The notes below the pieces were generated by a model, which was not told the DNA's origin, made no database searches, and saw only the letters and a list, made by a program, of their open reading frames with translations. Position numbers and translations under genes: made by a program. DNA of 64,000 nucleotides from Phycisphaerales bacterium (lineage in GTDB: Bacteria > Planctomycetota > Phycisphaerae > Phycisphaerales > UBA5793): positions 124,001 to 188,000 of the forward strand of contig JADZAS010000005.1 in NCBI GenBank assembly GCA_020852515.1, written 5' to 3'. This document shows, one piece after another, positions 1 to 64,000 of this stretch (its first letter is position 1; the number at the start of each line of letters is the position of its first letter).

Positions 1-1071
1 ACGCGCTGGATGGGGAAGCACCCGATCTTCACCTCGGCGATGGGCGCGACGCTGGTGGCGGTGATCATCCTGTCTACCGCGATCCTGGCTGTGTATTACG
101 GCGTTCGGCGACCGAGCCATTATGAGTACTCAGCCAATCACAACACCGCCTGGCTCAAGAGCGGCCTGGGGGCGCAGCTGGAAACGCTCGGAGGGGCTGA
201 AGAGCCTCCGGACTGCGTGAAAGCGATGATCGTGCCCCGGCCGAGTCGCTTCGGGGGCGGGCGCGTTACGCTGTACTGCGTCAAGTCGGGTCAGCATTCG
301 ACGGGGCAGCAACTGTGGGTGTGCGATCCGGACGATCTCGACACGCCGGTCTGGTCGACCGGGAATGACCCGCTTCGAACGCGACCCGCCATTCGGGTCA
401 AAGAGATGGCCGAGTCGAGCGATCAGGGTTACCTCACCTACGACTTTGCTGTCGCCGATGTGTTCCCGGAGGTGCCCGGGAACGAGATCATCGTGGTCCA
501 TGAGCAGGTGTCCGACTCTCCCAATGCCATTCGCGTGTATGACTTTGGGGGAAACGTGCTCTTTGAAGCGTGGCACTTCGGGCACCTGGCGCAGGTCCGG
601 TGGTGGGCACGGGAAGGGCTCCTGATCGCAGCCGGTGATCGGCACGGCATTCCCGACATTCTGCGAAACGGTTTCGGGTATCCGCCGCCGTGGCCGAAGG
701 TCGTCATGGCGCTGCGGCCCCGCCTCGGTGGGCGTTTTGGCTGGGCCAACGAACGCGACTGGCCCGACGACTGGCGCACGGATCCGAACATCACGGAGAC
801 GCTCGTGTGGTACAAGGTGCTCATGCCGGAGGAATGGTGGCAGGAGTTCAACTCTCCCATGGTCGACATACCGTCGGGCGCCGGCACGGGCGGCCCCTGC
901 GTGGTGATCCACTTTGATGCATCGAAGCAAGTCGGCATGTCGTTGCAGGTGAATGCGACGGGCGATCGGATCGTCCTTCAATCCAATGATGAATTTCGCA
1001 AGTTGAGATCAGCATTCCCCGAGGAGTCGCCCACGCTTGTGGAGTGGCCTCCGAAGAAGGATGACCGGTAG
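1..1071 (+). CDS. C-terminal part of a membrane protein, probably the extracytoplasmic tail of a Ser/Thr kinase (5' partial)
   Basis: The frame is open from base 1 (Thr-Arg-Trp-Met), so the ATG at 10 need not be the real start and the gene probably begins outside the window. One transmembrane segment follows directly (about residues 12-32 counted from that Met), preceded by a basic RWMGKHP stretch. About 320 soluble residues follow with no motif I can name; fragments such as VPGNEIIVVHEQ and AIRVYDFGGNVLFEAW suggest a beta-rich, propeller-like sensor. Planctomycete protein kinases often have an R-W-x-x-x-x-P juxtamembrane stretch after the catalytic domain followed by such a tail, so a kinase upstream is the best guess. 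That is inference; no kinase motif is inside the window. It converges with the DUF3592 gene 66 bp downstream. Confidence 0.55.
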   Translation, partial: TRWMGKHPIFTSAMGATLVAVIILSTAILAVYYGVRRPSHYEYSANHNTAWLKSGLGAQLETLGGAEEPPDCVKAMIVPRPSRFGGGRVTLYCVKSGQHSTGQQLWVCDPDDLDTPVWSTGNDPLRTRPAIRVKEMAESSDQGYLTYDFAVADVFPEVPGNEIIVVHEQVSDSPNAIRVYDFGGNVLFEAWHFGHLAQVRWWAREGLLIAAGDRHGIPDILRNGFGYPPPWPKVVMALRPRLGGRFGWANERDWPDDWRTDPNITETLVWYKVLMPEEWWQEFNSPMVDIPSGAGTGGPCVVIHFDASKQVGMSLQVNATGDRIVLQSNDEFRKLRSAFPEESPTLVEWPPKKDDR

Positions 1072-1137
1072 ATTCACGCCGGGAGGCATCCAGCGCCTCT
1101 GGTGGATCGGCGTGGCGCCCGTGGCGCACCGTGAGCG

Positions 1138-2184
1138 TCACTCGGCTCGCAGGAGGCCGACCTGGCCGCGCAGCCACTCGGAAAAGCCGTCTGCCCGGGT
1201 CCGGGTGGTGAATCGTGCCGCCAATTCATCCCGACTGCCGGCGCCATCCGCTGATGCGACTGTCAGGTGCGCGGCGAAGTAACGCTGCGTCGACTCACCC
1301 GAGGCTGAGAGTTCGCCGCGCACTCTTACCGCCCTCACGTGATCCAGCGGCAGGTCGAGGCGGTGGGACCGGTCGCCAACTGGCGGCAGGCTAAGCGTTC
1401 GATGGCGTCGATTGATGATGAGATCGGCCTCGCCGCGCGAGAGTGCGAATGCCTGCCATGCGAATGCGGCTGCGCCCGCAACGGGCGCGACGATCCACAC
1501 GCCGTAGACAAATTCGAATGACGGAGCCATGTGCAGCGCGAAGCCGGCGATGAAGACGCTGACAAAGGGAACACCAATCACGCCGCCGGCGAAGGCGACG
1601 ATCGGAAGCAGGCGCGGCAGGCGAGCGCGGATCTCGTCACGCCGTTCGATGATCTTCACGCCTCCCGCCGGCGGATCGGTGATGAATACGCGCAGCCAGT
1701 AACAGAAAAGTCCCCACGCGCCGGCAATGAGCAGGTTCGGAACGGTCATGAACAGCATCAGGAAGGCGTCGCTTGAGTCGAGTTCCGTGCTCAGCACCGC
1801 GTCGTCGGGTTGGTTGGGGTTGTAGTGGACGATCACTTCGCTTCCGGGCGAATACCGGGCCACGATCTCTTCGGCATATGAGGGATCGGAGAGGCCGAGG
1901 TTGCCGTGTCGCCACGCACTGCTCTCGAAATTCTTGCCGTCGATCTCGTAGGCGAACGTAATCTCCGGGCGGTGCGAGTTTCCGCCCTCGGAGTCGGCAG
2001 TTGTCTCCACGCTGCTGTGCAGAATCGTCCCCGTGGTGGTCGGATAGCTTTGGGTTCGCAACTGCCCGACGATCGAGCCGAGAAAGAAATAGTCGAACGG
2101 GCCGATCACTCCCGTTGCGATGGTCGCGGTGAGCAGTGCGCCAAGCAATGTCTTCAGGCGCTGGTTCAGCGGAGTGTTGGGCAT
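1138..2184 (-). CDS. DUF3592 domain membrane protein
   Basis: A protein of 348 residues. After an N-terminal membrane segment (about residues 13-38) comes a DUF3592-type beta-rich stretch with the usual pattern: TTTGTILHS near residue 50, then PEITFAYEIDGKNF, then SPGSEVIVHYNPNQPDDAVL near 110-130. Three further membrane segments are visible at about 142-168, 193-218 and 226-248, followed by a cytoplasmic tail of about 95 residues. DUF3592 proteins are membrane proteins of unknown function. It lies 28 bp downstream of the ABC permease on the same strand, so it may share that transcript, but nothing in it indicates a transport role. Confidence 0.7.
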   Translation of the reverse strand: MPNTPLNQRLKTLLGALLTATIATGVIGPFDYFFLGSIVGQLRTQSYPTTTGTILHSSVETTADSEGGNSHRPEITFAYEIDGKNFESSAWRHGNLGLSDPSYAEEIVARYSPGSEVIVHYNPNQPDDAVLSTELDSSDAFLMLFMTVPNLLIAGAWGLFCYWLRVFITDPPAGGVKIIERRDEIRARLPRLLPIVAFAGGVIGVPFVSVFIAGFALHMAPSFEFVYGVWIVAPVAGAAAFAWQAFALSRGEADLIINRRHRTLSLPPVGDRSHRLDLPLDHVRAVRVRGELSASGESTQRYFAAHLTVASADGAGSRDELAARFTTRTRADGFSEWLRGQVGLLRAE

Positions 2185-2212
2185 GCGAACCTCCGGTGCG
2201 GCGTCTCGTCGT

Positions 2213-3268
2213 CTACCCCTCCGACCGGCTGCGCTGCAGCAGCACCGCGAGGAGGATGACGCCGGCTGTGACGAGGCCCTGCCAGTGGCTGCTCACGTTG
2301 GCGAGGATGAGCACGTTGTCAATCATGCCCAGGATCAGCACGCCGATGACCGTGCCCCAGATGCGCCCGCGCCCGCCGCTCAGTCGCGTGCCGCCGATCA
2401 CGACCGCGGCGATGGCGTCGAGTTCGAGCAGGATGCCGGTGTTCGACGAATCGATGCCGCTGAGGCGCGAAGCCAGCAGCACCGCCGCAATCCCCGTGCA
2501 CAGCCCGACGATCGTATAGGTGATGAGCCGCACGCGATCGACATTGATCGCGCTGTAGCGAGCCGCGGTCTCGTTCGAGCCGACCGCGACCACGTATCTT
2601 CCAAACCGCGTGTGGCTGAGTAGCACCTGGCCGAGAATGGCAATCGAGATGAACACGATGATCGGCCAGGTGAGATGGAGGGCAATGTCGCGGCCAGTGG
2701 CGTCGGTCCAGCTGAGCAGTGGAATGCCGTTGTTGGTGCTGCTGATGGCCTCGAATGAACTCACTCCAAAGACGCTCTCCCCGCCGCCATCCATGAGAAC
2801 GAGCACGGCGGAGCGATAGGCGGCCAGGCCGCACAGCGTAGCGATGAACGGCGCCACGCGCCCCTTGCTCACGATCAGGCCCGTGATCCAGCCGAGCACC
2901 ATGCCGGCGAGCGGCGCGATGGCGCACGCCGCGAGCACGCCCAGCCACTCCGTCCCGCTCGATTCGATGATCTTCTTCATCAGGACCACCGCCAGGCCGC
3001 CGACGAACGCGATCATGGAACCCACTGAAAGGTCAATGCCGCCCGAGATGATCACGAACGTCATGCCGATCGCGACGATGCCCAGAAAGGCCTTCTGATT
3101 GACGATATTGAGAATGTTTTCCGGGTTGAGAAAGGAATCGCGCGTCGCGGGCAGCAGCGAACATACCGCGGCCATGATGACCAGCGCCATCAGCCCGCCC
3201 CACGTCTCGAATACATCGGACCAGCGGAACCGCGGGGCGCTCGGGGTGTTGGGCTTGTCCTGGATCAC
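2213..3268 (-). CDS. Sugar-type ABC transporter permease (RbsC/YjfF-like)
   Basis: Inner-membrane permease of a carbohydrate-uptake (CUT2-type) ABC importer, 351 residues with many hydrophobic segments. Family signatures are clear: NILNIVNQKAFLGIVAIGMTFVIISGGIDLSVGS near the N-terminus, GRYVVAVGSNETAARYSAINVDRVR in the coupling region, and AIAAVVIGGTRLSGGRGRIWGTVIG near the C-terminus. I chose the GTG at 3268, which overlaps the TGA of the upstream ATPase gene as GTGA; the frame extends further upstream but only through sequence coding for the ATPase. The overlap implies translational coupling with the ATPase. No periplasmic binding-protein gene is adjacent, so the substrate cannot be inferred. 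Confidence 0.9.
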   Translation of the reverse strand: MIQDKPNTPSAPRFRWSDVFETWGGLMALVIMAAVCSLLPATRDSFLNPENILNIVNQKAFLGIVAIGMTFVIISGGIDLSVGSMIAFVGGLAVVLMKKIIESSGTEWLGVLAACAIAPLAGMVLGWITGLIVSKGRVAPFIATLCGLAAYRSAVLVLMDGGGESVFGVSSFEAISSTNNGIPLLSWTDATGRDIALHLTWPIIVFISIAILGQVLLSHTRFGRYVVAVGSNETAARYSAINVDRVRLITYTIVGLCTGIAAVLLASRLSGIDSSNTGILLELDAIAAVVIGGTRLSGGRGRIWGTVIGVLILGMIDNVLILANVSSHWQGLVTAGVILLAVLLQRSRSEG

Positions 3269-4767
3269 GCGACGCGGTTCTCCCGCAGCCCGGCGGCGAG
3301 GTGCATGATGTCGGCCTCGGTGGCCTTGTCGCCGGGCAGCGCTCCAACAATACGCCCGTTGCGCATCACGAGAATGCGATGGCACAGGCCGATCAGTTCG
3401 GGCATCTCCGAGGAGATCATCACGATCGAGCGGCCTTCGGCGGCCAGTTGATGGATATGGCCGTAAATCTCCTGCTTGGCCCCGATGTCCACGCCGCGCG
3501 TCGGCTCATCGAGGATGAGCACGTTGGGCTTCGTGTCGAGCCATTTCGCCAGCGCCACCTTCTGCTGGTTGCCGCCGCTGAGCGAAGACACCCGCTGGCG
3601 CACGGTGGCGCAGCGCGTGCCGAGGCGCCGCGCATGCTCCACGGCGCTGGCCCGGCGGGCGGAAGCCTTGAGCAGCGGAGTGCCGTACGCGCGCAGATTC
3701 GCCAGCGTCGTGTTCTCCGTGATGCTCAAGTCGAGATGCAGGCCGCGCAACTTGCGGTCTTCCGACACATACGCCAGGCGGTGCGCGATGGCGTCGACTG
3801 GCCTGCGGATGTTCGCCGGCTCGCCGATGATGCTCACGCTGCCGCTTCGCCGCCGCCGCACGCCGGCGATCGCCTCGGCGAACTCGGTGCGGCCTGAGCC
3901 GACGAGCCCCGCCAGGCCGAGGATCTCGCCGCGATGCAGTTCAAACCCGGCGCCACGCACCCAGCCATCCACGAAAAAGTTGCGCACCTCGAGCACGGTG
4001 TCGGGCAGGTGAGCCGCGCGCTGGGGGAAGAGTTCACCGAGATCGCGCCCGACCATCAGGCGGGCCAGAGCCGCGTCGTCCACCTCGCGCGGCTCGACGG
4101 TCTTGACATACTGCCCGTCGCGCAGCACGGTGATCCGATCGCACAGCCGCCGCACCTCGGGCAGGATGTGCGAAATGTAGATGATCGTCACGCCGCGGTG
4201 CAGCCGCAACTGGTTGACCACGCGGAACAGCGCGTTGGTCTCGCGCTCGCTGAGTACGGCGGTGGGCTCATCCATGATGAGCAGCCGCGCTTCGCACGAC
4301 AGCGCCTTGGCGATTTCGACGAGCTGCTGATCGGCGATCGAGAGGCGGTTGACGCGCGTGCGCGGGCTGACGTTGGAGCCGAGTTGATTGAGCAGCTTGA
4401 GCGCTGCCGTCTCAGCCGAACCGCGATCGACAAGCCCCAGCGTGGTGCGTTCGCGGCCGAGGAAGATATTGTCGGCCACCGAGAGTTCGCCGATGAGATT
4501 GAGTTCCTGGTGGATCATCGCGATGCCGCGCTTCATCGCGTCGGCGGCGCTCCGAAGTTCGAGCGGGCGACCCTCGAAAGTGATCGACCCAGCCGTGGGC
4601 CGCTCCAGGCCGCTGAGCATTTTCATGAGCGTGCTCTTGCCGGCCCCGTTCTCGCCGATCACGCCGTGCGCTTCGCCGCGGTTGATGGTGAGCGAGAGGT
4701 CATTGACGGCCCGGACGGCCGGGTAGTCTTTGGTGACGCCGTTGATGGAGAGAATCGGCTCTGGCAC
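3265..4767 (-). CDS. Sugar-type ABC transporter ATP-binding protein, two fused ATPase domains (RbsA/MglA-like)
   Basis: Cytoplasmic ATPase of a CUT2-type importer, 500 residues, the usual length for RbsA. The first domain has Walker A GENGAGKST (about residue 38), Q-loop AMIHQELNLIGELSV, signature LSIADQQLVEIAKAL and Walker B LLIMDEPTAVL. The second has the degenerate Walker A GLVGSGRTE, the canonical LSGGNQQKVALAKWL and Walker B VLILDEPTRGVDIGAK. This asymmetry is normal for the family. I start at the GTG at 4767 (PEPILSINGVTKDYP); the upstream extension reads as non-coding. It is coupled by a GTGA overlap to the permease gene. No sugar-binding protein or sugar catabolic gene is next to the pair. 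Confidence 0.9.
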   Translation of the reverse strand: MPEPILSINGVTKDYPAVRAVNDLSLTINRGEAHGVIGENGAGKSTLMKMLSGLERPTAGSITFEGRPLELRSAADAMKRGIAMIHQELNLIGELSVADNIFLGRERTTLGLVDRGSAETAALKLLNQLGSNVSPRTRVNRLSIADQQLVEIAKALSCEARLLIMDEPTAVLSERETNALFRVVNQLRLHRGVTIIYISHILPEVRRLCDRITVLRDGQYVKTVEPREVDDAALARLMVGRDLGELFPQRAAHLPDTVLEVRNFFVDGWVRGAGFELHRGEILGLAGLVGSGRTEFAEAIAGVRRRRSGSVSIIGEPANIRRPVDAIAHRLAYVSEDRKLRGLHLDLSITENTTLANLRAYGTPLLKASARRASAVEHARRLGTRCATVRQRVSSLSGGNQQKVALAKWLDTKPNVLILDEPTRGVDIGAKQEIYGHIHQLAAEGRSIVMISSEMPELIGLCHRILVMRNGRIVGALPGDKATEADIMHLAAGLRENRVA

Positions 4768-4940
4768 AATGTGAAGATAGGCCCGCAACGCCGCCGCAGC
4801 GAGGAAGCGGACGCATGAGGCATCAAGCCAGGGCATCAAGGCGGCATAACCGCACGTTTAGCCGCGAGCAGAAGGCTCGGCGCAGGGGAGCGCTGCGAAA
4901 AGCGCCCAAATCGCGCCCGCGCACCGCGCCACCCCGCGCC

Positions 4941-7496
4941 TCACTCGATCCGCGCGACGTTGCTCGTGGTGCAGGTGGTGAGGTCGAGCAGTTGGAGGTA
5001 GCTGCCGCAGAGGTTGGGGCCGATGGTGGCGTTGAGTGTGCGCGAGCCGTTGGCGTCGGAGTTGACGACGGTGACGAGTTGAATCTGGTTGGTGCCCAGG
5101 CCGAGCGTGGTGCCGGCACAGGGATTGCCGTTGGGCACGACAAAGGAGCCGGTGTCGCGCGCGTAGATCAGCGCGGCGGATTCGTTTGGTGTTGCACCGG
5201 TCCATTCGATGTGGATGGGGCCGCCGGTTGGGCAGGTGGCGTTGACGAGAAGATCGACCACAGCATCCAAGAGCCGAACTCTTGCGATGAATCCATCTCC
5301 AGCGTACCCCCCTGAACCGTAGTAGGAGTTGTTTCGACCCTCAAAGTCAACCGAGACCGTGTCTCCGGAGACCAGTACGTTCTCATCGCGGTCGACCGCC
5401 ACCCCGTAGGCCATGTCCGTGTCAGAACCACCGAGATACATCATCCACCGAATGCTGCTCGGTTGATCAAGCTGCAACACGAACGCGTCACTCCCGCCGT
5501 GACGCTCGTTAATGCGTCCCGGAAAGGAGTCAGATGTTGTGCTTCCCGCAACGATGATGGTCGAATCCGGGCCAAGGGCAACGTTGCGACCATAACCGGA
5601 ACCCAGGAACATGGTCCACACATGGGCACCGGATGGCTTCACCTTCGAAACAAACGCCACTGAGTGGCCTCCCGGCCACTCGCCAACTGCACCTTCAAAA
5701 TCTTGAGATCGCGTCTCGCCGGTGATGAATACGTCGCCGTTACTGCTCACCGCAACGTCTCGACCGAACTCGTCATTGCTTCCACCCAAATAGACCATCC
5801 ACTCGACCGATCCGAGCGGGCTGACTTTCGCAGCAAAAGTGTCATAATCACCGTGCCTTCGGTTCGTGCGTCCTTCGAAATCCCCAGACCCGGTATTGCC
5901 GGTGACAAATGCGCTGCCATCGCTTCCGGCGGCAATACCTCGACCCGGATCCCAGTCACCTCCGCCCAGGTAGGTCATCCAGTACAACTCTCCGAGGTGA
6001 CCGACCTTTACGACAAAGGCGTCCCTACGTCCATGCAGAGCGTTGTTCCGGCCCTCAAAGTCATCCGAGTCGGTGGTCCCGGTCATGAGTACATGGCCCT
6101 CGACGTCAAGTGCAAGGTCAACAGCAATGCCGCCGATGTCCGAATCACCCTCGTGTCTGCTGCCCCCGACGAAGGTCGCCCAGCGGACTGACCCCGCCGA
6201 ATCGATTTTGGCGATGAAGCAGTCTCCCGTGCCGTGGTAGTGGTTGGTTCGTCCCGAGAAATCTGGGGAACCTGTGGAACCTCCTACAAAAGCATTATCC
6301 GAGGCATCAACCTCGACGGCGTATCCGAACTCGGTCGCAGTGCCACCGAGATAAGTCATCCAGACAAGTTGGCCCGCCGATGAGATCTTTGCGAGGATCG
6401 CATCATTCGCTCCATGCAGATCATTGATCCGTCCACCAAAGTCGACCGAAAACGACTCACCGGTGACCAGCGCGTTTCCACTTGAGTCAACGGCGCAGCC
6501 ATACACATGCTCGTCGCTGCTTCCGCCCAGATAAGCCATCCAGTGTAGATTCGGATCAACGACGAGCCCGCGATTGGAATCGACCGGGCCGTCGAGGGTG
6601 ATCGTGTATGTCGTGTTGTTGACGAGTTCGAAGCGCGCGGGGATGGTGAGGTCGGTGGAACGGGCGTCTCGCCCGTTCGATGAGGTGTTTCCGATGGCCT
6701 CACGCTCGACGGCTGGGACAACCGTTGCACCGTTCTCCTGCCAGACCAGCGGGGCCGCGTCTGTCAGTGTGCCCAATGACGTCGCGATGTGCAGGCTGCC
6801 GGCTTGGTCGATGCACAGTGACTCGATGCCGTCGTATTGGATGCGGATCTGTGACCAGTCGGCGCCGGGGGCGACGTGGAATTCGTACTTGAGTACGCCG
6901 TCGGCGTCTGATTCAGACGCGAAGCCGCGGGCGCCATCGCCGGTGATGTGCAGGTCAACGCCATCGTAGAGGTTGCGATAAACCACTTCGCCGAACGATG
7001 GCACGTTGCTCGCCCACTTCGAGTCATCATCGCCGACGAAGTAGTTGAACTTCGCGCTGCGCGGCTGCGCGGCAACCGGCTGCACCTCGTTGCTGCCGGG
7101 AAACGTCACGGCGAGGGTGAGGTGCTCCCAAGCCGGGGCAGAGTCCTCGTCGCCCGGGATTTCGTCGTAAAGGAGGGAACGTGCGCCGCTGACGTTGTCG
7201 ATCCGGGTCGGCGCGGAGCCTTTGCCCCGGCTTGTTGTGGGCGCTTCATCGCCGACCTGCCGCGCGAGATGCATCGTGAACGAAGACTCGCGAAAGGCGA
7301 TGTCCAGGCCGCGCGCGCGGTAGCCGAAGATCACCCCGGCATCACTCCACTGCCCCTCGTTGGGCACGAAGTACACCCCGCGCAGGCCGAGGTTGAGCGG
7401 CTGGGCGCTCGGCGACTGGAACGCAGACGCACCCGCCGCGAGCGCAAGCGAAGACACCAGTGCGAGACCCAGACTCCGAGTGCAAGCGTGGCGCAT
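4941..7496 (-). CDS. Secreted SBBP-repeat protein, copy 1
   Basis: A secreted protein of 851 residues. The ATG at 7496 follows a strong ribosome-binding site (GGAGGAGG) and opens a signal peptide ending near ASAFQS (residue 25). The N-terminal domain (about 30-320; GLRGVYFVPNEGQWSDAGV) is the one that often precedes SBBP repeats. About seven or eight SBBP repeats follow, with the theme WMTYLGGS-x-D-x-GxxIAV-x-VTGxTxSxDFxGR-x-HG-x-DAFVxKV. The last 100 residues form a cysteine-containing module (CPTGGPI, CAGTTLGLG, LCGSYLQLLDLTTCTTSNV). Function is unknown; such proteins are taken to be cell-surface beta-propellers. The copy at 14544 is near-identical at both ends and diverged in the repeats. 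Three short palindromes sit in frame (7134-7158, 7203-7230, 6658-6678). Confidence 0.85.
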   Translation of the reverse strand: MRHACTRSLGLALVSSLALAAGASAFQSPSAQPLNLGLRGVYFVPNEGQWSDAGVIFGYRARGLDIAFRESSFTMHLARQVGDEAPTTSRGKGSAPTRIDNVSGARSLLYDEIPGDEDSAPAWEHLTLAVTFPGSNEVQPVAAQPRSAKFNYFVGDDDSKWASNVPSFGEVVYRNLYDGVDLHITGDGARGFASESDADGVLKYEFHVAPGADWSQIRIQYDGIESLCIDQAGSLHIATSLGTLTDAAPLVWQENGATVVPAVEREAIGNTSSNGRDARSTDLTIPARFELVNNTTYTITLDGPVDSNRGLVVDPNLHWMAYLGGSSDEHVYGCAVDSSGNALVTGESFSVDFGGRINDLHGANDAILAKISSAGQLVWMTYLGGTATEFGYAVEVDASDNAFVGGSTGSPDFSGRTNHYHGTGDCFIAKIDSAGSVRWATFVGGSRHEGDSDIGGIAVDLALDVEGHVLMTGTTDSDDFEGRNNALHGRRDAFVVKVGHLGELYWMTYLGGGDWDPGRGIAAGSDGSAFVTGNTGSGDFEGRTNRRHGDYDTFAAKVSPLGSVEWMVYLGGSNDEFGRDVAVSSNGDVFITGETRSQDFEGAVGEWPGGHSVAFVSKVKPSGAHVWTMFLGSGYGRNVALGPDSTIIVAGSTTSDSFPGRINERHGGSDAFVLQLDQPSSIRWMMYLGGSDTDMAYGVAVDRDENVLVSGDTVSVDFEGRNNSYYGSGGYAGDGFIARVRLLDAVVDLLVNATCPTGGPIHIEWTGATPNESAALIYARDTGSFVVPNGNPCAGTTLGLGTNQIQLVTVVNSDANGSRTLNATIGPNLCGSYLQLLDLTTCTTSNVARIE
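6658..6678. repeat. In-frame palindrome, NGRDARS type
   Basis: A perfect 9-bp inverted repeat, GAACGGGCG / CGCCCGTTC, with a 3-base loop. On the coding (minus) strand it reads Asn-Gly-Arg-Asp-Ala-Arg-Ser within SBBP copy 1. The surrounding protein aligns to SBBP copy 2, where the same spacer before TIPARFELVNNTTYT carries a different palindrome (15320-15347). Confidence 0.75.
7134..7158. repeat. In-frame palindrome, GDEDSAPA type
   Basis: Arms CCGGGGC and GCCCGGG flank a 12-base loop with GAGTCCTC. It encodes PGDEDSAPAW in SBBP copy 1. The equivalent site in copy 2 (14885-14910) keeps the element with better-matched arms. Confidence 0.6.
7203..7230. repeat. In-frame palindrome, GKGSAP type
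   Basis: CCGGG...CCCGG arms around a loop containing AAAGGCTCCGCG (coding strand). It encodes SRGKGSAPTRI in SBBP copy 1. The same loop recurs at 14810-14838 and 15320-15347. Confidence 0.65.
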
Positions 7497-7515
7497 GACA
7501 ATCCTCCTCCACCCG

Positions 7516-7544
7516 AGGATACCGGAAATCGCAGCGCAACGCAA
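7516..7544 (-). promoter_or_regulatory. Probable sigma70-type promoter of SBBP copy 1
   Basis: On the minus strand, TTGCGT (7544-7539) and TATCCT (7521-7516) are separated by exactly 17 bp, with the start codon 20 bp after the -10. The same two hexamers at the same spacing precede SBBP copy 2 although the bases between and before them have diverged, which supports function. Confidence 0.5.
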
Positions 7545-7613
7545 GGGTCAAAACGCGAAGCCGCAAGCGGCGTGCGGCACACACAGCGAAAGTGGGCCTC
7601 TGAAGCCTGGTTT

Positions 7614-9767
7614 TCAGCGATCGCGGCTCGCGATGGGGGCGTCGGGGATGCGATTGAGCGTGTAGTAGGCCTCGCGGTGCAGCAGGGGCTTGCCTAGAGC
7701 GCTGGTGACGCCGGGCGCGCTGAGTTCGTGAACAAACCCTTCGCGCAGGCCCTGGACAAGCAGGTGCACGCGCCTGCCGTCGGGCGAGACCGTTGCGCCG
7801 AGGATCGCCGGTTGCGCGTTCATGACCTCCGGGCTGCCGTACGGTTCGTGGTAGAGATACGTGAACGACTTCATGGTGTATGAAGCCGTGTTGCCCGCGG
7901 TCTGCGGATCGACCGGCTCCGTGAAGACCAGATCAAACCCATCCGGCTGGGCCTTCATCTCGAGGATCTCGAACGGCGTCTTGCCGGTCCAGATGAGGCG
8001 CTGCAGGCCATAGGGCTTGCGGCCAAGCGAGCCCCAGCCGCGATTGGTCATGCCGACGAACATCGAGCCGTCAGTTCCCCAGCACATGCGGTTGACGCCG
8101 CAATCGAAGCCGCTGCGGAACGGGAAGCACGCGCCTTGGTAGGCGCCATCCACCTTTTCGAGATAAACGCGCGCAATGGACGCAGTCGTCTGATCGCCGA
8201 CGAAGAGTTGTTCGCTGAACGGGCCGAACCTGCCGCCCGTCATGTCGCACTGCACATCCGCCGAAGACTGTCCCATGCGGCCGTAGGGGAACCACACCGC
8301 GGGGAGTTTGAGCGAGGGCATGTGCTGGGCGGCGACGTGCATCGGCACCGGGCCGCTGGGTCCGGCGTAGGGTTTGCCGGGATGGTCGCCGGGCGCCTCG
8401 GGCGAGTCGTACCACTGGTTGCCGCCGGGATGGCCGCAGAAGTCGCCGACTTCCATGTGCACGAGCGGGCAGGTGCCCACCCAGTCGCCCTGGTTGTCAA
8501 CGTAGAACATGTCGCCCGCCGCGTTCATGCCGATGCCGTTTGGCGATCGCATGCCGCCGCAGATCGGCGTCATCTGTCCGTCGGTGGTGATCTTGAGCGC
8601 CCAGCCGCGCCAGGGCACGATGCTCTTCCCCAGGCCGCCGCAGAAGCCGAGGTTGAGTGAGACCCACATGTCTCCGTTGCGGTCGAACTTGGGGCCGAAG
8701 GCGAACTCGTGGTAATTGCCGCTCACGCCCCAGCCGGAGTAGACATCCTGGTAGCGGTCGGCGCGATCGTCGCCGTCTTCATCGACGAGCCGGGTGAGTT
8801 CGCTGCGCTGCACGAGGTACATTGCCCCGTCGCGTACGGCCAGGCCGAGCGGCTCGTGCAGGCCGGAGGCGAACTTCGTGAACGTCGCGCTGAAGGGCGG
8901 GTCGGCGTAGGCGTCGTTGACGAGCCACACTTCGCCGCGCCGCGTGCTGATCGCCGGCCGGCCGTCGGGCAGCAGATCCATGCCGCCCACTTCAAGCACC
9001 ACTTCGGGCGGCACGGGGATGGTAAGCATGCGGTAGTATTCATCTTCGGGCGAGCGCGGGAAGTCGAGATCGAGTTGGTATTCGAGTTTGGCGTCGAGCA
9101 ACGGATCGAGCGGGTTGTCGTAGCCGAACGAGTAGTTGTATCCCACCTGGTGGTTGATGACCTTGGCAAGGATTGTGTTGACGCCGGGCTGGAGGTGCAG
9201 GTCAACCACGTGCTGGTCGGCGTCCCAGCTCCGCAGTTCGTCGGCGTGGACGATAACGCGGCCGTTGAACCACACCTTCATGCCATCGTCGCTGCCCATG
9301 CGCACCTTGAGCGTGGCGGGCTCGTCGATCCTGATCTCGCGGTAGAGATAGCAGGCGACGTCTTCGTTGTATTCGTCGTCGGAGGCGTTGGCGCCAAAGA
9401 CGTGCAGGTCCATGGCGCTGTTGTCCACGAAGTCGGTCTCGCGCCACTTCGCCTCGACGCCGTTCTTGCCTTTGTAGACGACGCCAGGCTTGAAGCCATC
9501 CTGCTCGGGCGGATAGGGCCGGTCGAGTTGCCCGCTGCCGGCGTTCTCGAATGGGCCGATGATCCACCACGGGCCGTAGTCGAGCCCGGCAGGCAGGTAC
9601 TGCGCGATCGTCGCCTTGCGGGTTTCCTGACGCGTCACCTTCTTGATGTAGTTCAGTTCGGGGCCCAGCGGCTGCTGCATGGCGCTCGCCGCCGAAGCGA
9701 AGCCGAGCGTGAGCGCGATACACGTGAGTGCGATACACGTGAGTGCGATTGGTTTGCGAGTCTTCAC
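7614..9767 (-). CDS. Secreted propeller-type protein, probable partner of the adjacent cytochrome
   Basis: A secreted protein of 717 residues. A long signal peptide (IALTCIALTCIALTLGFASAASA) contains a tandemly repeated segment. Residues of about 60-230 form a beta-sandwich-like part (DYGPWWIIGPFENAG, SDDGMKVWFNGRVI, GVNTILAKVINH). Residues of about 260-570 look like a six-bladed propeller of the glucose/sorbosone dehydrogenase or NHL sort (VGGMDLLPDGRPAISTRRGEVWLV, GLHEPLGLAV, GDMFYVDNQGDWVGTCPLVHM). The gene starts at GTG 9767 in a GTGA overlap with the cytochrome gene (an in-frame GTG at 9770 is an alternative), so the two are translationally coupled. In planctomycetes such proteins accompany multi-heme cytochromes and DUF1080 proteins and are thought to act in sugar oxidation or polysaccharide breakdown. 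No direct catalytic motif is visible. Confidence 0.75.
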   Translation of the reverse strand: MKTRKPIALTCIALTCIALTLGFASAASAMQQPLGPELNYIKKVTRQETRKATIAQYLPAGLDYGPWWIIGPFENAGSGQLDRPYPPEQDGFKPGVVYKGKNGVEAKWRETDFVDNSAMDLHVFGANASDDEYNEDVACYLYREIRIDEPATLKVRMGSDDGMKVWFNGRVIVHADELRSWDADQHVVDLHLQPGVNTILAKVINHQVGYNYSFGYDNPLDPLLDAKLEYQLDLDFPRSPEDEYYRMLTIPVPPEVVLEVGGMDLLPDGRPAISTRRGEVWLVNDAYADPPFSATFTKFASGLHEPLGLAVRDGAMYLVQRSELTRLVDEDGDDRADRYQDVYSGWGVSGNYHEFAFGPKFDRNGDMWVSLNLGFCGGLGKSIVPWRGWALKITTDGQMTPICGGMRSPNGIGMNAAGDMFYVDNQGDWVGTCPLVHMEVGDFCGHPGGNQWYDSPEAPGDHPGKPYAGPSGPVPMHVAAQHMPSLKLPAVWFPYGRMGQSSADVQCDMTGGRFGPFSEQLFVGDQTTASIARVYLEKVDGAYQGACFPFRSGFDCGVNRMCWGTDGSMFVGMTNRGWGSLGRKPYGLQRLIWTGKTPFEILEMKAQPDGFDLVFTEPVDPQTAGNTASYTMKSFTYLYHEPYGSPEVMNAQPAILGATVSPDGRRVHLLVQGLREGFVHELSAPGVTSALGKPLLHREAYYTLNRIPDAPIASRDR
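9709..9749. repeat. 15-bp tandem repeat inside a signal-peptide coding region
   Basis: Units GTGAGCGCGATACAC (9709-9723), GTGAGTGCGATACAC (9724-9738) and a partial third (9739-9749). On the coding strand each unit encodes five residues (CIALT), so copy-number change would lengthen or shorten the hydrophobic core of the signal peptide without a frameshift. Confidence 0.8.
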
Positions 9768-12409
9768 CACGTCATCCCCAATTCAAAGTGTGCCGCGCTG
9801 ACGTTGGCGTTTCCAAACAGCAGCACGAGGTGGTCGGCGTCCTGGAAGTGAATGACCCTGAGCACCGCCGTGTCTGGATAGAGCACGTCGTAGGTGACGC
9901 GGCCATCGACGTTGTACTGGTCGCGGCCGGTCATCTCGATATGTTCGCCCTTGGCCACTTCAAACGCCAAGCCCGGGCTGCCGGCGCGGCCTGGCGCCAG
10001 TTGCACGTCGAAGATGCGGCGCAGGCCCGGGGCGGCGGGGCGCACGATCGGCAGCGGCTGCTCCTCGATGCTCCAGTCGTCGAAAGAGTACTGCAGGATC
10101 GGCTGGCGGTACGGATCGAAGCGGTAGCCGCGAAACTTCGGCGCAGGCTGATTCATCATCATGTCGCCGTTGCCCTGCAGCGTCTTGAATGGAAACTCAT
10201 CGGCGGGTTTGACGACATCCGCGCCGCCGGGATCGGTCGCGTTGCCGCCCCGACCGGCCCAGGCGCCCGACGCGTTGAGGAACGGCCCGCGCCAGATCTC
10301 CGTCACCTGGCACTTCTCCGAATCGAACGCGAGATGCACCTGCTCCTTGAAGCCGATGCCGATGGCCCGCGCGCCGGCGCCCTTGATGAAGGTGCGGAAC
10401 ACGACCGGCTCATCGCGCACGAGGATGTCGTAGCCGCCTTCCTCGGGTACGCCTTCGGGCAGCGCGAGGAACTCGCCCTGCGAGAGATAGGCCCAGATGG
10501 CGTCGATCTGCCGGTTCGGGTCGCCTTCCTGCACATCCGGGAACGGGTTGGCCTGATCTGGCGGCCAGTGGTTGGGCATGCGCGTACCCGGGCGCAACTT
10601 CGCGGGGTCGAGCATGTAGGTGTGGAACCAGTCGGAGCGCAAGCGCTCGTGCGTGCTGACGAGATCCATGGCCGGCTCGCCGATGGGCTCGCTGCCCTTG
10701 ATCGAGTGGCAGTTGATGCACGACATGCCCTGGTTTGTGCCGACCAAGCGCCGGCCATCCGCGGCGAGTTGAGAACTGAACGCCATCGGCGGCAGGTCTT
10801 CAGCCGGGCACGGCGCATCGACCTTTTCAAACTTCGCTGCGAGCGCCTCTGCATTGACGGTCTGGAAGACCGGCATGCGCGTGGCCATGTACGGCCGAAC
10901 CTTTGTGCCTTGCGCAATCACCTGCGCCATCCACGCGGTGCGCAGTTTGCCGCCGACGCCGGTGAGCGGCGGCGGGAAGCGGCCTTCGTCGCCGAGTTCC
11001 GCTTCGCCCATTGTCATGAAGTAAGACCGGCGGGCTTCGACCGGCCCGCCCTGGCCGTCGCGCGCGTGGCACGCGTAGCAGTTCATCGCCGCCAGCGTGC
11101 GGTCAATCGTCTGAGCCTCGCTCAGCGGCTGCGAGAGCGTCCTGGCGCGGCCGAGCGTCTCGCGGATGAGTTGGCGCTGCTCGGCGGTCAGGTCGTAATT
11201 GGCGACCATCGGTTCGGGCTCGGCAGCGAGGCAGCCCTTGTCGAGATGCTTGAGTTCGAGGAATGAAGTAAAGGGCATTGGCCGCTGCGGCTTGACTTGC
11301 GTGCGGTTGGGCCCCATTTCGTGGCAGTGCGCGCAGCCCAGCTGCGCAAACATACGCTCACCCGTCGCCGCCTTGGCCGGATCGAGCGTGAAGGGCGCCT
11401 GCACCGCCGCCTGTGGGTTCTTCTCCACGTCGGTGGCGATGAGATAGGTCGCGATGGCGCGCGCTTCATCCTCGGACAGGTTCATCGCGGGCATGCGGCC
11501 CGAGGGTCGAGTCTTCGCGGGATCGAGGAGCAGATCAGTGAGCGACCGGACATTGGTCTGCGCGAACGAGCCGAGCGGCGCCGCCTGCTTCGTCGCTCCT
11601 TCGGGAATCTCTGTCGGCAGTCCCTGCTCGGCGCCGTATGGATCGTCGCTTGCAGGTTTGAGCGTCGGATTGAGCACCGCCGGCGCCTCGCGCGGCGCAT
11701 GGCAGGCCACGCACCCCACCTGGTGGTAGAGCACCCGGCCGCGATTGACGTCTGTCTCGTTGAACGGAGTCTCGGCCGGCCGCGCGATGCCGCCCAGCGA
11801 CACGAGGAAGTGCACGAGCGGCTCGGCCATGCGATTGAGCATCGCCGGCTCGATGCCCGTCATCAGATTCGGCATGGTCGCGCCGTGCTTGACCTTCTGC
11901 GGGTCCGCGAGCCACGCGCGGAGGTAGTCGGGGCTGAAGCGCTGCCCGACCTGTCCCAGCAGCGGCGCCTTCTTGGAGTCGAGCCGGTCGGCAATGGCCT
12001 GCGGCGCCGCGTGACAGGCGATGCAGTTGAGTTCGGCGATGAGGCGTTCGCCGGGATCGAGTGATGCGGGCGCGATCACGTCGAACGGCGCCAGGTGCGT
12101 GAGTTCGTCGGCAACGAAGGCCGCATCGCGCTCGGTGCTCACCGCCGCTGCGCCAATGACGCCCGCGACTGCCGCGACGCCCAGCGCTGCGGCGCCGGTG
12201 GTGGTGGCCCGCCACAGCGCGTGGCTGAAAGCGCGGGTGCCGTGGTCTGGAGGGAGGCTCTGCGACCGGAGGGCCACGCGACGGCGCGGGCGGATGATCA
12301 TGGTCGCTCGTGCACCCGCAGCGCACCCGCGTGGCCCGCGCTCCCCAGGCGTCGCTTGACCACGGCACCCTGCGGTTTTCACCCAGATCCTCAGTCTGTT
12401 CCGTTTCAT
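9764..12409 (-). CDS. Multi-heme c-type cytochrome, five CxxCH motifs
   Basis: An exported electron-transfer protein of 881 residues. The N-terminal region is basic, followed by one membrane segment or signal anchor (AAALGVAAVAGVIGAAAV). Five heme c sites are visible: CIACH, CVACH, CAHCH, CYACH and CINCH. The C-terminal third is a beta-rich domain (VFRTFIKGAGARAIGIGF, GRVTYDVLYPDTAVLRVIHF). I chose the ATG at 12409 (MKRNRLRIW) because a GAGGGG sequence lies just upstream; an ATG at 12301 (MIIRPRRR) is also possible. It overlaps the propeller gene downstream by GTGA and lies 73 bp after the DUF1080-ThuA gene. Its likely role is accepting electrons from a periplasmic oxidation carried out with its operon partners. 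Confidence 0.85.
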   Translation of the reverse strand: MKRNRLRIWVKTAGCRGQATPGERGPRGCAAGARATMIIRPRRRVALRSQSLPPDHGTRAFSHALWRATTTGAAALGVAAVAGVIGAAAVSTERDAAFVADELTHLAPFDVIAPASLDPGERLIAELNCIACHAAPQAIADRLDSKKAPLLGQVGQRFSPDYLRAWLADPQKVKHGATMPNLMTGIEPAMLNRMAEPLVHFLVSLGGIARPAETPFNETDVNRGRVLYHQVGCVACHAPREAPAVLNPTLKPASDDPYGAEQGLPTEIPEGATKQAAPLGSFAQTNVRSLTDLLLDPAKTRPSGRMPAMNLSEDEARAIATYLIATDVEKNPQAAVQAPFTLDPAKAATGERMFAQLGCAHCHEMGPNRTQVKPQRPMPFTSFLELKHLDKGCLAAEPEPMVANYDLTAEQRQLIRETLGRARTLSQPLSEAQTIDRTLAAMNCYACHARDGQGGPVEARRSYFMTMGEAELGDEGRFPPPLTGVGGKLRTAWMAQVIAQGTKVRPYMATRMPVFQTVNAEALAAKFEKVDAPCPAEDLPPMAFSSQLAADGRRLVGTNQGMSCINCHSIKGSEPIGEPAMDLVSTHERLRSDWFHTYMLDPAKLRPGTRMPNHWPPDQANPFPDVQEGDPNRQIDAIWAYLSQGEFLALPEGVPEEGGYDILVRDEPVVFRTFIKGAGARAIGIGFKEQVHLAFDSEKCQVTEIWRGPFLNASGAWAGRGGNATDPGGADVVKPADEFPFKTLQGNGDMMMNQPAPKFRGYRFDPYRQPILQYSFDDWSIEEQPLPIVRPAAPGLRRIFDVQLAPGRAGSPGLAFEVAKGEHIEMTGRDQYNVDGRVTYDVLYPDTAVLRVIHFQDADHLVLLFGNANVSAAHFELGMTW

Positions 12410-12482
12410 GCGAGCCCCTCTGATTGATCTGAGATCTCTCTGCTCCATGCATTCATGCGAAGCCCTGCGCCACCGAACCGGC

Positions 12483-14405
12483 TTACTCCTCTACGCCCGC
12501 CGCCCAGCGGATGCCGCCGAGCAGGTGGTCGATGAACCGCTGATCGCGCCACACTTCGCTGCGATGCCCCAGCGCCGTGTAGAACATGCGGCCGTTGCCG
12601 GTCGTGCGCGTCCAGCTCGAATCGGGAAAGTAGCCGTTCGCCCTGTCCTCGACGCTCGAGCCGTCAAGCTGCGTGAGCACGTGCCGGTCTTCCGCGTTGT
12701 TCTTGAACTTGTAGATTTCGTCGGTGATGATGAACTCACCGCCGAGGTGGCGCGTCGCCGGGTGATTCGTGTCGAGCACGTCGATGGTGACCTTTTCGTG
12801 CCACGGATGCCCGTCGAACGAGCCGCCGACGTGCTTCACGTACCACGGCCACTCGTAAAAGGTGTCGGTCGCGCTGTGCACGCCGACGAAGCCGTGCCCG
12901 CTTTCGCAGAACTCGACCAGCGCCTGCTTCTGCTCATCGCTCATCGGAAGCTCGCCCGTAGTGTAGAACATGACGACATCCGTCTGCGCGAGACGCTCCG
13001 GTGTGAGGTCGGCGATGTCATCGCTGGTCACGACGCGGAGCCAGTCGTGCTGCTGGCCGAGCTGCTCCATGATCTGGCGCGACTCGGGCAGCACGTCGTG
13101 GCGGAAGCCGGCGGAATGCGTGCAGTAGAACACGTCGATGATGCCGTCGGCGGGCGGGATTGGTTTGCTCATGGCGATGGACTCGTTGAGTGGGCGGATC
13201 TGGATGTCGCGCCAGCGCACCTCGGAACCCGGGTTGTGCCCCTGTAGCGCAATGCGCCCGCTGGCGTAGTCGTGCTGATCGGTTTCGAGCATCGTCTGCC
13301 CGTTGATCGCGATCGTGATGTGCTCGCCGACGCAGCGGACGTTGTAGTCGAACCACTCTTCTTCTTTGGTAATGAGCCGATCGGGCCACGCGCGGGCGTA
13401 GAGCGATCCCGTGAAGTTCTTCGGATCGTTGTTGTCCACCTGCGCTTCGTAGCCCTCAGGCCACGAATCCGGATTGTCCTCTGGCGGATTGGCCCGGAAG
13501 TAAAAACCACTGTTGCCCTTCGTCTTGATCCAGACCTTGGCGCGGAGTTCAAAGTCGGTGTACACGCCGTCGCTGTAGAGATGGCCCACGCCATCGCGAC
13601 CCACGAGCACACCGTCTTCGACACTCCACGTCGCGTCGCCTCTGGCGAACCAGCCCGTCAGATCCCGACCGTTGAAGAGATCGACCCACATCGGCTCGCC
13701 CTTGCCGGGCGCGGCGTCGAGCGGATGCACGTCGATGGGCCGGATGCGGATGTTCTTGAAGTACGCGCCGTTGCCGTGATCCTGGAAGGCGATGTAGCCG
13801 CTCTTGATGCGCGATTGCAGCGGGCGCTTGTCCTGCGCCTGGTGCACGATGCCGCGACTGTCAAGTCTTTCGTCCTTGTGAATCTGCCTGCCGTTGAGCC
13901 AGACGTTGAGCGTGTCGCCCTTGATGAGCACGCGGTAGGTGTTCCACTCGCCCGCCGGCTTCACCGCCTGCTCAGTTGGCGCGATCGCGTTGTACACGGC
14001 CCCGCAGCAGTTGAGCGCGGTCGGCTTGCCGCATGAGTCGTAGATCTGCAGCTCCATGCCGCTGAATGCGGGATCGCTTGTGGACGAGGCGCGGATTGCC
14101 AGGCCGCTGTTGCCGCCCTTGCTGATTTTGAAATCAGCAAAGAGTTCGAAGTCGCGGTATTGGTCCACGGTGCGCAGCCAGCCGCCGCCGCCGGGCCGGC
14201 ACTGGATCATGCCCTCTTCCGCGACCCATGCGACGGGATTGCCCGTGGGCGTCCAGCCCCTGAGCGACTGGCCGTCGAAGAGCAGTTTCCAGCCCTGCTC
14301 GCGCTGCTCGGCGGTGAGTTGGTTGTCCTGTGCGAAACTCGCCGGGGCGAGCAGAAGACCCATCAGCAGGGCCGCGAAAAGACGAATGACGCGCATCGAT
14401 TCCAT
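12483..14405 (-). CDS. DUF1080-DUF1080-ThuA three-domain secreted protein
   Basis: A secreted protein of 640 residues, signal peptide ending near FAQDN. Two consecutive DUF1080 (3-keto-disaccharide hydrolase/LamG-like) domains occupy about 35-225 (LLFDGQSLRGW, GNSGLAIRA, GMELQIYD) and 235-405 (DLFNGRDLTGW, GNSGFYFRANPP). A ThuA-like domain follows at about 420-638 (IIDVFYCTHSAGFRH, DVVMFYTTGELPMSDEQKQALVEF, GHGFVGVHSATDTFYEWPWY). ThuA proteins belong to the class I glutamine amidotransferase-like fold and act on disaccharides through 3-keto forms in characterised bacteria. The fusion puts hydrolase-like and ThuA domains in one chain. It is first in a minus-strand operon with the cytochrome and propeller genes, which fits a secreted oxidative saccharide pathway. 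Confidence 0.85.
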   Translation of the reverse strand: MESMRVIRLFAALLMGLLLAPASFAQDNQLTAEQREQGWKLLFDGQSLRGWTPTGNPVAWVAEEGMIQCRPGGGGWLRTVDQYRDFELFADFKISKGGNSGLAIRASSTSDPAFSGMELQIYDSCGKPTALNCCGAVYNAIAPTEQAVKPAGEWNTYRVLIKGDTLNVWLNGRQIHKDERLDSRGIVHQAQDKRPLQSRIKSGYIAFQDHGNGAYFKNIRIRPIDVHPLDAAPGKGEPMWVDLFNGRDLTGWFARGDATWSVEDGVLVGRDGVGHLYSDGVYTDFELRAKVWIKTKGNSGFYFRANPPEDNPDSWPEGYEAQVDNNDPKNFTGSLYARAWPDRLITKEEEWFDYNVRCVGEHITIAINGQTMLETDQHDYASGRIALQGHNPGSEVRWRDIQIRPLNESIAMSKPIPPADGIIDVFYCTHSAGFRHDVLPESRQIMEQLGQQHDWLRVVTSDDIADLTPERLAQTDVVMFYTTGELPMSDEQKQALVEFCESGHGFVGVHSATDTFYEWPWYVKHVGGSFDGHPWHEKVTIDVLDTNHPATRHLGGEFIITDEIYKFKNNAEDRHVLTQLDGSSVEDRANGYFPDSSWTRTTGNGRMFYTALGHRSEVWRDQRFIDHLLGGIRWAAGVEE

Positions 14406-14495
14406 AACGCGGAAGATAGGGGCGAAATCCCGTAAATGCCAGTCCCGGGGCGGGGCCGCGAGCTCGCCCCCGCTTGCGTGCTTGCGTTTTCAGCC

Positions 14496-14524
14496 TTGCG
14501 TCTCAGATCGATTTCCGGTATCCT
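14496..14524 (+). promoter_or_regulatory. Probable sigma70-type promoter of SBBP copy 2
   Basis: TTGCGT (14496-14501), a 17-bp spacer and TATCCT (14519-14524), 19 bp before the ATG at 14544. The hexamers and spacing are the same as upstream of SBBP copy 1. The leader would be only about a dozen bases, carrying the GGAGGAGG site. Confidence 0.5.
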
Positions 14525-14543
14525 CGGGTGGAGGAGGATTGTC

Positions 14544-17051
14544 ATGCGCCACGCTTGCACTCGGGGTCTGGGTCTCGCACTGGTGTCTTCGCTTGCGCTG
14601 GCGGCGGGTGCGCTCGGGTTTCAGTCGCCTGCTGCTCAGCGGCTCAACCTCGGCCTGCGCGGGGTGTACTTCGTGCCCAACGAGGGGCAGTGGAGTGATG
14701 CCGGGGTGATCTACGGCTACCGCGCGCGCGGCCTGGACATCGCCTTCCGCGAGTCGTCGTTCACAATGCATCTGGCGCGGCAGATCAGCGATGCAGCGCC
14801 CACAACAAGCCGGGGCAAAGGCTCCGCGCCGCCCCGGATCGACAACATCAGCGGCGAACGTCTCCTGCTTGCCGATGACGAAATCCGGGGCGACGAGGAC
14901 TCTGCCCCGGCTTGGGAGCACCTCACCCTCGCCGTGACGTTTCCCGGCAGCAACGAGGTGCAGCCCGTCGCCGCGCAGCCGCAGGGCGCGAAGTTCAACT
15001 ACTTCGTCGGCGATGATGAATCGAAGTGGGCGAGCAACGTGCCATCGTTTGGCGAAGTGGTTTATCGCAACCTCTACGATGGCGTTGACCTGCACATCAC
15101 CGGCGCTGGCGCTCGCGGCTTCGCGTCTGAATCAGACGCCGACGGCGTACTCAAGTACGAATTCCACGTCGCCCCCGGCGCCGACTGGTCACAGATCCGC
15201 ATCCAGTACGACGGCATCGAGTCGCTCTGCATCGACGAGCCCGGCAACCTCCACATCGCGACCACCTTCGGCACACTCACCGACGCCGCGCCACTGGTGT
15301 GGCAACCCCGCAGCCCAGGCCGGGACAAAGGCTCCGCGCCGTCCCGGATTTCCCCATCCAACGACGACTCCACCATCCCCGCCCGCTTCGAACTCGTCAA
15401 CAACACGACATACACAATCACCCTCGACGCCACCGTCGACCCCACGCAAGAACTCATCATCGACCCGGATGTGGAGTGGTCGCGGTATCTCGGCGGCGAG
15501 TCGGTTGATGAGGGGCGTGGAGTTGCTGCGCGATCAGACGGCTCGGTCGTCGCCGTCGGCAGCACTGGTTCCGAAATCTTCGAAGGGCAGAACAACTCGA
15601 ATCATGGCGATTGGGATGCGTTTGTGGTAAGCGCCGATGGCGATGGTCGATTACTGTGGATGACGTTCATCGGCGGCAGCGGGCACGACGCTGGATTCGG
15701 CGCGTCGCTGGAGCCCGGCGGCGCCATCCTGCTCAGTGGTGAAACACAGTCGGCCGACTTTGCGCAACGCAACAACGAACTGCACGGCATCAGCGATGCG
15801 TTTCTTGCCCGCCTCGATGATGCGGGGAGCCTGCTGCGGATGACCTACGTCGGCGGCTCGAATGCCGAGTCCACCTATTCGCAGCCGGGTATCGACCGTC
15901 ATGGCTACATCGTCATCGCCGGCGTCACCGAGTCACCGGACATCGAAGGTCGGCTCAACGATCTGCACCCCGGCTCGTGGGATTCGTTCATCTGCCAACT
16001 CAGTCCCTCTCTCGAAACTCAATGGGCGCTCTACCTCGGCGGCACGGGAGGCGACTCCATCTTTGAGATGACCCTCGATGGCGAAGGCAGCGCATTGGCA
16101 ACTGGCGTCACCGGTTCCGTCGATTTTGACGGTCGCATCAATTCCTATCACGGAGACGGCGACCCCTTCGTCGTCAAAGTCGACCCCGAAGGTCAACTCC
16201 TCTGGATGACTTATCTCGGCGGCAGCGGATATGGAGACGAAGACGGCAACGGCATCGCTGTCGAGTCGGATGGCACGATCGTCGTGTGCGGAACGACGGA
16301 GTCGGATGATCTCGAAGGGGCCACCAATTCGAGACTCGGCTACCAGGACATCTACATCGCACGCCTCAAGCCAAACGGCACGGTCATCCGCAGCACCTAC
16401 ATCGGCGGCTCCCAGGGCGACTACGGCTATTTCCTGGCCCTCGATGCGCAGGGTAACGCGCTCATCACCGGCGAAACAAACTCCGATGACTTCATCGGGC
16501 GAAGAAACGGACTGCAATCCGGCTTCGCCATTCTCGCCAGCATCAACCGACTCGACGCAGTCAACTGGATGATCTACTGCGGCGGAAGTCAGGGCTGGGG
16601 AACCGCCGTGGCCGCCGGACCTGATGCCGCCTACGTCGTCGGCGGAGTGCGCGTGAGCGACCTGGAAGGGCGGCTTAATGCGTACGGCGGCAATGACGAT
16701 GGCTTCCTGCTCAAGTATGGTCCGCTCACCGTTCCCGATCTGTCGGTAGATTCGTCCTGTCCCGATGCCGGCCCGATACAACTCACCTGGTTCAACGCCA
16801 CTCCCAGCGCCCCCGCCGCGCTGCTCTTTGCCCGCAACTCCGGTTCATTCTCCATCCCCAACAACCGCCCGTGCCCGGGCACGATGCTCGGCCTCGGCGC
16901 CGAGCAACTCCAGGTCGCTTTCACCGGCAACTCCGACGCCAACGGCTCGCGCACACTCAACGCCACCATCGGCCCCAACCTCTGCGGCGGCTACCTCCAA
17001 CTCCTCGACCTCACCACCTGCACCACGAGCAACGTCGCGCGGATCGAGTGA
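14544..17051 (+). CDS. Secreted SBBP-repeat protein, copy 2
   Basis: A secreted protein of 835 residues, paralogue of the protein at 4941-7496. The ATG at 14544 follows the same GGAGGAGG site; the signal peptide (MRHACTRGLGLALVSS) differs from copy 1 by one residue in its first part. The N-terminal domain to about residue 300 is close to identical to copy 1. About seven SBBP repeats (WSRYLGGESVDEGRGVA, WMTFIGGSGHDAGFG, WMTYLGGSGYGDEDGNG and so on) are much more diverged, and the last 30 residues (LCGGYLQLLDLTTCTTSNV) match again almost exactly. This pattern suggests duplication followed by divergence of the centre or gene conversion of the ends. Three in-frame palindromes lie at 14810-14838, 14885-14910 and 15320-15347. 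The dtd gene begins 33 bp downstream. Confidence 0.85.
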   Translation: MRHACTRGLGLALVSSLALAAGALGFQSPAAQRLNLGLRGVYFVPNEGQWSDAGVIYGYRARGLDIAFRESSFTMHLARQISDAAPTTSRGKGSAPPRIDNISGERLLLADDEIRGDEDSAPAWEHLTLAVTFPGSNEVQPVAAQPQGAKFNYFVGDDESKWASNVPSFGEVVYRNLYDGVDLHITGAGARGFASESDADGVLKYEFHVAPGADWSQIRIQYDGIESLCIDEPGNLHIATTFGTLTDAAPLVWQPRSPGRDKGSAPSRISPSNDDSTIPARFELVNNTTYTITLDATVDPTQELIIDPDVEWSRYLGGESVDEGRGVAARSDGSVVAVGSTGSEIFEGQNNSNHGDWDAFVVSADGDGRLLWMTFIGGSGHDAGFGASLEPGGAILLSGETQSADFAQRNNELHGISDAFLARLDDAGSLLRMTYVGGSNAESTYSQPGIDRHGYIVIAGVTESPDIEGRLNDLHPGSWDSFICQLSPSLETQWALYLGGTGGDSIFEMTLDGEGSALATGVTGSVDFDGRINSYHGDGDPFVVKVDPEGQLLWMTYLGGSGYGDEDGNGIAVESDGTIVVCGTTESDDLEGATNSRLGYQDIYIARLKPNGTVIRSTYIGGSQGDYGYFLALDAQGNALITGETNSDDFIGRRNGLQSGFAILASINRLDAVNWMIYCGGSQGWGTAVAAGPDAAYVVGGVRVSDLEGRLNAYGGNDDGFLLKYGPLTVPDLSVDSSCPDAGPIQLTWFNATPSAPAALLFARNSGSFSIPNNRPCPGTMLGLGAEQLQVAFTGNSDANGSRTLNATIGPNLCGGYLQLLDLTTCTTSNVARIE
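14810..14838. repeat. In-frame palindrome, GKGSAP type
   Basis: Arms CCGGGGC / GCCCCGG around a loop with AAAGGCTCCGCG. Encodes SRGKGSAPPRI in SBBP copy 2 at the position matching 7203-7230 in copy 1. Confidence 0.65.
14885..14910. repeat. In-frame palindrome, GDEDSAPA type
   Basis: Perfect 7-bp arms CCGGGGC / GCCCCGG around the 12-base loop GACGAGGACTCT. Encodes RGDEDSAPAW. Confidence 0.65.
15320..15347. repeat. In-frame palindrome, DKGSAP type
   Basis: Perfect 7-bp arms CCGGGAC / GTCCCGG around the loop AAAGGCTCCGCGCC. Encodes GRDKGSAPSRI. Copy 1 carries the unrelated NGRDARS palindrome at the equivalent protein position. Confidence 0.75.
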
Positions 17052-17084
17052 GACTGCCACGGGCAGGGGTCATACGCTCACCGC

Positions 17085-17543
17085 ATGATTGCGGTCGTGC
17101 AGCGCGTGAGTCGGGCGTCGGTCTCTGTCGAAGAGACGGGCTATCGCGCTGAGATCGGCCGCGGGCTCGTGGTGCTGCTCGGCGTCGAGCAGGGCGATGA
17201 GCGGTCCCACGCGGACTGGCTCGCCGGCAGGATCGCGCGGCTGCGCATCTTTGCCGACGACGCCGGACTCATGAATCGCAGCGTGCGCGACGTCGGCGGG
17301 CAGGCCCTGGTCGTGAGCCAGTTCACGCTGGCCGGCGACTGTCGCAAGGGCAACCGGCCAAGTTTCGACCGCGCCGCCGGACCCGAACTCGCCGAGTCGC
17401 TGTACGAGTACTTCGTGAAGCGGCTGGCCGAGGCGGAAGGCGTGGCGACCGCCACCGGCGTGTTCCGCGCGATGATGGCCGTGGAACTCGTGAACGACGG
17501 CCCGGTGACGCTAATGATTAGCACAGCGGACCTGCCGCGCTGA
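17085..17543 (+). CDS. dtd: D-aminoacyl-tRNA deacylase
   Basis: Hydrolyses D-amino acids wrongly attached to tRNA (a cytoplasmic proofreading enzyme that also removes glycine from tRNA-Ala). The 152 residues match the usual family length of about 145-150. The two active-site motifs are present: SQFTLAGD (about residue 81) and NDGPVT near residue 140, corresponding to the cross-subunit Gly-cisPro-type motif; the N-terminal MIAVVQRVSRASV is also typical. It follows SBBP copy 2 by 33 bp on the same strand with no functional link, and precedes a TPR lipoprotein. Confidence 0.95.
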   Translation: MIAVVQRVSRASVSVEETGYRAEIGRGLVVLLGVEQGDERSHADWLAGRIARLRIFADDAGLMNRSVRDVGGQALVVSQFTLAGDCRKGNRPSFDRAAGPELAESLYEYFVKRLAEAEGVATATGVFRAMMAVELVNDGPVTLMISTADLPR

Positions 17544-17605
17544 GTGGCGCGTGGCAGGTCAATCCCGCTGGCGAAAGAACCTCGATCTTCGTGGAGGCAA
17601 TGCTG

Positions 17606-19285
17606 ATGAACCTGAACCATCGCCGACTTGCAACGATCGGCGCCGTCCTCGCTCTCGTCTCGGTCGTCTCCGGATGCGCCCGACAATCCACCAGCGGCCC
17701 CGATACCGAGATGACCGCCGCTCGCGCGAAGTTCTACGAGGGCTTCTCCGGCTATCACCGCGACATCACCACCACCTCGCCCGAAGCCCAGCACTGGTTC
17801 GACCAGGGCTTGCAATTGCTCTACGGCTTCAACCACGACGAGGCGATTCGCTCGTTCCGCAAGGCCGCCGAGGTCGATCCGAAGTGCGCCATGGCGTGGT
17901 GGGGCGTGGGCTATGCCTACGGCCTGCACATCAACAACCCCGTCATGACGGACGAACAGTCGCGCCTGGCCTACGAAGCCACGCAGCAGGCGGTCGCACG
18001 CCGCGCCAACGGCTCGCCGGTCGAGCGCACGCTCATCGATGCGCTGGCGCAGCGCTACGCCTGGCCGGCGCCGGCGAATCGGCGGCCGCTCGACGAGGCC
18101 TACGCTGCAGCGATGGAGCAGGCGTGGCGCAACTTCCCGCGCGATGCGGATGTCGGCGCGCTCTATGCCGAGTCGCTCATGAATCTCCAGCCGTGGGACC
18201 TGTGGATGCACGACGGCCAGCCCAAGGGCCGCACGCCCGAGATCGTCGAAGTGCTCGAGTGGGCGATGCGGATGAACCCCAGGCACCCCGGCGCCAATCA
18301 CTTCTACATCCACACCGTCGAAGCCTCGCCGAATCCCGATCGCGCGCTGGTCAGCGCGCAGCGGCTCGTCAACCTCGTGCCCGGCTCGGGTCATCTCGTG
18401 CACATGCCATCGCACATCTACGTGCGCACGGGTCGCTACGCCGAGGCGGCCGACGCCAACGAGCGAGCCATGGCGGCGGACGAGGCGTACTTCGCCATCG
18501 CGCCCCGGCCGCGCTTCTACGTGCTCTACTACGTGCACAACATCCACTTCCTCGCGTACGCGGCGATGATGGAAGGCCGCTATGAGACGGCGATGCAGGC
18601 GGCGCGCAAGATCGAGCAAAACGTGCCGGAAGATTTCGTGCGCGAGTACGTCACGCTGGCCGACGGGCTCATGCCCACCCCGCTGCACGTGATGATCCGC
18701 TTTGGCAAGTGGGAAGACATTCTCAACGAGCCCGAGCCGCCGGCGTACCGCCTCATGAGCCGGGCGATCCGGCACTACGCTCGCTGCGTGGCCTATTCGG
18801 CGACGGATCGCACGCAGGAGGCCGAGGCGGAACTCGCGGCGTTCGACGCCGTCGCGATCCAGATCACCGACGACTGGCTCGTGGGCAACAACCCCTCCAA
18901 GGTCATCCTGCCCCTGGCGCGGAAGATGATGCTCGGCGAGATGCTCTTCCGGCAAGGCCAGCGCGAGGAGGCGTTCGCAGCCCTGCGCGAAGGTGTGGCG
19001 ATGGAGGATGCGCTGGTGTATGACGAGCCGCCGGGCTGGATGCAGCCGGTGCGGCACGCGCTGGGCGCGCTGCTCATGGCCGACGGCCGCTTCGCCGAGG
19101 CGGAAGAAGTCTACCGAGCGGATCTGCAGCACCACCGACGCAACGGCTGGTCACTGCTGGGCCTGGAAAAGGCGCTGGCCGCGCAGGGCCGCAGCGACGA
19201 AGCCACCCAGGCGGCAGCGCAGCGCGAAACAGTGTGGGCCAGAGCGGATGTGGAGCCGACTTCGTCTTGTTATTGTCAGCCGTAA
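17606..19285 (+). CDS. TPR-repeat lipoprotein
   Basis: A protein of 559 residues. The ATG at 17606 lies 8 bases after GGAGG; upstream in-frame GTG (17591) and ATG (17600) are less likely. A lipobox (VVSGC) places the lipidated Cys near residue 24. Helical tetratricopeptide-like repeats follow, first seen at AQHWFDQGLQLLYGFNHDEAIRSFRKAAEVDPKCAMAWWGVGYAYG and last near GRFAEAEEVYRADLQHHRRNGWSLLGLEKALAAQGR. Proteins with this layout are common in planctomycetes and proteobacteria but have no assigned reaction. It is expected to be membrane-anchored on the periplasmic side, presenting a protein-interaction surface. Confidence 0.8.
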   Translation: MNLNHRRLATIGAVLALVSVVSGCARQSTSGPDTEMTAARAKFYEGFSGYHRDITTTSPEAQHWFDQGLQLLYGFNHDEAIRSFRKAAEVDPKCAMAWWGVGYAYGLHINNPVMTDEQSRLAYEATQQAVARRANGSPVERTLIDALAQRYAWPAPANRRPLDEAYAAAMEQAWRNFPRDADVGALYAESLMNLQPWDLWMHDGQPKGRTPEIVEVLEWAMRMNPRHPGANHFYIHTVEASPNPDRALVSAQRLVNLVPGSGHLVHMPSHIYVRTGRYAEAADANERAMAADEAYFAIAPRPRFYVLYYVHNIHFLAYAAMMEGRYETAMQAARKIEQNVPEDFVREYVTLADGLMPTPLHVMIRFGKWEDILNEPEPPAYRLMSRAIRHYARCVAYSATDRTQEAEAELAAFDAVAIQITDDWLVGNNPSKVILPLARKMMLGEMLFRQGQREEAFAALREGVAMEDALVYDEPPGWMQPVRHALGALLMADGRFAEAEEVYRADLQHHRRNGWSLLGLEKALAAQGRSDEATQAAAQRETVWARADVEPTSSCYCQP

Positions 19286-19523
19286 GGGGAGTGAGCGGGT
19301 GATGGGGTGAAGGGGTGAAGTCGGTGTCGATTCCCCTCCTCCGGCTCCTTGTCCTGAGTCGGGCCGAAGGATGCGGGGGAGGGTCAGGGTGGGGGCGGTT
19401 CTGTAGATCGGGTCTTTCGGGTCTTGGTAGAATAGATCGTCCGGCGCTGGCCGAACTCCCGAGTCGGCTGCGTGCTGCATCCGATGGACTCGACCTCTCG
19501 CCTTGATCTGTACTGAATAGCGA

Positions 19524-20429
19524 GTGAACCGCGTGAGCAAGTCGCCCATCATCTATGTTTCCCTTCCCGAATCGTTCAACGAGCGAGTCGTTCTGGAGAT
19601 GATCGCGCAATCGGCAACTGCAACTGGCGCGCGAGTCATACGCATTGGAGCAATCGAGCCTCGGCATACTGGACCCCTGGCTGAAACTGCCCGCTCTACA
19701 ATCTCCGCATCGGACTTGGTGATCGCTGACATATCGGACGCCAACTCAAGCGTTATGTTTGACGTAGGTTTGGCAACTGCACTAGAAAAGCCCTTAATCC
19801 TCTTGGCATCGGGGAGCCGCGCAATCCCGTTTGGCCTCGCCGGAGTCGAGGTGTTCATCTATGGGCCGCTTGAGAGCGATGCGGAGGTTTCTAAAAATAA
19901 ACTGAAGACTCTTATCATTGACCGCTTATCAAAGCCTGAAGGACGCAGCCTAGTCAGGTCTGCAGTCAACGATGGCCTGCGAAAGCACGTCTTCGTCAGC
20001 TACTCGCACGTCGACTTGCAGTATCTAAACCGCTTGCTAATACATCTCCGACCACTGGAACGAGACGGACTGATCGAGATTTGGGCCGATACCAGGCTCC
20101 GAGCCGGCGACCTCTGGAAGCAAGAGGTTGAGAAGGCGCTTCGTAGATCAGCAGTCGCCGTACTCATTATCAGTCCTGACTTTCTGGCGTCGGAGTTCAT
20201 CATAAACAATGAGCTACCGCTGCTGCTTCAGAACGAAGAGCAGCGCGGCGTGCGGATCGTACCAATTGTCGTGAAACCCTGCAGGTTTGCGCGGGACAAT
20301 AAGCTAAAGCAGTTCCAGTCCGTTAACGACCCCAAGGAACCGCTGATCTTGATGCCTGAGGGAATCCAAGAACAAGTCTACGATCAGGTTGCCCTGGAAG
20401 TCGAACAGTGCTTGCTGCAAATCGGCTGA
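19524..20429 (+). CDS. Two-domain TIR protein with N-terminal deoxyribosyltransferase-like domain
   Basis: A cytoplasmic protein of 301 residues with two visible parts. Residues of about 8-115 (PIIYVSLPESFNERVV, SDLVIADISDANSSVMFDVGLATALEKPLILLA) resemble the nucleoside 2-deoxyribosyltransferase/SLOG-like Rossmann families that bind nucleotides. Residues of about 155-265 are a TIR domain (HVFVSYSHVDLQYLNRLL, LIEIWADTRLRAGDLW, AVAVLIISPDFLASEFIINNELP). Glu230 sits where bacterial TIR NADases carry the catalytic Glu. Start is GTG 19524, or GTG 19533. Many A/T-ending codons (for example TCTAAAAATAAACTG) differ from the GC-rich neighbours, suggesting acquisition by transfer. TIR proteins of bacteria commonly act in anti-phage defence by consuming NAD+ or making signal nucleotides; that role here is inferred. 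No partner gene is adjacent. Confidence 0.75.
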   Translation: MNRVSKSPIIYVSLPESFNERVVLEMIAQSATATGARVIRIGAIEPRHTGPLAETARSTISASDLVIADISDANSSVMFDVGLATALEKPLILLASGSRAIPFGLAGVEVFIYGPLESDAEVSKNKLKTLIIDRLSKPEGRSLVRSAVNDGLRKHVFVSYSHVDLQYLNRLLIHLRPLERDGLIEIWADTRLRAGDLWKQEVEKALRRSAVAVLIISPDFLASEFIINNELPLLLQNEEQRGVRIVPIVVKPCRFARDNKLKQFQSVNDPKEPLILMPEGIQEQVYDQVALEVEQCLLQIG

Positions 20430-20460
20430 GCACGGATTACGGCTATTGTTTGTGTAGCCA

Positions 20461-20485
20461 GTAGGTCAGGTGAAACCTGACACTT
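20461..20485. repeat. Intergenic palindromic repeat, copy A
   Basis: GTCAGGT-GAA-ACCTGAC (20465-20481) flanked by GTAG and ACTT. A second copy with the same flanks and loop GCA is at 46932-46956. Both are in intergenic sequence close to a GCCCC...GGGGC hairpin. Confidence 0.7.
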
Positions 20486-20801
20486 GGGCGTGTGTTGGAG
20501 CGGTGGCATGGGGGGGCCTGCATCGGGTCTCGCCCCTTTCGGGGCTCTGGGCGGGTTCGAGTCGCATCCCCACCCCCGCCGGACGTCGCAGTGCCGGCCA
20601 AGGCGTTGATCGGTCAGGGGCCCGCGCCGAACCGTCAGATCTCGACCTGGCCAACGTTGCTCGATGCCTCGGTGCCTTGATGCCTCGATGCCCTGATGCC
20701 TTGATGCCCGCCTACCTCAATTCCTTCGTGCCCCCTTCGTGCCTTCGTGCCCTTTGTGGTAAACCTTCAACCCGCCTCGCGCACGCAGCCCACAAACACA
20801 A

Positions 20802-20830
20802 AGCGGCGCCGAGATGATCTCGGCGCCGCT
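20802..20830 (-). terminator. Rho-independent terminator of the thioredoxin-like gene
   Basis: A perfect 14-bp inverted repeat AGCGGCGCCGAGAT / ATCTCGGCGCCGCT with a one-base centre, followed on the minus strand by TTGTGTTTGTGG. It lies 55 bp after the stop codon of the gene at 20886-21683. Confidence 0.75.
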
Positions 20831-20885
20831 CCAGTTGGCTGATTCGGAATGTCGCGCGACACACGGCGTGGCGCGCCGCCGCGGG

Positions 20886-21683
20886 TCAGTTGCGATCCCC
20901 GGCTTGGTTCTTCTCTTTCATCTCGGCCAGCAGCGCATCCACTGCTTCATCCATCTTCTCGTTGCGCACGTTCGTGTAGCGCACCCGTCCCTCGCCGTCG
21001 AGGACGAAGATGGTCGGCCAGGAGTAGACGCCCCATTTCATGGCGATCGGGCCGCGCGTGTTGCCGCCGTCCCAGAACATGGGCCACGAAAGGTTCTGCT
21101 CCTTGATGGCTTTCTGAATGCGATCCTTGGGATCGCTGTTGATGCCAAGCAGGACGAAGGGTTCATCTTTCAATCGTTCAACGAGCGACCGCTCGTGCGG
21201 GTACATGGCCCTGCAAGGCGGTCACCAATCGCCAAAGAAGTCGATGACGACGACTTTGCCGCGATACTGCGCCAGTTCCATCGACTTGCCGTCGATGCCT
21301 TCGCCCTTGATGTTGGGCGCGATGCGGCCGATGGTGAGGTTCTCAACGCGATAGAGATTGGTCTTGATGAGATCGGCGTGCTTGGGGTACTTGGCCGCGA
21401 GCGCCTGGAGGAAGTCCGAAGCCGTCTTCACCTGCTCATCGGAGACGGCCATGCCGCTGATGGCCACCGTGCCCAGCGCGTTGCGCAGGGCCGCGGCGTC
21501 ATCGCTCTCGGCTGCCGCCTTGATTTTGTCGAGGCGTTCCTGGAGTTGCACATCGGTCATGGCCGGGACGTCGGCTTCCAGCAGCGAAGCGTTCGGCCGA
21601 GCCAACTCGGCCGCTCCCATCGCCGCCGGCGTAACCAGCGCCGCAGCCAGCACGAGGCAACTCATGCTGAATCTGACTCTCAT
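20886..21683 (-). CDS. Thioredoxin-like (TlpA-type) probable selenoprotein with in-frame TGA
   Basis: One gene read through a TGA at 21224-21222. The first part carries a signal peptide (MRVRFSMSCLVLAAALVTPAAMGA), a helical region of about 85 residues, then the thioredoxin start (IGRIAPNIKGEGIDGKSMELAQYRGKVVVIDFFGDW). Immediately after the TGA the same frame continues PPCRAMYPHERSLVERL and ends with SWPTIFVLDGEGRVRY, which holds the cis-proline of the fold. The redox motif thus reads W-UGA-P-P-C where relatives have WCxPC, so the TGA (residue 154) is exactly the first redox Cys. Start at 21683 follows GGAGG by 9 bases. A GGUC-loop hairpin lies downstream of the TGA. The product would be an exported thiol/selenol oxidoreductase of 265 residues. 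Selenocysteine is inferred; a nonsense mutation is the alternative. Confidence 0.8.
21181..21196 (-). promoter_or_regulatory. Candidate bacterial SECIS hairpin
   Basis: In the mRNA the hairpin reads ACGAGC-GGUC-GCUCGU: a 6-bp perfect stem with loop GGUC, beginning 25 nt after the UGA, loop 31 nt after it. Bacterial SECIS elements place a small hairpin with G and U in the apical loop shortly after the UGA; the well-known fdhF loop also contains GGUC. The stem encodes His-Glu-Arg-Ser-Leu, so it is compatible with the protein. Confidence 0.6.
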
Positions 21684-21834
21684 AGATTGAATCCTCCGCA
21701 TGAAAAAGGGACCGGATCAGCCGCTGGACTGTAGCGCCGCAGCCGCCGCGGGTTGCACCCACCCCCGAAACCGGCGGCGTGAGCGAGATACAGTACCTCG
21801 CGAATTCCGCCGCCCGCCAGCAGAGGAGCCCGGC

Positions 21835-23595
21835 ATGAAACGACCGCTTCGCACCCCAAGCCTCGCACTCGCCCGCCTGATCTGCCTCCTCGCGTGCGCC
21901 GGGGTGGGCGCCGGGGTGGGCGCCACAAGTCTGGCACAAAGCCCGCCGGAGGATGCCAACTTCGCCGCCGATGAAACCGGCCGGAAGATCGTCGAACTTG
22001 CGCAGGCGTACGAGTCGGCCGGGTTTCGCGGCGCGGTGCTGGCCGCGCGCGACGGGAAGGTCATCGCGGCCGTGGGTGTCGGGCATGCGGATCTGAAGGG
22101 CGAGCAGCCCATCGTCCCTTCGACACTCTTTGAGATTGCCTCGATCACCAAACCTTTCACGGCGGTCGAAGCGATGCGCCTCGCGGCGGCTGGCAAGCTC
22201 GATCTCGATGCATCGATCAGCGAGTACCTGCCCGGCGTACCCGATGAGTGCAAGCCGATCACCGTGCGGCATCTGCTTCAGCACACCTCGGGCATTCCGG
22301 GGACGAATTCGCAGGGCAGCGGCGATGATCTCGCGGCTGTGCTGCCCGTGTTTCTCAAGGGCGGCCCGCAGCACGAGCCGGGCACGCACTGGGAGTACTG
22401 GAACCAGGGCTATTCGCTGCTGAGTGAGATCATCGCGCGGGCCAGCGAGGAATCGTGCGTGGACTATTGCCGCCACGCCATCTTCGAGCCGGCGGGCATG
22501 GCGCACTCGTGCTTCACCGGTGACGCGGCGCCGGAGGGCGTCAACGTCGCGGTGGGCACATCGGGCTATGGCGAGCCGCGCTCGGCGCTGGAGCATCCCT
22601 ACGGCAGTTACGGCTACCAGTATCGCGGCATGGGCGGGCTCGTGACCAACGTCTGGGACCTGTGGCGCTGGGATCGTGCCCTTGCCGGCGAAGCGCTGCT
22701 GAGCGAGGCGAGCAAGACAGAGATGTTCACACCCGGCGATCGGAGCTACGGCCTGGGCTGGTTCGTGCTCACCAACAAGGCCGGGCGCCTGATGCAAAGC
22801 CACAGCGGAGGAGTGCGCGGCTTTGCCTGCGATTTCCGCCGTTTCCCGGAGCACGAGGCGCTGGTGGTGGTGCTGAGCGCGCGCGATGATGTGCCGGTAT
22901 GGCGCATCGCCGAGGCGGTGGAGACCACGCTGTTTGGCGATGGTCAGGTGCAGGCGCCCCCGGCGCCGCTCGAGTCGCAAATGGCGGGCGAGATTGCTGG
23001 CCGGTATGAAGATCAGCGCGGCAACGCACTGACTGTGGAGCGCCAGGACGCCGCCACGCGAGCGACGGTGAAATGGACGTCGGGTCCGACGACGCGCGCC
23101 ATCCTTGGGCTGGGGCCGCAAGGCGGGCTCGTGTTCTATGACTGGATGAGCGCGATCGGCGTGGAGGTCGTGCGCGATGAGGCCGGCGCGGTAGACGCGC
23201 TGACGATTGATGGACATCCGTACCAGCGCATCAAGCCAGGTGCTGAGGGCGCTCGACCCGTCGCTGAAAAGCAGGCTGCTCCAAAGACAGGCGGCGAAGT
23301 TCCCGACTGGGCCGCTCTGCTCCTGGGCCGCTACCAGGATGAAAAGGGAATCGAACTCGTCGTCGCAACATCGGGCCGCATGGTCACGGCACAGATTCAC
23401 TGGTCGCCGCAGGGGCCAATCACCTACGCCAGGCTGGAGCGCACCGAGGCTGGCGAATTCGAGTTTGTCGAGTTCTCGCGTTCGCCGTCAAAGTACCCAG
23501 TCGAGATCGTGCGCAACGACGCCGGCAAGGCGCAGTCCATCACCCTCGTCGCCGAAGGACAGCGGCAGAAGTTTGAGCGGGTGCAGGAGAAGTGA
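21835..23595 (+). CDS. Serine hydrolase of the beta-lactamase/D-Ala-D-Ala carboxypeptidase family (class C-like)
   Basis: An exported serine hydrolase of 586 residues. The ATG at 21835 follows GAGGAG; signal peptide ends near SLAQSPP. The three active-site elements of the penicillin-binding fold are present: SITK (nucleophile Ser, about residue 102), the Tyr motif in YWNQGYSLLSE (Y-W-N, about 190) and HSGG near residue 325 replacing KTG. Two similar beta-rich segments of about 75 residues each follow (GRYEDQRGNALTVERQ and GRYQDEKGIELVVATSG), as in many esterase/peptidase members. The substrate is unknown: esterases, D-aminopeptidases and beta-lactamase-like proteins all belong here. It is divergent from the selenoprotein gene, with 151 bp between the starts. 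Confidence 0.9.
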   Translation: MKRPLRTPSLALARLICLLACAGVGAGVGATSLAQSPPEDANFAADETGRKIVELAQAYESAGFRGAVLAARDGKVIAAVGVGHADLKGEQPIVPSTLFEIASITKPFTAVEAMRLAAAGKLDLDASISEYLPGVPDECKPITVRHLLQHTSGIPGTNSQGSGDDLAAVLPVFLKGGPQHEPGTHWEYWNQGYSLLSEIIARASEESCVDYCRHAIFEPAGMAHSCFTGDAAPEGVNVAVGTSGYGEPRSALEHPYGSYGYQYRGMGGLVTNVWDLWRWDRALAGEALLSEASKTEMFTPGDRSYGLGWFVLTNKAGRLMQSHSGGVRGFACDFRRFPEHEALVVVLSARDDVPVWRIAEAVETTLFGDGQVQAPPAPLESQMAGEIAGRYEDQRGNALTVERQDAATRATVKWTSGPTTRAILGLGPQGGLVFYDWMSAIGVEVVRDEAGAVDALTIDGHPYQRIKPGAEGARPVAEKQAAPKTGGEVPDWAALLLGRYQDEKGIELVVATSGRMVTAQIHWSPQGPITYARLERTEAGEFEFVEFSRSPSKYPVEIVRNDAGKAQSITLVAEGQRQKFERVQEK

Positions 23596-23669
23596 CGAAG
23601 CGCAGCCGCCTTCGCCTGCCGCCCTCGGCGGCCTGTGCGATCACTGTGGTGGCGAACTCAAGACTCGGA

Positions 23670-24209
23670 TCAGAGAGTGACTGAATGCTGCACACGGTCG
23701 AGGCGCACGGCGCCATCGTCGTGTCCATTGACTCGGCCGTTGCTCTGGCCGTTGACGCGGCCGTTGGCCGAACCGTTGGCGTGCTGAGGCGCCTGCCGCG
23801 CGTGCAGGTGGAGCGAGACGCGATCGACCCGCACACCCAGGCGCTGCTCGATGTCGCGGAGCACCTCGTCGGGCAGTTGCATGAGCAGGCGTTCACTCAG
23901 GTCAGTCGGGACGTCGTGGATTTCGCCGGTGTCGTCGTTGAGCAGGTGCAGGTGAGGCTCAAGGTCGGCGTCAAAACGGGCGCAGCCGCAGTTCAGGGAG
24001 AGTTTGCGGGCCAGTCCGGCCTCGCACAAGGCTTCAAGCGTGTTGTAGACGGTTGCCAGGCTCAGGCCGTCGCACCGGTGCCGCACGTCTTCGAAAAGCT
24101 CTTCCGCGGTGGGGTGGGATTTACTGCCCCGCAGGCGGTCGTAAATGGCCACCCGCTGCCGCGTGCAGCGCAAGCCGTGTTCCGTAAAGAGCCTGCGAAT
24201 TCCCATCAT
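23670..24209 (-). CDS. Fur-family transcriptional regulator with low-complexity tail
   Basis: A DNA-binding metalloregulator of 179 residues. The winged-helix part is clear: GLRCTRQRVAIYDRLRGSKSHPTAEELFEDV and LSLATVYNTLEALCEAGLARKL. The metal/dimer half has PHLHLL and GEIHDVP, but the CxxC pairs that hold structural zinc in classical Fur/PerR are absent (the loop reads LNDDTGEI), as in Irr-like members. The last 30 residues are a low-complexity run (NGSANGRVNGQSNGRVNGHDDG) encoded by a 12-bp tandem repeat and look dispensable. It may start at ATG 24209 or 24206. The serine hydrolase ends 74 bp away on the other strand; no regulated gene is evident. Confidence 0.85.
   Translation of the reverse strand: MMGIRRLFTEHGLRCTRQRVAIYDRLRGSKSHPTAEELFEDVRHRCDGLSLATVYNTLEALCEAGLARKLSLNCGCARFDADLEPHLHLLNDDTGEIHDVPTDLSERLLMQLPDEVLRDIEQRLGVRVDRVSLHLHARQAPQHANGSANGRVNGQSNGRVNGHDDGAVRLDRVQHSVTL
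23731..23778. repeat. 12-bp tandem repeat (four units) in the Fur-family gene
   Basis: Four consecutive 12-base units ending in CCGTTG: ACTCGGCCGTTG, CTCTGGCCGTTG, ACGCGGCCGTTG, GCCGAACCGTTG. Each adds four residues of the form xNGx to the C-terminal tail. Confidence 0.8.
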
Positions 24210-24375
24210 TAGGATGTTACGGCCTTTTCAGCGGATGAGCCAGCGGCTTTTTGGGGGCGGCGCACCGGTGCGGCATTCCCTGAAGGCGCCCCTCATTCTT
24301 CATCGGCGCGCCGGTGACCCGGCTTGGGGTGCCCCCGCCGCGGGAACCCATGGTCCGTATGCGTTATCCTCCGCC

Positions 24376-24603
24376 ATGCCGCCCCCCACCCCCCACGGCT
24401 CGGTGCTCGTCTCATCGCTGCTGTTCTTCGGCTTGCTGTGCGTCCTGGCCGCTTTCCTTATGCTCGGCAACGGCTGGCTCGCCACCGCGCCCGCCATGGG
24501 CATTCAACACCCGATCGCCGCCGGCGTGGGCGCCCTGGGGCTGCTGCTGTGCCTGGCGTCAGTCGGCCTGCGCCGCCTGCGCCGCCGCGATGACGAGAGG
24601 TAG
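24376..24603 (+). CDS. Small two-span membrane protein
   Basis: 75 residues starting at ATG 24376. Two hydrophobic segments (VLVSSLLFFGLLCVLAAFLML and IAAGVGALGLLLCLASVGL) are followed by a basic tail RRLRRRDDER. No family is recognised. No good ribosome-binding site is visible beyond TCCTCC-adjacent sequence, so the start is uncertain. It lies between the Fur-family gene (divergent) and the M28 peptidase (same strand, about 90 bp away). Confidence 0.5.
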   Translation: MPPPTPHGSVLVSSLLFFGLLCVLAAFLMLGNGWLATAPAMGIQHPIAAGVGALGLLLCLASVGLRRLRRRDDER

Positions 24604-24695
24604 GCCCCACCTTCATGCGCGACATTCATGCGTGGGGCACGCACGGCACCCGCGCTGCAACCGTCTGACGGCGCGTTGCGTATGTGCGCTCAGCC

Positions 24696-25742
24696 ATGGC
24701 GATGAAGATCATCACCCGCGCTGCCGTCCGACGCCTTCGCAATCTGTTCCTGCTCATCGCCGGCGTGCTGGCGGTATGCTATTTCGTCATGATCCGCATG
24801 CCGGGCAAATCGTTCCGCGGTCCGTTGCCGCCCGCAACGGCTCAGCAGCAGGCGCTGGCGGATGAACTCCGTCGCGACCTGCAGATCCTCGCCGGCGACA
24901 TCGGCGAGCGCAACGCCTTCCTGCCCGGCAAACTCGAAGCCGCCGCGACGTTCATCGAAACGCAGCTCGCGCAGGCCGGCTATCAGGTCCAGCGCCACCC
25001 CTTCCCCGTTCACCTCGAACTCGGCCCCAATCCCGAGAGCGACACGGTCTGCTCGAATCTCTCCGTCGAGATTCCCGGCGCGACCAAACCTGAGGAGATC
25101 ATCATCGTCGGCGCGCACTACGACTCGATCTTCGGCTCGCCGGGCGCCAACGACAACGGCACCGGCGTCGTCGCCACGCTGGCCCTCGCGCGCCGCATGG
25201 CGAACTCGGCGCCGCGCCGCACACTGCGCTTCGTCTTCTTCGTCAACGAAGAGCCGCCCTTCTTCCAGCAGGAAGGGCAGATGGGTTCGCTCGTCTACGC
25301 CCGGCAGTGTCGCGACAACGGCGACAACATCATCGCCATGCTCGCGCTCGAAACCATGGGCTGCTTCAGCGACGAGCCCGGCACGCAGCACTACCCGCTG
25401 GGCCTGGGCCTGCTCTACCCGACCACCGGCAACTTCATCGGCTTCGTCGGCGGCGTCGGCTCGCGCCACCTCGTTCGCAAGTGCATCGCGGCATTTCGCC
25501 AGCACGCGCAGTTTCCGTCCGAAGGCGCCGCCCTGCCCGGCGGAATCCCCGGCGTCGGCTGGTCGGATCACTGGTCGTTCTGGCAGGCCGGCTACGACGC
25601 CATCATGGTCACCGATACCGCCCCCTTCCGCTACGGCGACTACCACGAAGCGTCCGACACACCCGACAAAGTGGATTACGACCGCCTCGCCCGCGTGACC
25701 GAAGGAGTCCAGCGCGTCATCGAAGACCTGGCGAGTGAGTGA
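24696..25742 (+). CDS. M28-family zinc peptidase, membrane-anchored
   Basis: About 348 residues with an N-terminal membrane anchor (LFLLIAGVLAVCYFVM) and an extracytoplasmic peptidase domain. Metal-binding motifs of family M28 (aminopeptidase/glutaminyl cyclase-like) are visible: GAHYDSIFGSPGANDNGTG (His and bridging Asp), FVFFVNEEPPFF (Glu base and metal Glu) and a late His in YGDYHEASDTPDKVDY. A Trp-rich segment GWSDHWSFWQAGYDAIMVTDTAP precedes the last ligand, as in this family. In-frame starts exist at GTG 24684, ATG 24696 and ATG 24702. Likely releases N-terminal residues from peptides outside the cytoplasm; specificity unknown. Confidence 0.88.
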   Translation: MAMKIITRAAVRRLRNLFLLIAGVLAVCYFVMIRMPGKSFRGPLPPATAQQQALADELRRDLQILAGDIGERNAFLPGKLEAAATFIETQLAQAGYQVQRHPFPVHLELGPNPESDTVCSNLSVEIPGATKPEEIIIVGAHYDSIFGSPGANDNGTGVVATLALARRMANSAPRRTLRFVFFVNEEPPFFQQEGQMGSLVYARQCRDNGDNIIAMLALETMGCFSDEPGTQHYPLGLGLLYPTTGNFIGFVGGVGSRHLVRKCIAAFRQHAQFPSEGAALPGGIPGVGWSDHWSFWQAGYDAIMVTDTAPFRYGDYHEASDTPDKVDYDRLARVTEGVQRVIEDLASE

Positions 25743-26047
25743 AACGCACGGCGGCCAACGACAGCGTCGATGCGAAGTCGCAGTCCGAACTCGTCATTCC
25801 CGTGAAGACGGAATCCACAATCGGTCAAGGGCGCTCGACCCTCTTTCGCGCGAGCCGGACGGCGAACATCTGAACACAAAGACTCAAAGACACAACGTCA
25901 CAACGAAAAGAAGCAGAAGCAGCAGGCGCCTGTCGTTCATGACTCGACACCTTGGTTCCTCGGTGCCTTGATGCCTTCGTGCCTTCGTGCCTTCGTGTCT
26001 TCGTGTCTTCGTACTGAACATTGGATCCGCGACCGCGCGTACCCGTC
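25743..26047. repeat. Intergenic region with opposed simple-repeat arms
   Basis: A 305-bp non-coding gap between convergent genes. It holds ACACAAAGACTCAAAGACAC-type repeats (about 25873-25905) and, in the opposite sense, a run of CCTTCGTG/TCTTCGTG units (about 25953-26017). Read on one strand these are A-rich arms of ACGAAGACACGAAGG type facing each other. The same repeat theme appears in other intergenic places of the window. Confidence 0.65.
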
Positions 26048-28162
26048 CTACCCCACATCCGCAATCCCCAGCCCCTCGCCGTGCTGCTCCATCAGCCGCC
26101 GGCGCAGCAGTGCGTTCTCTGGTTTTGTCAGCCCCGGATCATCCTCGATCCACTGCCGCGCATCGCGCCGGGCCATGTTGAGCAGCGCCATATCGGTGCG
26201 CAGGTCCGCCACGCGCAGCGATGTCGAACCCGACTGGCGCGGCCCGAAAATCTCACCCATGCCGCGAATCTCGAAGTCTTTCTCGGCGATCTCGAAGCCG
26301 TCGCCCGTCGAAGCAATCGCGTCGAGCCGCGCCTTGCCGTCTTCCGTGGTCGCTTCTCCGATGAAGACGCACAGTGACTTGGTCGAGCCGCGCCCCACCC
26401 GGCCGCGCAACTGGTGCAGTTGCGACAACCCAAACCGCTCGGCATGCTCGACGATCATGATCGACGCATTCGGCACATCGACGCCGACTTCGATCACCGT
26501 CGTCGCCACGAGCGCATCGATCTGCCCGGCCCGGAAGCGGTGCATGATCCGCTCGCGCGTCTCGCGCTTGAGCCGGCCGTGGATCGGCGCGAGGCGCAGC
26601 CCCTCGAACCAGCCTTCCTCGAGGTGCTTGAGATGCGAGCGCACGTCCTTGAGCCCCCCGCCGCTCGCTTCGTCTATCGCCGGCAGCACGATGTACGCCT
26701 GCTCCCTCTTGTCGCGAATGCGCCCGGCGACGTACTCATACACCTCGCGCGACTTGCCCGGCCCGACCACGCGCGTCGCGATCGGGCTGCGGCCCGGCGG
26801 CAGGCCCTTGATCGTCGAAACATCCAGATCGCCAAAGAGCGTCAGCGACAGCGTGCGAGGAATCGGCGTCGCCGTCATGACCAGCGTGTGCGGCACGACG
26901 CCGCTGTTCATCTCGGTGCGAATGCGCAATTCCGCCCGCTGGTGCACGCCGAAGCGGTGCTGCTCGTCGATCACCAGCACGCCGAGGCGGTGAAACGCGA
27001 CCGGCTTGCTCAGCAGCGCGTGCGTGCCGATGACCAGGTCGATGTCGCCGCGGGCCAATCGATCGAGAATGGACTTGCGATCCGCAGCGCTGAGCGTGCC
27101 GGTGAGCAGCTCGATCCGCACGCGGCTGCCTTCGAGCATCTCGGTCACCGTGAAGTAATGCTGCTCGGCGAGGATCTCCGTCGGCGCCATGAGCGCCGCC
27201 TGCGCGCCCGATGCCACCGCCGCGAGCATGGCGTAGAGCGCCACGACCGTCTTGCCCGAGCCGACGTCGCCCTGCAGCAGGCGGTTCATTGGCGTCGTGC
27301 TCGCGAGATCCCTGCGGATCTCCTCGATCACGCCGCGCTGATGGCTCGTGAGTCTGAATGGAAATCGCGCGATGATGTGCTCATCGACCGCGTCGGCAGT
27401 GTTGATCGCCACGGCATCGCTGTGCTGGCGCAACTGCCGGCGCTTGAGCGCGATGCCCAGTTGCAGCAGCAGCAGTTCATCCAGCGCCAGGCGCCGCCGC
27501 GCGCGCTTTACGTCATCCTCGCCATCCGGCCGATGCACGAGCCGCAGTGCCGTGGCCAGGTCGGGAATGTTGCGTTGCTTTCGGTACTCTTCGGGCAGAT
27601 GATCGTCAATGAGCGCCGTCGCCTCGTCGAGAATCGACTGAATCGTCTTATCGATCTGCTCGCTGCTCAGGTCTTCGCTCGCGGGATAGACGGGCCGGTA
27701 GCGCTCGCTGCGCTCGCCCGCGGGTGCTTCGGGGTCGATGACTTCCCACTTGGGATTGACGACCTGCATGTAACTGCCGTACTTCTTGGTCTTTCCCTGG
27801 ATGCGCAGCGTCATGCCCGGGTGGATGCGCGTGCGCAGGAACGAACTGTTGAACCACGTGAGATGCAACCGGCCGGTGGGGTCGACGAGGTTCGCCTCGA
27901 AGCGAGCCTTGCGGCCCATGCCCGCCACGCGCGTGGCGCCGACCTCGCCGCGCGCCGTGACCACCTGCTCGGCGCCGATCTCGGCAATGGGCCGCTCGGA
28001 ATGCTCAAACTCGTAACGATGCGGGAAGTGGTGCAGCAGGTCGCTCACCGTCACCACGCCCAGCCGCTTGTACACCGTCGCCACGCGCGGCCCGACGCCG
28101 GGCAGATACTGCACCGGCATATCCAACCTCAGCGGCGGGCGGGTTTGGGTCGTGTCAGGCAT
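26048..28162 (-). CDS. recG: ATP-dependent DNA helicase RecG
   Basis: Remodels stalled replication forks and branches Holliday junctions; 704 residues, the normal length. The N-terminal wedge/OB region (PVQYLPGVGPRVATVYKRLGVVTVSDLLHHFPHRYE) is followed by the helicase core with motif I GDVGSGKT near residue 296, motif II DEQHRFG near 397, motif III VMTATPIPRT and motif VI QLRGRVGRG. The TRG-like C-terminus (ADLRTDMALLNMARRDA) is present. It converges with the M28 peptidase across a repeat-bearing gap. Confidence 0.97.
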   Translation of the reverse strand: MPDTTQTRPPLRLDMPVQYLPGVGPRVATVYKRLGVVTVSDLLHHFPHRYEFEHSERPIAEIGAEQVVTARGEVGATRVAGMGRKARFEANLVDPTGRLHLTWFNSSFLRTRIHPGMTLRIQGKTKKYGSYMQVVNPKWEVIDPEAPAGERSERYRPVYPASEDLSSEQIDKTIQSILDEATALIDDHLPEEYRKQRNIPDLATALRLVHRPDGEDDVKRARRRLALDELLLLQLGIALKRRQLRQHSDAVAINTADAVDEHIIARFPFRLTSHQRGVIEEIRRDLASTTPMNRLLQGDVGSGKTVVALYAMLAAVASGAQAALMAPTEILAEQHYFTVTEMLEGSRVRIELLTGTLSAADRKSILDRLARGDIDLVIGTHALLSKPVAFHRLGVLVIDEQHRFGVHQRAELRIRTEMNSGVVPHTLVMTATPIPRTLSLTLFGDLDVSTIKGLPPGRSPIATRVVGPGKSREVYEYVAGRIRDKREQAYIVLPAIDEASGGGLKDVRSHLKHLEEGWFEGLRLAPIHGRLKRETRERIMHRFRAGQIDALVATTVIEVGVDVPNASIMIVEHAERFGLSQLHQLRGRVGRGSTKSLCVFIGEATTEDGKARLDAIASTGDGFEIAEKDFEIRGMGEIFGPRQSGSTSLRVADLRTDMALLNMARRDARQWIEDDPGLTKPENALLRRRLMEQHGEGLGIADVG

Positions 28163-28287
28163 CTCGGGAATAGGATACCCGAATCGATGCCCGGCCGTCG
28201 AGCGGGAATACGACTTCGTCTTTCGCGTCCTCGATTCATCCCGGGCCTTTCATGAGAATCCGGACTGAAGCTGAAGGAGACCAGAGC

Positions 28288-28485
28288 ATGTCGGCCATCA
28301 TTCGAATCGCGGCCATCACGATCACACTGGCGCTGCTTGCAGGGTGCGTGCTCGTGGGCGGCCGGCAGACCGTTCAGAAGCCCACGCGCGGCGAAGAGCT
28401 GATCGACCTCAAAGCCGCCTATGACGCCGGCGCCCTCACCGACGAGGAGTACGAGTGCCAGCGCGCCGAGATCCTGCGCAACTGA
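28288..28485 (+). CDS. Small SHOCT-domain lipoprotein
   Basis: 65 residues beginning at ATG 28288 after GGAGA. A lipobox (LLAGC) ends a short signal peptide at about residue 17. The C-terminal half, ELIDLKAAYDAGALTDEEYECQRAEIL, matches the short C-terminal (SHOCT) oligomerisation helix motif. It is expected to be a small membrane-anchored lipoprotein of unknown role. Confidence 0.75.
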   Translation: MSAIIRIAAITITLALLAGCVLVGGRQTVQKPTRGEELIDLKAAYDAGALTDEEYECQRAEILRN

Positions 28486-28659
28486 CGGAGGCCGGCGCCA
28501 GGCACGCGGCGCTCCCCTGCGCAGAGTCTCCGGATCGTCGTTTGCGCCTGAGGCTCACGACCCGAAGGACGGCGAAACATGCCGCGATCCCTTGATGCAT
28601 CGCTGCCTTGTTGCCTTGATGCCTGATCCCTCGCTGTCTCCCGCCTCACCTCCCTACCA

Positions 28660-29697
28660 TTGGCCGTGATTTCGCTGCCTGTTCTAGACACTTCGCCGCA
28701 ACGCCCCAACTTTGCGCAGGGGCCGCGCAGCCTCTCTTCCGTGCGCCTGCTGCGCGTCAGCGTGACCGATCGGTGCAACCTGCGCTGCGTCTACTGCATG
28801 CCCGACGAGGGCGTGTCGTGGATGGCCCCGCAGAAGGACCTGCTGACCGCCGACGACATTGAGGCCGTGGTCGCCGCGGCCGTGCGCCTGGGCATCCGCC
28901 ACGTCAAACTCACGGGCGGCGAGCCGACGATCCGGCCCGACATCATCGAGATCGCCCAGCGCCTCGCGCGGCTGGGCATCGGCGACCTCTCCCTGACCAC
29001 CAACGGCCTGATGCTCGACCGCCTCGCCCAGCCGCTGCGCCTGGCCGGCGTCGATCGCCTCACCGTCAGTTGCGATTCGCTCCGCGCCGATCGGTACAAG
29101 TCCATCACGCACGGCGGCGACCTCGACCAGTTCTGGCGCGGCGTGCGCGCGGCCCACGACGCCGGCTTCACGCGGCTCAAAGTCAACGTCGTCGTCATGC
29201 GCGGCATCAATGACGACGAAGTGGCCGACTTTGCCATGCTTGCCACGCAGTACCCGTGGTCGATTCGCTTCATCGAGTACATGCCGCTGGGCGATTCGGT
29301 CCTCACCGGCGTCGATCCGACTCATGCAACGATCGGCAACGAGGAGATCAAAGCCCGCATTGCCGAGCGCGTCGGCCCGCTCGAATCCGTCGAGCGCCAC
29401 CGCGAAGTCGGCGTCGGCCCGGCGATGGTCTACAACTTCGCCGGCGCCATCGGCCGTGTCGGCTTCATCAGCGCCATGAGCCAGCCCTTCTGCGAATCGT
29501 GCAACCGCCTGCGCGTCACCGCGGTGGGCGAACTGCGCAGCTGCCTGTTCGACGGCGGCGAGGTAAGCCTCATGCCGGCGCTGCGGCCAAAACCCGACCT
29601 CGACCGCATGATCCAGCTCTTCGCCGATTGCGTCGTCCTGCGCCCCGAGGTGCACTCCACCCGCGGCAACCGAGCCATGAGCCAGATCGGCGGGTAA
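28660..29697 (+). CDS. moaA: GTP 3',8-cyclase (molybdenum cofactor biosynthesis)
   Basis: Radical-SAM enzyme that converts GTP to 3',8-cyclo-dGTP-type intermediate in the first step of molybdopterin synthesis. 345 residues. The SAM cluster motif CNLRCVYC has cysteines at about 39, 43 and 46; LTGGEPTIRPDI follows. The C-terminal cluster has FCESCNRLRVTAVGELRSC, and the chain ends in the Gly-Gly that inserts into the active site (SQIGG). The start is TTG 28660 or GTG 28666, neither with a strong ribosome-binding site. No other moa gene is nearby. Confidence 0.97.
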   Translation: MAVISLPVLDTSPQRPNFAQGPRSLSSVRLLRVSVTDRCNLRCVYCMPDEGVSWMAPQKDLLTADDIEAVVAAAVRLGIRHVKLTGGEPTIRPDIIEIAQRLARLGIGDLSLTTNGLMLDRLAQPLRLAGVDRLTVSCDSLRADRYKSITHGGDLDQFWRGVRAAHDAGFTRLKVNVVVMRGINDDEVADFAMLATQYPWSIRFIEYMPLGDSVLTGVDPTHATIGNEEIKARIAERVGPLESVERHREVGVGPAMVYNFAGAIGRVGFISAMSQPFCESCNRLRVTAVGELRSCLFDGGEVSLMPALRPKPDLDRMIQLFADCVVLRPEVHSTRGNRAMSQIGG

Positions 29698-29727
29698 CGC
29701 GCGAGTCGAGCCCAACCTGGGCGCCTC

Positions 29728-29757
29728 GCCTGGTGTTAGTTCTGGTGAACGCCAGGC
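29728..29757. terminator. Hairpin between convergent moaA and adk
   Basis: GCCTGGTGTT and AACGCCAGGC pair over 10 positions (one G-U) around a 10-base loop, in the gap between two convergent genes. No clear T-run follows, so termination is inferred from position. Confidence 0.4.
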
Positions 29758-29836
29758 GCACTTGGCGAGGCAGAGTCCTGACTTCACCGAAGTCACGACG
29801 AATCCGACCCACGAAGCGTCAACCTTCCAGACCCCG

Positions 29837-30457
29837 TCAGTCCTCCAGCGCGTTGCTGAAGTGCTCTTCGTGCACGGGGACGGCGGCTTCCAAGATGTGC
29901 ATGAGCACGCGGCCGGGCGTGCCGATCGCGTTGATCTGCACGCAGCAATGGCGGCCGTAGTGTTCGAGCACGGGCACGGTCTCGCGGTTGTAGACCGCCC
30001 AGCGGTGGCGGATCACGCCCTCGTCGGCGTCGTCGTGGCGGTTCTGCTGCTCGGCGCGGCGCTGCATGCGCTTGAGCAGCACATCCTCGTCGCCGGCCAC
30101 GAGGTGGAGAATCTGCAGGACTTCGATGTCGCCATCCATGCTGGCGGCCTGCGAAGCGTTGCGCGGAATGCCGTCGAGAACGAGCAGTTGTCGCTGCGGA
30201 TTATACTGGCCCGCGTCGATCATCTTGCGCATGTGTTCCCGCCAGAGGCGGATGGTAAATTCGTCGGGGACGAGTTCGCCGCGGCTGGAGAACTCGCGAA
30301 AGACGCGGCCGGTCTCGCTGTTCATGTCGAGGCTGCGGAAGACTTCGCCGGTGGAGAGGTGCAGGAAGCCGGGGATACAGCCGAGCAGCTTGCCCTGTGT
30401 GCCCTTGCCGACCCCTGGCGCTCCGAAGATCAGAAGCGAGCGATACCGAGCCGACAT
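29837..30457 (-). CDS. Adenylate kinase-family nucleoside monophosphate kinase, short form
   Basis: Cytoplasmic phosphotransferase of 206 residues interconverting ATP+NMP and ADP+NDP. The P-loop is GAPGVGKGTQ near residue 12; the NMP-binding region LSTGEVFRSLDM follows, and VLDGIPRN matches the usual D-G-(F/Y)-P-R. The LID region is short (QRRAEQQNRHDDADEGVIRHR) with no zinc cysteines. Short adenylate kinases of this kind occur in planctomycetes. It lies 82 bp downstream of nuoA on the same strand. Confidence 0.88.
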   Translation of the reverse strand: MSARYRSLLIFGAPGVGKGTQGKLLGCIPGFLHLSTGEVFRSLDMNSETGRVFREFSSRGELVPDEFTIRLWREHMRKMIDAGQYNPQRQLLVLDGIPRNASQAASMDGDIEVLQILHLVAGDEDVLLKRMQRRAEQQNRHDDADEGVIRHRWAVYNRETVPVLEHYGRHCCVQINAIGTPGRVLMHILEAAVPVHEEHFSNALED

Positions 30458-30539
30458 TCAGGACACCCTCGCTTGCGATGCGTGCTGTAGTGGAGATCGC
30501 GCCTCGGCCCCGGGCCAGATGGATGGACGCGGTGAATGA

Positions 30540-31049
30540 TCAGGTGGCGGCCCCGGCGGCGGCTCGCTCCTCTTCGAGCAGTTCCGGATCGCGCCGGGCC
30601 ATGCGGCGGGCCTCGGCCGGTGACGCCGCGACCGTCCCCAGCCGTGCGCCCGTCAGGCCGCCGATGCGGTCAGGCCTGGCGGTATTGGCGCTGGAGCGGA
30701 TCCAGTCGAGGCTTCCCGAGTACCACTCGTAGACATAACCGATAAGAATGAGAGCCATGAACACGCCAGCGATGACCAGCGCCGGGCCGGCATGCTGCCG
30801 AAACACGACGGCGATCGGCCAGATGAGCGCCACTTCGACGTCGAAGATGAGATAGAACAGCGCGACGACGTAAAAGCGCAGATCGAACTGCACCCAGCTG
30901 GAGCCGACGGTCGGTTCGCCGCACTCGTAGATCGACGCCTTCTCGGGATTGGGCGCGCTCGGGCGGACCACGGCGCCCACCAGCATGTTGACGAGCACGA
31001 ACCCAAAGCCGAAGGCCAGGAAGATGGCGATCGAGAGAAGTATTTCCAC
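30540..31049 (-). CDS. nuoA: NADH-quinone oxidoreductase subunit A
   Basis: Membrane subunit of respiratory complex I, 169 residues. The reading frame is open far upstream but that part is only antisense to recJ; the start is the GTG at 31049 (EILLSIAIFLAF) with AGAGGG upstream. Signatures: NPEKASIYECGEPTVGSSWVQFDLRFYVVALFYLIFDVEVALIWP, holding the conserved E/C loop, and three membrane segments. A C-terminal tail of about 45 charged residues is longer than usual. No other nuo gene is in the window, so it is separated from its operon or is a second copy. Confidence 0.93.
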   Translation of the reverse strand: MEILLSIAIFLAFGFGFVLVNMLVGAVVRPSAPNPEKASIYECGEPTVGSSWVQFDLRFYVVALFYLIFDVEVALIWPIAVVFRQHAGPALVIAGVFMALILIGYVYEWYSGSLDWIRSSANTARPDRIGGLTGARLGTVAASPAEARRMARRDPELLEEERAAAGAAT

Positions 31050-31217
31050 GCGGGCCAACCCTCTGTATGACAGGAGGTCATGGTAGTGGCGCGTGCGGCA
31101 ATGGACAACCGCGCCGGCCGGCGCGGGGAGGCGAAGAGACCGGCCTCTAAGGAGTTTACCGGATGCCGGCGCTGCGATCGCGCTGGTCGGCGCGAGGCGA
31201 TTGCCTAGGCTTGCCCG

Positions 31218-32963
31218 ATGCAGGCGATCGAGCAAGGCGTGCGATGCCGCTGGAGGGCCCGGGCGGTGCTGACCGAAGCGGACCTTCGCCGGCCGCTGGT
31301 CGAGCGCGTGCTGGCGGCGCGCGGCATCGGCGGCGACCAGCTCGAGCCGTTCCTCAACCCGACGCTGCGCCTGCTCCACGACGCAGCGCTGCTGCCGGGC
31401 GTTGAGACCGCGGCGGCTCGGGTGCTCGAGTCGCTGGCGCGCGGCGGGCCGGTGGTCATCTACGGCGACTACGACGTCGATGGCATCACCGCCAGCGCCA
31501 TCCTCTACCACACCTTTCGCGCCATCGCGCCCTCCGCCGAGGTGCGCACCTACGTGCCCCACCGGCTCGACGAGGGCTACGGCCTCAACTGCGAAGCGAT
31601 CGAGCAGATCGCCGCCCAGGGCGCGGATCTGATCGTCACGGTCGATTGCGGCATCACCGCGACGCGCGAAGCGGCCCGAGCAAGAGAACTCGGCATCGAC
31701 CTCATCATCACCGATCACCACCAGCCCAGCGCGGGCGTGGTCGAACTGCCCGACGCAGCGGCGCTCGTGCACCCGCGCCTGCCGGGCAGCGCGTATCCCT
31801 TCGGCGATCTGTGCGGCGCGGGAGTCGCGTTCAAACTGGCGTGGCGCCTCGCAACCATGTGGTGCGGCTCGCAGCGCGTGAGCGAGCCGCTGCGCCAATT
31901 GCTTACCGAGCACCTGGCGCTGGCGGCGCTGGGAACCATCGCCGACGTCGTGCCGCTCGTCGATGAGAATCGCATCATCGCGAAATACGGCCTGCGGATG
32001 ATGCGCGACACGAGCAACATCGGCCTCAACGCGCTCATCACCGCCGCAGGACTGGATGATGCGGATCGCATCGACTGCGAAGCGGTGGGCTTTCGTCTGG
32101 CGCCGCGCCTCAACGCCGCCGGCCGCATGGGACACGCGCGCGAAGCGGTGCGGCTGTTTACCACCGACGATCCGGCCGAGGCCATGCGCCTGGCCAGCCA
32201 GCTTGAACAGCAGAACCGACAGCGGCAGGCGACGGAGCGCGCCATCCTGGCGCAGGCGCGCGAGATGGCCGAGGCGGCGGGAATGACCGGCGATGAGCGG
32301 CGCATCATCGTCCTCTGCCACGAGGATTGGCACGCGGGCGTGGTGGGCATTGTCTGCTCGCGACTTGTCGAACTTTTCCACCGGCCCGTGGTGCTTATGC
32401 AGAAGTGCGATGATGTGATCAAAGGCTCGGCGCGGTCGATCGAGGGGTATTCCATACACGCCGGGCTGGCGGCAGTGGGCGAGCACCTGCTCACGCACGG
32501 CGGACACGACCTGGCCGCCGGGCTGTCCCTGTCGCCTGCAGCGTATGACGCATTCGTCGAGGCGCTGACGCAGCACGCCAACCTGAACATCGCCGCGCCC
32601 GACATGATCGGGCAGGAGTCGTTCGACTGCGAAGCGCTGCTGCGCGAGATCGATCGCGCCGCCGCGCGGGCCCTGATGGATTTGGGGCCCTTCGGCCGCT
32701 CGAACCCGCGGCCGCAGGTGCTCGTGCGGCAGTTGCGCCTCACGGGCCACCCGCGCGTGATGGGCGACAAGGGGCGGCATCTGTCGCTCATGGCCGGCGA
32801 CCGCTCCGCGCAGATGCGCCTGGTCGGATGGAGCATGGGCTGGATGGCGCCGCAACTGGCCTCGGGAATGATCATCGACGCCATCGTGCGGCCGAAACTC
32901 AACGAGTGGAACGGCCGCGTGAGCGTCGAAGCCGAACTGTGCGACTGGCGCGCGGTGCGCTGA
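31218..32963 (+). CDS. recJ: Single-stranded-DNA-specific exonuclease RecJ
   Basis: 5'-3' single-strand exonuclease of recombination and mismatch repair, 581 residues. DHH-family motifs are clear: VIYGDYDVDGITASAIL (motif I), IVTVDCGITA, LIITDHHQP (the DHH motif, near residue 168), and in the DHHA1 part HEDWHAGVVGIVCSRL, KGSARSIEGYSIH and GGHDLAAGLSL. The C-terminal OB-like part ends at CDWRAVR. It is divergent from nuoA with 168 bp between starts. Confidence 0.97.
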   Translation: MQAIEQGVRCRWRARAVLTEADLRRPLVERVLAARGIGGDQLEPFLNPTLRLLHDAALLPGVETAAARVLESLARGGPVVIYGDYDVDGITASAILYHTFRAIAPSAEVRTYVPHRLDEGYGLNCEAIEQIAAQGADLIVTVDCGITATREAARARELGIDLIITDHHQPSAGVVELPDAAALVHPRLPGSAYPFGDLCGAGVAFKLAWRLATMWCGSQRVSEPLRQLLTEHLALAALGTIADVVPLVDENRIIAKYGLRMMRDTSNIGLNALITAAGLDDADRIDCEAVGFRLAPRLNAAGRMGHAREAVRLFTTDDPAEAMRLASQLEQQNRQRQATERAILAQAREMAEAAGMTGDERRIIVLCHEDWHAGVVGIVCSRLVELFHRPVVLMQKCDDVIKGSARSIEGYSIHAGLAAVGEHLLTHGGHDLAAGLSLSPAAYDAFVEALTQHANLNIAAPDMIGQESFDCEALLREIDRAAARALMDLGPFGRSNPRPQVLVRQLRLTGHPRVMGDKGRHLSLMAGDRSAQMRLVGWSMGWMAPQLASGMIIDAIVRPKLNEWNGRVSVEAELCDWRAVR

Positions 32964-33058
32964 GGGGGGCGAATCGGGGGCGCCGCACAGCATCCCGCCT
33001 TGGGTGCTGTGTGCCAACGTGCAGACACACGCGGCATGATTGCTAGACTTGCCTGTTC

Positions 33059-33709
33059 ATGCTCCGCCGCGCCTTCACCATCTTGGCGCTTCTGCTGCTC
33101 GGCGCGATCATCAACGTCGCGGTCGCGTGGTGGTGTGCGTGCCGGCCGTTCCCGATCATGCCCACGACCGATCTTCCGGGCCACGAAGCGTACCGGCGCG
33201 ACAACGGGCATGATGCGATTTTCCAGATCATGTTCGGCCGCGTGCGCATTATGCAACTCGGCCCCGGCGACTCGCTCTCCACCGCGCCAGTGGTGTCCAG
33301 ACCCGAATCGGCCGAAGCGTTCGACCGCCGGCTGCCGCGATCATCCGTGTTTCGAGGCGCCGAACCGCTGGAACAAGTCAACTGGGCCGAGCATTCGACT
33401 TATTACGAGGACTTCTTCGGCTGGCCGTGCCTCGCGCTCACCAGTCGCCTTGGCATGTCTCCGCGGCTGGGTCCGAAGCCGATCGAAGACACCGGCCGGC
33501 TGAGCGTCGGGCCACAGTGGCAGTGGCTCCACCTCCCTCCAACGCTGCCGAGCCGACCCGTCTGGCCCGGCTTTGCGATCAACACCGCCATCTTTACCAC
33601 CGGTCTCTGGCTGCTCTTCGCGGCGCCGATGCGGGTTGCAGGGAGAATGCGCCGCAGAGCAAACTCGGCCGACTCCGCTCACGAACGTGATGTCGAGGCA
33701 ACCAAATGA
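33059..33709 (+). CDS. Two-span membrane protein of the zinc-ribbon cassette family, lacking the ribbon
   Basis: 216 residues. The N-terminal span (LALLLLGAIINVAVAWWCA) and C-terminal span (LPSRPVWPGFAINTAIFTTGLWLLFAAP) are closely like those of the proteins at 48744 and 50784, and the ectodomain carries the family's GWPCLAL motif. Where those proteins continue into a CxxC-x11-CxxC ribbon, this one ends in a polar tail. The next gene starts in an ATGA overlap and ends in a ribbon. Function unknown. Confidence 0.7.
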   Translation: MLRRAFTILALLLLGAIINVAVAWWCACRPFPIMPTTDLPGHEAYRRDNGHDAIFQIMFGRVRIMQLGPGDSLSTAPVVSRPESAEAFDRRLPRSSVFRGAEPLEQVNWAEHSTYYEDFFGWPCLALTSRLGMSPRLGPKPIEDTGRLSVGPQWQWLHLPPTLPSRPVWPGFAINTAIFTTGLWLLFAAPMRVAGRMRRRANSADSAHERDVEATK

Positions 33710-34164
33710 ACTGGCGGGCCTGGCTCAACGGTCGGCGCGTGGGAAACTACCAGTTGACGCTGCGCGAAGAACTCTTGGTCTGCATGTGTTTTATTCGCAC
33801 ACGATCGGGCGCGGGGATCGTCGGCACGGCATTGCTTTCGACCGGCATTCTCATCGCAGGCGACTACCTCACAACCGACTGGGGCCTGGCAAAGATGGAT
33901 GGACCGGACCAGGCGCTGATCCTGGGCGTGCTTTACATGCTCGTGGTCATGTCACCGGTGCTCATCGCTTCGGTTCTTTTCGCCGGCCGGGTGGAGCGCG
34001 ATGCCAACGCCGCACTCCGCCGCATGGGCTTTCCGATCTGCATCAAGTGTCAGTACGACCTCAGGGGGCTCGACGGCGATCATCGGGCAGACCGATGCCC
34101 CGAATGCGGCGCGCTCTTCGCCGACATGCCGCCGGTGGGCAAGCGAAAACACACTTCGGCCTAA
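33706..34164 (+). CDS. Membrane protein with C-terminal zinc ribbon
   Basis: 152 residues, overlapping the previous gene by ATGA. Two membrane segments (about residues 40-58 and 70-95) precede a ribbon CIKCQYDLRGL...RCPECG in which the middle loop is longer than in the 47-54 kb array. The coupling suggests that this protein and the one before it work together, supplying in two chains the layout that the array proteins have in one. Function unknown. Confidence 0.7.
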   Translation: MNWRAWLNGRRVGNYQLTLREELLVCMCFIRTRSGAGIVGTALLSTGILIAGDYLTTDWGLAKMDGPDQALILGVLYMLVVMSPVLIASVLFAGRVERDANAALRRMGFPICIKCQYDLRGLDGDHRADRCPECGALFADMPPVGKRKHTSA

Positions 34165-34210
34165 GGCGCATTCCGTCCCTGCACCGAGGCTTCGAGTCAC
34201 GGCTTGACAA

Positions 34211-35392
34211 TCAATTGTCTCCCTTGTGCTGCTTCTCCTTGTCCTCCGTGGCTCCGTGGTAATTCTTGGTTTTCATCTCCACTCCCAGCCGCCTGAACTG
34301 CTCCAGCCACGCGGCCATGATCGCGCCTTTCATGTCGCCCTGCGCCTTGGCCTGCTCAATCGTCTGCCCCCAGTAGAAGCTCACCCACCCGTCGCAGAAG
34401 TCACCGCTGCGCCGGATGAACTCTTCCATCTGCTCGATGCCGCATGAGAGCGGAAACATCTCTTCGACGATCAGCGGCTTGCCGACCTCGTACACCTTCA
34501 GCGCCGCGATCGCCTCGTCGATCTTGTCCTTCTCGGGATAGAAGTGCACAGCCGCAAAGTCGAGCGGCCCCATGACCTGCTCGTCGTAGAAGATCGGCTT
34601 TGCTCCTTTAAACGTCAGCGCCCACGGAATCACGCCCACGGTGATCATCGCATCGTCATCCACCTTGCGGATCGCATCGCACATCTGCTTCACCCACGCC
34701 GCAGCAGCCTCCTGGCGCGTCTTTCCCTTCAGATCGAGCGTGAGATACTGCACGAAGTTCATCCCCGCGAACTCGCCCGGCAGCCAGTCATCCTTCACCT
34801 CGCCCTCGCCCGGCAGCACGGGTTCGTTCATCAGGTCGTAGCAGAAGATCGCGCTGCTCCCGCCGCATGCTTTGGCCACCGCTTCCCAGAAAACGGCCTG
34901 CGCGTTCCACCGCGCCGGCGGCTCCATGTTCGCGTACCACTCCGGCACGCGCTTTTCGAGATAGCACGCCAGCCCGGTCACGTCGAGATAGATCCCCGTG
35001 CGCTCGGCCAGGCGCACGAGATCGGTCAGCCGCTTGAGATTCGCCTCGTTGGGCCGATCGGGCGCTTCCATGAACTTCTCGAACTGCAGATGCACGCGCG
35101 CGACATTCACGCCGAGATCCTTCATCTCGGCAAAATCCTGCTCGATCGCCGGCCACCTGTCGTGCCAGTAGTCTTCGAGCAGGTTCGAGTCGTTGTCGTG
35201 GTCGTAATTGACGCCCCAGACGATGAAGCGCTGGCCGGATTCGGCGCCGACGAAGTGCGTGCCGTCGTCGCTGACGCGGATGCGCTCAATCGCCGCGGCG
35301 TCTGTCTCTGCCGGCTGTTGTGCGAGCGCTTCGCCCGCAAACAAAGCTGCGACCATCGCCATAATCGATCCAGTCATCAACGCGCGCTTCAT
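34211..35392 (-). CDS. Secreted GH5-like glycoside hydrolase (cellulase family)
   Basis: A secreted protein of 393 residues with signal peptide ending near ALAQQ. A TIM-barrel glycosidase of clan A is indicated by GVNVARVHLQFEKF, IFCYDLMNEPVLPG (acid/base Glu in the NEP motif, about residue 188) and KPLIVEEMFPLSCG (nucleophile Glu, about 311). The substrate, probably a beta-glucan or mannan, cannot be told. The final residues (KTKNYHGATEDKEKQHKGDN) are encoded by a copy of the window's intergenic ACCACGGAGCCACGGAG repeat and do not look like part of the fold. Confidence 0.82.
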   Translation of the reverse strand: MKRALMTGSIMAMVAALFAGEALAQQPAETDAAAIERIRVSDDGTHFVGAESGQRFIVWGVNYDHDNDSNLLEDYWHDRWPAIEQDFAEMKDLGVNVARVHLQFEKFMEAPDRPNEANLKRLTDLVRLAERTGIYLDVTGLACYLEKRVPEWYANMEPPARWNAQAVFWEAVAKACGGSSAIFCYDLMNEPVLPGEGEVKDDWLPGEFAGMNFVQYLTLDLKGKTRQEAAAAWVKQMCDAIRKVDDDAMITVGVIPWALTFKGAKPIFYDEQVMGPLDFAAVHFYPEKDKIDEAIAALKVYEVGKPLIVEEMFPLSCGIEQMEEFIRRSGDFCDGWVSFYWGQTIEQAKAQGDMKGAIMAAWLEQFRRLGVEMKTKNYHGATEDKEKQHKGDN

Positions 35393-35471
35393 GGCGCCTC
35401 CTCGCTGAAGTGTTGCTGTTCATTTCGATGGTAGAGCCCGGCACAGCAAGGGCCCGGCTCGGCGCGGCGCC

Positions 35472-36548
35472 TCACCGCACGGCGCGGAAGCGGCACAACT
35501 CGACGCGCGGCGACAGGTAATGCTCCGCCGCCGGCTCCTCGTGGCACAGATCCGTCGAAAGGTACTTCTTGTTCGAGTCGGGAATGACCGTTACCACCGT
35601 CGCGTCCGGGCCGTACTGCTCGGCGAGTTTCATCGCGCCCAGCACATTCGCGCCCGAGGAGATCCCGACCGCCAGGCCGAGGCAGCGGCAGAGCATCTGC
35701 GCCATGATGATGGCGTCGCCGTCCCACACATCGACGATCGCATCGAGCGACGGCAGATCGAGTACGGCCGGCACAAACTCATCCGAGATTCCCTGGATGC
35801 GATGATGCCCCTGGTGCCGGCCGGTGCGCAGCGTCGGCGAGTTGGCCGGTTCGAGCGGATGCACGCGCACGCTTCGCCCCTTACGCCGGAGGTAGCGCCC
35901 CAGGCCCATGACGGTGCCGCCCGTGCCCACGCCGGCGACAAACGCATCCGCCTGGCGGTTGAAGATCGCCAGTTGCCGCTCGATTTCCGGGCCCGTGGTC
36001 GCTTCGTGCGCTTCGATGTTCGCCGGGTTGGCGAATTGCCGGGGCAGGAACGAGTCCGCATGCTCGTTCGCGTACTGCTCGGCCAGTTCCACAGCGCCCG
36101 CGAAGCCGTTCTGCTCGCGCGACACCGGCACGACCTCGGCTCCGTAGTTGCTGATCAGTTGCACGCGCTCGCGGCTCATCCAGTTGGGCATGAAGATGCG
36201 CACGCAATGGCCCAGCGCCGTGCCCAGCGCTGCAAAGGAGATGCCCGTGTTGCCGCTCGACGCTTCGACGATGGTGTCCCCGGGCTTGAGTTCGCCGGTC
36301 GCGTAGGCGCAGCGCATGATGTGAGCCGCCATGCGGTCCTTGATGCTGCCGGTCATGTTCTCGATTTCGTACTTCGCATACAGCCGCCCGGGCCGGCCGT
36401 CCAGGCGATACTCGATCTCGAGCAGCGGTGTATCGCCGATAAGCGCTTCCACGGCGTCCACCGGAGACGGCGCCTCAGCCGCCGGCGGCGCCGCGCCCGC
36501 CCGATTCGTCGTCCATTGGCATGTCGCCTGCGCCGCGGTGTCAGACAT
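35472..36548 (-). CDS. PLP-dependent cysteine synthase/cystathionine beta-synthase-type enzyme
   Basis: A cytoplasmic fold-type II PLP enzyme of 358 residues. The PLP lysine is in MTGSIKDRMA (Lys70), the substrate loop is ASSGNTGISFA and the phosphate loop is GVGTGGTVMGLGRYL. The Met-Thr-Gly-Ser before the lysine and the HRIQGISDEFVPAVLD segment agree with O-acetylserine sulfhydrylase or cystathionine beta-synthase. About 35 extra N-terminal residues (Ala/Pro-rich) are unlike typical CysK. The ATG at 36548 follows GGAG by 7 bases. The exact sulfur donor cannot be decided by reading. Confidence 0.88.
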   Translation of the reverse strand: MSDTAAQATCQWTTNRAGAAPPAAEAPSPVDAVEALIGDTPLLEIEYRLDGRPGRLYAKYEIENMTGSIKDRMAAHIMRCAYATGELKPGDTIVEASSGNTGISFAALGTALGHCVRIFMPNWMSRERVQLISNYGAEVVPVSREQNGFAGAVELAEQYANEHADSFLPRQFANPANIEAHEATTGPEIERQLAIFNRQADAFVAGVGTGGTVMGLGRYLRRKGRSVRVHPLEPANSPTLRTGRHQGHHRIQGISDEFVPAVLDLPSLDAIVDVWDGDAIIMAQMLCRCLGLAVGISSGANVLGAMKLAEQYGPDATVVTVIPDSNKKYLSTDLCHEEPAAEHYLSPRVELCRFRAVR

Positions 36549-36767
36549 GTCACTTCTCCGTGCCGGTCCGCCACCTCGCGCCGCCGGCGATGCTTCGCAT
36601 CGGCAATTGTCGTCTGGACTTCACTTTAGCGAGCACGGTCGGGCGGGAGAAACGGGTTCGTTTTCCTGATCTGAGACAGCGTGAATTCTCCGTGCCGACA
36701 CGCGCTGCGACTACGATGAGCGCCTGCCAACGCGCGGCAGGCCGAACGAAGGAGCACCCCCCCCACC

Positions 36768-37823
36768 ATGGCCTACGAGACACTTCACGTCGATCGCGAG
36801 GGTCGCATCATTGATGAATTGCCCTGCTCGGCCTGCGGCCACTCGCTGCGCGGCCAGTCCGCCGGCGCGGCGTGCCCGGGTTGCGGCGAGACGATCGCCC
36901 TGTCCACCCTCGGGCGGGCCGTCTGCCGCGTCGATGAGCGCGGCCTGCTCGACGAATCGCTGCGATGCTCGACGTGTGGCTACGACCTGCGCGGCATCGA
37001 CCCGGCCGGCGCCTGCCCCGAGTGCCACGTGCCCGTCGGCCAGAGCCTGGAGGGGAATCTGCTCCGCTACGGCGATCCGCGCTGGACGAAGAAAGTCGCA
37101 GACGGACTGGTGCTCTACGTCATCGCGCTGGCTCTGGCGATTTCGCTGGGAGTCGGCGCCGCAGCGCTTCGCTTCGCCATAAAAGACGCGGCCGTCATCG
37201 CGCTGGTCACTGTGACGACGACGGTGGTCTCGGGAGTGTTCACGGCTCTGGCGCTCTGGTGGATCACCGCGCCCGATCCCGACACACCCATCCCCGCCCA
37301 GCAGCGCTTCGGCGCCAACCTGGCTCGGCTTCTGGTCATTCCTCAGGTACTCGCCACGGCCGGGCTGGGCGCTTTTACGGCGTTCACCAATCCCCAGCAG
37401 GGCCAGGCGCTGGCCATGCTGCTTCAGTTGCCCGTCATGGTACTCGGGGCGCTCGTCGGCGTCGGGCTGCTCCTGCACCTGCGCGAACTGGCGCGACGCG
37501 TCGTCGATGAAACGCTCGCCAACTGGGCGCGCACCATTCTCTGGCTCACGGTGATCGGAACCCTCGCGGCCATGCTCGGCCTGGGCGTCATGGCCTCCAC
37601 GTCCCTGGCCACCGGACAGCCCATGCCGGCGCCCGGCCAGACCCCATCCGGCCCGATGCTGATCGGCCTGGGCGCGGGCGCCATCGGGGGATGCATCGGC
37701 GGACTGCTCAACATCATCGCCATGATCTGGACCATCGTGCTCCTGTTCAAACTTCGCGCCTACTTCACCGCCGCAGCGCGAGCCGCCTCCGCACGTGATG
37801 CAATCGCCACCAGTCGCCAATAG
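36768..37823 (+). CDS. Membrane protein with two N-terminal zinc ribbons
   Basis: 351 residues. Two ribbons lie near the N-terminus: CSACGHSLRG...ACPGC (about 20-40) and CSTCGYDLRG...ACPEC (about 66-86). Five or six membrane segments follow (for example LYVIALALAISLGVGAAAL and AVIALVTVTTTVVSGVFTALAL). It is a paralogue of the protein at 56404-57351, sharing the two-ribbon head and a S-L-x-G-x-L-L junction. The start follows AAGGAG. Function unknown; ribbons at the head rather than tail set it apart from the array proteins. Confidence 0.75.
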   Translation: MAYETLHVDREGRIIDELPCSACGHSLRGQSAGAACPGCGETIALSTLGRAVCRVDERGLLDESLRCSTCGYDLRGIDPAGACPECHVPVGQSLEGNLLRYGDPRWTKKVADGLVLYVIALALAISLGVGAAALRFAIKDAAVIALVTVTTTVVSGVFTALALWWITAPDPDTPIPAQQRFGANLARLLVIPQVLATAGLGAFTAFTNPQQGQALAMLLQLPVMVLGALVGVGLLLHLRELARRVVDETLANWARTILWLTVIGTLAAMLGLGVMASTSLATGQPMPAPGQTPSGPMLIGLGAGAIGGCIGGLLNIIAMIWTIVLLFKLRAYFTAAARAASARDAIATSRQ

Positions 37824-37854
37824 CAGGCACGCCCCGACCGAAGATGGCCCGGCC

Positions 37855-37883
37855 AAACAAAAACCCCCGCATTGCGCGGGGGT
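37855..37883 (-). terminator. Terminator of tRNA-Leu
   Basis: On the minus strand CCCCCGC...GCGGGGG closes a short loop and is followed by TTTTTGTTT. It lies 38 bp beyond the tRNA 3' end. Confidence 0.85.
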
Positions 37884-37920
37884 CAGCAGTCGATCATCGC
37901 GGCCTTGGCCGCCCATCCAA

Positions 37921-38006
37921 TGCCCAGGAGAGGACTCGAACCTCCAAGGGATTTTACTCCCACCAGCACCTCAAGCTGGCGCGTCTGCCAATTTCGCCAC
38001 CTGGGC
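37921..38006 (-). tRNA. tRNA-Leu (anticodon GAG)
   Basis: 86 nt on the minus strand. Acceptor arms GCCCAGG / CCTGGGC pair fully, with discriminator A. The anticodon stem-loop CCAGC-TTGAGGT-GCTGG gives anticodon GAG; a long variable arm (TGGGAGTAAAATCCCT region) is typical of tRNA-Leu, and the T-arm has GGTTCGAGTCC. The 3' CCA is not encoded. Confidence 0.95.
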
Positions 38007-38198
38007 GGGCTGCGATCGCTTTGCGATCGGCCCGGAGTATAGGCCCCATCCGCAAGACTGCAAAACAGCACCACCCGAGCCCGAGGCTGATCCAACAATC
38101 CGACCGAACCGCGGCGATGTTCGGGGCCACTCGGCTCCCGCCGCCGCGAAATCCCCCGTCTAGAGTGGTACGCGCCGATGCATCCGGAGTGACTGCAG

Positions 38199-40478
38199 GT
38201 GAGTGAGGCATCCTCTTCAGATCGCGCTCGAACCGGCTCATCCGGCTCCAACGCGCGCGCATCGCGACTCGTCGTCCTGATGTTCACCGACATCGCCGAC
38301 TCGACCACTCTCAAGTCCCGCCTTGGTCTCAACGTCTACTCTTCGCTCGCCTCCGCCCACGACTCGTTGATGCGCGAGATGGTCGGCGCCGTCGCCGGCG
38401 CCGAGATCCTCAAGGACACCGGCGACGGGTTCATGATCCTCTTCCCGACCTCGAGCGCGGCCGTTTCCGTCGCCCTGCGCTTCCAGCACGCGATTGGGCA
38501 TCTCGACCACCCTGACGCATCGTCAACGGAAGAAGACCCTCGTTCCCGTTTCCTTGTGCGCATCGGCATTCACATGGGTGAGGTCGCCGACCTCGGCCCC
38601 GATATCTACGGCAAGCAGAAAGTAGTCGGACTCGCCGCCGACCTCTCCGCACGCATCGAGTCGCTCGCGAAGCCGGGACAGATCCTGCTCACGCGCGGCG
38701 CATTCGATGATGCACGCCAGTTCATACGCAGCGATCCCTCGGCCGGCGCAGGTGATTCATCGCAACTGCGCTGGATGGCGCACGGCCCATATCTCTTCAA
38801 GGGCGCGGAAGAGCCGCTCGAAGTGTACGAAGTCGGCGTCGTCGGCGAAGCGCCGCTGGCGGCTCCACCTGACAGTGAGAAGGTGCGCCGCGTTATCCCC
38901 CCGGGCACGGAGGCCATGTACGACTGGCGGCCCGCTGCAGGTCTGTCCATCCCCGGCCGAGACCGGTGGCGCCTCGAGCGACAGATCGGCGAAGGCGGGT
39001 TCGGCGAAGTCTGGCTCGCACAGCACGAGCAGACTGGCCTGCCTCGCGTCTTCAAGTTCTGCTTCAACGCCGATCGGCTGCGCGGCCTTCGGCGCGAACT
39101 CACGCTCTTCCGCGTGCTGCGCGAAACCCTGGGCCAGCGCGCCGACATCGCACAACTCTACGAAGTCAGTCTCGATCAGCCGCCGTTCAGTATCGAATAC
39201 GAATACTCGCCCGAAGGCGATCTGCGCGCGTGGGCCGATGCACGCGGCGGCATCGCGACAGTGCCTCTGTCCACGCGCCTGGATCTGCTGGCCCGCACCG
39301 CGCAAGCCGTGGCCGCGGCTCATTCCGCCGGCGTGCTCCACAAGGACCTCAAGCCGACGAACATCCTCATCACCGTCGACGATCAAGGCACGCCTCATCC
39401 CAAGATCATTGACTTCGGCATCGGGGTCTTGACCGATCCGGCCGTGATCGGGCAGCACCACATCGCCAACTCCGGCTTCACCGAGACGCAACTGACCGAA
39501 AACGAATCGAGTCGCACCGGGACGCGCCTCTACGCGCCGCCCGAGTCACTTTCGGCCGATCCGAAACAACGCCGGTTCACGCCGCAGGGCGATGTCTATT
39601 CGCTCGGGGTGCTGCTCTATCAACTGGCGATCGGAGACCTTGATCGACCGCTGGCGTACGGCTGGGAACGCGAGGTCGACGCGCCGCTGGCTGCGGTTAT
39701 CGCGCGCTGCATCGATGGTGACGTCACCCGTCGCTATCCCACTGCCGATGAACTCGCCCACGACCTGTCCGCGCTCGCCGAAACATACGTTGGCCGCGAC
39801 ATGAGCGTCCTTTTGCCGCGCATCGAACCTGGTCCGCAGCCGGTTTCGCTCCACGAGCGAGACAACGCTGCCGTTCCAACATCCCGCCAACACGCCTCGC
39901 GTCCGCGCGCCATCCTGCAGCAAGTACAGCGACACTGGCTGGCCGCTTTCGTCGCCCTCGTCATCGTCTGCGGTCTGATCGCCGTCTTGGCATCAGTGCT
40001 TCCCAACCATGACGGCAACGTGATTGACGTCATGTCCGAGCCACATGCCTTCACTGTGTCGCTGGAGCCAGCCCTGCATGATCCACAGGGTCAGCCCGTC
40101 CGCCCGGGTGAACTGATCGTCGATCTCCGGGGATCGGATCTACACATCAGCATTGCAGACGTTACTTCGGAAAGTGACCTGGCCGGGCCGTCGAAACCCG
40201 TACCGATTCCCGATAGCGTCGGCATACTCAACTTCCGTGTCTCGATCGAGAGTGCGGCCGCTTCTTCCATGGATTACAGTTCGAGCCTCCCCACGCGCGA
40301 ACTGCTCCGTGCATTCAAGAGTGAATCGCCCGTGGGGGATTCGGCCATCAATCCTGACTTTAAGGTGACGGGCGACGGCGCCATCGAACTGTTCGTCCCC
40401 GTGCTCAAGTCGCTCGACCTGGGATTCTCCGGCGTGGTGCGCATCGTGCTCAAGGGCGCCGCCATCGACCACATCTAG
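38199..40478 (+). CDS. Fusion of class III nucleotidyl cyclase and Ser/Thr protein kinase, membrane-anchored
   Basis: 759 residues from GTG 38199. Residues of about 24-200 form a class III cyclase domain: MFTDIADST and DTGDGFMILF carry the two metal Asp. The transition-state pair is altered, reading GLAADLSARIES where an Asn-x3-Arg pattern is usual (Asp in place of Asn, Arg kept). Residues of about 255-520 form a kinase: GEGGFGEVWLA, Lys in RVFKFCF, HKDLKPTN, DFG and APPES, all catalytic residues kept. A membrane span at about 582-604 (AAFVALVIVCGLIAVLASVL) leads to a tail of about 150 residues outside. The tail probably senses a signal. Whether the cyclase makes a nucleotide or only binds one is unclear. 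Confidence 0.85.
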   Translation: MSEASSSDRARTGSSGSNARASRLVVLMFTDIADSTTLKSRLGLNVYSSLASAHDSLMREMVGAVAGAEILKDTGDGFMILFPTSSAAVSVALRFQHAIGHLDHPDASSTEEDPRSRFLVRIGIHMGEVADLGPDIYGKQKVVGLAADLSARIESLAKPGQILLTRGAFDDARQFIRSDPSAGAGDSSQLRWMAHGPYLFKGAEEPLEVYEVGVVGEAPLAAPPDSEKVRRVIPPGTEAMYDWRPAAGLSIPGRDRWRLERQIGEGGFGEVWLAQHEQTGLPRVFKFCFNADRLRGLRRELTLFRVLRETLGQRADIAQLYEVSLDQPPFSIEYEYSPEGDLRAWADARGGIATVPLSTRLDLLARTAQAVAAAHSAGVLHKDLKPTNILITVDDQGTPHPKIIDFGIGVLTDPAVIGQHHIANSGFTETQLTENESSRTGTRLYAPPESLSADPKQRRFTPQGDVYSLGVLLYQLAIGDLDRPLAYGWEREVDAPLAAVIARCIDGDVTRRYPTADELAHDLSALAETYVGRDMSVLLPRIEPGPQPVSLHERDNAAVPTSRQHASRPRAILQQVQRHWLAAFVALVIVCGLIAVLASVLPNHDGNVIDVMSEPHAFTVSLEPALHDPQGQPVRPGELIVDLRGSDLHISIADVTSESDLAGPSKPVPIPDSVGILNFRVSIESAAASSMDYSSSLPTRELLRAFKSESPVGDSAINPDFKVTGDGAIELFVPVLKSLDLGFSGVVRIVLKGAAIDHI

Positions 40479-40494
40479 CTCGCAAAGTGCCGGG

Positions 40495-41847
40495 TTACCT
40501 CGGGTCGACAGGTGACGCCGGCGCCGCGCAACCGCAGTTCTCCAGTCCCAGCCTCGACCGCGCCACGCGCAGCGCGGCCTCCACTCCGAGCCGCGGCAGC
40601 CAGCAGTCCGAATCCAGCTTCACGTCGTGACCCAGTGCGTTCTGGCCAAGCAGTCTGCGCATTCGATTGCTCGGCGTGTCGGGCGCCTCCTCTTGGCCCT
40701 CCTCAGCGTTTCTGTCGATGACGACTCTCGAAAGGTAGCGATCGGCCCAGTCGCCGAGTTCTTTGACCTCGGGGTCGGCGCGTTCATTGTCTTGAGCGTC
40801 GTAGACGTGCTCAGACTCATCCGCAATCGCATCGACGTCGATGGTCGTATCGAATTCCATGTAGTCGCCTTTGAGGCTTGGACCAAATCGATTGCCTGAC
40901 ATGCTCACCTTTCTTGACTGGCTCGCATTGTCGATCGCGTACACATCGTTGAATGCAAACAGGTTCGAATTCAGCACGACTTCCGTGTCGCTCTCGAGGC
41001 GGAGACCCGATCCGCCGATGGTGCCGTAGGCGTCGTGCTTTTCGGTGAAGAGCGATGAATTGCGCGACATCGTGAAGACGGGGATGCCCCTGCCATCGCG
41101 CGGATGCCAGATACTGTGCAGTGCAAAGCCAAAGCCGGTGTTGTTGATGGCGGCATTGTTCTCAATGGTGAACACCGCTCCCTCGTGCCCCCAGAGTGAG
41201 AACGCGCCCTGTGTCGGCGCGGTGTTGATCACGAGGCAATTCCGAATCGTCACCTTGGCGTGTCGTCCGGAATGAATCCGCAGGCCACCCGCCTCGGGCG
41301 ACTGGTTCTCGCCATCCGCCGGATTGGCGCGCCGTGCGATCTTCGCGCCGTCGTTTGTGTACCGATTCCGCCCTGCATTGTCGAAGATGATCCCGTCAAC
41401 GACGAGCGACATCGGCTCGGTTGACTCGAATCGACTGGCGTCGATGATGAGGCGGTATTGCGCCTTCGCATTCGACGACTTGTTGTCGCCTGTGAAGATG
41501 GTCGGGCGTTCGCCCCACGGGTCACGCGTCGTGAACGCTTCGTCCCAGCCGCCGTAGATTTCCACCGGAACCCCGATTTCATCGACGCCGCTCGAACTGC
41601 GACCCGGGTACTCGCCACCGGCGATGAACACGCGATCACCCGCAGAGAGGCGCGATACGATGTTCCCCAGATCGCTTGCGGGATTTTCAACCGTGCCGAC
41701 TTTCCCCCCGCCGTTTGAAGCGGAGATGTACCAGTCGCGTTGAGCCTCGGCCGGACGCGCCGCCGCGAGTAAGACGCCCATTGTGCAGACGAACCACGCG
41801 ATTTGCAGTTCAGCACACGCCGCGCGACAACCTCGCTGGTCAGTCAT
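40495..41847 (-). CDS. Secreted right-handed beta-helix protein
   Basis: 450 residues; signal peptide ending near AEAQRDWY. The opening ASNGGGKVGTVENPASDLGNIVSRLSAGDRVFIAGGEYPG is typical of parallel beta-helix (pectate-lyase-like) proteins, followed by ladder-like runs AKVTIRNCLVINT, AVFTIENNAAINNTGFGFALHS and EVVLNSNLFAFNDVYAI. No catalytic triad of a lyase is evident. The start at 41847 follows AAGGAAGG. Such proteins usually bind or cleave polysaccharide; activity here is not shown. It converges with the cyclase/kinase gene with 16 bp between. Confidence 0.75.
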   Translation of the reverse strand: MTDQRGCRAACAELQIAWFVCTMGVLLAAARPAEAQRDWYISASNGGGKVGTVENPASDLGNIVSRLSAGDRVFIAGGEYPGRSSSGVDEIGVPVEIYGGWDEAFTTRDPWGERPTIFTGDNKSSNAKAQYRLIIDASRFESTEPMSLVVDGIIFDNAGRNRYTNDGAKIARRANPADGENQSPEAGGLRIHSGRHAKVTIRNCLVINTAPTQGAFSLWGHEGAVFTIENNAAINNTGFGFALHSIWHPRDGRGIPVFTMSRNSSLFTEKHDAYGTIGGSGLRLESDTEVVLNSNLFAFNDVYAIDNASQSRKVSMSGNRFGPSLKGDYMEFDTTIDVDAIADESEHVYDAQDNERADPEVKELGDWADRYLSRVVIDRNAEEGQEEAPDTPSNRMRRLLGQNALGHDVKLDSDCWLPRLGVEAALRVARSRLGLENCGCAAPASPVDPR

Positions 41848-41912
41848 GGCACCCTTCCTTTGCTGGTGCTCCTACCATAGCCGACGGGAGTCCCCGAACA
41901 ACACCCGTCAAC

Positions 41913-42118
41913 TCAATCTGTATTACACAGCCGGCCAGGGCATTCGCCATTTGCTCGCAACACCTTGACATTCAATCGCATAGTGCACGTCAACGCCGCG
42001 TACAGCGCCACCGCCAGCCATGGATTCAAAGACGCCAGGCCAATGCCGGCGATGTAGAGCACGACCGACGCCTTGCCCTTGACATCAGGGCCCACCGCGA
42101 GCCGTGGTCGGGAAGCCG
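41913..42118 (-). pseudogene. Possible C-terminal remnant of a TMEM175-like membrane protein
   Basis: The frame reads VGPDVKGKASVVLYIAGIG followed by LASLNPWLAVALYAAL, which resembles the last spans of TMEM175/DUF1211 channel proteins (basic start, small-residue span, P-W-L-A, second span). The upstream part of such a protein is missing and the palindrome at 42136 lies in its place. It may be coincidence. Confidence 0.3.
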
Positions 42119-42135
42119 GCCGCTTCGCGAACGCA

Positions 42136-42165
42136 GCAACCCCGCCGCGATCGCGGCGGGGTTGC
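42136..42165. terminator. Perfect 30-base palindrome, possible terminator
   Basis: GCAACCCCGCCGCGA followed directly by its exact reverse complement. It is 61 bp beyond the stop of the gene at 42226-42582 (minus strand). No T-run follows, so it could instead be a cruciform or binding site. Confidence 0.45.
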
Positions 42166-42225
42166 CATCAGGTTCGTCCATTCGCGCAAGGAGTCGAGCG
42201 CCCCGCGCCGCGGTAGGTTTGCCGC

Positions 42226-42582
42226 TCAATAGTTGCCGTCGCCGTACTCGTCGAACTCGACCATGCGGCGCTGGTCCTCGTACTCGTAGTAGCCCTGCTC
42301 GGCCTCGGCCATCTGCCGGCGGACGTCGAGCATCATCTGCTGCTGCGTGTGCAGCGCTTCGATCGCCGCCTGCTGCATCTGCTGCTGGAGCGAGATGGCC
42401 GGCAGACCGCCCGACGGCTGGGCCTTGCTCTCGGCTGCGTTGCTCGACGAAGTCATCTTGCCGATAAACCCGCCCAGCGCGAGCACGGCCAGCAGCACGC
42501 ATCCGCCGATGACGAACTTGCCCATGCCCGAACCGCCGTGGTAATGATCATCGCCGAATTCCGATTCGAAATCGATCTCCAT
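42226..42582 (-). CDS. Small single-span membrane protein with acidic N-terminus
   Basis: 118 residues. The ATG at 42582 (MEIDFESEFGDDHYHGG) follows GGAGGGTG; the longer upstream frame lacks support. An acidic, His/Gly-containing head is followed by one membrane span (FVIGGCVLLAVLALGGFIG), a Ser/Ala/Gln linker and a Gln/Glu-rich helix (ISLQQQMQQAAIEALHTQQQMM) likely to form a coiled coil, ending in an acidic Tyr-rich tail (YYEYEDQRRMVEFDEYGDGNY). No family recognised. Confidence 0.65.
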   Translation of the reverse strand: MEIDFESEFGDDHYHGGSGMGKFVIGGCVLLAVLALGGFIGKMTSSSNAAESKAQPSGGLPAISLQQQMQQAAIEALHTQQQMMLDVRRQMAEAEQGYYEYEDQRRMVEFDEYGDGNY

Positions 42583-42888
42583 CGCTTCACCCTCCATCCG
42601 CCGCGACCGTCCCGCGCGGCCCTGACGCCAGGGCCCGCACCGACGCCGCATCGAGCGGTATCGCATTGCTTCGGAGACATGCCACATGAACTTGACAGCC
42701 AATGCGCCCCGCGCGCGGACAAACGCCGCCCACGACGGCAGGTTCAATAATCACCGGCCGCGCACACCGCCAACGCCACGCCCGACAATCTTGCGGGTCC
42801 AATACGCGCATCGACCGCTGCCTGCAGCACGAAAAAACCGGCGCGCACTGCGCGCCGGTGAGGGTCCTGCATCATTCGTGCCCCGCCC
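42583..42888. other. Intergenic region between two minus-strand genes
   Basis: 306 bp. The peroxidase terminator (42832-42858) lies at the right end and the ribosome-binding site of the small membrane protein at the left end. I see no gene in the rest. Confidence 0.6.
42832..42858 (-). terminator. Terminator of the heme peroxidase gene
   Basis: On the minus strand CCGGCGCGC-AGT-GCGCGCCGG is followed at once by TTTTTT, 30 bp after the stop codon. Confidence 0.9.
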
Positions 42889-44583
42889 CTACCGCCTCAG
42901 GTGAAACACATCATCCTGGATCTCCCGGTCGATGGTCGTGTTGCGGCGAATGATCGTCGCGAGCGTCTGCGTCTCGATGAACCGCGCCGCCTGCGGGCCG
43001 AGGTACGACTCGTACCAGAAACGATCCCCATCGCGCAGCCGCGTGAACTGGTCGGTGATCAGCATGAACAGGCACTGGCCGTAGATCGAGCCCTCGACGT
43101 GCGGCTCGGAGAGCAGGCCGACCCACGGGTCGATCCGGTCCACGTGGCCGTACGCCTCTTCCAGCCGCCGCACGATCTCAGGGTCGTCGGTGATCTCCTC
43201 GAACAACTGCACTTCCGCCAGACCCAAGCTGCGGCGCACGTGGTTGTAGCTCGCCACGCCGTGGTCGCGGCCTCGCTGCATGTTCAGCGAGACCAGGTCA
43301 AACCCGCCGGCGCCCGGAGGCCCGAAGAGCATGTTGCGCACGGGATCGATGATGTACGGATCGAGCGTCTGCGCCGGCCGCACGACCAGGCCGCGCAGCA
43401 GCGGCTCAATGCCCAGTTCCACGATCAGTTCAGGCCGAAAGAACGCTTCCTCAAGCGGCAGATTCCCCTCCGGAATCACGTGCCCGTTCTCGTCGAGCCG
43501 CAGCAGCACCGGCGAGAGCAGCGTGTGACCCATTCGCCACCCCGCCGTCGCAAATTCGTTCGCAATCGAAGGATTCACATCCGGCCGGTAGCCCTCGTAC
43601 GGCGGCAACGCGTTGGGCCCGAGGATCGCCGGCAGGAACTCGTTGTACGTGATCGCCTGAATCTCCGCGCCCACGATCGCCCGCGCATACAGATAGATCT
43701 TCTCGCCGCTCAGGTTCGGCCGCTCGGCACGAATGCGATCGGCCCAGTAGTTGTGCTCGCGCACGAACAGCGTGTGCATCGCCGTCAGCGCGCTCTGCTC
43801 GTTCACGCGAATGTCGCCGCCGACGAACATGGTCGGATCGTTCGGATCCGGAATGTTGGGGAACCCGTTGACGTTGTAGGGCAGGAAGTTGCCTTCGCTG
43901 GTCTTGAGTCGGCCCGTGCCGTCGAGCGTACGCAGCTCCTGCGCCCGCGCCTTGTCCGAACCGTACACCTGTGAGCCGTCGATGAACGACGTGATGTGAT
44001 TGATCTGCTGCCGCACGCCATCGACCATGCGATACCCCGAGCGGTCCAGCGGAATCACTTCCCGCCCCGTCCCGTGGGGATCAAACCACGGATCGCCCTG
44101 CGGCACCGGAATGTCGAAGCGCTCAGCGGGCTGGGCAATGGGTGTCTCAACCACGTCGTGGTCGATCCACTGGCCCCACTGCCAGATGAAGTCCGTCAGA
44201 CCCAGGTCGTTGGGCATGTCGCCGGGCTGGGAATTGACAATGTTGCTCACCACGCGCGGGCCGGGTCGATCCTGCCCGCCGGGCACGTTGCCCGCGCCGT
44301 CGCCGTACTCCGGCTCCATGAGGCGCAGCAGCGTGGTGCGGGCCGCGCCCCACTCGCCGTGCTCGGGGTTGTTCCACCAGCCGTCGATGCGACGAAACTC
44401 GCTGGGATACTGCGCCGGGCCCACCTGCAGATCAGGCGGCCGGCTCACCGGCGCCGGCGACTGCTGCGGCCGGTGCGTCGGCGAACGACCCACCCCCACG
44501 GGCGGCTTGACCGTCGCCACCGCAAATACGCACGCCGCACATCCCACGCTAACCGCAGCCGCACCAGTGAAAAGTCGGGACAT
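42889..44583 (-). CDS. Secreted animal-type heme peroxidase (peroxidasin-like)
   Basis: 564 residues from ATG 44583, which follows GAGGAGAG; the N-terminus is an export signal. The mature part is one heme-peroxidase domain: WQWGQWIDHD carries the distal His and the calcium/heme Asp, HITSFIDGSQVYGSDK, VREHNYWADRI, and FATAGWRMGHTLLSP holds the conserved Arg/Gly and proximal His. LNMQRGRDHGVASYNHVRR and MLITDQFTRLRDGDRFWY are further family marks. Such enzymes use peroxide to oxidise halides or phenols outside the cell. A strong terminator follows. Confidence 0.93.
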   Translation of the reverse strand: MSRLFTGAAAVSVGCAACVFAVATVKPPVGVGRSPTHRPQQSPAPVSRPPDLQVGPAQYPSEFRRIDGWWNNPEHGEWGAARTTLLRLMEPEYGDGAGNVPGGQDRPGPRVVSNIVNSQPGDMPNDLGLTDFIWQWGQWIDHDVVETPIAQPAERFDIPVPQGDPWFDPHGTGREVIPLDRSGYRMVDGVRQQINHITSFIDGSQVYGSDKARAQELRTLDGTGRLKTSEGNFLPYNVNGFPNIPDPNDPTMFVGGDIRVNEQSALTAMHTLFVREHNYWADRIRAERPNLSGEKIYLYARAIVGAEIQAITYNEFLPAILGPNALPPYEGYRPDVNPSIANEFATAGWRMGHTLLSPVLLRLDENGHVIPEGNLPLEEAFFRPELIVELGIEPLLRGLVVRPAQTLDPYIIDPVRNMLFGPPGAGGFDLVSLNMQRGRDHGVASYNHVRRSLGLAEVQLFEEITDDPEIVRRLEEAYGHVDRIDPWVGLLSEPHVEGSIYGQCLFMLITDQFTRLRDGDRFWYESYLGPQAARFIETQTLATIIRRNTTIDREIQDDVFHLRR

Positions 44584-44968
44584 ACTCTCTCCTCTGCTGA
44601 CAGAACTCCGCAAGGGTGGCGCGCAGCGCACACAGCACGCATCCGCAGAGGGGTCTCTTCGGACTGATCCCCATCGATATCCATCGGGGGCCCGCGCCAG
44701 ACGCGACGATTATACACGAACTCGCGCAGCCGCCCGGCCGCTGAAAGCAGGCTTTCGCCGATTTCGTCCTCCGCCGCCTCCGGGTCCTGCCGCTCGCTTC
44801 CCACCGCGTTTGCCCCCCGGCCTGCCAATTCTCCAATTTGAATTGTCCACCTCGGCCGCGCCCGGCGAGTTCTGGGTGCCGGGCGCTCGTGTGCATCGGG
44901 GCGTCCCGACAAAGCCCGGCCAAACCAACCGCTCCGGCCGTTGCCGAAGCGCAGCAAGGAGAAGACCA
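44584..44968. other. Divergent promoter region
   Basis: 385 bp between the peroxidase gene and the secreted protein gene at 44969, which are transcribed apart. Both ribosome-binding sites are at its ends. An AT-rich spot contains CAATTC...GAATTG (about 44826-44845), a small inverted repeat that could be an operator. I see no gene. Confidence 0.5.
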
Positions 44969-45622
44969 ATGTTCAGCATGGCCCTCGTTACCGCGTCGAT
45001 CCTCACCACCGCCATCAACACGGCTCCCCCGGCCGTCGGCTCCGCTCTCGACGATCAGACCCTCGAGCCGCAGGCCACCTTCACCTACCGCCAGCCTTGG
45101 ACCCGACCCTCCGCCGCGTTTGAATCGCGCGTCTTCGACTGCGGCGCCCCGCGGCCGAGCGACCTCGCTGCGATGGATGACTTCCGCCCCCGCCGCGACG
45201 GCGACCTGCTGGGCATGCGATGGTGGGGCGTGCTGCTCAACGGCGCCCAGATCGGCCATCCTTATTACATCGCCATCTACAGCGACGTGGACTGCCAGCC
45301 CGGCGATCTGCTCTACGAAACCTGTCTCGTACCCCAGACCCGCCCCGTGGGCATCGACTGCCTCAACCAGCGCGTCTTCGAGTTCCGCACGCCCATGCCC
45401 GCCTTCGGCGTCCAAGCCGGCAAGCGCTACTGGCTCCAGATCTCCGAGGCCGACGCCCTCAGCGCCCAGCCCGGCGTCAACGACTTCCTCTGGTCCGGCC
45501 ATCAGCCCGTCGTCGGCTGCCGCGCCCTGCAGACGCCCGACTACGTCACCTACCGCCCGCTGACCGACCCGTGCAACCAGCGCACCAGCGACCTCGCCTT
45601 TGACCTGCTCTTCCGCAACTGA
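44969..45622 (+). CDS. Secreted protein of unknown function
   Basis: 217 residues. The ATG at 44969 follows AAGGAG; the open frame upstream is not convincing. A signal-like N-terminus (MFSMALVTASILTTAINTAPPA) precedes a single domain with several cysteines and a jelly-roll look (DDFRPRRDGDLLGMRWWGVLLNG, YYIAIYSDVDCQPGDLLYETCLVP, FGVQAGKRYWLQISEAD). The repeating I-x-I-Y-S-D and Y-W-L-Q-I phrases are like planctomycete secreted proteins annotated as hypothetical. A strong terminator follows. Confidence 0.75.
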   Translation: MFSMALVTASILTTAINTAPPAVGSALDDQTLEPQATFTYRQPWTRPSAAFESRVFDCGAPRPSDLAAMDDFRPRRDGDLLGMRWWGVLLNGAQIGHPYYIAIYSDVDCQPGDLLYETCLVPQTRPVGIDCLNQRVFEFRTPMPAFGVQAGKRYWLQISEADALSAQPGVNDFLWSGHQPVVGCRALQTPDYVTYRPLTDPCNQRTSDLAFDLLFRN

Positions 45623-45657
45623 TCCGCTCCCTCGACCCCGTCCGCTCCAACCCCACG

Positions 45658-45696
45658 AACCCGGCCGGCCCAACCCCGGCCGGGTTCTTATTTTTG
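45658..45696 (+). terminator. Terminator of the secreted protein gene
   Basis: AACCCGGCCGG / CCGGCCGGGTT pair over 11 bases around a short loop and are followed by CTTATTTTTG, 35 bp after the stop codon. Confidence 0.9.
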
Positions 45697-45767
45697 TCCG
45701 CCGTCCTGACACCGCTACATTTCTCCGACCAGGTCTTCCCGCCCGACGCCCCCTGCAGGAGCGGATC

Positions 45768-46313
45768 ATGGCTGACGACATCCACCTTGCTCTGCTCGAT
45801 CAGATCAAAGTTGCATCGCCGTGCCCGGTGCCGTGGGAGTCGATGACAGGCGATGACACGACGCGCTTCTGCGGCGAGTGCAGCCTGCACGTGCACAACC
45901 TCTCGGCCATGAGCCGCGGCCAGGCCGAGGCGTTCCTTCAGCAGCATCGCCACGACGATCGCGTCTGCGCCACCTTCTTCCGCCGCACCGACGGCACGAT
46001 TCTCACTCAGGATTGCCCCGTCGGTCTCGCCGCCATCCGCGCCAGGGCGCGCCGCGCTGCCGGCCGCGCTGTGGCAGCGATGTTCGCCCTGCTCGGCGTC
46101 TCGCTCACCATACCCGGCTGCAATGGGTACGGCATGACCGGTGGAGTGATCTGCATCGATGAAGAAGAAAGCGAGTCCGGCCAGCCCAGCGATGCACCCG
46201 ACGAACCGGCAGCCGAAGAACTCGATCAGCATTCAAGCGGCCCGGCAGGAGAAGAAGGCGCCTACCTCACCGGACGCATCTTGATCACACGTCCGCAGCC
46301 GCCCCGAAACTGA
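45768..46313 (+). CDS. Cysteine-containing protein with a C-x2-C head domain and one membrane span
   Basis: 181 residues from ATG 45768 after AGGAG. The first 75 residues hold the pattern SPCPVPWESMTGDDTTRFCGECSLHVHNLSAMSRGQAEAF and RVCATFFRRTDGTILTQDCP, a small domain recognised in many bacteroidete and planctomycete proteins (CxxxWxxM...RFCxxC...V-x-N/D-x-S/T). A hydrophobic stretch (RAVAAMFALLGVSLTIPGC) follows, then an acidic tail. The head may bind metal or be redox-active; that is inference from the cysteines. Confidence 0.7.
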   Translation: MADDIHLALLDQIKVASPCPVPWESMTGDDTTRFCGECSLHVHNLSAMSRGQAEAFLQQHRHDDRVCATFFRRTDGTILTQDCPVGLAAIRARARRAAGRAVAAMFALLGVSLTIPGCNGYGMTGGVICIDEEESESGQPSDAPDEPAAEELDQHSSGPAGEEGAYLTGRILITRPQPPRN

Positions 46314-46469
46314 CCGTGCCTGCCGTCGAATGGCGAAACGCTCGCCGCTCATGCCGCCGCCATCCGCGATTGAAGTCCACCATCCGGCGGAGCCGATTTC
46401 AAGCGAAGAGACGTCATTGCAAACGAGCTGGCCGGCGCCGGAGCGGGCCCGGCCGCGGAGGATCAATCG

Positions 46470-46925
46470 ATGGGCAAGGTTTCAATCTCGAGGTTCATCG
46501 CAGCGCCGCCCAAGCGCGTCTTCGACATCGCCGCCGACTTCGAGAACGCACCCCGGCGCATCTCCGCGATCAAGAGCGTCGAAATGCTCACGGGCGGCGA
46601 AGTGAAAAAGGGCACGCGCTTCCGCGAGACGCGCATCATGTTCGGCCGCGAGGCCACCGAAGAACTCGAAGTCACCGCCTACGACCCGCCCCACTCCTAC
46701 CAGGTCGGCTGCAACTCGTGCGGCTGCTGGATGGAAACGCGCTTCCGCTTCGAACCCGATGGCACCGGCACCAACCTCGTGATGGACCTCGCCTGGAAAC
46801 CGCTCACTCTCTTTGCCAAACTCGCCTCGCCACTGAGCGCGATCATGCTTAAGAAATGCGTCAAGGCCTTCGACCAGGACATCGACGAACTCAAGTACGC
46901 CGCCGAGCAGCCGGTCGAGAAGTAA
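46470..46925 (+). CDS. SRPBCC-superfamily protein (polyketide cyclase-like)
   Basis: 151 residues. The helix-grip fold is suggested by VSISRFIAAPPKRVFDIAADFENAPRRI at the start, GTRFRETRIMFGREATEELEVTAYDPPHSYQVG in the middle sheet and a long C-terminal helix (LSAIMLKKCVKAFDQDIDELKYAAE). These proteins bind hydrophobic ligands; the ligand here is unknown. It is followed by an intergenic repeat cluster rather than an operon partner. Confidence 0.8.
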   Translation: MGKVSISRFIAAPPKRVFDIAADFENAPRRISAIKSVEMLTGGEVKKGTRFRETRIMFGREATEELEVTAYDPPHSYQVGCNSCGCWMETRFRFEPDGTGTNLVMDLAWKPLTLFAKLASPLSAIMLKKCVKAFDQDIDELKYAAEQPVEK

Positions 46926-46931
46926 CCGAAT

Positions 46932-47130
46932 GTAGGTCAGGTGCAACCTGACACTTTCGCCTATCACCAGCCTTCGCCGAACCATCGCGCGATCGCACGA
47001 TCGAAGATTCTCCTCTTCGCCCCAGCGGGGCGCCATCACGTAGCCACGGGTGCAGCGCAGCACGCGCTCTCGCGTGCGCAGCGCAACCCGTGGAACGCCG
47101 GCAAACAAATCCCGAGCCCCGAAGGGGCGA
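46932..47130. repeat. Intergenic cluster of REP-like palindromes
   Basis: Four hairpins lie in succession: GTCAGGT-GCA-ACCTGAC (46936-46952), GCCCC-AG-CGGGGC (47020-47031), a long imperfect hairpin whose ends are CCACGGGT / ACCCGTGG (47044-47093) and whose centre is CACGCG-CTCT-CGCGTG, and GCCCC-GAA-GGGGC (47116-47128). The first and last types recur at 20461-20547. They lie directly before the zinc-ribbon gene array. Confidence 0.75.
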
Positions 47131-47177
47131 CAGAGTCCCCCACCCCGCCCACCGACCCTGCACGATACCATCACCCA

Positions 47178-47936
47178 ATGCCCCGCCCGCGCCCAACCTC
47201 CGCGCCCGGCCGCTTCATCAAACGAGTCGTCATCTGCCTTCTCTTCAGCGCCATTCTTCAATTCGCGGTCGCGGTCGCGCTCTGCGCTTTCTCGCGTTCA
47301 TGGGGAAGATCCAGACTGGGCGAAGAATTCCACTGCGGCGACGAGGCGACCTACTACCTTATCGTGGACACCAGCAAATCATTTGGTCGAGACATCCTGG
47401 TTGGCAACCTCTTCTCGTACAGCCCATTCGTTGCCTGGGGAGACGGGGGGTGGCTCGATCCAGAATCGTTGAAGTTCGAACGAAGTGAGGCCCCTGCAGG
47501 GATTCCTCTTTGGTCGCGATTCCGTCAGATCACCACAGGTGAGGCCGTTGATCACTACCCCAGCGTGTCCAGTTATACGCTCGCCGTCGAAATCGGGAGC
47601 GGCTGGCCGGCGCGCAGCGCCTCGTGCTTTCTCACCATGTCAGATGAACGCAATCCATTCGCCGTGCATGATGGCTTCGCCCTTGAAAGCCCGCAATTTG
47701 ACTCAGACCGCACGCCGTCCGTCATCCCGCTCAAGGTGCATTGGAACGGTGCTTTGATAAACACAATCCTGTACGCGCTGATCATGCTCATCCCCCTCGC
47801 ACTGCTCCCGGCAGCCCGCCGTCACCTCCGCCACCGGCGCGGCCGCTGCCCCGCCTGCAACTACGACCTCCGAGCCACCACCACCAGCGTCTGCCCCGAA
47901 TGCGGCGCGGCGATCACGCCACGCGCCGCGACGTAG
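47178..47936 (+). CDS. Zinc-ribbon membrane protein, array gene 1
   Basis: 252 residues from ATG 47178. Layout: N-terminal span (VVICLLFSAILQFAVAVALCAF), an ectodomain of about 150 residues, a second span (LINTILYALIMLIPLALLP), a basic patch and a cytoplasmic ribbon CxxC-x11-CxxC near the C-terminus, ending ITPRAAT. The ectodomain has DHYP...YTLAVEIGSGWPARSASCFL, shared with array genes 2 and 7. Stop TAG is followed after 9 bases by the next ATG. Function unknown. Confidence 0.75.
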   Translation: MPRPRPTSAPGRFIKRVVICLLFSAILQFAVAVALCAFSRSWGRSRLGEEFHCGDEATYYLIVDTSKSFGRDILVGNLFSYSPFVAWGDGGWLDPESLKFERSEAPAGIPLWSRFRQITTGEAVDHYPSVSSYTLAVEIGSGWPARSASCFLTMSDERNPFAVHDGFALESPQFDSDRTPSVIPLKVHWNGALINTILYALIMLIPLALLPAARRHLRHRRGRCPACNYDLRATTTSVCPECGAAITPRAAT

Positions 47937-47945
47937 GATTGATCG

Positions 47946-48734
47946 ATGCCCAGCCCGCGCCAATCCTCCGCGCTGCGCCGCCTCTTCAAACGACTCATCC
48001 TCTGCATCCTCCTCGGCGCCATACTTCAGTACGCTGTCGCGGCCGCCTTCGGCATGTTCACGTCATCCGGCAGGCGCGGGACAAGCTGGGAACTGAGAGT
48101 CGATCATTCCGGCGGCTTGGCCACACTTACCGTAACGCGCTACGCATCGCTTGGTCGCTTTGTGCTTTCGGGCCAGTTCTCTTTCCTTTCATCGCGGGGC
48201 ATGCCGGCAAACCCAAAGCATCCCGACTGGTCCTGGGGGAGATGGTGGCAACGCGAGCCAGTCATGGGCGACCCGTTCACGTTCATGGTTACTCAAAACC
48301 CGCCACCTGTGTGGTCCCGCATCGCCTCGATCCGCACCGACCGGCGTTTCGATTACTATCCGCAAACGGGCTGGGGCCCATGTCTTGAGGTGGCATCCGG
48401 CTGGCCGATGCAGAGCGCCTCCTACTTCTCAGTTCGCTCAATCATGTCGGGGGCATGCACCGTGCGCGAAGGGATATTCATTGGCAATGCACTCCATGAT
48501 CCTGGCAAAACCCCTCGTGCCATCCCGCTCCGCATCATCTGGCCCGGCGCCATCGCCAACACACTCATTTACGCTGCCGCCCTGCTCGTTCCGTTCACTG
48601 TGGTTCCATTCGCGCGCCGTCACCTCCGCCGCCGGCGCGGCCACTGCCCCGCCTGCAACTACGACCTCCGAGCCACCACCACCGGCGTCTGCCCCGAATG
48701 TGGCGCGGCGAACACGCCACGCGCCGCGCCATAG
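47946..48734 (+). CDS. Zinc-ribbon membrane protein, array gene 2
   Basis: 262 residues; same layout as gene 1 (span LILCILLGAILQYAVAAAFG, span IANTLIYAAALLVPFTVVP, C-terminal ribbon). The ectodomain phrase FDYYPQTGWGPCLEVASGWPMQSASYF groups it with genes 1 and 7. The 3' end of about 125 bp is nearly identical in DNA to gene 1, while the ectodomain is strongly diverged. Confidence 0.75.
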   Translation: MPSPRQSSALRRLFKRLILCILLGAILQYAVAAAFGMFTSSGRRGTSWELRVDHSGGLATLTVTRYASLGRFVLSGQFSFLSSRGMPANPKHPDWSWGRWWQREPVMGDPFTFMVTQNPPPVWSRIASIRTDRRFDYYPQTGWGPCLEVASGWPMQSASYFSVRSIMSGACTVREGIFIGNALHDPGKTPRAIPLRIIWPGAIANTLIYAAALLVPFTVVPFARRHLRRRRGHCPACNYDLRATTTGVCPECGAANTPRAAP

Positions 48735-48743
48735 GATCAAGCG

Positions 48744-49400
48744 ATGCCAACCCGCTGGCTCAACCGCCGACTCATCGCGAGAGCAAGCATCTTCCTCCTG
48801 CTCGGCGCGATCATCAACGTAGCCGTCGCGTGGGCGTGTGTGTATCCGGGCGCGGGCGGTCGCAGAGTTGGCTTGATCGACGATATCCACTCCGAGTTAC
48901 CGTGGTGGCAGAATCACGCACCACTTGAATGGAAGAGCAAGTACGGTTTTTCCGGAGAAGTTCTCGCGCCGGGGTTTGACGTGCAACTCCGCTATTCCGA
49001 CCCTTCGATCGATTGGGGCAAGACTCTCTACGGCTCAGTTCGAGCTGGCCTGCCCCTCAAGAGCATGAGGGGTCATCTTTGGTGCATCACCACGTACGAC
49101 GATGGGCCTGGGCGATTCCAGGACCGTGTCGAGCTTCATGCAGTCGGACTCTGGCGACTTGAATCGGAGCTGGACGTTGAAGATTCCCTGCTCTCTTCCC
49201 TGCCGCTTCGACCATTGTGGTGCGGCTTCCTGTTCAACTCAGCACTTTACGGCGGAGTGCTTTGGATCCTCGTGCTGGCCGCGCCGCGCAAGATCATCAC
49301 AAGGCGACGTCTCAAGCACGGCCGCTGCCCCAACTGCAACTACGACCTCCGAGCCACCGCCACCGGCGTCTGCCCCGAATGCGGTACACTCAGGAGTTGA
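48744..49400 (+). CDS. Zinc-ribbon membrane protein, array gene 3
   Basis: 218 residues. The first 35 (MPTRWLNRRLIARASIFLLL then GAIINVAVAW) are almost the same as in gene 6 and similar to the protein at 33059. The ectodomain is short and divergent; the second span is WCGFLFNSALYGGVLWILVLAAP. The ribbon (CPNCNYDLRATATGVCPECG) ends abruptly in TLRS, without the ITPRAAT tail. The next gene is 62 bp away. Confidence 0.75.
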   Translation: MPTRWLNRRLIARASIFLLLGAIINVAVAWACVYPGAGGRRVGLIDDIHSELPWWQNHAPLEWKSKYGFSGEVLAPGFDVQLRYSDPSIDWGKTLYGSVRAGLPLKSMRGHLWCITTYDDGPGRFQDRVELHAVGLWRLESELDVEDSLLSSLPLRPLWCGFLFNSALYGGVLWILVLAAPRKIITRRRLKHGRCPNCNYDLRATATGVCPECGTLRS

Positions 49401-49462
49401 CGCGAAGCCAGTTCACGCTGGCCTGGATTCGAGTGCGAACACGCAGATTGCGGATTGCCACG

Positions 49463-49993
49463 ATGGGCAAATGGAAGAAGACATTGAATCGATTGGTGCA
49501 GATGAGCCTGTTCTGGAAGTCGATGCTGACGGGCGCACTCGCTGCACTGCTCTGCCTGCTTGCGTCCGCTTTGATCAGCTCATCCTCTCTCAGCGAGTTG
49601 CTGGCCATCTTTGTCATTCTCCCGGCTGTAGCGATGGGCCTGGGAGTCATGTGCGCGCTGGTGCTGTACCCACTCGTGAAACTCTGCCTGCAGCGAAAGG
49701 CGCCTTTGCACGCCACGTTCTGTGCGTTCATGCCGATCCTGGCGTCGGCCGCCCTGTCTGGTCTCTTTCTGAAGCCGACGGGCACACTTGACCACATTCC
49801 GGCCGCAGTTGTGGCCACTGCGCTGGCGGCGATTCTGATCTGCGTCGTCTGTGCGCTCTCGCTTCCAAACAGCGCTCCGGTCGGAACCCGTCCGCATTGC
49901 AAGACCTGCGGCTATGACCTCCACGCCAACACCACCGGCGTCTGCCCCGAATGCGGCGCGGCAATAGACGCGGGCGGCGACAAGGCGAAGTGA
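49463..49993 (+). CDS. Zinc-ribbon membrane protein, array gene 4 (four spans)
   Basis: 176 residues from ATG 49463; the longer upstream frame overlaps gene 3 and is not supported. Unlike its neighbours it has four spans (about residues 20-42, 45-68, 85-105, 112-135) and almost no ectodomain. The C-terminal ribbon is CKTCGYDLHANTTGVCPECG. It is the most divergent array member, yet its ribbon DNA still matches the others. Confidence 0.7.
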   Translation: MGKWKKTLNRLVQMSLFWKSMLTGALAALLCLLASALISSSSLSELLAIFVILPAVAMGLGVMCALVLYPLVKLCLQRKAPLHATFCAFMPILASAALSGLFLKPTGTLDHIPAAVVATALAAILICVVCALSLPNSAPVGTRPHCKTCGYDLHANTTGVCPECGAAIDAGGDKAK

Positions 49994-49994
49994 T

Positions 49995-50774
49995 GTGAAG
50001 CCCTCTCAAACTCAATCCCGGTGCCGCTCGATCCTGACAACCCTCATCTGGTCACTCCCGCTGCTGCTTGTAACGAATGCATACTGGTCGTGGCGGTTTT
50101 CGCAGTACTTTCCAACCTCCTACGAAGAGCAGTGGTGGGAGTTTCTGATCACGTATCCATCCGATCCGTTCGGATATCTCGCCGCAGACGACCAGTACAG
50201 CGTCACCTACATCGTTCCATGGAAGACGAAGGTGGATTATCCGTGGCTCTCGCGCTTTGACACAGTAACCGGGCCGGAGCGCACTACGCCAGAACAACGC
50301 GAGCTATGGCCTCAGTTCTTTGAGCCGCAGCCGGATGCAGCGCCAAGCTGGGTCAAACCCGAGCGGCTCCGCAATGCGCATCGGCTCGCCGCAGGCGAGT
50401 TCGAAGTCGAGATGTTCACGGCAACAGGCTGGCCCGTCAGGCTGCTCTGGTGCAGGTGGAAGCGAGACCAATCCGGTCAGGCGGCTGACCGCTCGACGGC
50501 CATTGTCCTGAACGAGCCCGGCGGTCAGGAAGTCGCCTCCGCTGCCAGCGTTCTCCCCTTCCGTCCCGTCTGGACCGGCCAACTGATCTACGGGTCATTC
50601 TGGTTCGCCGTCGTCGCGCTGCTCCGCACGTCCTGGTGGGTACTTCGTCGCGGCTGGCGCGATCAACGCGCACGACGAGGCCGCTGCACCTTCTGCAATT
50701 ACGATCTGCGCGGCAACACCACCGGCGTCTGCCCCGAATGCGGCGCGGCGATCACGCCACGCGAGACGCCATAG
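49995..50774 (+). CDS. Zinc-ribbon membrane protein, array gene 5
   Basis: 259 residues from GTG 49995, one base after the previous stop. N-terminal span SILTTLIWSLPLLLVTNAYWSW; ectodomain of about 165 residues with FEVEMFTATGWPVRLLW; second span GQLIYGSFWFAVVALLRTSW; ribbon CTFCNYDLRGNTTGVCPECG and tail ITPRETP. It pairs with gene 9 (LLLLTNVLWSIWA; GFPFRMLWH) as a subfamily. Confidence 0.75.
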   Translation: MKPSQTQSRCRSILTTLIWSLPLLLVTNAYWSWRFSQYFPTSYEEQWWEFLITYPSDPFGYLAADDQYSVTYIVPWKTKVDYPWLSRFDTVTGPERTTPEQRELWPQFFEPQPDAAPSWVKPERLRNAHRLAAGEFEVEMFTATGWPVRLLWCRWKRDQSGQAADRSTAIVLNEPGGQEVASAASVLPFRPVWTGQLIYGSFWFAVVALLRTSWWVLRRGWRDQRARRGRCTFCNYDLRGNTTGVCPECGAAITPRETP

Positions 50775-50783
50775 GATCAAGCG

Positions 50784-51614
50784 ATGCCAACCCGCTGGCT
50801 CAACCGCCGACTCATCGCGCGAGCATGCATCTTCATGCTGCTCGGCGTGATCATCAACCTGGCCGTCGCGTGGGGACTGGCAATCGGACTCGACTTTCGT
50901 CGTGCGATGGGTGAGCTTCCTCCGGAGGTTCAGGAAGACTACTACCGAGACATTGACAACTCCTACTTCCTGCTCATGCGAGAAGAGGTCGATGTTCCTC
51001 CCTCTGATCGGTTTCCGGGCATTGTCATTGTGCGATGGCGCCGCACAGGAGCTGAGCGTGTCACCGTATCATCTCTGTACGTAACCAGCGGAATGCCGCC
51101 CGAACCAAATCCCCGGACGCCCGAAGACCTTCTTTCGCCCTGGGCGCAGCCGGTTCTCCAAGTTCACGATGTCAGAACTCAAGCCGTTCCGAATACGGGC
51201 CAGGAATGGCACTACTGGGACAGCATCGCGGATGCGCGCGGATGGCCCATGCTTTGCCTCATGGGCGGGGTGCGCCGACCGATGCCCGGCGCATACGTAT
51301 ACGACGCGAATCGGCGGCGCATCATCCTGACGGAGCAACGCATCGCGATCATCCCGCTCAACATGCCCGATGGAAGGTACCGGACCGACGAGTTCCGGTG
51401 GCTCCCACTGCGCCCCATCTGGCCCGGTTTTGCGTTCAACACGATGTTATATGCAACGGCAACGTGGCTCCTGTTCGCCCTGCCGACCTTCCAGCGCAGA
51501 AGATGGCGAACCGCAAGGGGCCGCTGCCCGACCTGCAACTACGACCTCCGAGCCACCACCACCGGCGTCTGCCCCGAATGCGGCGCGGCGATCACACCGC
51601 GCGCCGCGACGTAG
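50784..51614 (+). CDS. Zinc-ribbon membrane protein, array gene 6
   Basis: 276 residues. The N-terminus nearly repeats gene 3 (MPTRWLNRRLIARACIFMLL) but the ectodomain is unrelated by eye and about 60 residues longer, with ADARGWPMLCLMGG. The second span is WPGFAFNTMLYATATWLLFALP, close to that of the protein at 33059. Ribbon and ITPRAAT tail are standard. Confidence 0.75.
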   Translation: MPTRWLNRRLIARACIFMLLGVIINLAVAWGLAIGLDFRRAMGELPPEVQEDYYRDIDNSYFLLMREEVDVPPSDRFPGIVIVRWRRTGAERVTVSSLYVTSGMPPEPNPRTPEDLLSPWAQPVLQVHDVRTQAVPNTGQEWHYWDSIADARGWPMLCLMGGVRRPMPGAYVYDANRRRIILTEQRIAIIPLNMPDGRYRTDEFRWLPLRPIWPGFAFNTMLYATATWLLFALPTFQRRRWRTARGRCPTCNYDLRATTTGVCPECGAAITPRAAT

Positions 51615-51623
51615 GATCAACCG

Positions 51624-52397
51624 ATGTCGCACGCTCAGCCATCGTCACCTTTGCGCAGCAGGACGAGGCGACTCGCCATTTGCCTCGCGTCCGGGGCGGT
51701 GCTGCAGCATCTCGTCGCGTGCGGATTCTCCCTGCAGACATCGCAGGATCCGACTACCGACGCATGGGTGCTGAAGCTACGGGAGCCGGTGCGGCACTCG
51801 CGAGTCCTTGTCATCCGGGGTCGTTCAACAGGCCGAGATTCGCTCTTAGCCGATTTCTGGCGTTCACGCTCTGATCCTGCCGATTCCGTAGACGATTCGA
51901 GGCCGGACTGGAGCTCGGCTGAGTGGCGAAGTGATGAAGATCTCGTCTCAACCAGATCCATGCCTCCCGCGTGGTCGAGGTTCACTCACATCTCCACCGA
52001 CCCGAACTTTGATTACTATCCGAATGCATCCTCGTGGGGATGGTGTGTCGAGGTCGCTTCTGGATGGCCGATGCGGAGCGCCTCGTACTTTGCAGGTGAG
52101 TCGCTCGGCGGTGGACCTCTTCAAGTTCGCGACGGGATCGTCGTTCCGCACGCGGGCAACGGCAATCGAATATCACGCGCCCTTCCGCTGGCTATCTACT
52201 GGCCAGGCGCGATCGTCAACACTCTCATCTACGCCGCGGTCCTGCTCGCGCTGGCCACCCTGGTCCGGCTGAGTCGTCAACGCCTTCGCGTCCGACGCGG
52301 CCACTGCCCCGCCTGCAACTACGACCTCCGAGCCACCACCACCGGCGTCTGCCCGGAATGCGGCGCGGTCATTTATTCGCTGTCGTCGGTTGCATGA
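51624..52397 (+). CDS. Zinc-ribbon membrane protein, array gene 7
   Basis: 257 residues. N-terminal span LAICLASGAVLQHLVACGF, ectodomain phrase FDYYPNASSWGWCVEVASGWPMRSASYF (as in genes 1 and 2), second span IVNTLIYAAVLLALATLV, ribbon CPACNYDLRATTTGVCPECG. The tail after the ribbon is AVIYSLSSVA, so the 3' consensus is interrupted just after the ribbon, and the next gene is 36 bp away instead of 9. Confidence 0.75.
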   Translation: MSHAQPSSPLRSRTRRLAICLASGAVLQHLVACGFSLQTSQDPTTDAWVLKLREPVRHSRVLVIRGRSTGRDSLLADFWRSRSDPADSVDDSRPDWSSAEWRSDEDLVSTRSMPPAWSRFTHISTDPNFDYYPNASSWGWCVEVASGWPMRSASYFAGESLGGGPLQVRDGIVVPHAGNGNRISRALPLAIYWPGAIVNTLIYAAVLLALATLVRLSRQRLRVRRGHCPACNYDLRATTTGVCPECGAVIYSLSSVA

Positions 52398-52433
52398 TGT
52401 TGTCGAAGCGAGGAGGCTCGTACACTGGTACAG

Positions 52434-53204
52434 ATGCACACGCACTGGCAACGACGCAGCCCCAAGATCTCGCCCATCTACCGATGTACGGCTTGGGCGC
52501 TCGCGCCACTTTGGGCGTGGGCGTTGGTCGCACTCGCCCTCTTTGTCTATCTGGTCTTCCCCGAATGCGCATGGCTATTGAAGAATCCGCTCGACGGATA
52601 CTCGGTCACAACGTCCGGCCGTCGGTTCGATGCTGATACACAGGATTCATACTGGCTGAAGCTCGACCTGTATGCAGGTCCGCCCGGGCACAACTGGTAC
52701 CAGCATCATAAAGCATCGTTTTATCTGGTGTATCGGCCGGGTCAGAGGAACCTGGCGCTGGATGCTCCAATCGGACCTGTCCACAAAGTGGTCGGCTACG
52801 ATGAATCGTCACAGCGCGTATGGTACATCGACGCAGACACCCATGAAGAAAGCTCCGTCAGCGGGGTGTGGGCCGGCTCGCGCGGACTGCCAATCAAATG
52901 GCAACCGGGAGGTCGGGGATACACACTGGAAGCCCGTGCGGGGAGTTTCCCGACCGCCGATCTCGCAAGTGACAAGCCCACAATCCTCTGGACGGACATG
53001 ATTGGGTGGTTCTCACTGCAGGCACTCTACGTTGCGGTTGCGTTTGCGGTGCTCACGCTCGCACGGCGGCATGTTCTCTCTACGGTGCGGGCTATCCGTC
53101 AACAGACCCGCCACTGCCCCACCTGCAACTACGACCTCCGAGCCACCACCACCGGCGTCTGCCCCGAATGCGGCGCGGCGATCACGCCGCGCGCCGCGAC
53201 GTAG
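52434..53204 (+). CDS. Zinc-ribbon membrane protein, array gene 8
   Basis: 256 residues. N-terminal span APLWAWALVALALFVYLVF, an ectodomain of about 160 residues with no GWP-type phrase (GVWAGSRGLPIKWQPGG in that place), second span FSLQALYVAVAFAVLTLARR, ribbon CPTCNYDLRATTTGVCPECG and ITPRAAT tail. The ectodomain matches no other array member by eye. Confidence 0.75.
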   Translation: MHTHWQRRSPKISPIYRCTAWALAPLWAWALVALALFVYLVFPECAWLLKNPLDGYSVTTSGRRFDADTQDSYWLKLDLYAGPPGHNWYQHHKASFYLVYRPGQRNLALDAPIGPVHKVVGYDESSQRVWYIDADTHEESSVSGVWAGSRGLPIKWQPGGRGYTLEARAGSFPTADLASDKPTILWTDMIGWFSLQALYVAVAFAVLTLARRHVLSTVRAIRQQTRHCPTCNYDLRATTTGVCPECGAAITPRAAT

Positions 53205-53213
53205 GATCACGCG

Positions 53214-53933
53214 ATGACCGCTTCGCTCCCGTCATTGCTGCGCCGGCGAATCTCGTCCACAATGCTGTGGACGCTGAGCCTTCTGCTGCTCACAAACGTT
53301 CTCTGGTCCATCTGGGCCGCAACGTCTTGCGATTCTCCATTCGCTGGCACTCGATCGAGAATCAGTTTCGCGCCAGTGGACGATAACAAAAGCTGTTTTG
53401 CCGAGGTCTTCGCTTCCACCACAAAGTCGTTCCATGAAGTGTATCTGTCCCCCGCCGATTCTGATGGTTCGCTCGCGCGGCGTGAACGTACGGTTAGCGG
53501 CACCGCGCCACTGTGGCTGCGAAGAGCGCTGAGCGGACAACGGATGCACGAGGCGTCACCCGACGCGATGTGGGAGTTCTCATCGGTCGGATTCCCGTTC
53601 CGCATGCTGTGGCACGCCGTTCAGCTACCGCATGGATACGCGCTGACAGGGTTCGGAAGTGGCGTCAGTCCGCGCAACGACAGCAGCCTCATGCCGCATA
53701 CGGGGATCACGGTGAGTAAGTCCGGCCGTGGCGCCTCAAGTGATGTCGTCTTGCCCATCCGACCAATTCTCGCTGGCCAAGTGTTCTACGCCGTGTTCTG
53801 GTTCGGTTTGCTCCTGATGGCGTCGTTTGTCCATCGGCGCGTGCGAATCTGGCGCGGCCGCTGCCCCACCTGCAACTACGACCTCCGAGCCACCACCACC
53901 GGCACCTGCCCCGAATGCGGCGCGGACGCGTAG
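53214..53933 (+). CDS. Zinc-ribbon membrane protein, array gene 9
   Basis: 239 residues. N-terminal span MLWTLSLLLLTNVLWSIWAA, ectodomain with WEFSSVGFPFRMLWHAVQL, second span GQVFYAVFWFGLLLMASFV, ribbon CPTCNYDLRATTTGTCPECG and a truncated tail ADA. It belongs with gene 5. It ends the array; a fragment of its 3' end recurs at 54111. Confidence 0.75.
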   Translation: MTASLPSLLRRRISSTMLWTLSLLLLTNVLWSIWAATSCDSPFAGTRSRISFAPVDDNKSCFAEVFASTTKSFHEVYLSPADSDGSLARRERTVSGTAPLWLRRALSGQRMHEASPDAMWEFSSVGFPFRMLWHAVQLPHGYALTGFGSGVSPRNDSSLMPHTGITVSKSGRGASSDVVLPIRPILAGQVFYAVFWFGLLLMASFVHRRVRIWRGRCPTCNYDLRATTTGTCPECGADA

Positions 53934-54374
53934 GTCCGGATCGCTGCTCGACTTCCTCTTCGTGTCCTCTCGGTGCTCTCCGTGACTCCGTGGTGAAGTG
54001 CTCGCCACCCGTTCGCGCAGTCGCGGCGGTGCTGCAAAACGAACGCGCCGCGCATCGACCCGCCAAGCGCCGGGCCTGCGCACAGCCTTGTCCCGACCTA
54101 CCGCCCGTCACACCACCGGCACCTGCCCCGAATGCGGCGCGCACGCGTAGGTCGGGACCGCTGCTCAACTTCCTCTTCGTGTCCTCTTCGTGCTCTCCGT
54201 GACTCCGTGGTGAAGCGTTCGCCACCCGTTTGCGCCCAGCCCCATCGACGTGGCCCCGGATTTCCATGATTCTGCCGCGCCGCCGCCGCATGCGCATCCG
54301 GCTCAGTGCGGCAGGCGCTTCACGCGCGTATTGTCCCCGATTGCCGCAGCCGCAGGTTTGCACCGGAGGCCACG
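53934..54374. other. Intergenic region after the array
   Basis: About 440 bp holding the two copies of the 125-bp duplication and simple-repeat arms of the CTCTTCGTG/CTCCGTG type. I see no intact gene before the hydrolase at 54375. Confidence 0.6.
54111..54235 (+). pseudogene. Duplicated 3' end of array gene 9
   Basis: 125 bp that repeat 53894-54018 with roughly ten differences: the last half of the ribbon (ACCTGCCCCGAATGCGGCGC), the stop region and about 80 bp of downstream simple-repeat sequence (CTTCCTCTTCGTGTCCTC...CCGTGACTCCGTGGTGAAG). No start or membrane part precedes it, so it is a remnant. Confidence 0.8.
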
Positions 54375-55694
54375 ATGTCGCCCCGCCCGACCAGCCGCCT
54401 TGTCCGCAGTCTCATCGCCCTGCTTGCGATGGCGCTGCTCGCCGTGATCATGTCCGCCGCCCGGGCCCAGAGCCCCCTGCCGCGAGACGAACCGCCACCG
54501 ACCGGCGACGATGGCGACCTGACGCCTGGCACGCTCGACCTCCCGCCGCGCACCGGCGCGTACCGCATCACCTTCACGCAGCGCCACCCCGGCAGCGCCA
54601 TCAGCCGCATCAAGGCCCGCATGCGCTACGCCACCACCGAGCCGGCGCCCGAATACGACATCGAGGATGAATCCTTCGAGGTGTATGTGCCGTCGGATTA
54701 CGACCCGGCCCGCGCGTACGGCCTCATCGTCTGGTCGAGTCCGAGCGAATCCGCAGCCGCGCCGCCGCAATGGCTGCCCGTGCTCGATCGGCGCGATTTC
54801 ATCTGGGTCGGCGCCAACGGAGCCGGCAACGAGCGAATCGGGTGGTACCGCTTCGGCCTCGCCCTCGACGCCGCACATAACATGCGGCAGACATATAACA
54901 TCGACCCGCTGCGCCTCTACATCGCGGGCATGTCGGGCGGGGGCCGCATCGCCAGCCGCCTTGGCGTGGCCTACGCCGACGAGTTTGCCGGCGCGTTCAT
55001 GATCGTCGGCTGCGACTTCTATCGCCGCACGCCCGTGCCCGACCAGCCGGGCAAGGTGTACATCGAGCGCTACCAGCCGCCGCCGGGCCCCGTTCTCGCC
55101 AGGGCGGTGCGCGACAACCGCTACGTCCTGCTCACCGGCAGCGAAGACTTCAACCGCACCGAGACGGCGACGATCTACGAGCACGGCTTCGTCAAGGAGC
55201 GTTTCGCGCACGCGACGTATCTCGAAGTGCCGGACATGGGTCACACGCTGCCCGACGCCGAGTGGTTCGACAAAGGACTCGAGGCGCTCGATGCGCCGCT
55301 GGCCGAGCGCCGCGCCGCCGAGGCGGAGGCAATGGAGAAGATCGAGCGCGAGGCGGCCGATGCGCTGGTGCTGGCGCTGGAGAAGTTCGATGCCGACGCC
55401 GTCGCGGGCTACGAACTGCTCGAGGCCGTGGCCGATCGCTTCGCGCAGACCGCTGCCGGCCGCACGGCGCGGCTCAAGGCCGCGCAGTGGGCCGCCGACC
55501 CGGCCAACAAGGCCGCGCTCGACGCCGCCCGCGTGCGCGACCAGGCCCGGCAATTGCTCTCGATGGTGGACAACTACATCAAGGCCGGCCGCCCCGACCT
55601 CGCGCGCGAGAAGCTCAAGCAGGTCATCGCACTCGTCCCCGACACCGACCTGGCCCGCGAGGCCGCCCAGCGGCTTGAGGCACTGAAGAAGTAG
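54375..55694 (+). CDS. Secreted alpha/beta hydrolase (esterase-like) with helical C-terminal extension
   Basis: 439 residues from ATG 54375, signal peptide ending near SAARAQS. Residues of about 90-320 form an alpha/beta hydrolase: FEVYVPSDYDPARAYGLIVW (strand and oxyanion region), YIAGMSGGGRIASRL (nucleophile Ser), VLLTGSEDFN (likely acid region) and VPDMGHTLPD (catalytic His). The last 120 residues are Ala/Glu-rich helices resembling TPR-like repeats (EAMEKIEREAADALVLALEKFDADAVAGYELLEAV, GRPDLAREKLKQVIALVPDTDLAREAAQRL). It resembles PHB-depolymerase/feruloyl-esterase-like enzymes; the substrate is unknown. Confidence 0.8.
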   Translation: MSPRPTSRLVRSLIALLAMALLAVIMSAARAQSPLPRDEPPPTGDDGDLTPGTLDLPPRTGAYRITFTQRHPGSAISRIKARMRYATTEPAPEYDIEDESFEVYVPSDYDPARAYGLIVWSSPSESAAAPPQWLPVLDRRDFIWVGANGAGNERIGWYRFGLALDAAHNMRQTYNIDPLRLYIAGMSGGGRIASRLGVAYADEFAGAFMIVGCDFYRRTPVPDQPGKVYIERYQPPPGPVLARAVRDNRYVLLTGSEDFNRTETATIYEHGFVKERFAHATYLEVPDMGHTLPDAEWFDKGLEALDAPLAERRAAEAEAMEKIEREAADALVLALEKFDADAVAGYELLEAVADRFAQTAAGRTARLKAAQWAADPANKAALDAARVRDQARQLLSMVDNYIKAGRPDLAREKLKQVIALVPDTDLAREAAQRLEALKK

Positions 55695-55747
55695 TGCGCT
55701 TTGCGTTGAAGCTCTGCCCTTTGGCGCTCAGGCCCGTCTAAGCGCAG

Positions 55748-55860
55748 TATTGACCGCAAAGATCGCCGAGAGCGCCGAGGAATGCAGCGTGTGGCTTTGA
55801 CCGATCCTGCCGCGCCGCCACTCTCTGCGCTCTTGGCGCTCTCTGCGGTTGATTGTCTTC
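55748..55860. repeat. Opposed simple-repeat arms
   Basis: TTGACCGCAAAGATCGCCG...AGCGCCGAGGA (about 55748-55782) faces an inverted relative, CTCTCTGCGCTCTTGGCGC...TCTGCGGTTGA (about 55820-55853). Read on one strand both arms are CCGCAGAGAGCGCCAAGAGCGCAGAG-type repeats, the same idea as at 25873-26017 with another unit. Confidence 0.6.
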
Positions 55861-55879
55861 CTGAGCAGACAGCGGCGCA

Positions 55880-56407
55880 CTATTGCTCCACCTTCGTTGC
55901 CGGCTGCTTTGGAATCTTGCGCAGCATCCCGATGGCGCTCCAGATCGCCGCAACGCCCATAACAATGACATCATCGAAGCCCACGCCGGCGACCGCGGGA
56001 ATCTGGTTGAGCAGCCATCCCGACCAGCCGCCCAGCGCCACCGACAGCAGCACGAGAAGCAGCAGCACCTCTTGGCGCTGCCGCATCACCGGGCTCGGCC
56101 AGCCGTTCTCGACCGCCTGCTTCTCGCGCAAGCGGGCCGCGATGCGAATCGTCGCCAGCAGCGCCACAGGCACAGCCGCGGCGACAAGTTCCCAGCCCAC
56201 CCACCGCATGAGTGTCCACGTTCCCAAGCCATACCAGAACGTGTACCACGCCGTCGCAAAGATAAAGATGACCGCGAGAATCCAAAGCGGCGGGCCGCTC
56301 ATCACCTGCTCGCGCACGAGGATGACGGGCTCGCCTGTTTCCGGATCAACCAGGCGAAACTCCTGGCTCGGCCCGCGCACGCTGGAGCGGTTGCCGCGCC
56401 ACCTCAT
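55880..56407 (-). CDS. Membrane protein of unknown function
   Basis: 175 residues starting in an ATGA overlap with the two-ribbon protein gene, so the two are co-translated. A polar N-terminus (RLVDPETGEPVILVREQVMSG) is followed by four hydrophobic segments (about 38-56, 66-86, 112-132, 140-160). No family recognised. The coupling suggests it works with the ribbon protein in the membrane. Confidence 0.65.
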   Translation of the reverse strand: MRWRGNRSSVRGPSQEFRLVDPETGEPVILVREQVMSGPPLWILAVIFIFATAWYTFWYGLGTWTLMRWVGWELVAAAVPVALLATIRIAARLREKQAVENGWPSPVMRQRQEVLLLLVLLSVALGGWSGWLLNQIPAVAGVGFDDVIVMGVAAIWSAIGMLRKIPKQPATKVEQ

Positions 56408-57351
56408 ATTGCATCCACTGCCGCGTTCACGGCTGTCTCTTCGATGGCGATCTGATGTTCAATGCGCCGCAGATCCTTATAGAGCCAGTAGATCATGTTC
56501 CAGTACATAACGATCGCGATGATCGGCCCGATGCCCACGCAGAGGATTCCCACGGTCATCAGCAGCGGCCCCAGCCACATGAAGCGTCTGGCCCGCTCGT
56601 GCACGGTGCGATCAGGCACGCGCCGCGCGATCCAGCGCAGATAGATCATCGAAGCAAAGAACTGCACCGCCATCACTGCCAGCGCCGCCATCGCCGTCGC
56701 GACCTCGATCCACCCCATCGCCTGATTCGGCGTCGCGCCCGGCAACATCTGCACCACGAAATCGCCCATGGCGTAGATCGCGCCGAACACCAGCGCCCAG
56801 CGCAGCACCTTGCGCGACGTTGCGCCGTCATCGCGGCCGCTGTACGCCGGATCGAGCGCGCTGAGCAACCACCAGCCGTAGAGCGAGCCGAATTCGACCA
56901 CGAGTCCGGCGATGCTCATCGCGAGATCAACGGCCGGTGTGGCCAACGGCGCCGCACCAGCCAGCACCGCCGTCAATATAATGCCCAGCAGCAATACGAA
57001 CTGCACGGCGATCGACGCCAGCACCATCCATGCCCCCCGCCGCAGCGATCGAACATAATCAAGCGAGCAGCAGCCCAGCAGGTCGCCGCGCAGCGACTTG
57101 CTGATCGGCGTGCCGCACTCCGGACACGCGCCGCCCTCGCGCAGCCCGCGCAGCGCATAGCCGCACTGAATGCAGAACGCATCATCGACACTGGGTAGCC
57201 CGATCGCATCGCTCACCGCCGCATGACAATCGGGGCACGAATCACCAACCTTCAATCCGAGCAGACTCCGCCCGCACCGCACGCATTCGATCGCCTCGAC
57301 GACCACGTCGTTGACCGTTCCGACAATCGGCGGCGCGACAGCTTCGTTCAT
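56404..57351 (-). CDS. Membrane protein with two N-terminal zinc ribbons
   Basis: 315 residues, paralogue of the protein at 36768. Ribbons CVRCGRSLLG...SCPDC (about 23-45) and CIQCGYALRG...ACPEC (about 60-80) precede five or six spans (VLASIAVQFVLLLGIILTAVLAG, MSIAGLVVEFGSLYGWWLLSAL and others) and a cytoplasmic end with EHQIAIEETAVNAAVDAI. Here a partner membrane gene follows in an ATGA overlap; the paralogue has none. Confidence 0.75.
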   Translation of the reverse strand: MNEAVAPPIVGTVNDVVVEAIECVRCGRSLLGLKVGDSCPDCHAAVSDAIGLPSVDDAFCIQCGYALRGLREGGACPECGTPISKSLRGDLLGCCSLDYVRSLRRGAWMVLASIAVQFVLLLGIILTAVLAGAAPLATPAVDLAMSIAGLVVEFGSLYGWWLLSALDPAYSGRDDGATSRKVLRWALVFGAIYAMGDFVVQMLPGATPNQAMGWIEVATAMAALAVMAVQFFASMIYLRWIARRVPDRTVHERARRFMWLGPLLMTVGILCVGIGPIIAIVMYWNMIYWLYKDLRRIEHQIAIEETAVNAAVDAI

Positions 57352-57591
57352 GCGGGGGCTCCTCGTCCCATGCTCCCGCCGCGTTTGCGAACCCGGCCAG
57401 GCGGCGAGTGCATACTACGCCCACCGGCCGGCGCCGCCGCCTGCACCGCCGGCAGAAAAAAGCAGCGGCCGGCGCCGCCTGCAACTGCAAGCCGCGCCGA
57501 ACCGCCGCACGTTCCCTCTCTCATTCGCCGCGCCGCGTCTGACTCAGCGGCGCGCCCGCCGCGCCGCACTCAGTCACGCCATTCGCGCCGG

Positions 57592-57972
57592 CTAATTAAT
57601 CAATATCACGTTCGACACCGTGCACGTCATGGTATCCACCACCTGCAGGTACCGGTTGCCGCACACCGGCGCCGGGATGAACTGCGTCACCGCCGCGTTG
57701 CCCGAGCCGTTGGCGGCCACATATCCCGCCAGCGTCACCGGCGCCGCCAGACCCGTCGTCGTGCCGAAGCACACCAGCCCGCCGGGAATCGTCCACGATC
57801 CCGTGTTCGCCGCATGAATAAAAGCAAATCGCGTGAACGGCGCCCCGCCCGTCACGCTGAACGTCTTCGTGCCAGGGCACGGCCCCGACTGCGACAGCAC
57901 CTGCCCGCTCGCCTGCCCCGCCACCGCAAGCAACCCCACGACGACGACCGCCAACAGCATCTGCCGACTCAT
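57592..57972 (-). CDS. Small secreted protein homologous to the SBBP proteins' C-terminal module
   Basis: 126 residues from ATG 57972 after GGAGG. Signal peptide (MSRQMLLAVVVVGLLAVAGQ) then a single module: CPGTKTFSVTGGAPFTRFAFIHA, GSWTIPGGLVCFGTTTGLAAPVTL, ANGSGNAAVTQFIP and CGNRYLQVVDTMTCTVSNVILIN. The last 100 residues of both SBBP proteins show the same order of marks (C-P-x-x-G, GSF, C-x-G-T-x-L-G-L, CGxYLQxxDxxTCTxSNVxxI). It is therefore a stand-alone version of that module, exported, of unknown role. Confidence 0.7.
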   Translation of the reverse strand: MSRQMLLAVVVVGLLAVAGQASGQVLSQSGPCPGTKTFSVTGGAPFTRFAFIHAANTGSWTIPGGLVCFGTTTGLAAPVTLAGYVAANGSGNAAVTQFIPAPVCGNRYLQVVDTMTCTVSNVILIN

Positions 57973-58326
57973 CGCTCAATCCTCCACGTAAAAGGTTTCG
58001 GCAGGCGTTCGGACCGAACCCCGCCACGGCCAATAAATGTACTCTCGATTCCACACATTGCCAGCCGGCGCCTCGCCGACCCCGCGCTTCGAACTTAAAT
58101 CAACATCACGATTCACTTCTCCAACGCAAGCACCACCGCGCGCACACCACCGCACAAAACCTCAACGGCCGCTCAAAGCACACATCGCGATCCACTTCTC
58201 CCATGCGCGCCCCACCGCGCCCCACCGCGCGCACGCCGCCGCACAAAACCTCGCCCGCGCGCCCCTTCACGCCATCAACTTCCATTTCACTCAGCCCCCC
58301 GCGCCGCCGCGGCGCACACTTGCCCC
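57973..58326. repeat. Intergenic region with imperfect direct repeats
   Basis: 354 bp with no convincing gene. ATCACGATTCACTTCTCC...GCGCGCACACCACCGCACAAAACCTC (58105-58163) recurs as CATCGCGATCCACTTCTCC...GCGCGCACGCCGCCGCACAAAACCTC (58183-58252), and the first part again, weakly, at about 58273-58292. Confidence 0.55.
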
Positions 58327-59151
58327 ATGCCCCACTACCGCCCCACCCCGCCGCAACTCGCCACCCTCCACACCAAACCCTCCTGGCACAACCGCGCCGG
58401 CCGCACCGACCGCTCGGCGTGCATCGAACTCCGCACCTCCGAACTCTGGCGCCACGCCGACTTCCCGCCCCACCGCCTGCCCGGCTACAACACGCGCCTC
58501 TCCAACGCCCCCGCCCCCGCATCCCCCTCCGACTCATCCGCCCCGCCACGCCCGCGCGGCACCAGACCCTGCCGCATCGCCATCGCTCGCGTCACCCTCG
58601 ACGCCCGCTTCCTCAACAACCTCCACGAAAAGCGCAAACCCCAGCAGCTCGCCGGCGACCTGCGCTCGCGCAAATCCAACATCATGAAATGCCGCTACCG
58701 CGAAGCGCCTTACATCACCGCCGCCAATCCTAATAAAGGCGCCACACGCCTCAAGCGCCTCGGCCTGCCCGCCGACGACTGGACGCAGACCATCGCCGTC
58801 GAGCGCTGGTTCTTCCCCCTGCCGCCGCGCTTCGATCCCTACCTCAATTGCATGCAGCCGCGCTACCGCCTCCAGCACTTCCTCCAGTGCCCGCGCTGCA
58901 AGCGCAAAGTCACCAAACTCTTCCTCCCGCTGTGCACGGCGGACGAATACCGCGACGCCGGCTTCGCCCAGGAATACATCACACTGCTCAACACCCACCC
59001 GCTCACACGCAATGCCCCGGCCACCCCCCTCGACGCCGCCATCGCCACCCGCTACACCCCCCTCTTCCAACCCCGCACCCTCCTCTGCCGCACCTGCCTC
59101 CACCTCCGCTACGGCGAAGCCCGAGGCAAACGCGCGGGCCATTTCAGATAG
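58327..59151 (+). CDS. Cysteine-pair (zinc-binding-like) protein of unknown function
   Basis: 274 residues. A Pro/Ala-rich first third precedes a region with RIAIARVTLDARFLNNLHEKRKP, and two CxxC pairs in the last third: FLQCPRCKRKVTKLFLP (about 195) and LLCRTCLHLRYGEARGK (about 258), together a split zinc ribbon. Similar pairs (CPxCxRxVxKLYLP ... CRxCxxLxYxSxR) occur in uncharacterised proteins near mobile elements and phage genes. It lies 69 bp upstream of the restriction gene on the same strand and may be part of that locus. GTG/ATG choice at 58327 is not supported by a ribosome-binding site. Confidence 0.6.
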   Translation: MPHYRPTPPQLATLHTKPSWHNRAGRTDRSACIELRTSELWRHADFPPHRLPGYNTRLSNAPAPASPSDSSAPPRPRGTRPCRIAIARVTLDARFLNNLHEKRKPQQLAGDLRSRKSNIMKCRYREAPYITAANPNKGATRLKRLGLPADDWTQTIAVERWFFPLPPRFDPYLNCMQPRYRLQHFLQCPRCKRKVTKLFLPLCTADEYRDAGFAQEYITLLNTHPLTRNAPATPLDAAIATRYTPLFQPRTLLCRTCLHLRYGEARGKRAGHFR

Positions 59152-59220
59152 CCCGCCACTCGCCGCGCCCCAGCCAGCCAAAAGCCATACACTGCCCTCC
59201 AGCGAGGAGGCAGCCCGGCT

Positions 59221-62200
59221 ATGGCACAGGTCGTCATCGAAAACCCGGTCATCAACTCCGCATTCGAAGAGCCGAAGCAGCATTTCCGCTTCACCGACGA
59301 CGGCATCACCAACGAAATCGACCCCGGCCGCCGATCCAGTTCCTACTTCGTCCCCATCGCCAAGCCGCGTCGCAAAGGTCAAAAACAACTTTCCTTCGAC
59401 ACCGAATGGACGAAAGACCGCATCGAGGAAAACAAACTCGTCAACAGCATCCGCAAGCGAATCAAACAGTGGCGAGAGGGCGGCTACCAGGGCGTCACCG
59501 CAACCACGCGCCGGCTGCTGGAGTACTGGACGAATCGCGATCGCGAGCGAAAGCTCTTCTTCTGCCAGATCGAAGCCCTTGAGACCGCCATCTACATCAC
59601 CGAAGCCGCTAAGCGATTCGGCGACACATGGATCGAGAACGATCTGAAGGCCGCCAACGACTCGTCAAATCCGGGTCTGCCGCGCATCGCGCTCAAAATG
59701 GCCACAGGCTCGGGCAAGACTGTCGTGATGGCCATGATCATCGCTTGGCACACGCTCAACAAGATCGCCAATCCGCAGGACTCCCGCTTCTCCGACACCT
59801 TTCTCATCATCACGCCCGGCATCACCATTCGCGATCGCCTGCGCGTCCTGCTGCCCAACGATCCGCAGAACTACTACCGCCTGCGCGACATCGTCACAGG
59901 CGAGGAACTCGTGCGAATCGAGCAGGCCAAGATTCTCATTACCAACTTCCACGCCTTCCTTCCTCGAGAGAGGTCCGATGGCGCCCGCCTGACCAAGCAA
60001 CTCGCCGGACAGAACGATACCGGCATCAACAAAGAATCGCCCGAGCGGATGGTGCGTCGCGTCTGCCGCGAACTGGGCAACAAAAAGCAAATCATCGTCC
60101 TCAACGACGAAGCACATCACTGCTATCGCCGCAAGCCCGACGGCGAAGAGGTCAAACTCACCGGCGATGACCTCGACGAATCCAAGCAACGCGAGGAAGA
60201 TGCTCGCGTCTGGATTTCCGGCATCACAGCCGTCAAAGACAAGATCGGCATTAAGGCCATCTACGACCTCTCCGCAACGCCCTTCTTTCTGCGCGGCTCA
60301 GGCTACCCCGAGGCCACCCTCTTTCCCTGGGTTGTCTCCGATTTCTCACTCATCGACGCGATCGAGTCCGGCATCGTCAAGGTTCCGCGCGTGCCAGTCT
60401 CCGACGATTCCGGCACTGGCGATCAGCCAACCTATCGCGATCTCTGGCTGCGCATCCGCGAGCACCTGCCTCACAAGGGCCGCAGAACCCAGCCAGTAAC
60501 CGGCGAACCCAAACTTCCGGTCGAACTCGAAAGCGCATTGCACTCACTGTACGGTAACTACAAGAAGTACTATGCCCTATGGGAAAACAACGAAGAGGCG
60601 CGCGCCAAAGGCATCACACCACCCGTGTTCATAGTCGTCTGCAACAACACAAACGTCTCCAAACTCGTCTTTGAATGGATCGCTGGCTGGGACAAACCTC
60701 TGAAGAACGGCACAACCGTGGCACAGGCCGGCCACCTCGACATCTTCCGCAATGACGATGGCCGTGGAGGCTGGCACGCCCGCCCCAACACCATTCTCGT
60801 CGACAGTCGTCAACTCGAATCCGGCGAGGGGATGAGTCCCGAATTCAAGAAAATCGCAGCGCGCGAAATCGAAGAGTTCAAGCAGGAATACCAAGTGCGC
60901 TACCCGGGTCGGGATGCAGACTCCGTAAGCGAAGAAGACCTCCTCCGCGAAGTCATGAATACGGTCGGCAAAGCAGGCAAACTCGGCGAACACGTCAAAT
61001 GCGTCGTCTCCGTTTCCATGCTCACCGAAGGCTGGGATGCCAACACCGTTACGCACGTCCTTGGCGTTCGCGCTTTCGGCACCCAACTCCTCTGCGAGCA
61101 GGTCGTCGGCCGCGCCCTGCGCCGCATGAGTTACGCCGCCGACGGCCACGGCCGTTTTGAAGCCGAATACGCCGAAGTCTACGGCGTCCCCTTTTCCTTC
61201 ATCCCATGCAGCGGCTCCACAAAGGACCCCAAACCCGGCCCCATTCCCACTCGCGTTCGCGCTCTGGAGAGCCGCATCGAGTGCGAGATCACGTTCCCGC
61301 GCGTGGCGGGCTATCGCTACCGCCTTCCCGATGAGCGTCTCGACACCCGACTGAACTTTACAGACGAGGCGCATCTGTCCCTCTCAACGCATGACGTCCC
61401 CTCGAAGACTGAAAACGCCCCCATCGTCGGCGAATCGAGCATTCACACACTCGACGATCTCAAGCGCAAGCGCCTCCAGGAAGTCGCATTCCTGCTGGCG
61501 AAGCTCACGCTCGAAAAGTACTTTCGCCAGGACGGACAGGATCGCACCGACCGCCCGGCAATTCATCGATTTGACGGCGAGGTCAAAGCCTGGCTCTTTC
61601 CGCAACTCCTGCAGATCACACGGCGGTGGATCAACGAGTGCCTCACGCTCAAAGACAACGCTTTTCCGCAATTGCTTCTGCTTCTCGAGTTCGCCCACGA
61701 CGCATCGGATCTGATCTACAAATCAATCGTCTCCGCTCACACCAGCCCAGACGCGCGCTTGCCAACCCTGGAGCCAATTCTTCACCCCTACGACACCATC
61801 GGCACCACGCGCTACGTTGACTTCGATACGACCAAGGCCGTACTCGCCACGCGCGAAGACAAGTGTCATATCTCCCACGTCGTCGCCGACACCGATTCAT
61901 GGGAGCAGAAACTCGCCGAAACGCTTGAAGACATGGATGAGGTCGTTCGCTACGTCAAGAACCAGAATCTCGGCTTCACCATCCCCTACATGATCAACGG
62001 CGAAGAGCGCAAGTACCACCCGGACTTCATCGCCTGCATCGACGACGCGCGGGGCAGCGATGATCTGCTCAACCTCATCATCGAAGTCACCGGTGAAAAG
62101 AAAAAGGACAAGGCTGCAAAAGTCTCCACTGCGAAGACGCTTTGGATTCCCGCCGTCAACAACCATGGCGGGTTTGGGCGGTGGGATTTCATCGAAATCT

Positions 62201-62283
62201 CCGATCCCTGGGATGCCGGCAACCTGATTCGCAAAGCCATCGCCGATCAACCGAAAAACCATCCACAAGAGGTGAGCGCCTGA
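59221..62283 (+). CDS. Type III-like restriction enzyme, Res subunit (DEAD helicase plus PD-ExK nuclease)
   Basis: 1020 residues. Superfamily 2 helicase motifs: MATGSGKTVVM (about residue 160), DEAHHC (about 296), DLSATPFFLRGSG, and EQVVGRALRRM (about 625). Near the C-terminus HPDFIACIDD...LIIEVTGEKKKDK (about 934-962) fits a PD-(D/E)xK nuclease. The N-terminus (VVIENPVINSAFEEPKQHFRFTDDGITNEI) is like the BPTD_3080-type restriction proteins. It cleaves DNA after ATP-driven translocation, together with the modification subunit encoded 3 bp downstream. The order res-mod is the reverse of classical type III loci. GAGGAGG lies 11 bases before ATG 59221. Confidence 0.9.
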   Translation: MAQVVIENPVINSAFEEPKQHFRFTDDGITNEIDPGRRSSSYFVPIAKPRRKGQKQLSFDTEWTKDRIEENKLVNSIRKRIKQWREGGYQGVTATTRRLLEYWTNRDRERKLFFCQIEALETAIYITEAAKRFGDTWIENDLKAANDSSNPGLPRIALKMATGSGKTVVMAMIIAWHTLNKIANPQDSRFSDTFLIITPGITIRDRLRVLLPNDPQNYYRLRDIVTGEELVRIEQAKILITNFHAFLPRERSDGARLTKQLAGQNDTGINKESPERMVRRVCRELGNKKQIIVLNDEAHHCYRRKPDGEEVKLTGDDLDESKQREEDARVWISGITAVKDKIGIKAIYDLSATPFFLRGSGYPEATLFPWVVSDFSLIDAIESGIVKVPRVPVSDDSGTGDQPTYRDLWLRIREHLPHKGRRTQPVTGEPKLPVELESALHSLYGNYKKYYALWENNEEARAKGITPPVFIVVCNNTNVSKLVFEWIAGWDKPLKNGTTVAQAGHLDIFRNDDGRGGWHARPNTILVDSRQLESGEGMSPEFKKIAAREIEEFKQEYQVRYPGRDADSVSEEDLLREVMNTVGKAGKLGEHVKCVVSVSMLTEGWDANTVTHVLGVRAFGTQLLCEQVVGRALRRMSYAADGHGRFEAEYAEVYGVPFSFIPCSGSTKDPKPGPIPTRVRALESRIECEITFPRVAGYRYRLPDERLDTRLNFTDEAHLSLSTHDVPSKTENAPIVGESSIHTLDDLKRKRLQEVAFLLAKLTLEKYFRQDGQDRTDRPAIHRFDGEVKAWLFPQLLQITRRWINECLTLKDNAFPQLLLLLEFAHDASDLIYKSIVSAHTSPDARLPTLEPILHPYDTIGTTRYVDFDTTKAVLATREDKCHISHVVADTDSWEQKLAETLEDMDEVVRYVKNQNLGFTIPYMINGEERKYHPDFIACIDDARGSDDLLNLIIEVTGEKKKDKAAKVSTAKTLWIPAVNNHGGFGRWDFIEISDPWDAGNLIRKAIADQPKNHPQEVSA

Positions 62284-62286
62284 CTC

Positions 62287-64000
62287 ATGGCCAAGAAGAA
62301 GACAAAGAAAAAGGCAGGCAGGCGCTCCTCAACTCCCCGCCCGACCAGCAGGAAGCGCACCAACCAGTCCCGGATGGATTCGCTGCGCCATTCCGACACG
62401 CGCGTCAACATCCCAACCGAAGAACTGCGCGATTTCGTCAAGCAGGACGAGCAGGCGCCCGCGAAGATGCTCTACCCGCGCGACCCTTCCCTTGATCCGC
62501 AACTCGTCTGGAGGGGCAAAGATGAGCAGGACGCGGCGGACCTGCAGGTCCCGGTCGTGCCCATCTACATTCAGGAAAAGATCCATCCCCAAGCCATCAT
62601 CGACGACTTCCGCGCCCACGTCGGCCGCGAGAAGGCGAAACACGAGCCGCAGCAACTCACTCTTTATGCCGACTTCAACGGCCTCCCCGAAGACTTCGCC
62701 GATCGCGTCGATTTCTACTCACAGAAAGACGAGAACCAAGCCCACTGGTCCAACCGCATGATCCTCGGCGATTCGCTGCTGGTCATGACTTCCCTCGCTG
62801 AAAAAGAAGGCCTCAAGGGCAAAGTCCAGACGATCTACCTCGATCCGCCCTACGGCATCAGGTTTGGCAGCAACTGGCAGGTCTCCACCCGCAAGCGCGA
62901 TGTCAAGGATGGCAAGGCCGAGGACGCCTCGCGCCAGCCCGAGCAGGTCCGCGCCTTTCGCGACACCTGGAAACTCGGCATCCACTCGTATCTCGCATAT
63001 CTGCGGGACAGGCTGAGAGTCGCGCAGGAACTCCTCACCGAAACCGGCTCCATCTTCGTGCAGATCGGCGATGAAAACGTCCATCTCGTCCGCTGCGTCA
63101 TGGATGAAGTGTTTGGGAGCGAGAACTTCTGCGCACTGATTAGCTGTACCAAGACGAGCAGTGCGACGACTGAGTTACTTCCGGGGGTTGCGGATTACAT
63201 TTTGTGGTATGCGAAGAAGAAGAGAGAGCAGGGCAAGATCAATGTCAAGTACCGCGATCTGTATTCAATGAAGGCCGAGACTTTCGTCGGCAGCGCGTAC
63301 GGTCGTGTGTTGTTGCCGAATGGCAAGACGCGGAAGCTGAGTACTCACGAGAAGCTGGATCCATCCAGCCTTCCTAAAGGTGCGAAAATTTATCGCATTG
63401 ATAACCTTACCAGCCAGCGTCCTCCTGGCGACTTCCCTATCGAATTCAACGGCCGTACCTACAGACCGAATCGCGGTTATTGGAAGACTGGCGAACCAGG
63501 TATGGAGAAGCTCAAACACGCAGACCGCTTGGAAGCTACGCATGGAGGGTTGTACTACGTTCGGTTTTTCGATGACTTTCCAGTGGTCGGTAGGTCAAAC
63601 ATGTGGACGGATACAGTCGTCGCGGGCTTTGCATCAGATAAGAGATACGTTGTTGAAACGTCTACCAAGATCATTGAGCGTTGCCTCCTCATGACCACCG
63701 ACCCCGGCGATCTCGTCCTCGATCCGACCTGCGGCAGCGGGACAACGGCGTATGTCGCCGAGCAGTGGGGCCGGCGCTGGATCACCTGCGACACCTCCCG
63801 CGTCGCCCTCGCACTCGCCCGGACCCGACTAATGGCGGCGAAGTTCCCCTACTACCACCTCGCCGATGACTATCCGAACCTGCCCACAACGGCCATGGCA
63901 GATGATGAGATCAAGCAGTACCTCCGCGACACGCCGCCCGCAACCAGGCCAGAGGGTCGAACTGCCCACAACGTCCGCCGGGGTTTTGTCTACAAACGCG
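62287..64000 (+). CDS. Type III-like DNA methyltransferase, Mod subunit (3' partial)
   Basis: The gene runs off the window end (571 codons seen). A basic head (MAKKKTKKKAGRRSS) is followed by N-terminal helices, motif IV DPPYG near residue 186 and motif I as DPTCGSGTTAYVAEQWGRRW near 478; this order (IV before I) marks the beta group of adenine/cytosine-N4 methyltransferases. Between them lies the target-recognition region. That region (about 63120-63690) is visibly richer in A/T and in unusual codons than the rest of the gene, as expected if target domains are exchanged. It starts 3 bp after the res stop, so the two are one operon. Confidence 0.9.
   Translation, partial: MAKKKTKKKAGRRSSTPRPTSRKRTNQSRMDSLRHSDTRVNIPTEELRDFVKQDEQAPAKMLYPRDPSLDPQLVWRGKDEQDAADLQVPVVPIYIQEKIHPQAIIDDFRAHVGREKAKHEPQQLTLYADFNGLPEDFADRVDFYSQKDENQAHWSNRMILGDSLLVMTSLAEKEGLKGKVQTIYLDPPYGIRFGSNWQVSTRKRDVKDGKAEDASRQPEQVRAFRDTWKLGIHSYLAYLRDRLRVAQELLTETGSIFVQIGDENVHLVRCVMDEVFGSENFCALISCTKTSSATTELLPGVADYILWYAKKKREQGKINVKYRDLYSMKAETFVGSAYGRVLLPNGKTRKLSTHEKLDPSSLPKGAKIYRIDNLTSQRPPGDFPIEFNGRTYRPNRGYWKTGEPGMEKLKHADRLEATHGGLYYVRFFDDFPVVGRSNMWTDTVVAGFASDKRYVVETSTKIIERCLLMTTDPGDLVLDPTCGSGTTAYVAEQWGRRWITCDTSRVALALARTRLMAAKFPYYHLADDYPNLPTTAMADDEIKQYLRDTPPATRPEGRTAHNVRRGFVYKR

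Follow-up and report, generated by a model that had tools for sequence, protein, structure and literature searches.

Within the window, by which we mean the whole 64,000-nucleotide stretch of DNA analysed, a minus-strand frame starts with an ATG at 21683 and meets an in-frame TGA at 21222-21224. Without read-through, the frame is listed as two ORFs of 159 and 106 aa; when the TGA is read through, the frame 20886-21683 encodes 265 residues. The segment VVVIDFFGDW precedes the TGA and PPCRAMYPHERS follows it, giving W-UGA-P-P-C, in which the TGA stands for the first Cys of W-C-P-P-C. The features of the locus are as follows.

20886..21683, minus strand: gene of a predicted 265-residue TlpA/ResA-like selenoprotein, stop TGA at 20886-20888 included
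21222..21224, minus strand: in-frame UGA, predicted selenocysteine (Sec), residue 154, at the first Cys position of W-C-x-x-C
21213..21215, minus strand: codon of the resolving cysteine, Cys157 of U-P-P-C, an invariant alignment column
21181..21197, minus strand: predicted 17-nt SECIS core hairpin CACGAGC-GGUC-GCUCGU, from comparison and the bSECIS model
21187..21190, minus strand: GGUC apical loop, 31 nt after the UGA
21015..21017, minus strand: cis-Pro codon, Pro223 in SWPTIF, invariant in the nine nearest Sec genes
20976..21332, minus strand: AhpC-TSA/Redoxin (thioredoxin-fold) domain, residues 118-236 (PF00578, E 1e-22)
21609..21683, minus strand: signal-peptide-like N-terminal segment MRVRFSMSCLVLAAALVTPAAMGAA, judged by eye from the sequence
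21693..21697, minus strand: Shine-Dalgarno GGAGG, 9 nt ahead of the ATG, in a spacing region kept in G004 and G001
20799..20833, minus strand: terminator-like hairpin 3′ of the gene, 16 pairs, weak T-tract

A sequence-only reading of this DNA had described the TGA between the same flanking peptides, an intact cis-Pro in SWPTIF, a good ribosome-binding site, a terminator and, 31 nt past the UGA, a 6-bp hairpin whose loop is GGUC. All of these were recovered: the TGA lies at exactly those coordinates, GGAGG precedes the ATG by 9 nt, the GGUC loop begins exactly 31 nt after the UGA, and the terminator appears as the 16-bp hairpin at 20833-20799, though with a weak T-tract. Short imperfect direct repeats (GGCATCAAGGCATCAGGGCATCGAGGCATC...) occupy 20660-20765 (minus strand) between the selenoprotein gene and the next gene. 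An ORF at 19524-20429 (plus strand) contains a TIR_2 domain (PF13676, E 1.7e-16) and shows a weak nucleoside deoxyribosyltransferase-like match as well; its product is possibly an NAD-related or defence protein. On the other side, the divergent neighbour at 21700-23595 (plus strand) contains a beta-lactamase-fold domain (PF00144, E 2e-53); as listed, this ORF begins only 17 nt from the selenoprotein ATG, so its true start probably lies further in.

The thioredoxin-fold assignment rests on a PF00578 score of 80.8 bits against a cut-off of 26, and a segment without a named domain separates this domain from the signal-like N-terminus. That N-terminus, together with the analogy to TlpA and ResA, suggests that the protein may be exported or membrane-anchored. 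The nearest solved structures are ResA proteins (PDB 4nmu, E 5e-16), and Bacillus ResA, Rhizobiaceae TlpA and DsbE (CcmG) are the best relatives in fold and sequence, although each has Cys where the window protein has predicted Sec. Among NCBIfam models none was over its cut-off for the window protein, which reached 66.8 of 170 bits for ResA (NF002854), 46.4 of 230 for TlpA (NF047696) and 53.5 of 123 for DsbE (TIGR00385). Because these scores are far below the cut-offs, we do not assign the protein any particular function in the maturation of cytochrome c. NF041054, a ResA-like WAxxUGC motif protein of the UGC TlpA family, likewise combines a ResA-like fold with Sec, but its motif is UGC rather than UxxC, and with 20.6 bits the window protein stays below its cut-off of 300. 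An AlphaFold model built from a two-row alignment was poor (pLDDT 50) and was not used.

Searching the genome of the window (4.72 Mb, 39 contigs, 96.7% complete) for selA, selB, selC (tRNA-Sec) and selD, as the sequence-only reading had proposed, returned all four over curated cut-offs: SelA with 531.3 bits, SelB with 362.7 bits, SelD with 348 bits and tRNA-Sec with 68.2 bits (ARAGORN type tRNA-SeC, anticodon tca). The genes form one single-strand cluster in the order selD-selB-selA-selC (contig C16:98647-103305; G000, locus L065). SelD contains an in-frame TGA of its own and is predicted to be a selenoprotein itself; a hairpin in selD, UUGCACAGGUUGUGCAA, has a GGU-containing loop that starts 31-32 nt after the UGA of that gene, which suggests independently the spacing and loop that the SelB of this genome would use. 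About 1.5 kb downstream of selC lies a further UGA-bearing TlpA/ResA-like gene with the motif FASW-UGA-QGC (L065:3-1532, minus strand; G000 contig C16 around 97130-97144), whose best NCBIfam match is NF041054 (69 bits, below cut-off); the surroundings of the G004 sel cluster yielded no relative. A genome-wide search with the DNA pattern W-UGA-x-x-C gave 147 matches, too unspecific a yield, and indicated one further candidate.

These data bear on whether TGA stands throughout this genome for a different amino acid (Trp or Cys), an idea that the position of the TGA at a Cys site might recommend. Neither selA nor selB contains an internal TGA, and a stop interrupts only 2 of the 21 AhpC-TSA matches of the genome, in both cases a TGA and in the two paralogues (types a and b) described below. 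The window gene and several relatives also use TGA as their final stop, a dedicated tRNA-Sec is present, and conserved genes with internal TGAs at scattered positions were not seen. Genome-wide reassignment is accordingly a vanishingly improbable account of the locus.

The family to which the genome belongs (f1) holds two paralogues that are about 50% identical: type a (W-U-P-P-C), which includes the window gene and occurs in G000, G004 and G001, and type b (W-U-G-P-C, or U-D-P-C in G005), which occurs in 6/6 f1 genomes; selA was likewise found in all six. The type a orthologues of G004 and G001, 95% and 69% identical to the window gene, respectively, keep the TGA. Among the matches listed for 151 genomes of the same genus, family and order, an internal TGA was seen only in the six f1 genomes; apparent TGAs in G007, G047 and G080 were rejected as terminal stops of Cys proteins. 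Over the 100 codons after the TGA, dN/dS was 0.19-0.20 for type a and 0.09-0.15 for type b, and comparison of the orthologues points to purifying selection on both sides of the TGA.

A profile built from the nine f1 genes was then applied to class and phylum samples, in which the family was found widely. At 121 homologous sites from fetched loci the codon for the first Cys was TGA in 98 and a Cys codon (TGC or TGT) in 23, so that TGA and Cys alternate exactly here, which supports placing the TGA at the first Cys position of WCxxC. The UGA genes span 27 families, mostly with the motif WUGPC and also with WUPPC or WUGGC, and in a companion count of 93 UGA genes the domain contained a single TGA in every case. 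A quick maximum-likelihood tree implied about eight changes between Sec and Cys, only two of them forced by well-supported branches, compared with 21 changes when labels were shuffled. In the tree the window gene groups with WUPPC genes that belong to other Planctomycetota families (loci L167 and L166), a placement that would fit either horizontal transfer or an old duplication with loss. A gene 95% identical to the window gene was found in a Planctomycetota MAG; searches of plasmids returned nothing but distant TlpA proteins (below 60% identity), and neither the UGA-hairpin cassette nor the protein family was found in viral contigs.

The distribution of the Sec machinery follows that of the UGA. 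Outside the order, 70 of 76 UGA-bearing genomes had selA over the cut-off, as against 0 of 4 Cys-only genomes (family f51, 97-100% complete). Of the remaining UGA-bearing genomes, one has selA split over two contigs and five, all incomplete assemblies (77-91%), gave no selA match. SelB was over its cut-off in 7/7 tested class genomes with UGA at the motif.

A nonsense mutation in an ordinary Cys thioredoxin, or a sequencing error, would also interrupt the frame with a TGA, and most annotation pipelines would give two fragments for such a gene. The same TGA, however, is present in independent assemblies, in different species and in 27 families, which refutes this explanation; independent assemblies have TGA, not TGC or TGT, at the codon corresponding to 21222-21224. 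Purifying selection downstream of the TGA, the lack of a further stop in the domain and the conservation of the hairpin at the nucleotide level weigh in the same direction, making a pseudogene or an error extremely improbable.

The core hairpin has a stem of 6 bp in the window gene and 7 bp in most relatives, and its bases also encode HERSL and the start of V. The element CACGAGCGGTCGCTCGT begins 24 nt after the UGA and is identical in 9/9 f1 genes. Across the phylum, 70 of the 98 UGA genes, representing 21 families, carry an identical copy of the 17-nt hairpin, and with two mismatches allowed it occurs in 78/98 UGA genes versus 0/23 Cys genes (Fisher p 3e-13, uncorrected for kinship). Codon usage within the hairpin is strongly biased: in the 74 UGA genes that encode HERSL, the codons are CAC (97%), GAG (99%), CGG (99%), TCG (100%) and CTC (99%), compared with usages of 0.43, 0.56, 0.39, 0.14 and 0.46, respectively, elsewhere in the same genes. 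Ser12 in particular is TCG in 74/74 of these genes, and from codon usage 0.45 exact copies of the hairpin would be expected among them, compared with the 70 seen. Pairing is kept in three of four variants, namely CAU (U-G wobble), CUU (G-U wobble) and CAU...AUG, the last being a compensatory change from C-G to U-A. The codons vary in Cys homologues that encode the similar motif HEREL. The near-identity of the hairpin is what one would expect, since HERSLV, fixed by the protein, and a GGUC-looped stem together leave almost no choice of codon.

The hairpin of the window gene also conforms to the bSECIS model, which calls for an upper stem of 4-16 bp, a distance of 16-37 nt from the UGA to the apical loop and an energy at or below -7.5 kcal/mol (PMC13188914): it has a 6-bp stem, a spacing of 31 nt, the loop GGUC and an energy of -8.2 kcal/mol as a 19-nt piece or -8.8 with flanks. 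In longer pieces of the gene competing folds appear, one of which pairs the loop with bases right after the UGA, and the hairpin is not the minimum-energy fold once flanking bases are included. Some of the competing folds, not all, would be removed by the ribosome, which shields about 11 nt of the mRNA in front of it (PMC4513850). The thermodynamics of this single hairpin are thus not exceptional, and the argument for a SECIS rests on comparison between genes rather than on folding energy.

The SECIS of E. coli fdhF presents a GGUC apical loop, which binds domain 4 of SelB. In the window hairpin the loop is the same, the spacing is longer (31 nt) and the stem lacks a bulged U.

In twenty UGA genes the core is changed at more than two positions. 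Seven of them have a G-G mismatch in the stem and would need another SECIS, while several keep the CACGA/UCGUG stem with another loop. The common GGUC hairpin was absent from L217 (G485:C206), L124, L125, L132 and L115, which have WUGGC or other motifs; the WUGGC group and a few others must, on this comparison, use a different SECIS. A more distant TlpA-like protein with W-UGA-A-P-C (L146, G339:C139:1000-1515) has a strong 9-bp hairpin 18 nt after its UGA and is probably an independent selenoprotein.

Taken together, we consider it about 97% probable that the product of the window gene is an exported thioredoxin-fold oxidoreductase of the TlpA/ResA type, with Sec as its N-terminal, attacking redox residue. 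Directly visible in the sequences are the UGA, which is conserved and alternates with Cys, the hairpin and the Sec machinery of the genome; the selenoprotein proposal of the sequence-only reading gains support from that machinery, from the TGA/Cys alternation and from the nearly letter-for-letter conservation of the GGUC hairpin. For the insertion of Sec, export, redox direction and substrate we infer the following course. SelB carrying Sec-tRNA-Sec would bind the GGUC hairpin, located 31 nt past the UGA, and deliver Sec to that codon as residue 154, and translation would run on to the real TGA stop, which is without the hairpin element. By analogy with ResA and TlpA, Sec154 would then act in the cell envelope, its selenolate attacking a disulfide or some other oxidised substrate, and the selenenylsulfide would be resolved by Cys157.

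In E. coli the efficiency of UGA recoding reaches only 30-40% (PMC4513850). A truncated product is therefore probably made as well, which lends some credit to purposeful termination at the UGA, with a truncated protein or two products as the outcome and Sec read-through minor or regulatory. We regard that arrangement as very unlikely, given that the UGA occupies the site of the catalytic Cys, that Cys homologues read straight through and that the downstream half is under purifying selection.

Selenoproteins of the UxxC type in the TlpA-like/AhpC-TSA class are already catalogued (PMC1088965, PMC2398784, PMC13188914), and Sec use by Planctomycetes is known (PMC4807772). Table 1 of PMC13188914 lists a thiol-disulfide isomerase-like selenoprotein (cd02966, TlpA-like, UxxC) from the Sargasso Sea set, a Prx-like thiol:disulfide oxidoreductase (PF00578, UxxC) and a Redoxin family selenoprotein (PF08534, UxxC). 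Compared by description only, the window protein resembles these entries in its thioredoxin-fold TlpA/AhpC-TSA class and in having Sec first in UxxC; they come from marine metagenomes and mixed taxa, with no named Planctomycetota clade. In the open-access literature, outside which most subscription journals lie, we found neither this Planctomycetota family described nor an invariant SECIS shared across a phylum. UxxC TlpA-like selenoproteins are a known kind; what is new is a family that spans the Planctomycetota and keeps its SECIS nearly invariant. On balance we favour the view that this is a large, uncatalogued family of exported TlpA-like selenoproteins, often represented by 2-4 genes per genome and mostly in the Sec form, whose 17-nt SECIS would have stayed almost letter-perfect over at least 21 families, since the same bases encode HERSLV and fold for SelB.

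What appears to be a broken thioredoxin is, on this reading, a conserved selenoprotein, and Planctomycetota would possess a broad family of selenoprotein thioredoxins that standard annotation would split in two. Further members may be sought with a simple DNA probe, TGA + 24 nt + CACGAGCGGTCGCTCGT, and the family may serve as a natural test bed for the requirements of SelB. One may further ask why these bacteria would use selenium in several parallel thiol reductases of the envelope.

Follow-up and report, generated by a model that had tools for sequence, protein, structure and literature searches.

A tandem array of zinc-ribbon membrane protein genes in Phycisphaerales, probably reshaped by recombination at common joints

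A stretch of 64,000 nucleotides from contig 5 of a 4.7-Mb draft genome of a Phycisphaerales bacterium (G000; the stretch is hereafter called the window) contains nine consecutive genes that probably represent a tandem array of a fast-turning inner-membrane protein family of the Phycisphaerae, reshaped by recombination at the joints common to its members. Recombination at the common heads and tails of these genes is well supported. It is indicated by the silent-site identity of the gene tails, by the turnover of the array between species and by mosaic genes in congeners (Phycisphaerales metagenome-assembled genomes), in line with an earlier sequence-only reading of this DNA, which had proposed recombination at constant gene ends.

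Organization of the array

The array occupies positions 47178–53933 of the window and consists of nine consecutive ORFs on the forward strand. According to the ORF and hydropathy analyses and to the model of the g2 protein, most of the nine genes encode a transmembrane (TM) span, an ectodomain, a second TM span, a basic patch and a zinc ribbon. The layout proposed in the sequence-only reading was thus confirmed, with g4 lacking a large ectodomain. Every gene terminates in a C-x2-C-x-YDL-...-CPECG ribbon, the form of which is CPxCNYDLRATTTGVCPECG.

The genes g1 (47178–47936, 252 aa), g2 (47946–48734, 262 aa) and g7 (51624–52397, 257 aa) belong to class 1, with the TM-ectodomain-TM-ribbon arrangement. 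An orthologue of g1 was found in the congener G001 (L094:1511-2269), the bodies being 84–85% identical in amino acid and 90% in nucleotide sequence. Orthologues of g3 (48744–49400, 218 aa) are k6 in the congener G004 and u28a in G001, a pair with a common ectodomain core. The multi-span g4 (49463–49993, 176 aa, best start ATG at 49463) has a divergent ribbon. It is followed by g5 (49995–50774, 259 aa, best start GTG at 49995), the orthologue of which in G004 is k2 (L099:5241-6023), and by g6 (50784–51614, 276 aa), which has the DNA of its head, but not of its body, in common with g3. The most divergent ectodomain is that of g8 (52434–53204, 256 aa), and g9 (53214–53933, 239 aa) is a distant relative of g5, with 24% body identity. 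The array is flanked on the left by a gene for a protein of the polyketide cyclase/SRPBCC type (46470–46925, forward strand; Pfam PF10604; 91% aa identity in G004, 59% in G001), and on the right by a gene for a 462 aa protein, esterase-like by eye and with no Pfam match (54306–55694, forward strand; 87% in G004, 68% in G001); both served as synteny anchors.

Five of the eight intergenic gaps, namely those at junctions 1/2, 2/3, 5/6, 6/7 and 8/9, are 9 nt long. These spacers start with GAT and are preceded by a TAG stop codon, so the stop overlaps a Shine-Dalgarno-like TAGGAT sequence. The reading frames are complete in all nine copies, most of which have a Shine-Dalgarno-like spacer of their own. 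Complementary GC-rich arms occur near several gene ends.

Conserved joints between the genes

Direct repeats of 77 nt cover all nine 3′ ends with 66–100% identity. In the seven core tails (g1, g2, g3, g6, g7, g8 and g9), 387 of the 411 codons that encode the same residue are identical (94%), against 44% expected from random use of the local codons. Thus, the identity of the 3′ ends exceeds that given by chance and codon bias, and the near-identity including silent sites that had been noticed in the sequence-only reading holds for these seven tails; it is weaker in g4 and g5, the tails of which are clearly less alike (63–87% silent identity with other tails). The uncommon arginine codon CGA (15% of the Arg codons here) is also common to the tails. 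As for the bodies, the window pairs listed show silent identity of about 20–54% and residue identity of 21–44%.

The similarity continues beyond the tails. In the first 30 codons of g3 and g6, 83 of 90 nucleotides and 22 of 23 silent positions are identical, whereas their bodies are not alike; the constant part therefore takes in the head of the next gene. This is seen in a 202-nt repeat present in two copies with 88% identity on the forward strand: one (48633–48834) comprises the g2 ribbon tail, the spacer TAGGATCAAGCG and the g3 head, and the other (50673–50874) comprises the g5 ribbon tail, the same spacer and the g6 head.

The control array L080, located on a distant chromosome (CP070827), contains ribbons that are alike as proteins, and yet their silent identity is near the codon-usage expectation, which indicates that the ribbon motif does not force the DNA sequence. 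L080 shows exactly the pattern expected if the genes arose by plain tandem duplication and divergence, with the ribbon under strong purifying selection, the ectodomains diverged and exchange unneeded. Such an origin would also agree with the class-wide conservation of the ribbon protein and with the purifying selection on the bodies described below. For the window array it is nevertheless improbable, since the silent identity of its tails is 94% rather than 44%, its spacers and heads are common at the DNA level, and two mosaics with sharp within-gene breaks already contradict it.

The tails were also compared between three genomes. The difference between core tails is 0.077 within genomes and 0.088 between them (p 0.064), and that of all tails is 0.127 and 0.149, respectively (p 0.037). 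Residues V, I or A at one position had hinted at strict species-specific homogenization of the tails, and this proposal was set aside as not significant for the core tails. Since the likeness of the core tails is about equal between and within the three genomes, strict species-wise homogenization is not claimed. The likeness of the tails across genomes fits cross-species exchange, and part of their constancy could be due to slow divergence or to constraint at the DNA level.

A form of the latter would be a tail kept not by exchange but because its DNA or RNA is itself a signal, serving as recombination site, processing hairpin or translational coupling element. The silent identity of the core tails between genomes, 90–94% in comparison with 41–82% for flank genes of the same genomes, would suit such a signal, as would the GC-rich arms mentioned above. 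On the other hand, five joints fold no better than their dinucleotide shuffles (z −0.5 to 1.6), and neither the G001 gene u23a, called a working relative, nor the array L080 has the array tail DNA; maintenance of the tails as a signal is accordingly rated as quite improbable, and exchange between the joints is the preferred reading.

Turnover of the array and mosaic genes

Comparison of the locus with congeners of two species revealed gain or loss of genes, reordering and chimeras. The three close genomes are metagenome-assembled drafts, and several contigs of G001 and G004 end near or inside the arrays. The G004 array has six genes and the array-end sequence behind the left flank gene; the right flank gene begins another contig. 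The first array gene of G004 belongs to class 1 and is 36% identical to g1; close orthologues were found for g5 (84% aa) and g3 (79%) only, and their order, g5 ... g3, is the reverse of that in the window. In G001, the right flank gene adjoins an array whose first gene is the orthologue of g1 (85% aa identity over the body), and the g3 orthologue is located in a separate array on a different contig. Thus, gene number, gene content and gene order all vary between the syntenic arrays, the flanks of which are 87–91% (G004) and 59–68% (G001) identical, and the orthologues are incomplete and out of order rather than single-copy and collinear. For no further window gene did any gene-length match in four congeners exceed 69% at the DNA level; in these congeners, joints of about 100–230 nt match at 74–91% in many places at which the bodies do not.

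The two clearest mosaics are located in the congeners, not in the window array. In the first, k6 of G004 and u28a of G001 have a near-identical ectodomain core on different heads and tails. The core (CDS positions 69–511) contains 2 mismatches, 441 of 443 nt being identical, whereas outside it there are 11 mismatches in 69 nt before and 13 in 142 nt after (24 in 211 nt; Fisher p 1e-10), and the surroundings of the two genes are not alignable. Long alignments of G004 with G001 are mostly 73–82% identical (two at 85–88%), and the dS of flank genes is 0.76–0.96 where computable. The identity of the core, set against the 73–82% baseline, indicates that it crossed recently between species lines.

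In the second mosaic, u28b and u23a, both from G001, are 97% identical from the tail of the preceding gene through the whole body. The break lies at the start of the ribbon: there are 20 mismatches in the 722 nt of the body and 31 in the 88 nt of the ribbon (p 1e-19). One of the two tails is of the array type and the other is RGANHAVCPECGEAR, a type found in other arrays.

That these chimeras arose from collapsed or mis-joined repeats in drafts, as the metagenomic origin of the genomes and the contig ends close to the arrays might suggest, is very improbable, because the breaks of k6/u28a fall within single genes, the heads and tails of which stay of different types, the two genes were obtained in separate projects, arrays of a similar kind occur in other genomes, including a complete chromosome, and silent-site identity is independent of contig joins.

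In the window, an orphan ribbon tail (TTGTCPECGAHA and a stop codon, 54111–54150) followed by array-end sequence was detected at 54111–54235 on the forward strand, beyond the array as first delimited. This segment is 93% identical to 53894–54018. The orphan tail marks a lost last gene after g9; its CPECGAHA ending is still found at the end of the last array gene in G004.

As for selection, the dN/dS of ortholog bodies is 0.21–0.46, and that of flank genes 0.16–0.34. Positive selection was not detected: all ortholog bodies for which dN/dS was computable gave values under 0.5, so there is no sign of antigen-like positive selection. The ortholog bodies are under constraint, relaxed mildly at most, and the array owes its diversity to the exchange of modules and to old divergence rather than to visible positive selection.

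Ectodomains

According to whole-body comparison, g1, g2 and g7 form one group (32–43% body identity) and g5 and g9 another; g3 and g6 are grouped by their heads and C-terminal parts. The ectodomains had been described in the sequence-only reading as diverged or unrelated. Divergence is evident, but the absence of relationship is contradicted by core motifs common to most of them: g1, g2, g3, g5, g6, g7 and g9 all carry a G-[WFL]-P motif and, ahead of the second span, the motif [IL]-P-[LIF] ... G. The core of most ectodomains can be written as GWP ... PLRPxWPG, or as P-[LIF] ... W-x-G before the second span. Fewer of these common features are present in g8, and g4 is different.

The fold was examined for one ectodomain class only, that of g2; the AlphaFold2 model of the g5 class, built with five sequences, reached pLDDT 53. 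The g2 model (pLDDT 83, pTM 0.76) shows a TM helix at residues 6–36, a beta-rich ectodomain at 43–194 and a second TM helix from residue 199. A Foldseek search with this model against the PDB and viral models gave no match below E 0.001, the best being RseB (E 0.078). VIA-align found no match with Z ≥ 5; those to domains of the RseB/LolA/VtrC/VioE/ToxS type have Z 3.7 and lower, and the ectodomain may still have a known fold. The names RseB, VtrC, VioE, LolA and ToxS recur among these weak matches, and several of these proteins are periplasmic sensors or lipid carriers. The g2 ectodomain resembles these periplasmic half-barrels as a beta-rich exported domain; it differs from them in that Z does not exceed 3.7 and there is no sequence match, and any relationship would be tentative.

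Distribution of the family and database searches

The genome-wide search revealed 113 ribbon-tail matches in the host genome (the tails being read in part), with at least two within 2 kb at roughly 20 places. Thus, neither the family nor its tail is special to this locus. Family members were found in 32 of 41 relatives and, within the class Phycisphaerae, in 57 of 150 genomes, many of which match the last span and ribbon only. In its strict form, the tail hardly occurs outside the order: a sample of 149 genomes from across the phylum contained it in 7.

None of the nine proteins reached a curated cut-off of Pfam (best score 19.8 bits, compared with 27.3 for DZR) or of NCBIfam, and Pfam, NCBIfam and PHROGs gave only weak matches to zinc-ribbon or unknown families. 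The Pfam zinc ribbons, such as DZR (PF12773) and DUF7837, are similar in having a four-cysteine ribbon at the C-terminus, but none of the models there represents the YDL...CPECG ribbon with the array architecture. PADLOC models gave no match up to E 0.1, which speaks against known anti-phage defence proteins. No useful match to defence, toxin or phage families was obtained, no relative was found in viral contigs, and a sequence search of the PDB with g7 gave nothing credible. In the literature collection searched, no paper joins Phycisphaerae with a zinc ribbon. The membrane family of the array is undescribed, large and uncharacterised.

Comparison with known systems

In the domain movement (DOMO) of HsdS, the specificity subunit of Type I restriction systems, modules arranged as x-(variable)-y are moved between genes or loci, and changed in number, by recombination at their flanks (Furuta et al. 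2011, PMC3077401). The array likewise has a variable module between flanks common to its genes (heads, spacers and tails), and the same module occurs with different ends (the k6/u28a core and the u28b/u23a body). In contrast, what varies in the array is the exported domain of a membrane protein, and a zinc ribbon forms the constant end; the tandem arrays comprise up to nine complete genes, and no restriction genes are involved. Identity with HsdS subunits was rejected from the TM-ectodomain-TM-ribbon architecture and the lack of such a family match. The array works like DOMO but is not HsdS.

Concerted evolution by gene conversion is described for tandem arrays of trypanosomes (PMC1855330) and for prokaryotic cases (PMC6053082). 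There as well, paralogues are kept alike in DNA by exchange. In the array, however, only the ends are alike and the middle is very diverse, and tails within a genome are not significantly more alike than those between genomes (core tails).

Two other systems were considered, and the sequence speaks against both. Silent-cassette antigenic variation of the pilS/vls type does not agree with nine complete frames, most of them behind a Shine-Dalgarno-like spacer, and no truncated donors. An integron cassette array would have an attC site of some 50–150 nt after each gene, whereas the gap is 9 nt at five of eight junctions. The antigen-like or receptor-like character suggested in the sequence-only reading is tentative, given the complete frames, the lack of a pattern with one expression site and silent donors, and the purifying selection.

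Proposed mechanism and significance

The proteins would consist of a short, positively charged head in the cytoplasm and two spans enclosing an exported, beta-rich domain, followed by a basic patch and, again in the cytoplasm, the zinc ribbon. Positive patches, together with the model, suggest a topology with the N-terminus inside, the ectodomain outside and the C-terminus inside. The array genes may be co-expressed as an operon. The joint DNA, namely the ribbon tail, the stop/Shine-Dalgarno spacer and the next head, is common to copies, arrays and species and would allow homologous recombination by unequal crossing-over, gene conversion and DNA uptake from relatives, through presumed recombination enzymes. 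Such recombination would add, delete and shuffle array genes, and an ectodomain core or a ribbon tail could be swapped independently of the remaining gene.

The ribbon is presumed to bind zinc and may dock a cytoplasmic partner common to the proteins. Any function is suggested by the architecture and by the weak structural matches. The functional reading that is favoured, though with low confidence, is a set of exchangeable sensors or receptors, whose diverse ectodomains would bind diverse, perhaps lipid-like, ligands. Rather unlikely, on present evidence, is the wider proposal that the arrays form a between-species repertoire of exchangeable sensors, with the ribbon/head joint kept as a homology handle and ectodomains acquired from other Phycisphaerae. 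If this were true, the signalling end would be the constant part to which such ectodomains are fitted, and the arrays would be a bacterial counterpart of receptor-gene shuffling.

Restriction specificity subunits and toxins are known to undergo recombination of a variable module that is flanked by constant ends. In the array, such recombination would act on a large uncharacterised membrane family in a poorly studied class, with ectodomains crossing species. The finding provides a concrete handle on the role of these abundant hypothetical genes, as well as a naturally occurring collection of exported domains that may be interchangeable on their constant inner end.

Repeats and Genes Surrounding the Array

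The nine-gene array is bordered by dispersed repeats. A repeat of approximately 115–130 nt (GCCACGGGTGCAGCG...) is located at window positions 47007–47139, immediately 5′ of the first gene, and a short dispersed repeat near CACCACGGAGTCACGGAG, found in direct or reverse orientation, lies at 54063–54105. According to the DNA comparison with congeners, copies like the former were detected at many sites in the G003 and G004 genomes, including several in tandem at L099:3981–4302 of G004; the latter matched many places in all four congeners. A second intragenomic repeat family, distinct from those bordering the array, was found at 4935–5247, 6523–7403, 12235–12394, 14642–15497, and 16756–17059, with some copies inverted and numerous matches in G001 and G004.

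On the minus strand, a full-length animal-type haem peroxidase gene lies at 42892–44631 (PF03098, E 1.6e-155); both G004 and G001 conserve it at the corresponding location. Close to the array and on the strand opposite to it, a double zinc ribbon gene (56404–57348, minus strand; DZR, 30 bits, exceeding the Pfam cut-off) encodes a ribbon protein different from those of the array.

Ribbon Genes in Other Genomes

Three array-end genes of G001 (L091:314–985, L097:314–1015, and L095:8336–9133) differ in their bodies; all three terminate in ...SGAV[VA]-stop and are followed by a common downstream sequence, CCGAGG...GGCCACGCGAT. The distant complete chromosome CP070827 also carries an array (L080:8324–14045), in which roughly eight genes encode short membrane proteins that bear YNLTGNVSGVCPECG ribbons; these ribbons are similar as protein and dissimilar at silent sites. 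Two ribbon genes of G019, spaced 3.9 kb apart (L150:3155–4021 and L150:7025–7780), were 100% identical at all compared positions, an identity that points to very recent duplication or conversion.
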